40,487 nucleotides of DNA, taken from contig JAFPWD010000012.1 of NCBI GenBank assembly GCA_017395105.1, positions 1 through 40,487 of the forward strand, written 5' to 3'. The position numbers and the translations under genes were made by a program. This document shows, piece by piece, positions 1 through 40,487 of this stretch. The DNA comes from Clostridia bacterium (GTDB lineage: Bacteria; Bacillota; Clostridia; Christensenellales; CAG-138). The notes under the pieces are model-generated. The model saw only the letters and a list, made by a program, of their open reading frames with translations. It did no database searches and was not told the origin of the DNA. The number at the start of each line of letters is the position of its first letter. Positions within the stretch are counted from its first letter, which is position 1.

Positions 1-96
1 CAACGCTGGATGAACGATTATCCAAGAGCTATCCTCGACGGTCTGTCCGCAAAAATGGCGGTTCTTGCCCTCGGGCAAGAACCGGCGGATGCCTGA
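1..96 (+). other. Window-edge open frame with perfect palindrome
   Basis: Frame 1 is open from the edge to a TGA at 94-96 and could be the last 31 codons of a truncated gene (it contains RWMNDYPRAILDGLSAK), which I do not recognise. Positions 59-70 and 73-84 form a perfect 12-bp inverted repeat with a 2-base centre. It lies inside the open frame and has no T-run after it, so it is not a convincing terminator. Confidence 0.25.
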
Positions 97-166
97 CCAC
101 TGTGCTTTTGAGGGTTGGACAGTTAAAGTTGCAATTTAGAACCGAAGAAAAACGGTTGAGCTTGTA

Positions 167-195
167 TTGCCCGAGGCGCAACTTTGTGATATACT
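167..195 (+). promoter_or_regulatory. Putative promoter for the P-loop ATPase gene
   Basis: TTGCCC (167-172), 17 bases, then TATACT (190-195), upstream of the ATG at 253, which has GGAGGAAAT directly before it. Confidence 0.45.
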
Positions 196-252
196 ATTTT
201 AGAAGAATATGCGCCGATAAAAAGCAGCGGCATCGGCGCGGATGGAGGAAAT

Positions 253-1566
253 ATGAGCAGCAGGCTTGAAAGGGTCGAGATGGCGGCGGACAGGCTTATT
301 TCAGCGATCAACTCGCTGACAGTCGTGCGAAAGCCGTTGACAATACAACCGACTTACTTTGATTTATGGTATCAAACATTATTTCAATTTGCGGACTTAT
401 TAAAGGATGCCCAACCGGTATGGGCGCGCCCTCAGGCCGACGAGATCACAAGGATCCTGCTTTGCTGCGGCGCAAGGCGCGTCACCGGCGACATTATGCT
501 CGATTTTCTTCTGCATACCGTCCTCATAACAGAGAACGCCTTTTCAAAGGCCGCCGCTTCCGGCAGGCGCGACGAGGCGCTGATGCTCGCGATGCGGCGC
601 GATCTTAACGCGCTGAAGGTCATATCCGAGCTTGACGAAGGCACTATGTATAAGCTTATCGCAGAGGCAGCGGCGGCGAACCCTTCGCCGGACAGCGCAT
701 CGAAATTAGCTCAAGCGGCTTGGTCGGGCGGGGGCGGCTCATCCATTGGGCGCGAACCCAACCAGGCGCAGCGTGCAAGGCTTGCGCCGCCCGAGAGCTG
801 CTGGTACTACGGCGAATTCGAGCTTCGGGATGCCTACTGCGCGGACAACGAGCTTGAAGGGCTGTATCAAAGATTTCTCGATGAGGAAAGCTGGGGCGAG
901 CTGACCGAGGAGCTTTGGCGCTTTTTCAGCCGAAACGGCAGCGGAGATTTCCTTAAATACAGGCATTTTTATTTCGATGGGGAGCTCAAACCCCTGCCCG
1001 AGCTTCGCGCGGGGAGCTTCGTTGGCTTTGCGGAAGCGGAGCTCGATGCGCTTCGCTCAAACGCAAGCGCGTTTCTTGAGGGCGAGAGCGCAAAGCCCAT
1101 GCTTCTTTGCGGCAGGCAGGGCAGCGGCAAAACCACGCTGATGCTCGAACTTATGGATGAGCTGCCGAGCCTGCACACGGTGTTCGTGCCGAACTACATC
1201 AAAAGCTCGGAGATACTTGCGCTGCTCGAAAAGCTGCGAAATCAGCCCATGAAATTCATGCTTTTTATGGACGATCTGAATCCGAATTCGCTGAACGGCT
1301 TATGCGAGCCGATGCTTCCGATGAATGTGCTCACGACGGCTGCGAGCGCCGTGCCCGTGATGCAGAGCTTTTTTGAGATAACGGTCGAGCTTCCCGATAT
1401 GGAGATGGAGGAATTCATCCGCGCCGTGATGATGCTGCTTGAGGCGGACGGCGCGTATATGCCGCGCGAAACCGTGCGAAGCGCCTGCATGGATCATAGG
1501 ATGGAAACCAAGTGCGAATTGAATATCGCCTCGGCTGTGAGGGTGAAGGAGCTTTTGCAGAGTTAA
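253..1566 (+). CDS. DUF815-like P-loop ATPase
   Basis: A 437-residue protein, probably cytoplasmic. The N-terminal 220 residues are helical with no motif I recognise, and include a Gly/Ser-rich linker near residue 155. The C-terminal half is a nucleotide-binding domain: Walker A is GRQGSGKTTL beginning at about residue 287, and a Walker B-like strand FMLFMDDL follows about 55 residues later. This spacing and the 'FxDDL' motif resemble the DUF815 family of predicted AAA+-like ATPases, whose cellular role is not well established. The start is fixed by GGAGGAAAT just before the ATG. It is followed by a repeat touching its stop codon and by a bidirectional terminator, so it seems monocistronic. 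Family assignment is moderate; substrate and partners are unknown. Confidence 0.7.
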   Translation: MSSRLERVEMAADRLISAINSLTVVRKPLTIQPTYFDLWYQTLFQFADLLKDAQPVWARPQADEITRILLCCGARRVTGDIMLDFLLHTVLITENAFSKAAASGRRDEALMLAMRRDLNALKVISELDEGTMYKLIAEAAAANPSPDSASKLAQAAWSGGGGSSIGREPNQAQRARLAPPESCWYYGEFELRDAYCADNELEGLYQRFLDEESWGELTEELWRFFSRNGSGDFLKYRHFYFDGELKPLPELRAGSFVGFAEAELDALRSNASAFLEGESAKPMLLCGRQGSGKTTLMLELMDELPSLHTVFVPNYIKSSEILALLEKLRNQPMKFMLFMDDLNPNSLNGLCEPMLPMNVLTTAASAVPVMQSFFEITVELPDMEMEEFIRAVMMLLEADGAYMPRETVRSACMDHRMETKCELNIASAVRVKELLQS

Positions 1567-1609
1567 TGAATATTGAAGAGTGAATGGTTGCGGTTGAAAT
1601 TCCTGTGGC
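1567..1609 (+). repeat. Dispersed intergenic repeat, copy 1
   Basis: It begins at the stop codon of the preceding gene: an AT-rich run of TGAATATTGAA-like units leads into GGTTGAAATTCC. It shares this order with copies at 2512-2572, 28571-28614 and 38692-38740 (all minus) and with partial copies at 20976 and 40339. Confidence 0.6.
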
Positions 1610-1647
1610 ATTTTTTAAAAAATATAGCTGAAAAAGCAAAAAACACA

Positions 1648-1683
1648 ACAAAACAGCTTGGGCGAGGGCTCAAGCTGTTTTGT
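1648..1683. terminator. Bidirectional terminator
   Basis: A 13-bp perfect stem (1648-1660 with 1671-1683), ending in a T-rich 3' arm and starting with an A-rich 5' arm. It lies between the convergent genes ending at 1566 (+) and 1699 (-), so it can serve both. Confidence 0.8.
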
Positions 1684-1698
1684 CATATTTGGCAGTTT

Positions 1699-2472
1699 TT
1701 AATTGTTCTTCGGTCTTTGGAATGCCTTGTTGTAGGCATCGGGCTCATCGCTTGCGGGCCTGTCCGCTTCACTTGCCTCCTGCGGCGCATCGGCGCTTGG
1801 CCTTTGGAATGCTTTTTGATAGGCCTCGGGATCGATGGCGGGTTCCTCAAGCCCCGGAAGCTCGATGCGCTTTTTGGCTGCCGACTTAGGTTCCTCGGGC
1901 TTTGAGGCTTCCGCGGCTTCGGGTTTATTCTGCGCTTCGGGCAGCACGACTGCCGACTCAACCTTTTCCTCCGCGCCCTTGCCTATACTGCCGCCGAAGG
2001 AGAGAAACATAAGGATGCTTGCGGGAACGGTGAGGAAGGTGGTGATTCCGTAAAGCGAGTTTTCAAGCATTCCGTAAACGTTGTAGTATGCGTTTCCATC
2101 GGCCTCGCCGCGTGCAAAGGCACGCTCGGTGAAGTAGTTGTTCAGCGAGGGAGAAAGCACCTTGTAGATGAAAAACGCAATGCTGCAAACGATTACCGAG
2201 ATAAGGATGTATTTCTTATCCGGCTTTTTAAGCACGTAGAAGTGAACGAGCGAAATGCCGAGATACACAAGCGCCGCGGTGAAGTTTATGGTTGGGAAAA
2301 CGCTTATGAGAAAAGAATCCGGACTATTGCCGGAAAGCAAGATATTATAGTTAGGATACGCGAGATTGATAAACATGTTTTTCATCGGAATGCTCAAAAG
2401 CACGATCAAAAACGCGAGCGCGAAAAGGCACACGGCGATGGTTTGAAGAATTTTGCAGGTCTTTAAGCTCAT
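1699..2472 (-). CDS. Four-TM membrane protein with repeated cytoplasmic tail motif
   Basis: A 257-residue protein of unknown function. The first 165 residues contain four hydrophobic segments (about 10-30, 55-80, 90-110 and 140-160). The rest is a charged, Ala/Glu/Pro-rich tail that should lie in the cytoplasm. The tail holds two near-identical copies of a short motif, DPEAYQKAFQRP and EPDAYNKAFQRP, the second almost at the C terminus. Such spaced linear motifs often bind a partner protein, but that is inference. AGAGGGA precedes the ATG. I do not recognise the family. The degV-like gene lies next on the same strand about 110 bases away, with a repeat between them. Confidence 0.65.
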   Translation of the reverse strand: MSLKTCKILQTIAVCLFALAFLIVLLSIPMKNMFINLAYPNYNILLSGNSPDSFLISVFPTINFTAALVYLGISLVHFYVLKKPDKKYILISVIVCSIAFFIYKVLSPSLNNYFTERAFARGEADGNAYYNVYGMLENSLYGITTFLTVPASILMFLSFGGSIGKGAEEKVESAVVLPEAQNKPEAAEASKPEEPKSAAKKRIELPGLEEPAIDPEAYQKAFQRPSADAPQEASEADRPASDEPDAYNKAFQRPKNN

Positions 2473-2511
2473 ATTCCCTCTCTTTTTGATTGATTTGTCA
2501 GTTTATATTTC

Positions 2512-2572
2512 GGATGAAATTCCGCAGGAATTCCCACCTCAACTATTCACTATTCAATATTCATTATTCACT
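2512..2572 (-). repeat. Dispersed intergenic repeat, copy 2
   Basis: Read on the minus strand, it starts 10 bases after the degV-like stop codon with GTGAATAATGAATATTGAAT, continues to AGTTGAGG, and ends in a palindromic segment (GGAATTCC...GGAATTTC). Same order of elements as the other copies. Confidence 0.65.
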
Positions 2573-2581
2573 AAATAAATC

Positions 2582-3469
2582 TCAGTCCACTCTCTCGTCG
2601 CCCCAGAAAAAGAGCGCCACGGTGCCCGGACCGCTGTGCGCGCCGATGGTTGTGCCGATATCGTTTATAAGCACCTCGCCGTCCAGCTTTTTAAAGCGCT
2701 CCTCAACGAGTCTTTTCACCTCGAGCGCATCCTCATAGCAGGCCGAGTGGCTGATGAAGCATTCGCCGGAGTAATCGAGCCCGCCCTGAGCGTGCTTCTC
2801 CATGCGGTCAACTATATCGAGTATTGCGCGCTTCTTTGTGCGAATCTTGGAGCGGGGGATGAGCCTGCCCATGTAGTCCATATTCAGCATCGGGCAGATG
2901 CTCAAAAGATTGCCAACGAAGCCGGCTGTTTTGGACACCCTGCCGCCGCGAACATAATATTTAAGATCGGTCGAGAAAAACCAATGGTGCATTTTAAGGC
3001 GGTTTGCCTGCGCCCATTCGTAAACCTCATCTATGCTTTTGCCATCGTCACGCAGCTTGGCAAGCGTATGCACGAAAAGCCCGTAGCCCGAGGAAGCACC
3101 GAGCGAATCCACAACGTAGATCTTCCTTTCGGGATACTTTTTGCGCAGCGCTTCGGCGGCGGCGCAGGAGGAGCCGTAGGAGCCCGAAAGCCCGCTTGAA
3201 AGCTCGAGATGAATAACGTCCTTGCCATTGCTGAGGAATTTTGAGAAAAACTCAATAAAGCCATCGATATTGACCTGAGAGGTGGAGGTGTCCGCGCCGT
3301 CCTCCATCATTTTATAGAATTTAGCGAGCGGCATGCTTTCCCCGAGATCGTCGGGATAGCTCTTGCCGCCGATCATATAATGGAAGCAAATGTATTCAAC
3401 GCCGATACGCTCGAAATGTTCTTTTTTAAGATCCGCGGGCGAGCCGCAGGTGATGATGAAATCGGACAT
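2582..3469 (-). CDS. DegV family fatty-acid-binding protein
   Basis: A 295-residue protein of normal length for the DegV family, which binds fatty acids; in Gram-positives the FakB members present fatty acid to the kinase FakA for phosphorylation. Family landmarks in order are the N-terminal 'IITCGSPADL' strand, TSTSQVN (ligand loop), LSSGLSGSY, VVDSLGASSGYG, GGRVSK and the C-terminal IGTTIGAHSGPGT. The start has a strong GGAGGTGCACT spacer to the ATG, and a strong promoter lies upstream at 3546-3574. No fakA-like DAK gene is in this window, so the link to fatty-acid uptake rests on the family only. Confidence 0.88.
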   Translation of the reverse strand: MSDFIITCGSPADLKKEHFERIGVEYICFHYMIGGKSYPDDLGESMPLAKFYKMMEDGADTSTSQVNIDGFIEFFSKFLSNGKDVIHLELSSGLSGSYGSSCAAAEALRKKYPERKIYVVDSLGASSGYGLFVHTLAKLRDDGKSIDEVYEWAQANRLKMHHWFFSTDLKYYVRGGRVSKTAGFVGNLLSICPMLNMDYMGRLIPRSKIRTKKRAILDIVDRMEKHAQGGLDYSGECFISHSACYEDALEVKRLVEERFKKLDGEVLINDIGTTIGAHSGPGTVALFFWGDERVD

Positions 3470-3545
3470 AGTGCACCTCCGATGCAGTCAGCTTGTGTGA
3501 TGATAGGCGGCCGTATCGAGGAAACCGCATACACCGTCAATATAA

Positions 3546-3574
3546 ATATTAAACTAAATAGAGCCGAATGTCAA
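3546..3574 (-). promoter_or_regulatory. Promoter of the degV-like gene
   Basis: On the minus strand: TTGACA (3574-3569), 17 bases, TAATAT (3551-3546). Perfect -35 and near-consensus -10, about 75 bases before the start codon. Confidence 0.75.
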
Positions 3575-3640
3575 CAGCAATATTTTAAACTTTTACGCAA
3601 AACTGCAATAAAACGTAAAAAACTGCCGATCGCCTCGGTA

Positions 3641-3669
3641 TTGACTATCGATTGCATTTATGATAAAAT
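3641..3669 (+). promoter_or_regulatory. Promoter of the GNAT/VanZ-like pair
   Basis: TTGACT (3641-3646), 17 bases, TAAAAT (3664-3669). Divergent from the degV-like promoter about 70 bases away. Confidence 0.65.
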
Positions 3670-3729
3670 CATATATATTACGGCAGGGTCAAACGGATGC
3701 AAGATCGAGCCGAAAAGCTTGGGGGAAAG

Positions 3730-4182
3730 ATGCTTAAACAACGAATAATTGGAATAAATGAGATAGAAGCGATAATCGAGTTCGACAAGCTTTGCTTTCC
3801 AACGGATTTTTGGAAACGGAGCGACTGGGAGGAGCTTCTTGGCGACGAAAGAGCCGTTTACTACGCCATGACGGATGGAAACCGCATCGTGGGCGATCTT
3901 TTCATCTATAATTGGGCGGGCGAGAGCGATTATATCAAGATAATGAATCTTGCCGTGCATCCGGATTACCGCGGAGGCGGGATTGCGGGCAGGCTGATAG
4001 AGAATGCCGAAAAAGAGATGGAAAGGTCGGGACTTTCGAGGATATGCGGCGAAACGCGGGAATCGAATTCCGCAATGCGCAGGCTCTTTGAAAAATGCGG
4101 CTATAAGCTAAATAAAACCGAGCCCGATTATTATGAAAACCCGACCGAGGCGGGCTGCAAATACGTTTTTGAAGCGAAATAA
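3730..4182 (+). CDS. GNAT family N-acetyltransferase (RimI-like)
   Basis: A 150-residue single-domain acetyl-CoA-dependent acetyltransferase. Motif A, which binds the pyrophosphate of acetyl-CoA, is visible as IMNLAVHPDYRGGGIAGRLI, followed by the motif B region 'RESNSAMRRLFEKCGYKL' typical of RimI-type N-terminal acetyltransferases. The first in-frame ATG is at 3697, but GGGGGAAAG directly precedes the ATG at 3730, so I use the latter. The stop is 6 bases before the next start, which suggests co-transcription with the VanZ-like gene. The substrate, protein or small molecule, cannot be told from sequence. Confidence 0.82.
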   Translation: MLKQRIIGINEIEAIIEFDKLCFPTDFWKRSDWEELLGDERAVYYAMTDGNRIVGDLFIYNWAGESDYIKIMNLAVHPDYRGGGIAGRLIENAEKEMERSGLSRICGETRESNSAMRRLFEKCGYKLNKTEPDYYENPTEAGCKYVFEAK

Positions 4183-4188
4183 AATCTA

Positions 4189-4737
4189 ATGATCGAGATA
4201 TCCTATTTTCAAATGCTGATATTCATAAGCGCCGCATGGCTCGTTGTGCGCGGCTTCATCGCTCTGAAGAATCGGCGCATAGATTGGAAGCGCGAGCTGA
4301 GTCTGATACCGGTCTATATCTGCCTTATTGTGATAGCCCGCATCGTGTATTTTCCCAAGGCGCTTGAAAACGGGCGCATTGGGTATCTGCGCTTCGATGC
4401 ATCGAGGATGCCCGGCGGGATACAGCCCGTTCCGTTCGCGCGGCTGTTTGAAAAATACGGCGGCTGGTTGATAAACCTTATCGGCAATATCGCAATATTC
4501 ATCCCCGTTGGCATAGCTTGGCCGCTTACGTTCAAAAAGCTGAATTCGGCTTTAAAGGCGACCGCTGCGGGCTTCGCACTCTCGCTTTTCATCGAGGTGT
4601 CGCAGCTTCTTTTTTATGAGAGAACGAGCGATGCAAACGACCTCATACTGAACACGATCGGAGCCTTCATCGGCGCTGCGGTGTTCTTCGCCGTTCGAGC
4701 CGTCCGCAATAAATCAAAAAAGCGCAAGGCGGCGTGA
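4189..4737 (+). CDS. VanZ-like family membrane protein
   Basis: A 182-residue integral membrane protein with segments at about 7-25, 37-55, 90-112, 122-140 and 152-172. The VanZ-like core is visible: NLIGNIAIFIPVGIAWPL, then SLFIEVSQLLFYERTSDANDLILNTIGAFIG, where the Glu/Gln and Asn-Asp-Leu-Ile-x-Asn-Thr positions are the conserved ones. VanZ itself gives low-level teicoplanin resistance, but most members are of unknown role, so no resistance phenotype is claimed. It starts 6 bases after the GNAT stop; the region before its ATG is weak in Shine-Dalgarno sequence, consistent with coupled translation. Confidence 0.8.
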   Translation: MIEISYFQMLIFISAAWLVVRGFIALKNRRIDWKRELSLIPVYICLIVIARIVYFPKALENGRIGYLRFDASRMPGGIQPVPFARLFEKYGGWLINLIGNIAIFIPVGIAWPLTFKKLNSALKATAAGFALSLFIEVSQLLFYERTSDANDLILNTIGAFIGAAVFFAVRAVRNKSKKRKAA

Positions 4738-4812
4738 GCGGGGTCTTGGAAGCGAAAATAGGTAAAAAACGGGGAGTGGATTAAAACACTTTGTAATTTA
4801 ATTGGAGAAAAA

Positions 4813-5772
4813 ATGAAAATACAGGATCTTTTCAAATCGGAAAACCGCGAGCACTGGCTTGAACTCATCGAGAAAAGCGATTGGAGCGCGGGCGCGTTTT
4901 TGGTGCGGCTCATTCGCGGCGGCAGCTTTTACGAAACCCTCGGTGAGGGTTCCACGGTGCTTATGCTAACGGAGGGGAGCGAGCTTATAAGCTATTGTAC
5001 CTTCGCCAAATACGACGACATTCAGCCCACGGAGCTTACGCCGTGGGTGGGCTTTGTGTACACTTTTCCCGCTCATCGCGGGCAGCGCCGCATAGGACTG
5101 CTCTTTGACGAGGTGAAGCGCCTTGCCGCCATGCGAGAAGTGAACGAGGTGTTTCTTTCCACGAACCACATCGGGCTGTATGAAAAATACGGCTTTGAAT
5201 ACAGAACCGAGCTTATCGATATCGAGGGCAAGCCTTCGCGCATCTATTCGCTGAGGCTCGATAGAGAGATGAAGAATCGACCCGTTTGCCTGATCGATGC
5301 GGACGAAAGCATGAAGGAGCGCATGGCGGAGCTTATTGCGGAGTTTCGCTGCGTTCTGCGCTCGTATAGGGGCGAAAAGAGCGAGCCGGATATCGAAGCG
5401 GGCAGGGAGGAGTTTCTTGAATTTTTGCAGGCGGGCTATCCGGTTTTCGCCGCAGCGGAGGGGGAGGAGCTTATAGGCTACGCCGTCTGCCGCGTGGATC
5501 AAGGCGTGGTATGGGTGGAGCATCTTTTCGTGCGCGAAGCATATAGAAGAAGAGGCGTTGCATCGCTGCTCTTCGATAAAGCGGAGGCGTTTTCCGAAAG
5601 CCTCGGCAACGACACGGCCTTTAACTGGGTGCACCCGAATAACGACGGCGTGATCGCGTTTTTGCGATCCAAGGGCTACACCGTTTTAAACCTTATCGAG
5701 ATACGCAAGCCCTTCAACGGTGAAAAAACGAAAACGACCGTGACGGTGAACGGGCATAGCTTTGACTACTGA
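4813..5772 (+). CDS. Tandem GNAT acetyltransferase
   Basis: A 319-residue protein with two GNAT folds. The first (about 1-150) has WVGFVYTFPAHRGQRRIGLLF as motif A and STNHIGLYEKYGFEY as motif B. The second (about 155-305) has VWVEHLFVREAYRRRGVASLLF and HPNNDGVIAFLRSKGYT. Both keep the acetyl-CoA loop pattern, so both may be active. GGAG precedes the ATG at 4813. Bases 4909-4941, coding for LIRGGSFYETL, are identical over 33 bp to an intergenic segment at 8926-8958, which is odd for coding sequence. Substrate unknown. Confidence 0.82.
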   Translation: MKIQDLFKSENREHWLELIEKSDWSAGAFLVRLIRGGSFYETLGEGSTVLMLTEGSELISYCTFAKYDDIQPTELTPWVGFVYTFPAHRGQRRIGLLFDEVKRLAAMREVNEVFLSTNHIGLYEKYGFEYRTELIDIEGKPSRIYSLRLDREMKNRPVCLIDADESMKERMAELIAEFRCVLRSYRGEKSEPDIEAGREEFLEFLQAGYPVFAAAEGEELIGYAVCRVDQGVVWVEHLFVREAYRRRGVASLLFDKAEAFSESLGNDTAFNWVHPNNDGVIAFLRSKGYTVLNLIEIRKPFNGEKTKTTVTVNGHSFDY

Positions 5773-5816
5773 AAAATGCGCACATAAAAATATATTTTTA
5801 AAAATCGTATTTACAA

Positions 5817-5845
5817 TTGAGTTTTGCTGAAAAATGCGGTATAAT
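5817..5845 (+). promoter_or_regulatory. Promoter of the secreted lipase-like gene
   Basis: TTGAGT (5817-5822), 17 bases, TATAAT (5840-5845). The ~120-base leader that follows contains a 7-bp GC-rich hairpin (CCCCTGT...ACAGGGG) shortly before the ribosome site. Confidence 0.7.
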
Positions 5846-5970
5846 ATACCAAGCTGTATAATATCCTCGCCGGTTTCATGAGCTGAATGAAACATTTATT
5901 ATGCGGCAAAAACAAGGCTAACCCCTGTTCAAGAGCACAGGGGGCGCTTAGATAACACATGGAGGTCAAA

Positions 5971-8658
5971 ATGAATACTGTAACAGCTCTTATTAAGCGA
6001 CTGCGCAAAAAGTCGAACAAAGCGCTCGCTCTGCTGCTGTGCGCGGCTCTTCTCGCTCCGGTTCTTATCAGCCGCCACGTAAACGCAGAAATCACCATGT
6101 CCCCTGTAAGCATCGATCCCGTGAAGACCGGCATTGAAGCATACCGCCCTCAGCAAGAGAATCCCGATGAAACAACCGATACGGACGGTGATGGCGTTGC
6201 GGATTATCTTGAAAAGTACTATGGAACCGACCCCGAGACCGCCGATACCGACGGCGACGGGCTGAACGACTATATCGAGCTTTTCGTGACCGACACCGAT
6301 CCCGTGCTTGCGGATACGAACGGCGACGGCATCCTCGATTCCCATGAGGATACGGACGGCGACGGACTTGCCAACATCGACGAGGTTCGTTTCGGAACTT
6401 CGCTTGTTGATGCGGATACGGACGGCGACGGACTCGACGACTTCAACGAGATCCGCAAATACGGCTCGGATCCGATCAAGCTTGATACCGATGCAGACGG
6501 GCTTCTCGACGGAGAGGAAGCCGCGCTCGGACTCGACCCCACCTCCCGCGCAACCAACGGCAAAACGGCCGACGGCGAGCTGAAGATCATGCAGGCTTTG
6601 CCCGCCGAAGGCTTTGATCCCGAGCTGTTCAGCGAGAATGCCGCTGTTCCCGCGCTTTCGGGTGAGGTTAGCGGCGTTATCGAAAAGCATGTTTCCGTGT
6701 GCGCTGCAAGCCCGTACAGCCTCGAGAACAATCCCGCGGTATACGGCAAGCCCGTTGTTATCGAAACCGACTGCACGGGCTTCCGCTTCAAGCTCTCCTT
6801 CGACTGCGCTGCGGCAGCCATGCGCTTTGCACCGCTGATGATCTGCCGCTATGAGGACGGCAGGATCGAGCCCTGCGAAAGCGAAGTCAGCGGCAGCGTT
6901 ATAACCGCCGCAATAACCGAAGCAGGCTGCTATTTCGTGATGGATGCCGAGCAGCTCCTCAAGCAGATCGGCAGCCCCGCATATAAATTGATAAGCGCTC
7001 ATAAGGCGGGCGGCAAAGAGGAAGGCGTTCGCGGCGAAACCATAATCAACGACGGCACCTGGGTGCTGCTCAGCGATTACCAGCTCATAAAGCTCGCTCG
7101 TCCGCTTGCAAACGACGGCTTTGATACCGATGGCGACGGCATCTCCGATAAGGCCGAGCTCGGCTCAAGCACCGTTGCGGACGTTTCGCCCTATATCAAC
7201 TGGGTGCTTTCCACATACGATATTCCCGAGGGAATGTATAACGATGCTTCGAGCGTGACCGTTTACAACTACGTTTCAAATCCCGTTCTGCCCGACACCG
7301 ATTTTGACGGCAGAAACGATAATATCGATTATCTCAAGAAGGACAACGCTTTCCGAGGCGAAATGCGCACTTCCCACGCCACGAGCAGCATTTCGATGAA
7401 CATGGATTACCGTTGGTTCTTTGCAAACAATCAGAACTACAATCCGCAGCTCAGCAAGGCTTCGCTCTTGCTTGCCTCCGTCATTTATGGCGGCGAAAGC
7501 CAGATCAGCCTGTATGATTCCGCTAACCATGATGCAAGCTCCAACGTCGGTGTGCGCGGAATGCTGAGCTTCTTTGGATTCGAAAACTGCGCATCGGCAT
7601 CAATAGCACCCGCCGATTATCACGGCTCCGAGATAGCTTTCGGCTACAGAACGGTTGAGTTCGATGGCGCTCAGAGAACCGTGCTTGCGCTCGTTATCCG
7701 CGGCACCAACGGCACCCTTGCAGAATGGGCCAGCAATTTCGACATTGGCGATGCATCGACCTTCGCTTCAACGAGCGAATGGACAAACTATCGTCACCAC
7801 AAGGGCTTCGACGTTACGGCGAACAGGCTTATGTCCATCGTGAACAGCTATATCGATCACCATGGACTGGATCGCTCCACCCTCACCTATTGGATCACCG
7901 GTCATTCGCGCGGCGCCGGCATAGCCAATCTTATCGGTGCAAAGCTTGAGCGCGAGGGCAAGCGTGCCTTCACGTACACCTTTGCCGCACCTAACACCGC
8001 CCGCATCTCAAACAGCGAGGCGCTCAGCTACCGCAGCATCTTCAATCTTGTCAATACCGACGACCTCGTGTGCTACCTGCCCATGGAGGGATGGGGCTAC
8101 ACCAGATACGGCCGCACCGCCAAGCTGAGCCTTGCCGCGAACTACGAGCACGAATGGGAGCAGCTCACGCATATCTGGGATTACAACCCCGATACCATCG
8201 GTATGGACAACACCGTTTACGAGCTCACAAACGTTGTTCACGGCGACCCCAACGTTGAGTGTCATCGCTACACCTGCTCCTGCCATGGCGACGGATCGAG
8301 CAACAATATCACCATCCGAAACCGCGGAATGAGTCGCAACAGCCGCGAAACGGCGATCGCAAAGATACCCGTGAACGCGCTGCCCTTCTGCCGCATCACC
8401 CGCTATGACGGTTGGTTCATCTTTGGATGGGATTTCGAGGTCTGCCAGACTCCCGCATACTTCATGCAGGTGCTTGCAGCCAAGATGGGCGGAGAAATCA
8501 GCAATTACCGATTTGCGGTCGAGCTTGATATGGCAGGCAGATATGAGGCCGCCAAGGCCGCAATAATACGCTCCGCTATAAGCGGCATTGAGCATGCGCA
8601 TTATACGGAGAGCTACTACGTGATCGCAAACAACATCGGCGCAAATCTCTTCAACTGA
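5971..8658 (+). CDS. Secreted lipase class 3 protein with calcium-binding repeats
   Basis: An 895-residue exported protein. A basic N terminus (LIKRLRKKSNK) and a hydrophobic stretch form a signal peptide, probably cleaved near residue 40. Residues about 60-190 hold six DTDGDGxxD thrombospondin type 3-like calcium sites, with two more (FDTDGDGISD, PDTDFDGRND) near 385 and 440. The C-terminal part is a class 3 lipase fold: the nucleophile elbow is ITGHSRGAG with Ser at about 646, inside the pattern expected for triacylglycerol or phospholipid hydrolases. A Cys/His-rich segment (CHRYTCSCHGDG) follows near 770. GGAGGTCAAA sets the start at 5971 rather than the in-frame ATG at 5959. No LPXTG or other anchor is visible, so it is probably released. 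Substrate unknown. Confidence 0.85.
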   Translation: MNTVTALIKRLRKKSNKALALLLCAALLAPVLISRHVNAEITMSPVSIDPVKTGIEAYRPQQENPDETTDTDGDGVADYLEKYYGTDPETADTDGDGLNDYIELFVTDTDPVLADTNGDGILDSHEDTDGDGLANIDEVRFGTSLVDADTDGDGLDDFNEIRKYGSDPIKLDTDADGLLDGEEAALGLDPTSRATNGKTADGELKIMQALPAEGFDPELFSENAAVPALSGEVSGVIEKHVSVCAASPYSLENNPAVYGKPVVIETDCTGFRFKLSFDCAAAAMRFAPLMICRYEDGRIEPCESEVSGSVITAAITEAGCYFVMDAEQLLKQIGSPAYKLISAHKAGGKEEGVRGETIINDGTWVLLSDYQLIKLARPLANDGFDTDGDGISDKAELGSSTVADVSPYINWVLSTYDIPEGMYNDASSVTVYNYVSNPVLPDTDFDGRNDNIDYLKKDNAFRGEMRTSHATSSISMNMDYRWFFANNQNYNPQLSKASLLLASVIYGGESQISLYDSANHDASSNVGVRGMLSFFGFENCASASIAPADYHGSEIAFGYRTVEFDGAQRTVLALVIRGTNGTLAEWASNFDIGDASTFASTSEWTNYRHHKGFDVTANRLMSIVNSYIDHHGLDRSTLTYWITGHSRGAGIANLIGAKLEREGKRAFTYTFAAPNTARISNSEALSYRSIFNLVNTDDLVCYLPMEGWGYTRYGRTAKLSLAANYEHEWEQLTHIWDYNPDTIGMDNTVYELTNVVHGDPNVECHRYTCSCHGDGSSNNITIRNRGMSRNSRETAIAKIPVNALPFCRITRYDGWFIFGWDFEVCQTPAYFMQVLAAKMGGEISNYRFAVELDMAGRYEAAKAAIIRSAISGIEHAHYTESYYVIANNIGANLFN

Positions 8659-8780
8659 CGAAGCCGAAGGGCGCAGAAATACCCCGCCGACCATCGCGCT
8701 TTCGCTCGATAAGCTCCGTATTTGCTCTTGAATACGCCTGCCTTTGAAGGGCGAAGCCGAATGCAAACAGATGAATCTTC

Positions 8781-8826
8781 AAAAGCCGCTCAAGCCGTGC
8801 TATATGCTCGGTCTGAGCGGCTTTTT
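8781..8826 (+). terminator. Terminator of the lipase-like gene
   Basis: 12-bp stem (8781-8792 with 8814-8825) ending in TTTTT, 120 bases after the stop codon. Confidence 0.75.
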
Positions 8827-8888
8827 GCAGCAGTCCCGATATTACCAAGCGCACGATTCGGCGGGGGCGGCAGGGTTGTGAGCATGAG

Positions 8889-8918
8889 GCAACTCTACGG
8901 CGCGTAGGTTGCTTTTTT
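8889..8918 (+). terminator. Second terminator-like hairpin
   Basis: GCAAC...GTTGC with an inner CTAC/GTAG extension and a run of six T (8913-8918). It sits just before the repeat that carries palindrome A and would insulate that promoter. Confidence 0.6.
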
Positions 8919-9021
8919 GCCGCGCCTCATTCGCGGCGGCAGCTTTTACGAAACCCTCAATGCGTATCGCGGCAAGTTAATAATTTGCCGTGATATGATG
9001 AAGCATAGCAAGCATCCGAAC

Positions 9022-9061
9022 ATGCCGCTATTGGAAAATGCAAATTTTCCGATAGCGGCAT
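9022..9061. promoter_or_regulatory. 40-bp palindromic operator, copy A
   Basis: Left half ATGCCGCTATTGGAAA, right half TTTCCGATAGCGGCAT; the arms pair over 18 positions with a single T/G exception around a GCAA centre. The same 40-bp element occurs at 10757 and 12256. It directly abuts the -35 of the following promoter, the position expected for an activator site. Confidence 0.8.
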
Positions 9062-9089
9062 TAACTTTCGACTTAGCAACTGATATAAT
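9061..9089 (+). promoter_or_regulatory. Promoter A (protease gene)
   Basis: TTAACT (9061-9066), 17 bases, TATAAT (9084-9089). Perfect -10 but weak -35 abutting the palindrome, as in activator-dependent promoters. Expected transcript start is near 9096. Confidence 0.75.
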
Positions 9090-9176
9090 ATGTCGAAAAG
9101 GAGGTGGTGTCCAAGAAAAAATCTATCATCGACCATCGACAAACGAAAATATACAAGAAGGAGATTGACATACATA

Positions 9177-10403
9177 ATGGACAACAAAAAAGTTGAAAAC
9201 AATGCATATGCAATAAACCCTTTTGCCTTGGCTGAAACTGTAGCGGGCAAAAGCATAAACTGGGATTCGCTGGAGAAACCCGAAGAAACCCTTTCTCAGA
9301 TCCTGAACGTTCCGATCGATGAGATCTTTGATGCGCGTTTACCGATCTTGGTTCCGCAAGTTGAATTGCAGGAGGATGGGAAAGCAACGGAACTGACACC
9401 GAAGGCGGCAACTGAACGAATTGAGCGGTTCTTAGCTAAAAAACCCCAGTTGAAGTTTGAAAAAGAGCTCCGCATTAAGGGCTTGAACATCGAGTCGGCA
9501 AAGCAACGAATTTCTGTTGCGCTCGTTCCAGATGGCGGTAAAGCTGATAATGTCGCCTCGCCTCAGCCGTGGTATCCCAGTGGAATGGTTTGGGCAGACA
9601 AGGGTGACTACTTTGAAGACGTTCCTGAGGTTTCGGATCCGATTCAGGGCGGTTTGGGCGATTGCTATTTCGTTGCGGCACTCTCGTCTGTTGCATGGTC
9701 AAGACCATATGCTATCGCTAATATTTTGCGTCCATCCTCGTATGATAATGAGGAAAATCCGATACATAGAATAGGCTTTTACGATGCGAACAACAAACTG
9801 ACTTATGTGGAGGTTACGGAGCATGTTCCGGTGATTTCCGGAACTTTGGACTGGAAATATGCAAGATCGTTGGATGCTCGTGAGATTTGGCCGGCCGTTA
9901 TGGAAAAAGCTTACGCAAAGTGGAGGACAGCAGCCGAAAATGACCGCCCCAATTATACGATAATCGGAACAGGAGGAGATCCCGCAGTTGCCTGTCGAGC
10001 GCTTGTTGGCGGAACTATCAGCTACAATTACAACAGCCAAAAAACTACTGATGAGATTGTAAAGTTTGTAAGAAGCAACTGTCGCTCCAAATTTGCATTC
10101 AATCCTATGGTAGCATGGACATATTCCGTTGCACCGGCAGGTTGCAAGTATGATTCAACGACCGGTGTCGTAGCTAGGCATGCTTACTCTATTCTCGGTT
10201 GGGAATATGCAAATGGAACAACCTATGTCGTTCTGCGAAATCCGTGGGGAACCTATGGAGCAACAATAGATACGCTCAGCGGAACATGGCAACCCTACCA
10301 GACCTCATACTATGCAAACGTTCCGTTAAATAGAAACGGTATCTTTGCAATGAAAGCTTCAACCTTTAAGAAGTATTTCTATGCTTGTGCAGTTGTGAAA
10401 TAA
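9177..10403 (+). CDS. Calpain-like (peptidase family C2) cysteine protease
   Basis: A 408-residue protein whose C-terminal 260 residues are a calpain-type papain-fold protease. The catalytic triad is visible: Cys163 in GGLGDCYFVAALSSVA, His335 in VVARHAYSILGWEY and Asn355 in VVLRNPWG. The oxyanion Gln (IQGGLGDC) is also present. The 150-residue N-terminal region is hydrophilic with no signal peptide or membrane segment, so the enzyme appears cytoplasmic or exported by another route. No EF-hand or C2 domain follows, unlike animal calpains. An earlier in-frame ATG at 9090 lies in the -10 region, so the start is 9177, with AGAAGGAG 12 bases before it. It is driven by the palindrome-linked promoter A and is AT-rich like the rest of this island. 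Its substrate is unknown. Confidence 0.88.
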   Translation: MDNKKVENNAYAINPFALAETVAGKSINWDSLEKPEETLSQILNVPIDEIFDARLPILVPQVELQEDGKATELTPKAATERIERFLAKKPQLKFEKELRIKGLNIESAKQRISVALVPDGGKADNVASPQPWYPSGMVWADKGDYFEDVPEVSDPIQGGLGDCYFVAALSSVAWSRPYAIANILRPSSYDNEENPIHRIGFYDANNKLTYVEVTEHVPVISGTLDWKYARSLDAREIWPAVMEKAYAKWRTAAENDRPNYTIIGTGGDPAVACRALVGGTISYNYNSQKTTDEIVKFVRSNCRSKFAFNPMVAWTYSVAPAGCKYDSTTGVVARHAYSILGWEYANGTTYVVLRNPWGTYGATIDTLSGTWQPYQTSYYANVPLNRNGIFAMKASTFKKYFYACAVVK

Positions 10404-10660
10404 GTAAGGCTTCTCAGCGGTATGCTTTTTTCCTCGCTATTCATACCGCTGAGACCTAAATGCGGGAATCATGGAGGGCATCGGCAAACGGTGCATGGTA
10501 ATAGTCGGTATGCTCCATGACTAAACGAGTTCCACCCGGCAAGGATTTGGCCTCCTCGCTAAAACGGTCAGATCCTTGCCTGACTCTCTCTCAATTCCAT
10601 GCTTCAAAAAGTATTCGCTGCGATTAAGCCGCATAATGAGCGCAGGCTTGAGTTGAACTT
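10404..10660. other. Non-coding stretch with three hairpins
   Basis: No convincing gene. Hairpins: 10413-10424 with 10442-10453 (12 bp, loop of 17, no T-run after it, so a weak terminator for the protease gene at best); TCATGGAG at 10468-10475 with CTCCATGA at 10513-10520; and GGCAAGGAT with ATCCTTGCC (10538-10580, extended by 5 more pairs after a mismatch). A short open frame from 10599 (MLQKVFAAIKPHNERRLEL) runs into repeat copy B and may be a gene remnant. Confidence 0.5.
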
Positions 10661-10756
10661 TTCACGGCGGAACCTTCATGAAACCAAACTGAAATATCAT
10701 ATCAAACCAAGTGAATTATTTGCCGTGATATGATGAAACATAGCAAATATTTGATC

Positions 10757-10796
10757 ATGCCGTAATCGGAAAATGCGCACTTCCCGATAGCGGCAT
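10757..10796. promoter_or_regulatory. 40-bp palindromic operator, copy B
   Basis: Left half ATGCCGTAATCGGAAA, right half starting TTCCCGATAGCGGCAT; same length as copies A and C with a few mismatched pairs. The most degenerate of the three. Confidence 0.75.
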
Positions 10797-10824
10797 GGTG
10801 GTTTTGGCTGGAAAGATGTATAAT
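10796..10824 (+). promoter_or_regulatory. Promoter B, no obvious gene
   Basis: TGGTGG (10796-10801, poor -35), 17 bases, TATAAT (10819-10824). The downstream 200 bases hold no supportable ORF; the first real gene is the regulator at 11122, which has its own promoter. Region 10825-11015 otherwise shows nothing I can name. Confidence 0.55.
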
Positions 10825-11015
10825 TTTATGAATAAAAACTGCACAATTGTTGGTGTTTGGGCAGTCTTGAGAACGATTGACCAAAACAGATAAGCCCCGA
10901 TGCTCCTCCATCTCGGCCTGTGCTGCCCCATCTATGTCAAGCCCGCTGCCTGCGGTCATTCGGCAGGAAGGAAGACGATTTGGAAAATATATTGATTGCG
11001 CGCTGAGTTAAAGCC

Positions 11016-11045
11016 TTGAAAAAACAATCTTAAAACCTTTATAAT
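11016..11045 (+). promoter_or_regulatory. Promoter of the XRE-TPR regulator
   Basis: TTGAAA (11016-11021), 18 bases, TATAAT (11040-11045), 77 bases before the start codon. No palindrome at this promoter, so the regulator is probably expressed without the operator. Confidence 0.65.
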
Positions 11046-11121
11046 GGCATAGAAACATCCGCTGTTTTGATGCGGTGAGTTTTTCACCGTGCATCAGATA
11101 ACAACAGGAGGGAATTTGTCT

Positions 11122-12066
11122 ATGCCGGTTTACAAAATTGGTTATCTCATAAAAGAACGAAGGTTGGAATTGGGAATCACACAGGAGGATCTTGCTGACG
11201 GTATTTGCGCTGTTACAACTCTTTCTCGAATAGAAAACGGAGAAAGAGTTCCAAGCAAAGACCATTTCGAGAGGCTGATTCAGCGCTTAGGTGTTTCCGA
11301 CATTGTTTTTTATACCCATGTTGATAAGAATACGCTGTACCTGCATGAACTGAAGTTTAAAATCAGAGATTTGATTGCGCAGATGCAGTATAAAGAGGCA
11401 ATGGAATTGCTGAATGACTATTCAAGCAAAGCAGATATGAGCTTGCGGTTTGAAAAGCAATTCGTATCGCTTTACCACACGCTATTGAACAAAGACTCCT
11501 TTAGTTTGGATGAGCGCTTATATAGGCTGAGTGAAGCTATTAGTTTTACCTGCCCAAGATATAACGATGGATTTATTCCGAATTTGCTTTCTTACGAGGA
11601 GATTATAGCCTTAAACAACATAGCCATTTGTTATCAGGAAATGAGGGATTTCAATAAGGCGATAAGCATTCTATCCCATATAAAGAACCACCATGAAAGC
11701 GGGATTGTCAATCGAGAAGAGTGCCTCAAAACACAAACGATGGTATTATACAATCTCTCTAAAAACTATGGTCTTTCAGGGAAGTATGATGAATGCATAG
11801 AGATTTGTGATTTGGGAATCAAAATCGCATGCGAATCCGGACGCTGCGGCTGTTTATCGCAACTTCACTATAATCGCGCATGGGCTCTTTCCAAGCGTAT
11901 GCTGCCCGGCGATATGGAGCAAGCAGAAACTGCCGCAAGAAAAGCGATCTTTGCGGCAGTTTCAATGGGTGATGAACAAGCGGTGGAACACTACAAGCAG
12001 TTTTACTTTCAAAACTTCACACAGTTTAATTTATTGCTGAACTACGACATTGGGGTAATCACATAA
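11122..12066 (+). CDS. XRE-TPR regulator, RNPP/Rgg-like
   Basis: A 314-residue cytoplasmic regulator. Residues about 5-60 are an XRE helix-turn-helix (IGYLIKERRLELGITQEDLA, then TTLSRIENGERVPSKDHFERL). The remainder is all-helical with degenerate TPR-like pairs (for example ALNNIAICYQEMRDFNKAIS and LYNLSKNYGLSGKYDECIEI). This architecture and length match RNPP/Rgg-type regulators, whose TPR domain binds a short imported peptide. AGGAGGG at 11106-11112 fixes the start at 11122 rather than the upstream ATG at 11089. The last 36 bases overlap the end of a convergent gene for a small secreted peptide, the arrangement seen for some Rgg/SHP pairs. Three palindromes nearby are the obvious candidate binding sites. 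That peptide and operator pairing is inference. Confidence 0.85.
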   Translation: MPVYKIGYLIKERRLELGITQEDLADGICAVTTLSRIENGERVPSKDHFERLIQRLGVSDIVFYTHVDKNTLYLHELKFKIRDLIAQMQYKEAMELLNDYSSKADMSLRFEKQFVSLYHTLLNKDSFSLDERLYRLSEAISFTCPRYNDGFIPNLLSYEEIIALNNIAICYQEMRDFNKAISILSHIKNHHESGIVNREECLKTQTMVLYNLSKNYGLSGKYDECIEICDLGIKIACESGRCGCLSQLHYNRAWALSKRMLPGDMEQAETAARKAIFAAVSMGDEQAVEHYKQFYFQNFTQFNLLLNYDIGVIT

Positions 12067-12162
12067 TGGTGCATTCTCGTTGTAGTCCTCAGCAAAACAT
12101 GTTGCGCTGAGGCAGAAAGACAAAAGGATAAGGGACAAAAGAATCGCTAATAACTTTTTCAT
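12031..12162 (-). CDS. Small secreted peptide, candidate pheromone precursor
   Basis: A 43-codon gene. AAGGAG, 7 bases, ATG at 12162-12160. The product starts MKKLLAILLSLILLSF, a textbook signal peptide with a basic tip and leucine-rich core, and a cleavage site after ATCFA would release EDYNENAPLCDYPNVVVQQ. The hydrophobic C-terminal stretch (NVVVQQ) resembles the short active ends of PapR- and SHP-type peptides. It is convergent with, and overlaps by 36 bases, the XRE-TPR regulator. Its promoter (TGGTCA at 12256-12251, 17 bases, TATGCT at 12233-12228) abuts palindrome C, which also serves the plus-strand operon. The ORF, ribosome site and signal peptide are direct observations; the signalling role is inferred. 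The two Cys residues leave room for another role such as a small toxin. Confidence 0.75.
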   Translation of the reverse strand: MKKLLAILLSLILLSFCLSATCFAEDYNENAPLCDYPNVVVQQ

Positions 12163-12227
12163 TGGCTTACTCCTTTTTATTGACAATATTCAGTCGTTTT
12201 TGCAAGTCGCAAAATGACTATGTAAAG

Positions 12228-12256
12228 AGCATAACATACGCACTGCATAATGACCA
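12228..12256 (-). promoter_or_regulatory. Promoter C-left (peptide gene)
   Basis: Minus strand: TGGTCA (12256-12251), 17 bases, TATGCT (12233-12228). Mirror image of promoter C-right around the palindrome. Expected leader before the peptide start is about 60 bases. Confidence 0.6.
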
Positions 12257-12302
12257 TGCCGTTATCGGAAAGTATAAATTTTCCGATAACGGCATGGTCA
12301 TT
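12249..12302. promoter_or_regulatory. Palindromic operator, copy C (bidirectional)
   Basis: The 40-bp core at 12256-12295 (left half ATGCCGTTATCGGAAA, right half TTTCCGATAACGGCAT) matches copies A and B. Here the symmetry extends to a perfect 23-bp pair of arms (12249-12271 with 12280-12302), so both -35 hexamers (TGGTCA on each strand) lie at its edges. Confidence 0.8.
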
Positions 12303-12323
12303 GCATCTATCGCATGTTACAAT
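12295..12323 (+). promoter_or_regulatory. Promoter C-right (secreted-protein/ABC operon)
   Basis: TGGTCA (12295-12300), 17 bases, TACAAT (12318-12323). Same 23-base distance from palindrome core to -10 as copies A and B. The first clear gene is almost 390 bases downstream, so a long leader is implied unless another promoter is used. Confidence 0.55.
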
Positions 12324-12710
12324 GAACAAATCAACATAGAATTGAGCAAAAGGCATAGCTCATTAAGTGTTTCTGCGCACAGTTTGCTAAGCTCAAGCGG
12401 TTTAGGGGAATGCTGTGCAGAAAGCAAACACGAATCCGTTGTTGTAGTTATCATCAAAACGATGAGTTCTCACTCATTTGATGTAACTCCTTTGGTCGTG
12501 TTCCTCTATAGCTATTTAAGTCCTTATGGTTGTGCACTTGCTTTTTGCAGGCTGTTTTTGAAGATACTTTGCTGTCGGGGAGGGATTGCTTATGATTGTT
12601 TATATATCGTGAACCATCAAAGAAAAGAACAGCGCAATATACGACTGTTTGATCGAATGTTTGTTATGAAGGTTTGCGCCAGAATTCTTCCTGGCAGAAA
12701 GGAAAAAGGA
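12324..12710 (+). other. Long leader or decayed gene before the secreted-protein operon
   Basis: The frame of the next gene is open across this stretch, but no start has a ribosome site and the encoded residues show no domain, so I do not count it as coding. On the minus strand, AAAGGAG at about 12492 precedes a 7-codon ORF, and a shifted frame would read DDNYNNG, loosely like the EDYNENA segment of the peptide gene. It could be a decayed second peptide gene, but the case is weak. Confidence 0.35.
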
Positions 12711-13115
12711 ATGCTAAAAAGAATTACAGCCGCCTTTGCTGCGGCGATGTTTATACTGACAGTGGTATGCATACCAGCATATGCAGCTTCTGTTACGTAT
12801 GCCAATAGATTTTCATCTTGGTTAGAAGGCGACTATTACAAATGTCAGTATCAGTTCATACCGGCACACCGAGGAACAACCGATGATCCGTTCTGTGATT
12901 ATGGGAAGCACATTAAACAAGCCTATGTAAGTGCGCACAGGAACTCCGGCAGTATTTTGGGTATAGGTTTATGGGATGCCTATTCCACAGGACGCATGTA
13001 TTCAGCTGCGGCTAAGAGCAAATCTGACACGAATATCTACTATACCCCTGTTGCCTCTATAGTCAACACATGGTATGCTGTTGAGTATACCAATTATGGT
13101 TACACCAACTTTTAG
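12711..13115 (+). CDS. Small secreted protein, paralog 1
   Basis: A 134-residue exported protein. MLKRITAAFAAAMFILTVVC then an AYA|A-type cleavage site gives a mature chain of about 107 residues rich in Tyr, Ser and Asn. The C-terminal part contains GRMYSAAAKSKSDTNIYYTP, which matches GRKYTALADSTSDYNIYSIS in the next gene, so the two are paralogs. No known domain is recognised. AAAGGAAAAAGGA precedes the ATG; the frame is open further upstream but without a signal or ribosome site. The order, small secreted proteins followed by an FtsX-type ABC transporter, resembles lactococcin 972-type bacteriocin loci, but similarity to that bacteriocin is not evident. It could also be a signalling or envelope-active protein. 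Confidence 0.78.
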   Translation: MLKRITAAFAAAMFILTVVCIPAYAASVTYANRFSSWLEGDYYKCQYQFIPAHRGTTDDPFCDYGKHIKQAYVSAHRNSGSILGIGLWDAYSTGRMYSAAAKSKSDTNIYYTPVASIVNTWYAVEYTNYGYTNF

Positions 13116-13128
13116 GAGGTAGATCAAT

Positions 13129-13524
13129 ATGAAGACAAAAAGGAGCATTGCAAGCCTACTGCTTGCAATAATAGCCATATTAAGCATGGCAACTGCTGTG
13201 CTTGCTGAATCGACTCAAACCTATGCGAAAAGCGAGCATCCGGGTTTGTTTAAATACTATGGATACTGCCAAGTTCAGGGTTCATATAGGATTCCGCAAA
13301 ATCCGGGATATGGACTAGACCGCTATGTTGGCAGATACATCAAACGTGGTGCTATTGACTACAGGATTGATGACAATTCAATAATCGGCGGACGCAAATA
13401 CACTGCTCTCGCTGATTCAACGAGTGATTATAATATCTACTCAATATCTGTTACGGCGTACGATGATATTTTTAACTGGTTCGGCCCCAAAACAGAGTTT
13501 CACAGGTGGTATTTCCCCTTTTAA
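13129..13524 (+). CDS. Small secreted protein, paralog 2
   Basis: A 131-residue exported protein, 13 bases after its paralog and preceded by a strong AGGAGG. The signal peptide (MKTKRSIASLLLAIIAILSM, cleavage probably after AVLA) leaves about 105 residues, aromatic-rich, ending HRWYFPF. It shares the GRxYxAxAxSxSDxNIY block with paralog 1, while the N-terminal halves have diverged and it carries KYYGYCQVQGSYR instead. Each mature chain has one or two Cys. No catalytic motif is seen. Candidate secreted antagonist or signal exported by the Sec pathway; the ABC transporter downstream would then protect the producer rather than export it. This is inference from gene order. Confidence 0.78.
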   Translation: MKTKRSIASLLLAIIAILSMATAVLAESTQTYAKSEHPGLFKYYGYCQVQGSYRIPQNPGYGLDRYVGRYIKRGAIDYRIDDNSIIGGRKYTALADSTSDYNIYSISVTAYDDIFNWFGPKTEFHRWYFPF

Positions 13525-13564
13525 TTAAGCCTTGAATCATTAATCTTTGGAGGGAGAGCGATCA

Positions 13565-14623
13565 ATGAAGCATCTCTTATCAAAATCTTTGCCGGTCGTT
13601 GTGATTAATTTTTTCACTGCATTGTGTGTGACAATTATCTTTTCGACTATTGTTTATGCCTTTGAAATGGCTGGCAGGTTTCAAGATGGACTATCTGATA
13701 ACTATCGGCTGTTTACCATATTGCAGTTCAACGAAGTGGATGAGAACGAAGGTTTAGACCTCACATCGTTGTTTGCAAAAGTAGATAATATCAGTGCAAA
13801 GGCCAAACTTCTGCGTTATGACGGCTCTATTGAATGCGGAGTTTATCAGAACAAAGGAGAATTTGATGTTTCCCTTAAAGAAGGTCGCTCTTTCTCCAAA
13901 GAAGACTTTGTTACCATGAGAAATGTTGCTCTTGTTTCAGAGGAACAGCTTTCAATGTGTGCAGAACGAGATGGCATTCGCTATATATCTGTGCAGGATG
14001 AACCATACGAAGTAATCGGCGTGTTCTCTCGTTCACGTAATCGTATCAATCCAGATGCATATGTGTATTACAATTTAAATACACTAAAATCATCATCACT
14101 AATTAAGGGACAGTATGCTGTGGATGCCGGTGCAGAAACGGTTGACTTATTCGATGAAATAGTCAAAGATTTTCAAATTCAGCTCATTTATTCTGCCGAT
14201 GAGTTGACATTTAGCGGTAGGCTTCGCACTGCCATATCCAGCCAGCAAATGGCAGTATTGCCGTTTATACTTGTTGTGGCTATGATATTATTAAACTCGA
14301 TCAATATATCATTCAATTGGTTGGATAAAAGAAGACAAGAGCTATCTGCTCGGAGAATATGTGGCGCAACTGTAAATGATTTATTCCGGTTGTTATCCAA
14401 AGATTATTTTATGCTGGTCACATTCAGTTATATTATCGGATTGGTTGCCTCTATTGCTTTGGCTCAAATAGCGCTTGTACAGGCGATAGGTGTCGACTTT
14501 TCGATAGTAACTATTATGTTATCCTATCTTATGACTATGATTGCGGGAACTATTTCTGTCTCGCTTATGCTTGTTTCGGCGAGGAAAAAAACCGTTGCAG
14601 AACAAAGGAGATTTTGGTCATGA
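13565..14623 (+). CDS. FtsX/MacB-type ABC permease 1
   Basis: A 352-residue membrane protein with the FtsX/MacB layout: one N-terminal helix (about 9-32), an extracytoplasmic domain of about 190 residues, then three C-terminal helices. The cytoplasmic coupling segment DKRRQELSARRICGATVNDLFRL between the second and third helices carries the 'E(L)xxRRxxGA' signature by which such permeases contact the ATPase. Upstream frame starts with TTG at 13547, but GGAGGGAG sets the ATG at 13565. It overlaps the next permease by 4 bases (ATGA). Such transporters act by mechanotransmission in peptide resistance or sensing rather than classic export. The partner protein is the second permease. Confidence 0.83.
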   Translation: MKHLLSKSLPVVVINFFTALCVTIIFSTIVYAFEMAGRFQDGLSDNYRLFTILQFNEVDENEGLDLTSLFAKVDNISAKAKLLRYDGSIECGVYQNKGEFDVSLKEGRSFSKEDFVTMRNVALVSEEQLSMCAERDGIRYISVQDEPYEVIGVFSRSRNRINPDAYVYYNLNTLKSSSLIKGQYAVDAGAETVDLFDEIVKDFQIQLIYSADELTFSGRLRTAISSQQMAVLPFILVVAMILLNSINISFNWLDKRRQELSARRICGATVNDLFRLLSKDYFMLVTFSYIIGLVASIALAQIALVQAIGVDFSIVTIMLSYLMTMIAGTISVSLMLVSARKKTVAEQRRFWS

Positions 14624-15786
14624 AACAGTTAAAATATGTTTTTTCCGATTTCGTACGCAACAAGCGTGTAAATTTGTTTTTCCTGATTCAAATGATAGTT
14701 GTATTCCTATTGGTTGGCCTATCAGCTAATTCTATTATCTCTACAATGAAAGGATACCGTGCCGTTGCAGCTATTCGCAACGCACAGGCGTATATTCTTT
14801 CAGATAGTACATCCGATGATCGCTTTCACGAAATATTTGAAGCAAGTGATGAAAACGAGCCGAAACTCCGTGAGTTACTCAGTTTCATTAAAGAACGCAA
14901 CATAGAAAAAACTTATTCACAATACAGTTATCCTGTGGATCAGTTTAACGGAATGCCTGTTTTTCAGTACACTGCGAACAGATCTTTTTTTGAAGTATTT
15001 GGTTTGACTTGTAATCAAGGTAGTGATTTTACAGAAAATGATTATGTTTTAGGGACAGATGGTACTATACCGATTATAGTTGGATACGGGTTGCGAACAA
15101 CCTATTCTTTGGGGGAAACGTATCCAATAAGAGATGCGGGAACGGGAATGGATCTTCACTGCAAAGTAATTGGCATTTTGCCGCGAGGAGCTTCCTTCTA
15201 CGACATCCATAATTTGAGCAACGAAATCAATCTTGATCATTCCTATATCAAGCCGATGCAGGATGGAAATATCGAATCAATGAGTTTTTCGGATGTGGAT
15301 ATGGCAATATCCTCTACTGTTTTTTTCACTAACAACGTCGATGAAGTTCGTTCCGTTCAGCAGAAATCGAAAGAGCTCGGGCTGTTCGACTATAAAGTTT
15401 CAACGCCACAGGAGCGAATACAATGGTTTGTTGAGCATATGAAAGAGCGAAATCTTTTTCTACTTTCCATTGCTACAATTATTGTTATTTTTGCAGCAAT
15501 TGGCATGAGTGCGAACCTCAGTATGATCATCTCGAAAAATATGAGAGAGTATTCTATCCATATCCTGTGCGGAGGTCGTTATATCGATATTTACAAACGG
15601 CTGTTTATGCAAATGCTCATTCTCATGCTAATCGCATTGGTTCCAACTGCAATTAGCATCGGGCTGTCCACAAGTCTCTTTGTTACTGCTATCTTCGCTG
15701 TGATGATCTCTGTAGCAATAATGACTACGCCGATTATCAAACTATATGCCATGCCTATAAATCGATTGTTAAAGGAGGGAATCTGA
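14620..15786 (+). CDS. FtsX/MacB-type ABC permease 2
   Basis: A 388-residue partner of permease 1, with the same layout: a first helix at about 20-42, a large external domain to about 280, and three helices to the end. The segment SKNMREYSIHILCGGRYIDIY corresponds to the coupling helix. The ATG at 14620 has AAAGGAG at optimal distance and overlaps the previous stop by 4 bases; its stop overlaps the ATPase start by 1 base, so stoichiometric translation is likely. Two different permeases suggest a heterodimer. Low similarity to BceB-type permeases, which are single chains of about 650 residues. Confidence 0.83.
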   Translation: MKQLKYVFSDFVRNKRVNLFFLIQMIVVFLLVGLSANSIISTMKGYRAVAAIRNAQAYILSDSTSDDRFHEIFEASDENEPKLRELLSFIKERNIEKTYSQYSYPVDQFNGMPVFQYTANRSFFEVFGLTCNQGSDFTENDYVLGTDGTIPIIVGYGLRTTYSLGETYPIRDAGTGMDLHCKVIGILPRGASFYDIHNLSNEINLDHSYIKPMQDGNIESMSFSDVDMAISSTVFFTNNVDEVRSVQQKSKELGLFDYKVSTPQERIQWFVEHMKERNLFLLSIATIIVIFAAIGMSANLSMIISKNMREYSIHILCGGRYIDIYKRLFMQMLILMLIALVPTAISIGLSTSLFVTAIFAVMISVAIMTTPIIKLYAMPINRLLKEGI

Positions 15787-16460
15787 TGGATATTGCAATC
15801 AGATTAGATAGTGTTACAAAAACCTATCTTACGGGTACTACTCAAACAACCGCACTAAATGGAATCTCAATGACCGTCAACCGCGGAGAAATGGTTGCTG
15901 TTATGGGAGCATCAGGCTCCGGAAAAACAACCCTAATGAATATCATTGGGTTACTGGATGATGCTACAACAGGGACATATCTGCTAAACGGAAAAGACAT
16001 TGGTTCCTTGAAAGATAAGTCCAAAGCTGAGCTTCGCAATGCTTCCTTTGGCTTTGTTGTGCAGGATTTCGCTTTGGTGGATCAGTATACTGTTAAGCAA
16101 AACGTTGAATTGCCGTTTACATATTCCAAACTGCGGCGTTCACGTGATGAGAAGGATGCTCGGATACATGAAGTTCTGAAAATGCTTGGAATAGAGAATA
16201 AAGAAAAGGAACGTGCAGTAAATTTATCGGGAGGACAACGTCAACGAGTGGCTATAGCCCGTGCTATTATCTGCAATCCGGATATTATTTTAGCCGATGA
16301 GCCTACAGGCGCATTGGACTCCGTAACTTCATCCGAAATTATGGATGTGCTTGCGAAATTACATAGTACAGGAAAAACTATACTTGTTGTAACACACGAT
16401 AGCAATGTTGCTCAATGTTGTCAACGGGTTATAACTATTTCTGATGGAAAAATACTTTAG
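15786..16460 (+). CDS. ABC transporter ATPase (MacB/LolD type)
   Basis: A 224-residue ATPase, typical length for the MacB/LolD/FtsE group. Walker A is GASGSGKT at 41-48, the Q-loop is in FGFVVQDFALVDQYTV, the signature is LSGGQRQRVAIARA, Walker B is IILADEPTGALD and the H-loop is VVTHD, so all motifs are intact. It powers the two permeases encoded just upstream, whose genes overlap it. The group includes the ATPases that accompany lactococcin 972-type bacteriocins and antimicrobial-peptide detoxification modules. It ends the operon; a bidirectional terminator follows at 16523. Confidence 0.92.
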   Translation: MDIAIRLDSVTKTYLTGTTQTTALNGISMTVNRGEMVAVMGASGSGKTTLMNIIGLLDDATTGTYLLNGKDIGSLKDKSKAELRNASFGFVVQDFALVDQYTVKQNVELPFTYSKLRRSRDEKDARIHEVLKMLGIENKEKERAVNLSGGQRQRVAIARAIICNPDIILADEPTGALDSVTSSEIMDVLAKLHSTGKTILVVTHDSNVAQCCQRVITISDGKIL

Positions 16461-16522
16461 CGCTATACCTTCGTTCCACACAGCGCTGCGGTGTGCTGCG
16501 CTTCGCATAACAGGATAAAAGA

Positions 16523-16580
16523 AAAAAACGGCAACTGGGCGCATCCGCATAAGGATAAATAGCCTCAAAAGCCGTTTTTT
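16523..16580. terminator. Bidirectional terminator
   Basis: AAAAAACGGC (16523-16532) pairs with GCCGTTTTTT (16571-16580) across a 38-base loop. It lies between the convergent ABC operon and the XRE gene. Confidence 0.6.
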
Positions 16581-16581
16581 A

Positions 16582-16899
16582 TTATTTGCTCATTCTTTTG
16601 ATGATAGTTTTGAGAAGCTCAAGGTCATCGCTTCCAAGCCGCGAAAGCATTTCGGCGACAGGCTCAAGCTGCTTTTCGCTGCGCTCGCCAAAGAGCAGAT
16701 AATCAGCGGAAACATCGAGCGCGCGGCAGATATTGACGAGGTTTTCGGGGCGCACCGCCTTCTTTCCAAGCTCTATGCTCGAGATCGATTGGATGCTGAG
16801 CTCCACCGCCTCGGCAAGCTCTTTCTGCGTCATATTCAGCTCCTTGCGCCGCTCATATATGCGGCTGCCAAGTTCAAAAAGCAAGCTCTCTTTGCTCAA
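16582..16899 (-). CDS. XRE family repressor
   Basis: A 105-residue DNA-binding protein. Residues 8-65 form the HTH_3 domain (GSRIYERRKELNMTQKELAE, then SIQSISSIELGKKAVRPENL), with the recognition helix in IQSISSIELG. The C-terminal 40 residues (EPVAEMLSRLGSDDLELLKT) look like a short dimerisation helix pair, as in SinR-like or phage-type repressors. It starts with TTG, with GAGGTGAT at a suitable distance. Next upstream on the same strand is the coiled-coil membrane gene, 39 bases away. Its base composition is higher in GC than that gene, so the two may have different histories. Target unknown. Confidence 0.82.
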   Translation of the reverse strand: MSKESLLFELGSRIYERRKELNMTQKELAEAVELSIQSISSIELGKKAVRPENLVNICRALDVSADYLLFGERSEKQLEPVAEMLSRLGSDDLELLKTIIKRMSK

Positions 16900-16938
16900 T
16901 GCATCACCTCATTGCTTTCTTTGCAAACAAAGAAGTAA

Positions 16939-18096
16939 TTATTTTACAAGGTATATATCAGCAATTCCATATTGTCCCCACCTTGAAACAATTTCAAAGA
17001 TTACAGTCGTTGTGTTATATATAGGCACTTCGTATGAGAGTATTGGCATATCTCCATGCAAATCAATGGTTTTGCACTCTTTAAGCTCGTTGTGATTGTC
17101 ATAATAATATATCACAAGCCTGCCGTCACTCATATCTGTATTATCTATATGTCCTAAGGTAAAAGTAATCTTCGAGTACTCACGATTACACGCAATTTTA
17201 AACCGTCGATTATAGGATGTATCATTAGAAGTCACCCCATAATGATAATCATTTAGCCCCATGGAAAAATGATCTCCGCCGTCAAATGTCGTGATACGTT
17301 CAGCATCATAAATAATCCTTGAAGTCACCTTAACTTTTTCAGGAGCGGGTTTGTCGTAAAAAATGGTATTGTCTTCAAAAACGAAAGACTTAGGTAAAAC
17401 CTGATTCAAGAAGTCCTCAGAATAATAGTTGTGAGATTGAATCACAGCCATATAATCGCGAAGAGTGGTATCAATTTCTTCGCCTGAAACTGTGGCAGCC
17501 GGAGTACTCAATTCTGCCCAAATCCTATCTTTATATTCAGCAATTTCATCCTTATAGCCTTGTATCTCATTGTTAAGTGCGTCAATAGTCTTGCTATTTT
17601 CGATATCAGAATCCTCATACTGTTTCTTATAGCTGTCACGTTCTGACTCGATTGATCTAATACTTTTAGTCAGTTTTTCAAAATAATCAGACAGAAGCGA
17701 TAACAATTGCTCTTGAGTAACGCTATTTGAATCAGCATCAATTGCACCACTATCTCTTAATAAATCATAAAGTTTCAAAGTTGCATCTTGGTTTACCTTC
17801 TCATTGTTGTACATAGCGGTAGCAATCATATCAAGTTGCTCATAGGGGTTTTCAAGGCCAAGTATTGCTTTGTCAACATACTTAGGCGCAACAAAAGCAC
17901 TATCTATCTTTGATGAAATGCTGTCGAACGAAACGATGTTTTTTTGTGTTGTATGTGTGATAATAGCATCTATTCCAAAAATAACTGTTAGCAAAGACAT
18001 TATAATTGTTACAAAAGGCTGAAAAAGAACCTGCATCACATTGGCAAATGTGGGGTTTTCAGACAGTTTCTTTAATCGGTCTTTGGACAGCTTCAT
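16939..18096 (-). CDS. Membrane-anchored coiled-coil protein with NPCBM-like C terminus
   Basis: A 385-residue protein of unknown function, AT-rich. A single membrane segment at about residues 20-42 (FVTIIMSLLTVIFGIDAII) follows a short basic cytoplasmic tip. A coiled-coil region at about 125-200 (repeated Glu/Asp/Lys heptads, for example ERDSYKKQYEDSDIENSKT) leads to a linker. The last 140 residues are beta-rich with FKIACNREYSKITFTLGHID and MPILSYEVPIYNTTTVIFEI, resembling the NPCBM-type carbohydrate-binding fold in pattern. Three ATGs are in frame; only the third (18096) has GGAGG at proper spacing, since the first ATG lies inside that site. A surface-exposed sensor or binder is plausible but unproven. 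Confidence 0.7.
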   Translation of the reverse strand: MKLSKDRLKKLSENPTFANVMQVLFQPFVTIIMSLLTVIFGIDAIITHTTQKNIVSFDSISSKIDSAFVAPKYVDKAILGLENPYEQLDMIATAMYNNEKVNQDATLKLYDLLRDSGAIDADSNSVTQEQLLSLLSDYFEKLTKSIRSIESERDSYKKQYEDSDIENSKTIDALNNEIQGYKDEIAEYKDRIWAELSTPAATVSGEEIDTTLRDYMAVIQSHNYYSEDFLNQVLPKSFVFEDNTIFYDKPAPEKVKVTSRIIYDAERITTFDGGDHFSMGLNDYHYGVTSNDTSYNRRFKIACNREYSKITFTLGHIDNTDMSDGRLVIYYYDNHNELKECKTIDLHGDMPILSYEVPIYNTTTVIFEIVSRWGQYGIADIYLVK

Positions 18097-18276
18097 TCTC
18101 ATTTCCTCCATGTTATTTTTTGATATTTATCGGCATAATTATAGCATTAATGCAATATACGGTCAAATATATTAGTTTGCGTGTTTTCTTTTCTAAAGCT
18201 GAGCATCCGTACGCTGGCGTTTATTCTAAAATTGCTTCCAAAAATAATATGGGGCAAAAAACTACGTTTATATGCA

Positions 18277-18320
18277 AATAGTATCGAACGAATGAGTATT
18301 AAGATTCGTCCGATACTATT
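18277..18320 (-). terminator. Hairpin after gyrA
   Basis: Imperfect 17-bp stem (18277-18293 with 18304-18320, one mismatch) starting 12 bases beyond the gyrA stop. The following T-tract is short, so termination strength is uncertain. Confidence 0.55.
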
Positions 18321-18331
18321 CTTCTAGTCTT

Positions 18332-20971
18332 TTATTCCTCCACGCCCTGATCCTGCGCTTCGACATTTTCGTCTTCGGGGCTTTCAGTGGTTTCTGCGGT
18401 CACGCCTCTCTCATTTTCAGAAATCTCCGCATTTTCGGGGGCTTCCGTATTCTCGGCAAGTTCAGCGTTCTCCGCATTCTCGCTCGGCTCGTCATCATTA
18501 TGCGGCGCAAGCGCAACGCTTGCAACGCGGTGGTCGCCGTCTATCCTCATAAGGCGCACGCCCTGCGTGTTTCTCGAGATTACCGAGAGGGTGGAGAGGG
18601 GGGTTCTTATAACTATGCCGTCGTCGCGGATAAGCATAAGATCCTCGTTGCCGTCCGCCACCTTGAGGCAAACGAGCTTGCCTGTTTTTTCGGTGATATT
18701 CATCGCGATTATGCCCTTGCCCGCGCGGCCCTGGCTGCGGTAGGCTTCCTCATCGGTGCGCTTGCCCATGCCGTTTTCGGTGATGGCAACAACATACTGA
18801 CCGCTCTTGACCTTGCTCATATCCACGACCGCATCGCCCTCAAGCAGCTTGATCGCGCGAACGCCCGCTGCGGCTCTGCCCATCGCGCGAACATCCGATT
18901 CGCTGAAGCGGATCGACTTGCCCTCGCGGGTGCCGATGATGAATTCGTCCTCGCCGGTGGAGCGCTCAACGCTGATAAGCTCGTCGCCCTCCTTGAGACC
19001 CTGCGCGATTATGCCGCCCTTGCGGATATTGGCGAAATCGGAAAGCGGAGTCTTTTTAATGATGCCGTTGCGCGTGCAGAGAACGAGATAGCCCTCGTCC
19101 GTCTCCTTGCCGATCGGGAACGCGGCGGTAACGTGCTCGCCCGTCTGAAGCTGCAAGAGGTTGACTATCGGCGTTCCCTTCGCCGTTCTTCCCGCCTCGG
19201 GTATGGAGTAGCACTTGATGCGGAACGCCCTGCCCTTGTTGGTGAAGAACATTATGTAGGAATGCGTGGAGGTAACGAAGATATCCTCAAGGAAGTCCTC
19301 ATCCCTCGTTGCGCCGGCGCTCACGCCCACGCCGCCGCGCCTCTGGGTGCGGTAGGTGGCTTCGGCGATGCGCTTGATATAGCCGTGATGCGTGCAGGTA
19401 ACGACCATATCCTCCTCTTGAATGATATCGTCCATATCGATATCCTCGATGACCTGCGTGATCTCGGTGCGCCTCGCATCAGCAAACCTGCGGCGGATAT
19501 CGAGCACCTCTTCGCGGATAACGCCGAGCAGCTTGCCCTCGTCCGCAAGGATGCCCTCAAGGTATTCAATGGTGACTTTCAGCTCGTTGTACTCGGCCTC
19601 GAGCTTTTCCCTCTCAAGTCCGGTGAGGCGCTGCAAACGCATATCGAGGATCGCCTGCGCCTGCTTCTCGGAGAAGCCGAAGCGCGCCATCAAGCGCTCC
19701 TTCGCTTCGGGACCGTTTGCGCTGGATTTGATTATCGCGATCACCTCGTCGATATTATCAAGCGCGATTATGAGACCTTCTAAAATGTGGATGCGCTCTC
19801 TCGCCTTGTCCAGATCGTACTGGGTGCGGCGGGTTACGACCTCCTTCTGATGCTGGAGGTAGTAGTAGAGCATTTCGCGCAGGTTCAGAACCTTGGGCTC
19901 GCCGTCCACAAGCGCGATCATGATAACGCCGAAGGTGTCCTGAAGCTGGGTATGCTTATAGAGGTTGTTCAGAACAACGTTTGCGTTCACGTCCTTCTTG
20001 AGCTCTATAACTATGCGCATACCCGCGCGGGAGCTCTCGTCGCGAAGGTCGCTGATGCCCTCGACCTTTTTCTCATGCACGAGCTCGGCGATCTTCTCAA
20101 CGAGCTTGGCCTTATTGACCTGATAGGGGATCTCGGTGATGATGATGCGCGAGCGGTCGGCCTTATACTGCTCGATCTCGCTCTTTGCGCGAACGAGGAT
20201 GCGGCCTCTTCCCGTGAAATAGGCGTGGCGGATGCCAACGTCGCCCATGATAACGCCGCCGGTCGGGAAATCGGGGCCGGGGATATAGTTCATCAGCTCG
20301 TCGATGGTGATATCGGGATTGTCGATCATCGCCACGAAAGCGTCGATGGTTTCGCCGAGGTTATGCGGCGGAATATTGGTTGCCATGCCGACCGCGATGC
20401 CGCCGGAGCCGTTTACAAGCAGGTTCGGGTATCTTGCGGGGAGCACGGCGGGCTGCATGAGCGTTTCATCGAAGTTTGGATAGAAATCAACGGTGTTTTT
20501 ATCAAGGTCGGAGAGCATTTCGAGCGTAAGCTTGCTCATTCTCGCCTCGGTGTACCTCATAGCCGCTGCGGGGTCGCCGTCGATAGAGCCGAAATTTCCG
20601 TGACCCTCTACCAGCGGATAGCGCGTGGAGAAGGGCTGCGCAAGGCGCACCGTGGCATCGTAAACCGCCGTATCGCCGTGGGGATGATATTTACCCAAAA
20701 CATCACCAACAAGACGCGCGCATTTGCGAAAAGGCTTATCGGGCTGCATGGAGAGTTCATCCATCGCGTAGAGTATGCGGCGATGAACGGGCTTAAGGCC
20801 GTCGCGCACGTCAGGCAGAGCGCGGCTTATAATGACCGCCATGGCATATGAAATGAAGCTTTTCTTCATCTCGCCAACGAGGTTTATAGGCAGTATCCTG
20901 CCGCCCTCTATATCGGTCGGCAGCTCGTTGGTGCCGAGCATCTCATAGTTGTTTTTCTTTTTCTCGTCCAT
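18332..20971 (-). CDS. gyrA: DNA gyrase subunit A
   Basis: An 879-residue type IIA topoisomerase subunit that cuts and rejoins DNA while GyrB supplies ATP-driven supercoiling. Landmarks: [20 protein letters not shown], the QRDR with [10 protein letters not shown] (Thr101 and Asp105 at the positions of E. coli Ser83 and Asp87), catalytic Tyr140 in AMRYTEAR, and the GyrA box TQRRGGVG at the start of the C-terminal beta-pinwheel, which marks gyrase rather than ParC. The last 50 residues are an unusual acidic tail of Glu/Asn/Ala repeats ([19 protein letters not shown]). It follows gyrB by 27 bases; the only ribosome site is GAGGTT within a small repeat. No fluoroquinolone-type substitution can be called without a susceptible reference, as Thr is common in clostridia. 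Confidence 0.97.
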
Positions 20972-20975
20972 TTAA

Positions 20976-20993
20976 AACCTCAACTGTTCACTG
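20976..20993 (-). repeat. Partial dispersed repeat in the gyrB-gyrA spacer
   Basis: Minus strand CAGTGAACAGTTGAGGTT matches the core of the repeats at 2512, 28571 and 38692. Its GAGGTT appears to serve as the gyrA ribosome site. Confidence 0.5.
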
Positions 20994-20998
20994 AAAGA

Positions 20999-23044
<2,046 letters not shown>

Positions 23045-23058
23045 TCATCGTTGAATTT

Positions 23059-24177
23059 TTATTTATCGTCAAGCTCCGTAAGGCCTCCTGCCGCGCATTC
23101 AAACACGGTCATATTCGGAACCTCGCTCAGCCCGTCCGCGCTCGTTGCGGTGAGGAAGCATTGGCAGTCGAATGCGGAGGAGAGAAGCTCTCTCTGCCTG
23201 CCGTGGTCGAGCTCACTCAAAACGTCGTCGAGAAGCAGCACGGGGGCTTCGCCCTTCTCGGAGCGCATAAGCGCAAGCTCAGAAAGCTTCATGCTCAGCG
23301 CAGCCGTTCTCTGCTGCCCCTGCGAGCCGTACACGCGCACGTCGTTGCCGTCGAGCATTATGCCAACGTCGTCCCTATGCGGGCCGCGCGTGGTGTAGCC
23401 CTTGCGGATATCCTCGCTTCTTGAGCGGGATAGCGCGTTGTTCAGCTCGGTGCGAACGTCACCCCGTCCGTCCTCATCAAAGGCCACATTGGGCTTGTAG
23501 AAGGTGAAGAGCTCTTCCTTGCCGCCCGTGATCCTGCGGTTTATATCCCGTGCAAGGGTGGAAAGCTCATCCATGAATTCGCGGCGAACCAGCATAATGT
23601 CGCCGCCGAGCTCGGTCAGGCGGTCGTCCCACATATCCAGCTGGATGGGATCGGGCGGCAGCCCCATATCGATCGCATTTTTGAGCAGAGCGCCGCGCTG
23701 CTTTAGAGCGGCGTTGTACTGCTGAAGCTTATAGAAGAATGCGGGGCGAAGCTGGCAAAGCTCCATATCCATGAAGCGCCGCCGCTCCTCGGGCGAATCC
23801 TTGATGAGCGACAGATCCTCGGGGGAGAACAGCACCGCGTTTAAAACGCCCATAAGCTCACCCATACGCCGTATCGGCTCGCCGTCGATCAAGATCTGCT
23901 TGCCCGCATTTCGCGCGAATTTGAACTCGATCTTGCGGCGACTGCCGCGGCTTACAACGTCAAGCCCGACGTAAGCGCCGTTTGAGCCCATATTGATAAG
24001 CTCGTTATCCTTCCGTGTGCGGAAGCTCCTTCCGATGGCGCAAAGATAGATCGCCTCAAGGATATTCGTTTTACCAGCGGCATTTTGGCCGATGATGACG
24101 TTGAGCTTTTCGCTCGGCTCGAATTGAAGCCGATCGTAGCTTCTGTATGAATAAAGACGGATGCCGGTTACGAGCAT
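23059..24177 (-). CDS. recF: DNA replication/repair protein RecF
   Basis: A 372-residue SMC-like ATPase that loads RecA at single-strand gaps with RecO and RecR. Walker A is GQNAAGKTNILEAIYL at about residues 30-45, the signature region is YGSQGQQRTAALSMKLSEL, and Walker B plus D-loop is VLLLDDVLSELD. GGAGGCAAA sets the ATG at 24177. It heads recF-gyrB-gyrA, but the usual dnaA-dnaN pair is not upstream; instead there is a NimA-like gene. A strong promoter lies at 24225-24253. Confidence 0.95.
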   Translation of the reverse strand: MLVTGIRLYSYRSYDRLQFEPSEKLNVIIGQNAAGKTNILEAIYLCAIGRSFRTRKDNELINMGSNGAYVGLDVVSRGSRRKIEFKFARNAGKQILIDGEPIRRMGELMGVLNAVLFSPEDLSLIKDSPEERRRFMDMELCQLRPAFFYKLQQYNAALKQRGALLKNAIDMGLPPDPIQLDMWDDRLTELGGDIMLVRREFMDELSTLARDINRRITGGKEELFTFYKPNVAFDEDGRGDVRTELNNALSRSRSEDIRKGYTTRGPHRDDVGIMLDGNDVRVYGSQGQQRTAALSMKLSELALMRSEKGEAPVLLLDDVLSELDHGRQRELLSSAFDCQCFLTATSADGLSEVPNMTVFECAAGGLTELDDK

Positions 24178-24224
24178 TTTGCCTCCGAAAAGCGCCGTAT
24201 TACAGGCGCAAATTAAACCAATTA

Positions 24225-24253
24225 ATTATATCATAAAAAGCCCTAAAATGCAA
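24225..24253 (-). promoter_or_regulatory. Promoter of recF-gyrB-gyrA
   Basis: Minus strand: TTGCAT (24253-24248), 17 bases, TATAAT (24230-24225), about 48 bases before the recF start. Confidence 0.75.
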
Positions 24254-24328
24254 GTGTGTGATTTATTATAGGAAGAAAGATGCGAAAAGGCGGCGGCCTC
24301 GGCCTCGACTCCTGCGGCGCCGAAAAAG

Positions 24329-24349
24329 AAAAACACCGCCGAAGCGGTG
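24329..24349 (-). terminator. Terminator of the NimA-like gene
   Basis: Minus strand CACCGC-TTCG-GCGGTG (24349-24334) with a stable UUCG tetraloop and five T at 24333-24329. Confidence 0.75.
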
Positions 24350-24392
24350 CCGAGGCAGCAAGGCTGTGCTTGCCAAAGCGATACGAGCGGAG

Positions 24393-24869
24393 CTACGATT
24401 CGTTCACAAGCTTTCCCGTTATATGCTCGGGATTTATCGCAAAAAGCAAGGTTGCGGCTCCCGAGTGCTCTATCTCATGCCTGATATAGGCTTCATCGCT
24501 TGTAAATTTGCGGCTAAGCTCGGCGGAGATGCGGCAAAGGGTTTCGTCATCATCTATGAATTCCACACGGCCGAAAACGATAACAGAGCTTATATTCAAA
24601 GCCCATTCGCCGCTGCGAACAAAGCCCTTGTCGTACACGCAGAATGAAGCCTTGTCGTGCGCCTTAAGAGCATCGATCTTGTGCCCGTGCTTCCCGCCGT
24701 GAAAATAGATTTTGCCGTCTTTCTCGCTGTAGTAGTGATTCATCGGCATACCGTACGGGTAGCCGTCATCGCCGAGCACCGAAAGCACGCCGCGCTTCTC
24801 CTCCTTCAAAATGCGGATGCACTCCTGCGGCGAAAGCTGCTGCTTTTTTCTGAGCATTTCTCTAAACAT
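24393..24869 (-). CDS. Pyridoxamine 5'-phosphate oxidase-related (NimA-like) flavoprotein
   Basis: A 158-residue split-barrel FMN-binding protein of the Pyridox_oxase_2 / NimA-like group. Visible features are GVLSVLGDDGYPYGMPMNHYYSEKDG, the KIYFHGGKHGHKIDAL FMN-phosphate segment, and SVIVFGRVEFIDD. NimA proteins can reduce 5-nitroimidazoles, but most homologues are general flavin reductases of unknown substrate, so resistance is not implied. GGGAGG lies 8 bases before the ATG. It is a single-gene unit with its own terminator. Confidence 0.85.
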   Translation of the reverse strand: MFREMLRKKQQLSPQECIRILKEEKRGVLSVLGDDGYPYGMPMNHYYSEKDGKIYFHGGKHGHKIDALKAHDKASFCVYDKGFVRSGEWALNISSVIVFGRVEFIDDDETLCRISAELSRKFTSDEAYIRHEIEHSGAATLLFAINPEHITGKLVNES

Positions 24870-24973
24870 GATCCATTCCTCCCGGATGGTTTTATTTCCA
24901 AGGAAATTAAACCATATTCGGTCCGAAAAAGCAAGTGCTGCGCGGCATAATAACGGTTTTTGCCCGCAGATGC

Positions 24974-25002
24974 TTGCATTTGCCGGAGCAGGGTGATATA
25001 AT
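24974..25002 (+). promoter_or_regulatory. Promoter of pnuC
   Basis: TTGCAT (24974-24979), 17 bases, TATAAT (24997-25002). Transcript start near 25009 leaves a leader of about 109 bases. Confidence 0.6.
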
Positions 25003-25008
25003 CATCAA

Positions 25009-25117
25009 AGTCAAATAACTGCCACCGGGTAGTGAATGCATTGCATTCGTTTTCGCATCGTTAGGTCTTTGAAGATGCGAATACGGGTGCTTATTTTTTT
25101 GAAGGTGAGGCTTCATA
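25009..25117 (+). promoter_or_regulatory. Structured 5' leader of pnuC (candidate riboswitch)
   Basis: Two side-by-side hairpins, GAATGC/GCATTC (25034-25048) and TTCGCATC/GATGCGAA (25052-25081, 14-base loop), can be enclosed by a short outer pairing of GC(C)ACC at 25021-25026 with GGTGC at 25086-25090, giving a three-way junction. A U-run (25093-25100) and the ribosome site follow. pnuC-type genes are often ligand-controlled in Firmicutes; I cannot match this to a named class by eye. Confidence 0.4.
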
Positions 25118-25813
25118 GTGAAAAGAAGGATCGGAAAACCTGCTTATTTCTCAAAGACCGAGGCGATAATTTGGGCTTCGTCCGTATTTGCGATAATCGC
25201 AGCATACTGCATTTTTGACAGGGGCGGCTATTTAACGCTTATTGCATCCATTATCGGCGTTAGTTCGATCATGATAAACGCAAAGGGCAATCCCATCGGT
25301 CAAATGCTGATGATCGTATTCAGCCTCGTTTACGGATACATTTCGTTTGACTGCGCGTACTACGGCGAAATGATAACCTATCTTGGAATGACGATGCCCA
25401 TGTCCGCGCTTGCGCTTGCCTCATGGCTTGCCCACCCGTATTCGGGCAGGAGGCGCGAGGTTCAAATAAACCGCATAAGCAATACGGAAGTTGCTGTGAT
25501 TTTTCTGCTGTCGCTGCCTGTTACGGTTTTATTCTATTTTGTTTTGCGATTCTTCGGAACGGCGAACGTTATTCCGAGCACGGCCTCGGTAACGACCAGT
25601 TTTTTTGCGGCGGCTCTGACGTTCAGAAGAAGCCCGTATTTCTCCCTTGCATACGCGCTGAATGATGTTGTGCTGATCGTGCTTTGGAGCATGGCGATAT
25701 CGGAAAGCACGACGTATGCTTCGGTCGTTGTGTGCTTTGCGGCGTTTCTTGTGAACGATATCTACGGATTCATTAACTGGAAAAGACTGGAAAAATACCA
25801 AATGCCGAAATAA
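25118..25813 (+). CDS. pnuC: PnuC family nicotinamide riboside-type transporter
   Basis: A 231-residue integral membrane protein with seven hydrophobic segments, the PnuC size and pattern. PnuC proteins facilitate diffusion of nicotinamide riboside, a NAD precursor; relatives PnuT and PnuX carry thiamine and riboflavin. The family segments GQMLMIVFSLVYGYISF, YYGEMITYLGMTMPMSALAL and the C-terminal VNDIYGFINW are present. The start is GTG at 25118, with GAAGGTGAGG before it. The leader is structured. No NAD-salvage kinase gene is beside it, so substrate choice rests on the family. Confidence 0.85.
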   Translation: MKRRIGKPAYFSKTEAIIWASSVFAIIAAYCIFDRGGYLTLIASIIGVSSIMINAKGNPIGQMLMIVFSLVYGYISFDCAYYGEMITYLGMTMPMSALALASWLAHPYSGRRREVQINRISNTEVAVIFLLSLPVTVLFYFVLRFFGTANVIPSTASVTTSFFAAALTFRRSPYFSLAYALNDVVLIVLWSMAISESTTYASVVVCFAAFLVNDIYGFINWKRLEKYQMPK

Positions 25814-25881
25814 AGCGGTGCATACAGCTTTGCAAACGCGCTTTGTACTCGGCGTGAAGCGATCCCGCCGGCGGCGAAAAC

Positions 25882-25915
25882 AAAAAACTCGACCCCGCAG
25901 CCTGCGGAGCCGAGT
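25882..25915 (-). terminator. Terminator of the aminopeptidase gene
   Basis: Minus strand stem ACTCG/CGAGT with inner CCGCA/TGCGG (25915-25887), then six T (25887-25881 region). It lies between convergent pnuC and the aminopeptidase and may also stop pnuC transcripts. Confidence 0.75.
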
Positions 25916-25941
25916 GTGAAACATAATCAAATCATGGGGTA

Positions 25942-27165
25942 TCAGAACGCCCACTTGCCCTTTCTGAATACGGGCACGGTTTTTCCGTCGCGGGTGATCG
26001 CGTCGATATCGAGACCGTCGTAGCCGATCATGAAATCAACGTGCTCCATCGAGTCGTTGATGCCGAGCTTTTCGCATTCTTCAAGCGTTTTGTTCTCGTA
26101 GCCGTCGATGCAGTCGGCAAAGCCCATGCCGAGCGCAAGATGGCAGGCGGCGTTTTCATCAAACAGCGTGTTGTAGAAAAGGATGCCGGATTCGTAGATG
26201 GGGGAGTTCACGGGCACCAGCGCGCATTCGCCGAGGTATGCAGCGCCCTCGTCCATCGAGATCATCTGCTCCAAAAGCGCCTGATTCTTCTCGGCCTTGA
26301 CCTCTACCGCCTTGCCGTTTTCAAAGCGAACGGAGAAATTCTCGATAAGCTCGCCGTTGTAGCTCAGAGGCATGGTGGAGTAAACTATGCCCTCCGCCTT
26401 GCCGCGCATCGGGGAGGTGTAGCACTCCTCGGTGGGAATGTTTGCATTGAACTCGATTCCCTGAAGGCTCTTTTCGCCGCAGGCCTTGAACAGTCCCTCG
26501 GGGATCATGCCAACGCGCAGATCGGTGCCGTTGTCGCCCTTATAGTGAAGCTCTGCGATGCCGAGGCTGTTGAGGTAGTCGCAGCGGGCGTGCAGGTCCT
26601 TGTTGTGCGCCTGCCATGCCGCCACGGGATCGTCCGTAACGCGTGAAGCGGTGAGTATGACCTCCCAAAGCTTTTCAATGGCCTTGCCCTTGGGAAGATT
26701 CGGGAAAACCTTCTTTGCCCATGCGGCACCGGGAACGGCGGCGATGCACCACTGATCCTTGTTCTTTTTTGCATCGATATAGGGCTTTATGATTGCCCAG
26801 GCTTTCTGATCAGCCTTGGCGAGCTTCTTTTGGTTGATGCCCTTGAGCCCGTCCGGATCGTCGGAATCGATGTAGATGCGGCAGGGCAGCGTGTCCACAT
26901 AATGCTGAAGCCGCGCCTTTTCCCACTCCTCAACCGTTGCCAAGGTGGTCATGCTCTGATGGCGAACGTGGAGCTTATAAAGGGGCTGATGCTCGAATTC
27001 GACCCTGACCTTGCGTGCGCCCGCCTTATAGCATTCGTCCACAAGCAGCTCGATGAACTTGGGCTGATCGAGGCCGCAGGTGATGATAACGTCCTGCCCC
27101 TTCTGAATATTTGCGCCAACGCGGGCGATAAGCCGCGCATAGCTGCGAAGTACGGTTTGTTTCAT
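25942..27165 (-). CDS. M29 family aminopeptidase (AmpS/PepS type)
   Basis: A 407-residue metallo-aminopeptidase of family M29, standard length. These cytoplasmic enzymes remove N-terminal residues from peptides using two metal ions. Candidate ligands appear in family order: the Glu in NIPTEECYTSP, the Glu in MDEGAAYLGECALVP, the His in DENAACHLALG, and the His and Asp in MEHVDFMIGYDGLDID. AAGGAG is 7 bases before the ATG. The promoter at 27284-27312 leaves a leader containing a strong hairpin, which may regulate the gene. Confidence 0.92.
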   Translation of the reverse strand: MKQTVLRSYARLIARVGANIQKGQDVIITCGLDQPKFIELLVDECYKAGARKVRVEFEHQPLYKLHVRHQSMTTLATVEEWEKARLQHYVDTLPCRIYIDSDDPDGLKGINQKKLAKADQKAWAIIKPYIDAKKNKDQWCIAAVPGAAWAKKVFPNLPKGKAIEKLWEVILTASRVTDDPVAAWQAHNKDLHARCDYLNSLGIAELHYKGDNGTDLRVGMIPEGLFKACGEKSLQGIEFNANIPTEECYTSPMRGKAEGIVYSTMPLSYNGELIENFSVRFENGKAVEVKAEKNQALLEQMISMDEGAAYLGECALVPVNSPIYESGILFYNTLFDENAACHLALGMGFADCIDGYENKTLEECEKLGINDSMEHVDFMIGYDGLDIDAITRDGKTVPVFRKGKWAF

Positions 27166-27217
27166 TCTTTATCTCCTTGTATCTATTTGAAAAAGAGTAT
27201 TTTCGGTTTCATAAAAG

Positions 27218-27312
27218 AGGAGCCGCAGGCGGAAAATTTCCGGCCGCTCGGCTCCGCATTTTCTTCGACTTTCCGATATTGGTATTTTAGCACTAATATA
27301 CCTCGATATCAA
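27218..27312 (-). promoter_or_regulatory. Promoter and leader hairpin of the aminopeptidase gene
   Basis: Minus strand TTGATA (27312-27307), 17 bases, TAAAAT (27289-27284). About 20 bases past the expected start lies GGAGCCG...CGGCTCC with an inner CGGAAA/TTTCCG helix (27255-27219), then TCTTTTATG. The order promoter, hairpin, U-rich tract, start codon looks like an attenuator; alternatively the hairpin is simply the terminator of the upstream lipoprotein gene. Confidence 0.5.
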
Positions 27313-27349
27313 GCCTTTTTGTATAAAATTAAACTGTTTTTTGCTCCGC

Positions 27350-28468
27350 TCACAGCTCGGGATAGGTTTCGATGATATGCGCCGTCCACGCATCGAGCGC
27401 GCGGTCATAGTCCGTTCCGAACGCTTCATCGAAGCTCGCTTGCCCGAAACAGAAGCGGCTCAGCGCTTCAAAGCCGTACTTTCCGTCGAGCCAGCCGATG
27501 AACGAAGCCGCCATCACAAGGCTCAGATCCTGATCGCCGGAATTGACCTTGTCGGCATATTTGCGCGTATAGTAGCTGCTCGTGAAGAAGCTGACGGGCT
27601 TGCTTATCATAGGGCTGCTCCAACCGTCGAGCCCAAGTTCGAAGCAGGCGCGGGAGATGATGTCGTACAGAATGCGCATCGATTCGGGGGTCTTGGCGGT
27701 ATCGTCATAGCCCGCATTGACCGCGGCATCGTAGTAGGGCTCCTCCGGCGTTATCAACGGTGTGACCTGCAGCATCTCGCCGTAGGGGCAGATGCAGGTG
27801 CCGAGGTATTCAGCAAAGCCCATTTGCTCCCAGCCGACGGAATCGCTGTTTATAAGCGAGCTTATGTAAAGCCGCTCGCGCTCCGTGAAAACGCTTGAAA
27901 GGGAAAGCTTGAGCTCCTTTACATACAGACCGTCGCCGCCTCCCAAATAAACGCGAGCGTCCTCCACCCACCAGCCGAACTGCGAATGTCCGAAATCAAT
28001 TTTCACGGGCAGCGCCGCGATCTCCGCGGGATAGACCGAAGGAGCGTTCGCGGAAAGATAATCGCGGATAAAGCCAAGGCTTTTATCGGTTCTGTCGATC
28101 ATATCCTTGAGCTCTATATCGGTGATTTCGCCGGTGTACACGGTGGGAACGAACAGATCCGCGTTCATGGTGAAGTCGTTGTCCTCAACCCAAAGGCTTG
28201 TGGCAGTCCACGCCTCTGCCGGTATATCAAGCTCGGAGTAGCCGGATGTGCCGCTGATATAAAGGATTTTGTAATCGGATGCATAAGTAAAGTAAAGCGG
28301 TCTCGGCGTGGGAGCTTCGGTGGGTGCTTCCGTGGGAGCTTCGGTCGGCGCCTCGGTCGGAGCCGCTGTCGGCTCATTCGGTATGATCGGCACTATGGGC
28401 GTTATGGCGCAGCCGATAAACAGAAATGCAAGCAGCACGGATATTGATGCTAAAACAAGCTTTTTCAT
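27350..28468 (-). CDS. Lipoprotein with degenerate peptidase-MA-like domain
   Basis: A 372-residue lipoprotein. The lipobox is LAFLFIGC with lipid-modified Cys at about 20. Residues 33-55 are a Pro-Thr-Glu-Ala repeat linker that extends the domain from the membrane. The C-terminal 170 residues have the layout of gluzincin 'peptidase MA-like' proteins: WEQMGFAEYLGTC where these have 'W..EGFAEYL', and VMAASFIGWLDGKYGFEALSRF plus DYDRALDAWTAHI at the end. The expected HExxH zinc motif before it is missing, so it is probably an inactive relative or another fold. GAGGTG precedes the ATG. It has a counterpart with a similar spacer at 32907. Confidence 0.7.
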   Translation of the reverse strand: MKKLVLASISVLLAFLFIGCAITPIVPIIPNEPTAAPTEAPTEAPTEAPTEAPTPRPLYFTYASDYKILYISGTSGYSELDIPAEAWTATSLWVEDNDFTMNADLFVPTVYTGEITDIELKDMIDRTDKSLGFIRDYLSANAPSVYPAEIAALPVKIDFGHSQFGWWVEDARVYLGGGDGLYVKELKLSLSSVFTERERLYISSLINSDSVGWEQMGFAEYLGTCICPYGEMLQVTPLITPEEPYYDAAVNAGYDDTAKTPESMRILYDIISRACFELGLDGWSSPMISKPVSFFTSSYYTRKYADKVNSGDQDLSLVMAASFIGWLDGKYGFEALSRFCFGQASFDEAFGTDYDRALDAWTAHIIETYPEL

Positions 28469-28570
28469 AATTCACCTCGTTTGTGTTATGCCGATGAACG
28501 GCAGTATTATATTACCGTGATTCGTATTGCTCAGGCAAGTCTTTTGCCAAAGCTTATTGCATGTTTTTGC

Positions 28571-28614
28571 AGAAATTCAGTAGGAATTTCAACCTCAACT
28601 ATTCAATATTCACT
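28571..28614 (-). repeat. Dispersed intergenic repeat, copy 3
   Basis: Minus strand AGTGAATATTGAATAGTTGAGG followed by GAAATTCC...GAATTTC. The TGA stop codon of the nucleotidyltransferase-GNAT gene (28612-28610) lies inside the repeat. Confidence 0.65.
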
Positions 28615-29914
28615 GTTTTTCTATCGCCATAAAGAGGCAATGATGCATCCTGCCCTTGTATTCAAGGTCCTCCTCGTGCGCTATGCCCTTCATTCCGCAT
28701 TTTTCCATAACGCGGCGGCTTGCGGCGTTTTCCTCGAAATGCCCCGCCTTGAGATAGGTATAGCCCATATCAAAGAGCGCATCTATTGCCGCCGAGAGCG
28801 CCTCGGTTGCATAGCCCCTGTTCCAATGCTCAGCGCCGATGAAATAGCCCATCTCCGCGCGCGTTCCGTCAAGCTCACAGTCGTTTATAAAGCCGATGAT
28901 ACCGCCGTTTTTCAGCGCGATGCCGTAAACAAAGCGGCTTTCATTTTCCGTGAAGTCGCGCATGTGGTCGAAAAAGGCGTTTTCAAGCACCTCGCTTTCA
29001 AGCTTGGGTATCATATAGGTGGAATTCACCCTTTCGTCCTTCGCCATGCGGATGAAGCTTTCCCTGTCGCGCTCCTCGAGCGGGCGCAGGATGAGCCTTT
29101 CGGTTTCGATAACAGTGGGCTTGGTTTTTATAGTTTTCATTTCGCGCTCGGCGAATTTTTCAAGCTCTCTTTCGAGCACATCGGCATAGCGCTGAACCGT
29201 GCCGCCGAGCGAAGCAAGCCAGGCCTTCACTCTTTCATCATTCTTATACTTGAGCGGGTTTCTGCGTATCTCAAGCGTTTTTTCAAGCGGCGCGCCGTCC
29301 GCGAAAATACCGCTTTCAAGCGCCCATTCGCCCGCGTGCGTTTTTGCGATCACCTCGCCAGTTTTAAGAGTGTAGATGCACCGCGAAATATCCAGAAGCC
29401 AGCCGCAGCTATAGAGCCTTTCATCGGTAACTTGAGCATATTCGCGTATGCCCTCATAATGCCGCCGCACCGCCGAAGCAAGCTCCGATTTCTCGGGGAG
29501 AGGGAAAAGGCACATGTCCGCGCTCCCGAAAACGCATTTTCCGTGTTTTGCAAGCTCGTACCGCGCAAAGGGGTCTATTTCGCACTTATCGGTTATCCGC
29601 TGACCGCTCGTTCCCCAGTACATAAGGCGCTTATACTCGCCGCTTTTGTACTCCTCGATATTCACTATAACGCCCTCGAAAAGGCGGTAATACGGGTTTT
29701 CGGGCTGCTTTTCCTTCAGCTCCTGCCGAAGCATCAAAAGGCGCTGCGCCGCTTCCTCCGTTATCTCTCCATTTGAAAAGGCGATAAAGTCGATATCGCT
29801 CCAGCCAAGGCGAAAATCGTCCATAACCGCGCTGCCGTAGAGCCAAAAAGAGTCAAGCTCGCAATCGAGCCGCGCCGCGATCTCGGCGGCTGTTCTGTTT
29901 ACTGAATCAAACAT
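28610..29914 (-). CDS. Nucleotidyltransferase-GNAT fusion protein
   Basis: A 434-residue two-domain protein. Residues 1-105 form a polymerase-beta-type nucleotidyltransferase: YGSAVMDDFRLGWSDIDF holds the GS and DxD metal motif, and the following region to about 255 looks like the helical C-terminal part of AadA-type aminoglycoside adenylyltransferases. Residues about 265-432 form a RimJ/RimL-type GNAT acetyltransferase (VIETERLILRPLEERDRESF, AEMGYFIGAEHWNRGYATEA, ENAASRRVMEKCGMKG). GGAGAT precedes the ATG. Both halves have precedent in aminoglycoside modification, but the activity is not established, and no resistance is claimed. The stop codon lies inside a repeat. Confidence 0.78.
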   Translation of the reverse strand: MFDSVNRTAAEIAARLDCELDSFWLYGSAVMDDFRLGWSDIDFIAFSNGEITEEAAQRLLMLRQELKEKQPENPYYRLFEGVIVNIEEYKSGEYKRLMYWGTSGQRITDKCEIDPFARYELAKHGKCVFGSADMCLFPLPEKSELASAVRRHYEGIREYAQVTDERLYSCGWLLDISRCIYTLKTGEVIAKTHAGEWALESGIFADGAPLEKTLEIRRNPLKYKNDERVKAWLASLGGTVQRYADVLERELEKFAEREMKTIKTKPTVIETERLILRPLEERDRESFIRMAKDERVNSTYMIPKLESEVLENAFFDHMRDFTENESRFVYGIALKNGGIIGFINDCELDGTRAEMGYFIGAEHWNRGYATEALSAAIDALFDMGYTYLKAGHFEENAASRRVMEKCGMKGIAHEEDLEYKGRMHHCLFMAIEKQ

Positions 29915-29992
29915 GATTTTATCTCCATGAAGCGGTGTTTTTCAATCAAAATGATTATACACGAACTTTGCGCGCCTTTCAATCTTGCAGAT

Positions 29993-30024
29993 AGGAAAAA
30001 GCATGCTCCGCGCATGCCTTTTCC
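29993..30024 (-). terminator. Terminator after tldE
   Basis: Minus strand GGAAAAGGCATGC/GCATGC-TTTTTCC (30024-29994), T-rich in the 3' arm, 17 bases after the TldE stop. Confidence 0.75.
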
Positions 30025-30041
30025 GAGTCGTTATTCCGTTA

Positions 30042-31256
30042 TCATTTATCCACGTTCATCATTATCGCGCTAAGCGAGTCGCCCTTCATGGGCTCATCGA
30101 GCACGGTGCCGATATAGTCATTGCCGAAAAGCTCGAAGAAATCGCCGGAGATAGTGAGATCGGGCAGACGGCCGACAAGCTCGCCGTCCTCCATAAGATA
30201 CGCAAGCTGAGCGGGCGAAGCGTAGTGTCCGTCCGGAGTGGCATCGCCGCCCTCGGCTACCACGATATAGATCGCCTTGCCGGGCACAAGCTCCTTGAGG
30301 CTCTTGGCGGTCGGCTTGAAATAAAGACCGCTCAAGCCCGCATCGGGAACGCCGTCGTAGGCGGCTTGCGCGCTGCCGATATTCGGAAGGCTGAAGGTAT
30401 CCGCCGATTTTTTGCTTGTCAGAAGCCCATTCAGCACGCCGTTTTCAACGAAAACGGGTCTGAAATCCTTCGCAACGCAGCCCTCGGTATCGAAGAAGCA
30501 CTTGCCGGGAGCGGTTTCGGGGTTCATATCCGCCATAAAGCTGAGATTATCAGAAAATACCTTTTCGCCGAGCTTGCCGCTAAGAAGTGAAGCGCCCGAG
30601 GCATACAGCTCGCCTATAAAATGATTTATGAAGCGGTAAAGGATCGTGGTGGCCTCTATCACAACGGGATATCTGCCGGGCTCGATATCTACGGGTTTAA
30701 AGAAGGCGTCGTATTCCTTTTTGAACTGCGCGATCAGCATATCCGCATCGAATTCACGGCCCTTCCAGCCGAGGAAGGAGTCGAAGATATTGCCGCTGCC
30801 GCGGTTCTGAGCGATAAGGCCAACATAGACAGCCCCGCCAGCATGGGAAAGGCGGCGGCCCTTGGAGTTTATGTATTCCGTGCTCGTGTATTGAAGCCCT
30901 ATCTTGTTTGAAAAAGCGAAATTCGGGCATTCTGCGCCGAGGCGGTCGAGGAAGGCCTGCATTGTCGGTATGAACTCGGGAATCGGGATAATCTCATCAT
31001 CGTGCCTCTCCTCCATCTCGCACGCGCCCTCAAGCTTTTCGGGGTAGGGGATGCCGAATTCAAGCGCCTCTATTGCCCGCTTGGTCAGCTCCTCCTCGTT
31101 CGGCTCGCCGATGTAGCCCGCAACGCCGATGCAGCCGTTTTCGTAAACGCGCACGGTGCCGGTCGTTTTCTCGGTTTGGCGGAAGCTGTCTATCTTGCCC
31201 GCAGTAACGTTTAGCGAAATTTTCTTTTCTGTATTCTTTATGAATTCCTTTTCCAT
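30042..31256 (-). CDS. tldE: TldE (PmbA-like) metalloprotease subunit
   Basis: A 404-residue member of the TldD/PmbA family. TldD and TldE form a heterodimeric protease that cleaves unfolded peptides and matures peptide products such as microcin B17; TldE itself lacks the catalytic zinc site, and no HExxxH motif is visible here, as expected. Family segments include PVVIEATTILYRFINHFIG, GKCFFDTEGCVAKDFRPVFV and IVVAEGGDATPDGHYASPAQ. An in-frame GTG at 31265 lies inside the ribosome site AAAGGGG, so the ATG at 31256 is used. It begins 14 bases after the tldD stop. Confidence 0.88.
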   Translation of the reverse strand: MEKEFIKNTEKKISLNVTAGKIDSFRQTEKTTGTVRVYENGCIGVAGYIGEPNEEELTKRAIEALEFGIPYPEKLEGACEMEERHDDEIIPIPEFIPTMQAFLDRLGAECPNFAFSNKIGLQYTSTEYINSKGRRLSHAGGAVYVGLIAQNRGSGNIFDSFLGWKGREFDADMLIAQFKKEYDAFFKPVDIEPGRYPVVIEATTILYRFINHFIGELYASGASLLSGKLGEKVFSDNLSFMADMNPETAPGKCFFDTEGCVAKDFRPVFVENGVLNGLLTSKKSADTFSLPNIGSAQAAYDGVPDAGLSGLYFKPTAKSLKELVPGKAIYIVVAEGGDATPDGHYASPAQLAYLMEDGELVGRLPDLTISGDFFELFGNDYIGTVLDEPMKGDSLSAIMMNVDK

Positions 31257-31269
31257 TTCTTTCACCCCT

Positions 31270-32607
31270 TTACTGAACGTTCATTTCGGAAACACGCACG
31301 AACGGGCCGCCGAAGCCAACGGGCAGAGGATGCTGCTCCATCTTGCCGCAGCCGCCGGTCACGAAGGAAAGATGCTCCACTTCCTTCGAAAGCCCATCGA
31401 TAAGCCCGAGCGTTTCAAACACGCTGCCTGTGATAACGCTTATCTGAACAGGGCGGCCGAGCTTGCCGTTTTCGATCTCGTAAACAACGCTCGGCGCGAT
31501 GGTGAAGGTGCTCATGCCGCTGCCGTGCTTTATGGTTTTGATGAAGTAGCCCTTTTCGATCGGCGCGATAAGCTCGTCGAAATCGAGCTCGCCGCCCTCG
31601 ATATAGGTCGAGGTCATGCGAACGATGGGCTCAAAATCGCAGCTCACCGCGCGGGCGTTGCCGGTCAGAACCTCGTCCAGCACGGAGGCGGTCTGCGCGC
31701 TGTGCAGCCTGCCCGCAAGCTTGCCGCTCTTGATAAGGTAGTTCTTTCGCGCTTTCGTGCCCTCGTCGTCGTAGGGGGTGAAGCCCGCGCCGCTCAGCTC
31801 GCCGCAGTCCACGATGGAGAGGATGGGGGAGCCGACTGATTTGCCGAGCTGCCATTCCTCCTTCATGGATTCATCCGAGATCATAAGGTCGGACTCGGAT
31901 TTATGCCCGAAGCTTTCGTGCGCAAATACGCCCGCCGCCTCGGGGGAGAGCACAACGGGGTATTTGCCCGGCACAACGGGAACGGAGTTTCGCATAAAGC
32001 TGATCTGCTCCTCGATGGAGGCACGGATCTCTTTTTCATGCCCCTTGGCCTCGTCAAAGCGTGTGCCGCCCTGCTGCCAATTGCCGCTGAACTGCTTTTC
32101 GCCCTCCGTCATATCGAAGGAAAGCCTGAGTCCGCAGGTCTGATAATCGTATTCTATATCCGCGCCGAGGCTGGAGATAAAGGTGAATTTGCTGTTTCGA
32201 TCGAGGTATTTCGCCCTCGTCATCTTGATGCACTCATGCTCCGAAAGAAGGGGCAGATAGCTGATCAAAAGCGCCTGCTTTTCCTTTAGGGGAATATCGC
32301 GCACCGAGCAGGCGGTGAAATTCATCTGCCTGCCTTTGTTCACCTCGAAGCGGCGCACGATGGGGTCTTTGAGTATTTCGGGGTTCGCCGTGGCCGCGGC
32401 ATAGAGCCCATCGAGAGTCTTTTGAAGATGCTCGATATCCGTAACGGACGCATAGTACCACAGCTTGCCGTCGTAAACGCGCAGAAACGCCTGCTTCTCA
32501 ACGCGGTTCTTCATTTCTTCAAGAACGCCCGCCTGGTAGGCGATAACCGTGCTTGACCTGTCCTCTATGCGAATATCCGCATAGAAGCCCTCTTTGAATT
32601 GGATCAT
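31270..32607 (-). CDS. tldD: TldD metalloprotease subunit
   Basis: A 445-residue zinc protease subunit, partner of TldE. The metal motif HESFGH (HExxxH, His230 to His235) lies in AAGVFAHESFGHKSESDLM, and the third ligand is probably the Cys in VTGGCGKMEQ. The substrate peptide is threaded between the subunits in characterised homologues. AAGGAG is 10 bases before the ATG; a promoter lies at 32665-32693. The pair appears as one transcript. The local small peptides, over 19 kb away, are not obviously substrates. Confidence 0.9.
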   Translation of the reverse strand: MIQFKEGFYADIRIEDRSSTVIAYQAGVLEEMKNRVEKQAFLRVYDGKLWYYASVTDIEHLQKTLDGLYAAATANPEILKDPIVRRFEVNKGRQMNFTACSVRDIPLKEKQALLISYLPLLSEHECIKMTRAKYLDRNSKFTFISSLGADIEYDYQTCGLRLSFDMTEGEKQFSGNWQQGGTRFDEAKGHEKEIRASIEEQISFMRNSVPVVPGKYPVVLSPEAAGVFAHESFGHKSESDLMISDESMKEEWQLGKSVGSPILSIVDCGELSGAGFTPYDDEGTKARKNYLIKSGKLAGRLHSAQTASVLDEVLTGNARAVSCDFEPIVRMTSTYIEGGELDFDELIAPIEKGYFIKTIKHGSGMSTFTIAPSVVYEIENGKLGRPVQISVITGSVFETLGLIDGLSKEVEHLSFVTGGCGKMEQHPLPVGFGGPFVRVSEMNVQ

Positions 32608-32664
32608 GGATATAGTTCTCCTTCCGAACTTTTGATTTCGGCTCGCGCCTCAAATATCGCTTGT

Positions 32665-32693
32665 ATTATACCAAAAATCTCGGTTGAATTCAA
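32665..32693 (-). promoter_or_regulatory. Promoter of tldD-tldE
   Basis: Minus strand TTGAAT (32693-32688), 17 bases, TATAAT (32670-32665), about 58 bases before the tldD start. Confidence 0.7.
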
Positions 32694-32832
32694 TAGACGG
32701 GAAAGCTAATCGGGTAAATGTGGGTTGAGTTTGGCTGGCGAAGCATGAAGTGCTTTTTGTATAACAGCCAAAGCACGAGAAAGCCCGCTGCTTCCAAAAC
32801 AAAGATTTCGCAATGATTTAATTACTTACTAC

Positions 32833-32861
32833 TTGAAATACGTTTATCGATGAGTTATAAT
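32833..32861 (+). promoter_or_regulatory. Promoter of the second lipoprotein gene
   Basis: TTGAAA (32833-32838), 17 bases, TATAAT (32856-32861), 46 bases before the ATG. Confidence 0.7.
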
Positions 32862-32906
32862 CTTACGGTGCTTTGCACAAAAAGAAAAGAGTTTCGGAGA
32901 ATACTT

Positions 32907-33839
32907 ATGAAAATTAAACTGTCCCTGATCCCCGCACTTCTTGCCGCGCTGCTTGTTTTTGCCGCATGCAAACCCGCAGAAACGCCGAGCGGCAAAACCG
33001 ATCCGCAGCCGACTGCAGAAGCGACCGCCGAGCCGACTGCAGAACCCACCGCCGAGCCGACAGCAGCACCGACCGCTGAAGTCACGCCAATGGAAAACGA
33101 CGGTATGTTCGTTTCATATCTGACCGACAATGAAACCCTTGATGAAGTTTGCGCGATAATTAAAGGCGCGGGGCTGAATGATGAGGGCTTCAGGGCGGCC
33201 GCCGAAAAATACCTTTCTGCCGACGGCATGCGCTCCTGCCTGCCCTCGGGCTGGATCGCTCCCGAAGAGATGAAGGAAAGCTATATGGACTGCGCCGATG
33301 CTTGGACGGCGAGCACCGATGATGCCGACGGCAACTGCCGCCTGACCGCGCTGCTGCTTTTGAAAAACAGCCTCGAGTATTCGGAGCTGCGCAAGGAATA
33401 TGGCGGAACCTATATGATGTTTGACCTCGATGCGATCGAGAATTCGGCATTGTATTCGGAAACAGATCCTCTGCTGCTCTGCTCGCTGTTCGGCGAATGG
33501 CCGACCGTGGAAAACGACCACGCCGCCACCTACGCGAAGAATTGGACGGATTCGGGCTTCAATATCAATGATCCCGCAGTTTCGCTTATCAGCATCGTGT
33601 TTGCGGATGTGTACGATGAGCTCACCTTCGTAGGTCATACGGGCGTGCTGATAAAAACCGATGATTCGCTCGTTTTCATCGAAAAGATCGCCTTCGAGCA
33701 GCCCTATGTCGTTACAAAAGCGGAAAGCCTCGAGCAGATCGTGGATATGCTCCGCGCAAGAAGCGATTATCAACCCGGCGAAGGAGAACCCAAGCCTGTT
33801 ATCTTTGAAAATGACCGGCGGATAGGCTCGATCGGGTGA
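32907..33839 (+). CDS. Lipoprotein with Thr/Pro/Glu/Ala spacer and C39/DUF4300-like body
   Basis: A 310-residue exported lipoprotein. Signal peptide MKIKLSLIPALLAALLVF, lipobox VFAAC, then a low-complexity spacer (repeats of AEPT) to about residue 60. The body resembles DUF4300-type secreted proteins in the pattern of conserved stretches MRSCLPSGWIAP, NCRLTALLLLKN, LCSLFGEWPTVENDHAATYAK and VGHTGVLIKTDDSLVFIEKI, where a Cys (NCR), a His (GHTG) and a Glu/Asp could form a papain-like active site; this is not certain. CGGAGA precedes the ATG at 32907; the frame is open upstream to 32850 without a ribosome site. Confidence 0.72.
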   Translation: MKIKLSLIPALLAALLVFAACKPAETPSGKTDPQPTAEATAEPTAEPTAEPTAAPTAEVTPMENDGMFVSYLTDNETLDEVCAIIKGAGLNDEGFRAAAEKYLSADGMRSCLPSGWIAPEEMKESYMDCADAWTASTDDADGNCRLTALLLLKNSLEYSELRKEYGGTYMMFDLDAIENSALYSETDPLLLCSLFGEWPTVENDHAATYAKNWTDSGFNINDPAVSLISIVFADVYDELTFVGHTGVLIKTDDSLVFIEKIAFEQPYVVTKAESLEQIVDMLRARSDYQPGEGEPKPVIFENDRRIGSIG

Positions 33840-33872
33840 GCTTAGCTCAAATACCCATCGCTGAATCTGAAT

Positions 33873-33938
33873 AAAGCGCCCCTGTGATCGCCCGAGGATC
33901 AATTCCAATCATCGGAACACAAGGGCGTTTTTGCTAAA
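33873..33938 (+). terminator. Terminator of the second lipoprotein gene
   Basis: CGCCC.TGTG pairs with CACA.GGGCG with one mismatch across a long loop that holds its own GATC/GATC helix; the arm ends GGGCGTTTTT. Confidence 0.6.
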
Positions 33939-33978
33939 AACACGCTCGCGCAGGGTTTGATGATACCGGCGAAAGCGC

Positions 33979-34099
33979 CAGATGAAGCTTTTTCGCTGCG
34001 CTCAAAAATGATGCCGTTCGCTGCGCTCACTAATGAAGCGAAGCCGCAATGCTTTGCCGCAATTCATTTCTTCATTAGCCCGAACGGGCGGCTTCATTG
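33979..34099 (-). repeat. Micro-hairpin repeat related to the 40.2 kb array
   Basis: Minus strand AATGAAGCCGCCCGTTCGGG then CTAATGAAGAAATGAA, with TTGCGGC/GCATTGCGGC-type short stems. The same AATGAAGCCGCC and GAAGAAATGAAG words occur at 40205-40235. It forms the replaced 3' end of the recombinase remnant. Confidence 0.5.
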
Positions 34100-34532
34100 A
34101 AAAAAGCACGCTTGCTCGTGCTTTTTTCATGGGTAAGACTACCCAAGCGGAGTAGTATTCGGCCATGCCTTCAAGCACCGCCTCCATTAGGATTCCCTCC
34201 GAACCGTCCGATATCTTCTCCGTGGCGGAAAGCACCTTCACGCCGTTCTTTCGCAAAATCGACTTGTAATGTGCGGAATCGTACCTGTCGTGGGCAAAAC
34301 GATCCAGCTTCCATACGATGATAACCTCAAACTTTCTGCCGGAGCTGTCTTTGATCATCCTTTGAAAGTCTGGGCGATTGTCTGTCCTTGCGGAAAAGGC
34401 GCGATCAATATAGGTGCCAACAATTTGAATATCATTCTTCTCCGCAAAGGCTCGGCACTCTCGCAACTGCCCTTCTATAGATTCCTCCCGCTGATTATCT
34501 GAGGAATAGCGAGCGTAGATTACACCGGTCAT
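34002..34532 (-). pseudogene. Truncated serine recombinase (resolvase domain only)
   Basis: Residues 1-129 (34532-34146) are the catalytic domain of a large serine recombinase: VIYARYSSDNQ with the nucleophilic Ser at position 10, SIEGQLRECRAFAEKNDIQI, DNRPDFQRMIKD, VWKLDRFAHDRYDSAHYK, ILMEAVLEGMAEYYSA. At the point where the family continues with the recombinase/zinc-beta-ribbon region, the sequence switches to a terminator hairpin and the micro-hairpin repeat, giving 47 unrelated residues. It therefore lacks the DNA-binding part of about 350 residues and is very likely inactive. It follows the restriction-modification gene by 26 bases on the same strand and marks past mobility of that block. 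Confidence 0.85.
34100..34127. terminator. Bidirectional terminator inside the recombinase remnant
   Basis: AAAAAAGCACG (34100-34110) pairs with CGTGCTTTTTT (34117-34127), 11 bp with a 6-base loop. Confidence 0.8.
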
Positions 34533-34558
34533 TAAACCCCTCTTTCTACTTCCTTTTG

Positions 34559-37500
34559 TTAGATCGAAATGTCTTGTGAAATGATGGAATTGAGACGCGA
34601 TACAATATCACGTTTGCTTTGATCCAACATAAGATACTTATTTACTATCTCTTGCTGTGCCATAATATCTATATTTCCATTAATGTCAGTCGGAACAGGA
34701 AACATGATGTCTTGAATCATAAACGGAGGAAGCGTCGTATATTCGTTCTCTCCATTATCGCCCTCGCGCCCCTTTTTTGCGTTTCGAAACAAAGGTTCCA
34801 GCACATATTTTAAGTACTGTAAATCCATTTTTTCCTTATACTGAGCTTTTAGCAACAAAACGCCACGATGATTGGTTGCAGAGAATTTTTCATGATGAAT
34901 CATTATGTATCCAGCTAGTCCATCTATTGCCCACGAGAGACAAGGTGAATTAAAGTCAAATGTATCAATAAAAGAAAACTCTCCCGTTGTGTTACCAGAA
35001 AACAGTGAGTATTGACCACGATGCTTTTGAACATAACTCTTTGTGTATTTACCACTCCCTCGAATGACATCAAAGATATTACAAACTGACATATAACTAT
35101 ATTGATAGTTCTCGTCTTCAAGGATTACTCTAATAGAGTTTATTCTGTTGCGTTTTTCAGACAACGCATGTCTAACCTGATTGATACTTAGAAGGGCTTC
35201 CGCAATATGCGATTGAGCGATTTCATCGAATTTCCCCGCATCATCGATAGGCATTGATATCTTAACACTTTTCATATTACTAAGGGATGCACGTAACCCT
35301 CGATCAAATCCATACTGATGCTTGCTCTTCTCCAGCATATACGCTAAATAGTAAGGATTGATTGATGAATCCAATATCCGTATAGCACCGCAGTGATCAG
35401 TATGTGCAAAACGCTCTCCAGCCAGCATAACATTAAATGAAAAATCGCCATCGATTCCCCAAATTACATAAGGGGTATCCCATGATACAATATTTGATAC
35501 ATCAGAGAATGCAAATGGTTGAAAAACATTTGCGCTATATACGGGAATATCCCCTTTTGGCTCAATATAGTCTTTTTTCAAAATACGCTTTCCGATGGTT
35601 AATTCAAAATACTTGTTATCTGCAAGCGAAATATCCATCGAATTAGTTATCACTGATTTTTTTTTTACTAAATCGCGCAACGGCTCATCATACTCGGTCA
35701 GCGTTGCTGCCGCATCACTAACCATGCTAATATATTCTTCGAGAGTTACCGCCTCAACATTTTCTTCAATACCAAGTTCAATTTTTTCGTCCCGTGTCCA
35801 CCACCGATCGACCGACCAATGGGAACCATCATAGAAGGAGGTGATATCCACAATTTTACAACGTTTATCGTCGGTCTTGAATCGAGTTTTTGCGCCTTTA
35901 AACATATTGAAAAGGTCAGAAGCTCTCTCAAGATCATTCTGATCAATGTCAAAACGGTATACATCCCGAGTCTCACCTATCTCAGAACAAAGATAGGTGA
36001 AAACCGGAGTGGTCTGCCTTTCAAGTGTAGAAACCCCACCAACATTAACAGTCTCCTTCTTTGTGATGGCAAGGATATATGTCTTTTTATTTGTTGTAAA
36101 GAATGTATTCAGCGGCAGGGAAATAACAGCATCAATACAGCACCTCTCAAGGATAAAGTCGCGGAGTTTCTTATCATTACTGCGATTCATAATGCCGTCA
36201 GGCACGACAATAAACGCCTTACCGCCCGGCTTTAAGGCGCGAATAATCCACTCCATGAACAGACCTTCAATGCCCATAGCACTGATTGTGTAATGCTTTT
36301 TCAGTATATCATCTTTTACAATCTCATCCTTGAGATTGCTACTGCCGCTCATCACATAAGGGGGATTGGTCAGAATAAGATCATACTTATCGACAACCGG
36401 TCTTGCAAGCGTTCCAAGAATGGAATTGGTTTGGAGCAGGAAAGTATCATTGAAAAGCTGTGCAAACTTATTTGTAATGTCGGGATGTTCTTTGATCATT
36501 CCGGACATATAGATAAGCATATTGGCCTTTGCAAGAATAATCGTCTTCTGCTCATCTTTGTCAAAGCCTTTGTCGAATCCAGACAGCTTGACTTGGGGTT
36601 CCAGCGTGTCCTGTCCTTCGTCATCTTTTCCGATTTTAAACAGTCTATCAAGTTTATGAAGAATCGGCTCAAGCAAGAACTTGCCAACACCACAAGCAGG
36701 ATCGCATATTTCCATTCCCGCAGTAATATCGACCATGTTTACAATAGCACGAACTACTTTAAGCGGCGTGAAATACTGTCCCCAATTCTTTTTGCTAATT
36801 GACTCTTTTAAGAACGTTTCAAAGAGCTTGCTCTTAAAATCATAGTCAATATTTTCGAGCGTACCAAAATCATTGAAGCGTTTTAAGATACGATGAAACA
36901 CTGTAGCATAGCCGGAAACTGCTTTGTCATCCTTGGATACAAAGATAGTTCCATTGATAATAGTCGTCTTATCCTTAGGATTGCCAGGGAACAATTCTTT
37001 GATTTTCACTCGAACAGTAGATGCATAGTACTCCAAAACTTCGTTCTCGTTATTTCCGGAGTATCTCCCGAGGAGATCATAAAAGGAATACATTCCTTTG
37101 AGCACACCAAGATCGCTGAGATATTTAAATATAAATATCTCAACGAATGTATATAAGCAGTTCTCCGGAGTTGCACCGGAGACAGCCCACAAATCCTGCC
37201 AAACTTTTTCAGCAAGTGGGAGAGGATCTACCGAGGCAGCAGCTTTGAGATTGTCATTGGTTGCGCTGATAGAAGATCTAATCTTGTTTATCAGCGTAAT
37301 ACAATCAGTGCTGTTCTTATCAAAATTCAATGTAATCTTACTGCCATCTTCCTGCAAGACTTCATTGCCTGTTGCAGGATTCACCCAGAAGGATTTTTTG
37401 CTGTCAGTGACAATATACACTCTTGCTTGCAACGCCTGTGCAGTTCCAAGCTCCTGTACAATCGCCTTCTCTACTTGCTTTTTTGTGCGCAATTGAGCTG

Positions 37501-37711
37501 GTGTTTTGTATTCAATCGCAGCAATAACGATGGGCTTCTTCACTATGAGAGCATCCGGTTTTTTTCCCTCATACTCTTCATAATCTCGATCAGGAATAAT
37601 CTTTGCACCTTTTAACGCCTTTAGCGTGGTGGAGCCGATATTATAGAAATTCCATTCCCCCATTTTTTCAGGAGCTTCCACTAAATTTCTTTGTATCAAT
37701 TCCTCACTCAT
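34559..37711 (-). CDS. Single-chain restriction-modification enzyme (nuclease-MTase-two TRDs)
   Basis: A 1050-residue fusion of the functions of a type I or IIG system. Residues about 45-115 look like the HsdR-type N-terminal nuclease fold: Asp53 in PDALIV, then Glu67 and Lys69 in AAIEYKT, a PD-(D/E)xK pattern. The helical region to about 330 and DPACGVGKF (from Asp337) and NPPY (449-452) form the N6-adenine methyltransferase. Two type I S-like target recognition domains follow: one starting near 695 (ISLADNKYFELTIGKRILKK) and another from about 880 (YSYMSVCNIFDVIRGSGKYTK). The start at 37711 has GGGGGAG 7 bases before it; earlier in-frame ATGs lie in the upstream HTH gene. It overlaps that gene by 8 bases. 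No helicase motor is present, so it resembles type IIG/IIB enzymes. Methylated site unknown. Confidence 0.85.
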   Translation of the reverse strand: MSEELIQRNLVEAPEKMGEWNFYNIGSTTLKALKGAKIIPDRDYEEYEGKKPDALIVKKPIVIAAIEYKTPAQLRTKKQVEKAIVQELGTAQALQARVYIVTDSKKSFWVNPATGNEVLQEDGSKITLNFDKNSTDCITLINKIRSSISATNDNLKAAASVDPLPLAEKVWQDLWAVSGATPENCLYTFVEIFIFKYLSDLGVLKGMYSFYDLLGRYSGNNENEVLEYYASTVRVKIKELFPGNPKDKTTIINGTIFVSKDDKAVSGYATVFHRILKRFNDFGTLENIDYDFKSKLFETFLKESISKKNWGQYFTPLKVVRAIVNMVDITAGMEICDPACGVGKFLLEPILHKLDRLFKIGKDDEGQDTLEPQVKLSGFDKGFDKDEQKTIILAKANMLIYMSGMIKEHPDITNKFAQLFNDTFLLQTNSILGTLARPVVDKYDLILTNPPYVMSGSSNLKDEIVKDDILKKHYTISAMGIEGLFMEWIIRALKPGGKAFIVVPDGIMNRSNDKKLRDFILERCCIDAVISLPLNTFFTTNKKTYILAITKKETVNVGGVSTLERQTTPVFTYLCSEIGETRDVYRFDIDQNDLERASDLFNMFKGAKTRFKTDDKRCKIVDITSFYDGSHWSVDRWWTRDEKIELGIEENVEAVTLEEYISMVSDAAATLTEYDEPLRDLVKKKSVITNSMDISLADNKYFELTIGKRILKKDYIEPKGDIPVYSANVFQPFAFSDVSNIVSWDTPYVIWGIDGDFSFNVMLAGERFAHTDHCGAIRILDSSINPYYLAYMLEKSKHQYGFDRGLRASLSNMKSVKISMPIDDAGKFDEIAQSHIAEALLSINQVRHALSEKRNRINSIRVILEDENYQYSYMSVCNIFDVIRGSGKYTKSYVQKHRGQYSLFSGNTTGEFSFIDTFDFNSPCLSWAIDGLAGYIMIHHEKFSATNHRGVLLLKAQYKEKMDLQYLKYVLEPLFRNAKKGREGDNGENEYTTLPPFMIQDIMFPVPTDINGNIDIMAQQEIVNKYLMLDQSKRDIVSRLNSIISQDISI

Positions 37712-37904
37712 TGACGACTCCCCCTTTTTTGCCATTTGTGTGTTCCCGTAAAAACACATTGATATCGTCTTTGCGTATGCGCCAAGCACGATCTCCAACC
37801 TTTGATGCTACCAATTTGTTATTGCTGATTAGGCATCTTACGGTTTTTTCGCAAACCTTTAAATACTGCGCTGCTTGTTCAACGGTATACAGTTCTTCGT
37901 TCAA
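37704..37904 (-). CDS. Excisionase-type HTH protein upstream of the R-M gene
   Basis: A 66-residue HTH_17 (MerR-like/excisionase fold) DNA-binding protein: LYTVEQAAQYLKVCEKTVRC, then LVASKVGDRAWRIRKDDINV with the wing. It starts with TTG (37904), GAGGTGAT in front. Its last 8 bases overlap the ATG of the R-M enzyme (ATGAGTGA), so the two are translationally coupled. It may work as a controller of the R-M gene or as an excisionase left from the mobile element; context supports either. Confidence 0.8.
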   Translation of the reverse strand: MNEELYTVEQAAQYLKVCEKTVRCLISNNKLVASKVGDRAWRIRKDDINVFLREHTNGKKGGVVNE

Positions 37905-37924
37905 GAGTACATCACCTCATATTT

Positions 37925-37952
37925 ATTATAGCAGACATATCAGGAATTTCAA
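37925..37952 (-). promoter_or_regulatory. Promoter of the HTH/R-M operon
   Basis: Minus strand TTGAAA (37952-37947), 16 bases, TATAAT (37930-37925). Region 37953-38184 beyond it shows no feature I can support. Confidence 0.65.
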
Positions 37953-38184
37953 GACTTTTGAGAGAATTATATAGATTTAACTAGACACAAATGGACAACT
38001 TGCATGTGAAACATCGTATTTAACGGACGAACAGGGCGCTAACGCACAAACTCCAAAGACAAGCAGACGAAAAATGCGGCAGAAACAGAAGGTAGAATTG
38101 CTTTTTAAGCGTTGATTTGTATACTCTGCATAAGGCGTAGAATCAAAATAGTCATGTGTTAATTGGGTTTTTTGTATAAAAATA

Positions 38185-38215
38185 GGACGATGATATTGTA
38201 TCAATATCATCGTCC
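38185..38215 (-). terminator. Terminator of tRNA-Trp
   Basis: Perfect 14-bp stem (38215-38202 with 38198-38185, 3-base loop) starting 5 bases beyond the tRNA 3' end, followed on the minus strand by TATTTTTAT. Confidence 0.8.
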
Positions 38216-38220
38216 CAAAG

Positions 38221-38294
38221 TGGCAGGGGTACTAAGACTCGAACTCAGAAGAACGGTTTTGGAGACCGCTATGTTACCATTACATCATACCCCT
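38221..38294 (-). tRNA. tRNA-Trp (anticodon CCA)
   Basis: A 74-base gene with encoded CCA. The cloverleaf can be drawn fully: 7-bp acceptor AGGGGTA/TACCCCT, D arm ATGT/ACAT, anticodon stem with loop CTCCAAA, 4-base variable loop, T arm CTGAG/CTTAG with TTCGAGT loop, discriminator G. Anticodon CCA reads UGG. It flanks the R-M island, and tRNA genes are common integration sites, but I see no duplicated 3' end elsewhere in the window. Confidence 0.93.
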
Positions 38295-38434
38295 ATTTCG
38301 TTTGCGGGAACTATGATACCACGAATGCGGGCGTATGTCAAGACCTAATTTTCCTTTATGCGGCTTTGTGGCAGGGAATGCGGCCTATTTGGGCACAAAA
38401 TGCTCAGGAATCTCAAAAAACTCGCCCTCTGCTA

Positions 38435-38464
38435 TTGACAAATCAGTATAAAAAAGGATATACT
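38435..38464 (+). promoter_or_regulatory. Promoter of the mgtE transcript
   Basis: Consensus TTGACA (38435-38440), 18 bases, TATACT (38459-38464). It lies 350 bases before the mgtE start. Confidence 0.7.
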
Positions 38465-38533
38465 ACAATATAGCTCTTTATGCGCCGAATTTGGCACAGA
38501 AGGGCAGAATAATTTTGTGAAAAGGAGTTTGGT

Positions 38534-38626
38534 ATGGAAGCTGAATTAAGCTCAGGCGCAGATGCTCCGAGTAGACGCGGGGAATCGGTGAAACAGCGCG
38601 GTCGGCTTTCATGCCGAACCGTATAG
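38534..38626 (+). CDS. Candidate leader peptide upstream of mgtE
   Basis: A 30-codon ORF: AAAAGGAG, 6 bases, ATG at 38534, stop TAG at 38624-38626. The product (beginning MEAELSSGADAPSRRGESVK) is basic and hydrophilic with no signal peptide. It overlaps the 3' strand of the leader's closing stem, so its translation could alter the leader fold. It may instead be a chance ORF within a structured RNA. Confidence 0.4.
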   Translation: MEAELSSGADAPSRRGESVKQRGRLSCRTV

Positions 38627-38691
38627 CGCATTTGCGAATAAAATCGGATGATGCGGTGAAATAGATGCTTTGCGAATATGAATAGAAGGAA

Positions 38692-38740
38692 GAAACGCCC
38701 CGGCGTTTCAACCCCAACTATTCATTATTCACTATTCACC
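38692..38740 (-). repeat. Dispersed intergenic repeat, copy 4
   Basis: Minus strand GGTGAATAGTGAATAATGAA, AGTTGGGGTTGAAACGCC and then GGCGTTTC. The terminal palindrome (38692-38709) has a sequence unlike the other copies but the same position, so the pairing rather than the sequence is kept. Confidence 0.6.
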
Positions 38741-38816
38741 ATTGCCCATTCCCGTCCGCAAATTCTTCACTCCCCGAAAAAGAGCATTTCGTGCCGTCCA
38801 GCCTTGGTGAAGGACA

Positions 38817-40190
38817 ATGGCGGTATTTTCAACAGATCTTTCTCAGACCATCGAAATACTGCTTGAAAAAAAGCAGTACAACAGTATTAAAAACATTCTT
38901 GTAACGCTCAACCCGCCCGATATCGCGATAATCCTTGAGGATCAGCCGGCGGACAGGCTGATGCGTCTTTTCCGTTTGCTCCCAAAGGAGCTTGCGGCGG
39001 AGGTGTTCGTTGAGATGGAGCCGGAGCTTCAGGAGCAGCTTATAAACGGCTTTACGGACAGGGAGCTCGCCGATATTCTGGACGAGATGTACGACGATGA
39101 TGCGGCGGATCTCGTCGAGGAGATGCCCGCAAACGTGGTGAACCGCATCTTGAAGCAGGCGGACCCCGAGATGCGGCGCAGTATAAACGAACTTTTGAAA
39201 TATCCTGAGGACAGCGCGGGCTCGATCATGACCACCGAGTTCTGCGATCTTTCGAAGGAGCTCACGGCGGCGGAGGCGCTTGCGCATATCCGCAAAAACG
39301 GAGTGGATAAGGAAACTATCGACACCTGCTACGTTACGGACAGGCGAAAGCTGCTCGGTACGATCACGCTTCGCCAGCTCGTGCTTGCAAGCGACGGTAT
39401 GCCCATCACGAATCTGATGGACGAGAACTTCGTTTCCGTTTCCACTCTGGACGATAGCGAGGAGGTGGCCGACCTTTTCGCGAAATACGACCTTTTGAGC
39501 ATACCGGTCGTGGACAGCGATTCTCGCCTTGTGGGTATTGTAACGGTCGATGACGCGATCGACGTTATCCGCGAGGAGGCCACGGAGGATATCGAAAAGA
39601 TGGCGGCTATCACGCCCTCGGGCAAGCCCTATCCGCGCCTTTCGGTTTTTGAAATTTACAAAAACCGTATCCCGTGGCTGATGCTGATGATGCTTTCGGC
39701 AACCTTCACGCAGTTTATCATGAAGGGCTTTGAGGACGGTCTTGAGAAGGTAGTTGCCCTCAGTTTCTATATACCGATGCTGATGGACACCGGCGGCAAC
39801 TCCGGTTCGCAGGCCTCGGTAACCATCATCCGCAGCCTCTCGCTCGGCGAGATCGAGTTCAAGGATATTTTGAGGGTCATCTTCAAGGAGCTGCGCGTGG
39901 CGCTTCTGTGCGGCGTAACGCTCGCTATCCTTTGCTTTGGAAAAGCAACCCTGCTCGATAAAAACCCGCCCGCGATCGCGCTGAACGTTGCGCTCACCGT
40001 TTCGGGAACGCTGCTGATAACCGTTATCCTTGCAAAATTCTTCGGCTGCACGCTGCCGATGCTCGTTAAGAAGATCGGCCTCGATCCCGCTGTAATGGCA
40101 AGCCCGATGATAACCACCATCGTGGATGCGCTGAGCCTTATCATCTACTTCCTTATCGCTTCCACGGTCGTTCTGCCGCTGGTGGGATAA
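38817..40190 (+). CDS. mgtE: Magnesium transporter MgtE
   Basis: A 457-residue Mg2+ channel/transporter of normal length. Domain order: N-terminal superhelical domain (about 5-130, acidic MgtE_N repeats such as ELADILDEMYDDDAADLVEE), two CBS domains (about 135-260; VSVSTLDDSEEVADLFAKYD, PVVDSDSRLVGIVTVDDAID), connecting helix, then five membrane helices with the signature PMLMDTGGNSGSQASVTIIRSLS. The cytoplasmic domains close the pore when Mg2+ is high in known homologues. GGTGAAGGA lies just before the ATG, with short spacing. It is preceded by a long leader that may regulate it. Confidence 0.95.
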   Translation: MAVFSTDLSQTIEILLEKKQYNSIKNILVTLNPPDIAIILEDQPADRLMRLFRLLPKELAAEVFVEMEPELQEQLINGFTDRELADILDEMYDDDAADLVEEMPANVVNRILKQADPEMRRSINELLKYPEDSAGSIMTTEFCDLSKELTAAEALAHIRKNGVDKETIDTCYVTDRRKLLGTITLRQLVLASDGMPITNLMDENFVSVSTLDDSEEVADLFAKYDLLSIPVVDSDSRLVGIVTVDDAIDVIREEATEDIEKMAAITPSGKPYPRLSVFEIYKNRIPWLMLMMLSATFTQFIMKGFEDGLEKVVALSFYIPMLMDTGGNSGSQASVTIIRSLSLGEIEFKDILRVIFKELRVALLCGVTLAILCFGKATLLDKNPPAIALNVALTVSGTLLITVILAKFFGCTLPMLVKKIGLDPAVMASPMITTIVDALSLIIYFLIASTVVLPLVG

Positions 40191-40215
40191 TGGGAGTTAA
40201 GCAATGAAGAAATGA

Positions 40216-40349
40216 AGCCGCCTGCGGCTAATGAAGGGATTGATGCGCCGTTTGCGCATATTGAAATTCGGCTAACGCCGAGTGAAATCTGCTAATGCAG
40301 ATGAAATCCGCTTCGCGGGTGAAATCGCCTTTGGCGATTGAGGTTGAAG
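40216..40349 (+). repeat. Tandem micro-hairpin array
   Basis: Six successive short hairpins: 40216-40229, 40243-40259, 40267-40282, 40287-40302, 40306-40320 and 40323-40339. The last four are separated by TGAAAT and repeat about every 19 bases, each with a different stem sequence that stays self-complementary. It ends in TTGAGGTTGAA (40339-40349), the core word of the dispersed repeat family. Confidence 0.7.
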
Positions 40350-40380
40350 GGGCTGTTGCATTAAGCCCCAATAAAACAAG

Positions 40381-40408
40381 ACCGGGCGATCCGCAAGGGT
40401 TGCCCGGT
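40381..40408 (+). terminator. Hairpin, possible mgtE terminator
   Basis: ACCGGGC (40381-40387) pairs with GCCCGGT (40402-40408). The T-tract after it is weak. Confidence 0.5.
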
Positions 40409-40428
40409 TTGCTGCTTTCATGTATAAT
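40400..40428 (+). promoter_or_regulatory. Promoter at right edge
   Basis: TTGCCC (40400-40405, inside the hairpin arm), 17 bases, TATAAT (40423-40428), upstream of an ATG at 40472. Confidence 0.5.
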
Positions 40429-40471
40429 TAGTTTAGCGAAAAAAACAGACAGAAAGCAGGGATATTGTACA

Positions 40472-40487
40472 ATGAAAGCACGCGGAA
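40472..40487 (+). CDS. Start of a gene cut by the window edge
   Basis: ATG at 40472 with GCAGGGA upstream, reading MKARG before the window ends. The preceding promoter supports it being a gene start; nothing about its function can be said. Confidence 0.4.

What the first reader, a model, noticed from the sequence alone, without database searches (positions are those of the whole stretch)
9022..16460. Candidate peptide-quorum-sensing circuit controlling secreted proteins, an ABC transporter and a calpain-like protease
An XRE-TPR regulator (11122-12066), a convergent 43-codon secreted peptide gene (12031-12162, minus), three identical-length palindromic operators with fixed promoter geometry, two paralogous secreted proteins, a two-permease FtsX-type ABC transporter and a C2 protease lie together in an AT-rich island. 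The regulator-peptide layout follows the RNPP/Rgg-SHP principle. The combination with a calpain-like protease and these secreted proteins is one I do not recognise as a described system. Seen: genes, peptide, palindromes. Inferred: the wiring.
Basis: partly seen in the sequence, partly recalled or inferred. Interest (0 to 1): 0.92.

Follow-up and report, generated by a model that had tools for sequence, protein, structure and literature searches.

The report
Peptide signalling circuit in uncultured Clostridia
An uncultured Clostridia-group bacterium carries what looks like a compact cell-to-cell signalling circuit (a sensor protein, a small secreted peptide encoded head-on against it, and matching DNA switches) that probably controls secreted proteins, a transporter and a protease, and the same circuit recurs in some relatives with different genes attached.

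Summary
The regulator (11122-12066) is an RNPP-type, PlcR-like HTH-TPR protein. A 43-aa signal-peptide-like ORF (12031-12162, minus) converges on and overlaps its 3' end. The three 40-nt palindromes are the only such sequences in the held (68% complete) genome. Regulators at 79, 60, 46 and 33% identity keep a convergent overlapping small ORF and the same box. In five genomes, 13 of 13 near-perfect boxes (TTTCCRNWAACGGCATGGTC) have a -10-like hexamer exactly 17 nt beyond the -35; 12 lie within 3 kb of the regulator. A palindrome is two boxes back to back between divergent promoters: peptide one way, cargo the other. Of 190 control ORFs none has a signal-like overlapping convergent ORF. The five closest peptides share a C-terminal [C/W]-D, a possible pheromone core. 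Cargo varies; the calpain-like protease is in 1 of 103 genomes of the bacterial family. A 39%-identical regulator and most distant ones lack the layout. Most likely this is a new subfamily of RNPP quorum sensing resembling TprA/PhrA and PlcR/PapR. Activation versus derepression, mature peptide and cargo function are inferred, not shown.

The parts
11122..12066 (+). RNPP-type regulator, XRE HTH + TPR domain (314 aa)
   Evidence: HTH_3 and RNPP_C above cut-off; PlcR 2qfc best PDB match E 2.7e-11 over residues 3-277
12031..12162 (-). convergent small secreted peptide gene (43 aa), candidate pheromone precursor, overlapping the regulator 3' end
   Evidence: ORF with RBS; same position and length in G020; position kept in G088, G100, G465
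12252..12299 (.). palindromic operator site 3: two regulator boxes back to back, 20-nt arms, 8-nt spacer
12228..12256 (-). promoter-like sequence toward the peptide gene: -35 TGGTCA, 17 nt, -10 TATGCT
12295..12323 (+). promoter-like sequence toward the secreted-protein/ABC operon: -35 TGGTCA, 17 nt, -10 TACAAT
9018..9065 (.). palindromic operator site 1 (arms agree at 16 of 20)
9061..9089 (+). promoter-like sequence toward the calpain-like protease gene: -35 TTAACT, 17 nt, -10 TATAAT
10753..10800 (.). palindromic operator site 2 (arms agree at 15 of 20), about 320 nt upstream of the regulator gene
10796..10824 (+). promoter-like sequence reading toward the regulator gene: -35 TGGTGG, 17 nt, -10 TATAAT; target uncertain
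9177..10403 (+). calpain-like (C2) cysteine protease, no signal peptide seen by reading
   Evidence: PF00648 E 1.2e-24; Cys, His and Asn motifs by reading
12711..13115 (+). secreted protein A (134 aa, signal peptide by reading)
13129..13524 (+). secreted protein B (131 aa), paralogue of A
13565..14623 (+). FtsX/MacB-type permease 1
14620..15786 (+). FtsX/MacB-type permease 2 (domain matches below cut-off)
15786..16460 (+). ABC ATPase, MacB/LolD type

Best explanation
This is a one-component peptide quorum-sensing circuit of the RNPP kind. The small convergent gene makes a Sec-exported precursor; its C-terminal part, containing [C/W]-D about ten residues from the end, is released, accumulates with cell density, is taken up by an oligopeptide permease and binds the TPR domain of the regulator. 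The regulator binds boxes TTTCCRNWAACGGCA directly abutting the -35 element. At site 3 two boxes stand back to back, so one operator switches the peptide gene (feedback) and the divergent secreted-protein/ABC operon together; site 1 adds the protease gene. Shown by sequence: regulator family, ORF position and conservation, boxes and their fixed distance to a -10-like hexamer, association of boxes with the regulator, different cargo in relatives. Inferred: export, maturation, import, peptide-regulator and regulator-box contacts, density response. The sign is undecided: the box-proximal dyad lies at about -42 of the predicted start, which suits an activator (as PlcR), but overlap with -35 suits a repressor relieved by peptide (as TprA) equally.
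For: RNPP_C in 12 of 13 aligned regulators at E<=0.01; PlcR is the best and a near-full-length PDB match. Convergent overlapping small ORF in 5 of the 6 closest regulators, window included (window, G020, G088, G465, G100; not G767). Under one strict rule 8 of 22 regulator loci have the ORF, 7 signal-like, 6 a palindrome, 4 both signal-like ORF and palindrome; of 190 control ORFs 2 have a convergent ORF, 0 signal-like, 2 a palindrome, 0 both. 13 boxes with <=1 mismatch in five genomes, 12 within 3 kb of the regulator; 13 of 13 have TANNNT with >=4/6 match to TATAAT at exactly 17 nt, background 1.1%. The G100 box is changed in both arms (CATGACG/CGTCATG) with symmetry kept. The five peptide-side -10s match 4/6, the eight cargo-side ones 5-6/6. 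Oligopeptide-binding proteins (PF00496) in 5 of 5 genomes, 4 in the window's own.
Against: G767 (39%) lacks both ORF and box. G025, G725, G499b, G499c, G892a (a partial match), G892b, G940, G1083 and G1208 have neither a signal-like overlapping ORF nor a palindrome of score 16 or more at +60 to +320; G831 has only a non-overlapping signal-like ORF. G499a, MT837704 and MT837634 have the ORF but no such palindrome; G639a has the ORF but only 223 nt downstream. The G465 ORF has no signal peptide. The peptide's last codons overlap the regulator gene, so part of the window-G020 similarity may be imposed by it; in the non-overlapping 32 codons 16 of 24 changed codons are non-synonymous and changes at codon positions 1/2/3 are 13/6/13, only mildly coding-like. 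SBP_bac_5 also rings in 11 of 14 control genomes, so it discriminates little. No expression data.
Confidence: 0.84

Rival explanations
1. The regulator and palindromes are a real operator-regulator pair, but the small secreted peptide is an effector or membrane-active product, not the ligand; the regulator senses something else (for example another peptide or a metabolite).
For: The peptide gene itself lies behind a box, so it is also a target; in distant relatives the signal-like N-terminus is the common feature and the C-termini share little (by reading); the G465 ORF has no signal peptide.
Against: Position overlapping the regulator 3' end kept down to 33% regulator identity, the [C/W]-D pair 10-11 residues from the C-terminus in the 5 closest ORFs (motif by reading), and the RNPP_C domain.
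Confidence: 0.11
2. The palindromes are a mobile repeat (MITE/REP) or transcription terminators, unrelated to the regulator.
For: Sites 1 and 2 are an 83%-identical 89-nt duplication; 2 of 190 control ORFs are also followed by a palindrome of score 16 or more.
Against: No further copies in the held genome at up to 3 mismatches; of 103 family genomes the 2 that match both carry the regulator; site 3 lies upstream of both genes between divergent promoter-like sequences with exact 17-nt spacing; sequence changes preserve symmetry.
Confidence: 0.02
3. The convergent ORF is a by-product of overlap with the regulator gene and is not translated; the divergent promoter makes an antisense RNA that tunes the regulator.
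For: The promoter does read antisense into the regulator end; the overlapping codons are constrained; the codon-position signal is mild.
Against: Ribosome-binding site and signal-like N-terminus in several lineages, identical 43-codon length in G020, and 0 of 190 control ORFs with a signal-like ORF of this kind.
Confidence: 0.03

Closest known systems
TprA/PhrA and TprA2/PhrA2 (Streptococcus pneumoniae)
   Same: PlcR-homologous regulator, Sec-exported small peptide encoded in the opposite direction, neighbouring transporter and secreted-peptide genes in the regulon (passages of PMC7595303 and PMC5436883)
   Different: Published heptapeptides VDLGLAD and LDVGKAD do not resemble the C-termini here; lantibiotic cargo; whether phrA shares a palindromic divergent operator was not stated in the passages seen; TprA sequence not compared here
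PlcR/PapR (Bacillus cereus group)
   Same: Best PDB sequence match of the regulator, residues 3-277 of 314 (2qfc); RNPP_C
   Different: Recalled, from no call: papR lies downstream in the same direction and the PlcR box is TATGNANNNNTNCATA; here the peptide gene is convergent and the box differs
Rgg/SHP Group III (streptococci)
   Same: Peptide gene convergent with and overlapping the end of the regulator gene (passage of PMC13361665)
   Different: The SHP reference propeptide has no predicted Sec signal (PMC10075063 section 15); here the peptide is signal-like. No chain labelled Rgg is among the PDB matches; ComR matches only over the HTH part
Qsr/Qsp of Clostridium acetobutylicum
   Same: Clostridial RRNPP regulators with small signal-peptide ORFs downstream (passages of PMC7376267)
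   Different: Qsr sequences not compared here; orientation and operator not stated in the passages seen

Membership tests
RNPP/RRNPPA quorum-sensing receptor family | N-terminal HTH plus TPR ligand domain of RNPP type | tested here: met
   HTH_3 and RNPP_C above cut-offs for the window regulator; RNPP_C at E<=0.01 in 12 of 13 relatives; PlcR alignment over residues 3-277
RNPP/RRNPPA quorum-sensing receptor family | adjacent small propeptide gene (10-100 aa, -60 to 400 bp) | tested here: met
   43 aa, 36-nt overlap; criterion from PMC10075063 section 15
RNPP/RRNPPA quorum-sensing receptor family | propeptide exported (Sec signal in most) | tested here: inconclusive
   signal-like by a simple rule in window, G020, G088, G639a, G639b, MT837704, MT837634, not in G465; SignalP not available
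RNPP/RRNPPA quorum-sensing receptor family | peptide import by oligopeptide permease | tested here: inconclusive
   SBP_bac_5 proteins in 5 of 5 genomes but also in 11 of 14 control genomes
RNPP/RRNPPA quorum-sensing receptor family | direct binding of mature peptide changes DNA binding | not testable with these tools
   needs biochemistry
TprA/PhrA type | PlcR-like regulator and peptide gene in opposite directions | tested here: met
   layout of TprA/PhrA from a passage of PMC7595303
TprA/PhrA type | regulator represses and peptide relieves repression | not testable with these tools
   no expression data
Rgg/SHP | short peptide without Sec signal | tested here: not met
   the window peptide is 43 aa and signal-like
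Rgg/SHP | Rgg-type C-terminal domain | tested here: inconclusive
   no chain labelled Rgg among the matches; ComR chains match over about residues 5-88 only
Lactococcin 972 bacteriocin system | PF09683 precursor | tested here: not met
   no PF09683 match in the window genome at E 10; ATPase 227.3 bits against the TIGR03608 cut-off 254.85

The most novel reading that the evidence does not exclude
A horizontally portable quorum-sensing cassette of uncultured Clostridia in which any gene that acquires the box-plus-promoter is put under peptide control; the cargo (paired secreted proteins, FtsX exporters, a radical SAM enzyme with a possible precursor peptide, a calpain-like protease) forms a set of undescribed social or antagonistic effectors.
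Probability: 0.25. Interest if true: 0.75.

Novelty: new member of a known kind. Interest (0 to 1): 0.55.

Why it matters
It gives a concrete, directly testable quorum-sensing system, with predicted signal peptide, operator and regulon, for a group of Clostridia represented in the fetched named records by metagenome assemblies (4 of 4 titles). The operator code is simple enough to use as a probe for secreted effectors and peptide natural products in such genomes. The paper searches RRNPP + Clostridia + quorum sensing + propeptide (4 of 4 listed), RRNPP + rumen (3 of 3 listed) and two of quorum sensing, Christensenellales, PlcR (8 of 221 listed) showed no title or abstract start that describes it; most subscription papers are not held.

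Tried and rejected
Repeat or terminator reading of the palindromes: rejected. Lactococcin-972-type bacteriocin reading of the secreted pair: no PF09683 match in the window genome, PDB searches gave 3 matches with E 0.23 or worse and none. Phage origin: the 5 viral-contig loci match only the HTH part, query residues 2-76 at most, and the pattern CGGCATGGTCA-N17-TATAAT has no exact match there; three of the five faecal records deposited as 'Bacteriophage sp.' were fetched: they carry distant homologues, two with a signal-like convergent ORF. Whole cargo conserved as a system: rejected, the protease is in 1 of 103 family genomes, permease 2 in 2 of 103, and the G088 homologue has no box within 9 kb. 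Structure prediction could not be run, so no fold comparison was made.

Rows dropped before counts: in the control test the control set is the longest non-overlapping ORFs of at least 150 aa in 23 loci, not verified genes; ORFs whose stop lies within 350 nt of the locus end, the regulators themselves and all of L036 (overlaps L015) were left out. L052 and L058 have only 223 and 210 nt downstream of the regulator. Loci L014, L016 and L017 have the contig lengths and positions of G020, G088 and G100 and were not counted twice. Two of the five 'Bacteriophage sp.' hits were not fetched.
Full report
What is there. The window is a whole contig of a 1.9-Mb, 68%-complete genome. Within an AT-rich stretch lie a calpain-like protease gene (9177-10403), a 314-aa regulator (11122-12066), a 43-codon ORF on the minus strand (12031-12162), two secreted paralogues, two FtsX/MacB-type permeases and an ABC ATPase. 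The regulator carries HTH_3 and RNPP_C above their curated cut-offs, and its best match among solved structures is PlcR (2qfc, E 2.7e-11, residues 3-277; with a four-sequence profile E 6.4e-15). The ORF encodes MKKLLAILLSLILLSFCLSATCFAEDYNENAPLCDYPNVVVQQ with AAGGAG upstream and overlaps the regulator gene by 36 nt. Library searches say little about it: no Pfam match, and a sub-threshold Phr_nterm match (14.0 bits, cut-off 25).

Operators. The three palindromes match one pattern and are its only matches (up to 3 mismatches) in the held genome, with none for the reversed control. In 103 genomes of the family, window genome included, two match, and both carry the regulator (100 and 79% identity); G088, G100 and G025 carry a regulator homologue without a match to that exact pattern, G088 and G100 because their boxes vary. 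The unit is a box TTTCCRNWAACGGCATGGTC whose TGGTC begins the -35. A search with the box alone, without any -10 requirement, in five regulator-bearing genomes (window, G020, G088, G100, G465) gave 58 matches with up to 3 mismatches against 15 for the reversed control; 13 have at most 1 mismatch, 12 of them within 3 kb of the regulator and one elsewhere in G088; the matches with 3 mismatches are mostly background. All 13 have a hexamer TANNNT with at least 4 of 6 matches to TATAAT exactly 17 nt after the -35 hexamer; such hexamers start at 1.1% of positions in these loci (710 of 63,740). The sites are related by descent, so no formal probability is claimed. At the operator next to the regulator, in window, G020, G088 and G100, two boxes lie back to back, the centres of the two CCGN4CGG-like dyads 24 bp apart (23 in G088), so that two divergent promoters share one operator; the dyad next to each promoter is at about -42 of the predicted start (assuming 6 nt between -10 and start). 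The five peptide-side -10s are weak (TATGCT, TATGCT, TATCCT, TATGTT, TACCAT), the eight cargo-side ones stronger (five TATAAT, and TACAAT, TATGAT, TATCAT).

Relatives. G020 (contig as JAFWVQ010000059.1, sheep omasum MAG), G088 (as CADAGD010000005.1), G465 (CAMKED010000013.1) and G100 (as JAJFTZ010000036.1) were read directly. Regulator identities to the window are 79, 60, 46 and 33%. Each has a convergent ORF overlapping the regulator end...PLCDRPNIVVQQ...GYCDRSYSDEEQ, MKSFMSKTANLNSSVNQAAYEIMTPPWDLDDSPVDQ (no signal peptide) and ...TNCDGSWERTGLY. Counted by eye, a [C/W]-D pair begins 10 residues from the C-terminus in four of the five and 11 in G100; in G088 and G100 it lies outside the overlap with the regulator gene, so there it is not imposed by that gene. 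The remaining close relative, G767 (39%), has neither ORF nor box. Further out, G499a, G639a, G639b, MT837704 and MT837634 have a convergent ORF with a signal-like start overlapping the regulator end, and G639b and MT836677 a long palindrome of a different sequence downstream; MT836677 has only an 18-codon candidate ORF. G499a, MT837704 and MT837634 have no comparable palindrome. G025, G725, G831 and G499b among the 16 loci, and the six loci added from the phylum search (G499c, G892a, G892b, G1083, G940, G1208), lack the layout; G831 has a non-overlapping signal-like ORF and G1083 an overlapping one without signal.

Control. With one fixed rule (ATG start, ribosome-binding site, 18-70 codons, stop -90 to +10 of the upstream stop; signal-like by charge and hydrophobicity; palindrome score at least 16 at +60 to +320), 190 other long ORFs of the same loci gave 2 convergent ORFs, 0 signal-like, 2 palindromes, 0 with both. 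The 22 regulator loci gave 8, 7, 6 and 4. The rule misses the G100 and G499a ORFs, whose ribosome-binding sites are weaker.

Rarity. The regulator is sparse: 5 of 103 genomes in the family at E<=1e-10, one of them at 26%; 3 of 396 in the order at 1e-30; 6 of 391 in the class at 1e-25; 6 of 398 in the phylum at 1e-30. Each count includes the window genome and the samples overlap. In the three profile searches at most five candidates per genome were scored, so those are lower bounds. A scan of the GTDB 220 contig collection found 4 loci, three of them G020, G088 and G100 again; it needs short exact motifs and finds only nearer relatives.

Cargo. Window: secreted pair plus ABC transporter, and the protease at site 1. 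G020: a 169-aa protein with a signal-like start and membrane proteins (no Pfam match for the two scanned), with a second box at 4578. G088: an ABC-2 transporter, an ABC protein behind a second box, and a lipoprotein-like gene of no Pfam family at the distal box. G100: a radical SAM enzyme (E 1.4e-18) preceded by a 39-codon ORF that could be a precursor peptide (by reading). G465: a box in front of an SLH-domain secreted protein. The protease gene is present in 1 of 103 family genomes. In these five genomes the circuit is the constant part and the cargo the variable part. By recall of the protein sequences, the G020 cassette lies between rpoC- and rpsL-like genes, that of G100 beside S10-operon genes and that of the window beside gyrA, so it is not in one fixed place.

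How it works. Most likely as described under Best explanation. Whether the regulator activates (PlcR-like, recalled) or represses until peptide binds (TprA-like; passages of PMC7595303) cannot be told from sequence. Site 2, upstream of the regulator gene, may add feedback on the regulator, but the intervening 290 nt contain no convincing gene.

Known kinds. Convergent overlapping peptide genes are described for Group III Rgg/SHP (passage of PMC13361665); PlcR homologues with oppositely oriented exported peptides for TprA/PhrA (passages). RRNPP_detector (PMC10075063, four sections read) screened 7,974 complete Firmicutes genomes and chromosomes and reports 21 new candidate subfamilies; its supplementary lists were not available, so identity of this group with one of them is not excluded. 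Novelty is therefore that of a probable new subfamily with its own operator, peptide motif and cargo, not of a new principle.

Noticed in passing
L015:6214-7752 (+): Upstream of the G465 regulator lies an SLH-domain protein with a caspase-like domain (PF00656 21.7 bits, cut-off 21.4), a second cysteine-protease-type gene next to this regulator group; no near-perfect box in front of it.
   Followed up: partly
L012:11377-12934: Radical SAM enzyme with a preceding 39-codon ORF directly behind the G100 operator, and a further box after it at 12915 (3 mismatches, TATGAT at 17 nt): candidate quorum-controlled modified peptide.
   Followed up: partly
L035:5889-7148 (G088:C33): The only box with at most 1 mismatch away from the regulator locus in five genomes; it faces a lipoprotein-like gene of no Pfam family.
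   Followed up: partly
L053:6978-7028 (reverse-complement coordinates): G639b, a distant relative, has a 24-pair palindrome of unrelated sequence between its convergent peptide gene and an ABC-exporter-like gene (by reading): same layout with another operator sequence.
   Followed up: partly
8973-9061 and 10708-10796: 89-nt duplication, 83% identical, carrying the operator and flanking DNA; suggests how a new gene could come under control.
   Followed up: no
5959-8658: Large secreted protein with many D-x-D-x-DG repeats and a lipase-like GHSRG motif (by reading) just outside the island.
   Followed up: no
16582-18111: A second small XRE regulator (HTH_3) and a coiled-coil membrane-like protein complete the AT-rich island up to the gyrase genes (names by reading).
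   Followed up: no
34002-37798: Second AT-rich stretch with a type I restriction-like methylase/specificity fusion and a recombinase fragment (by reading).
   Followed up: no
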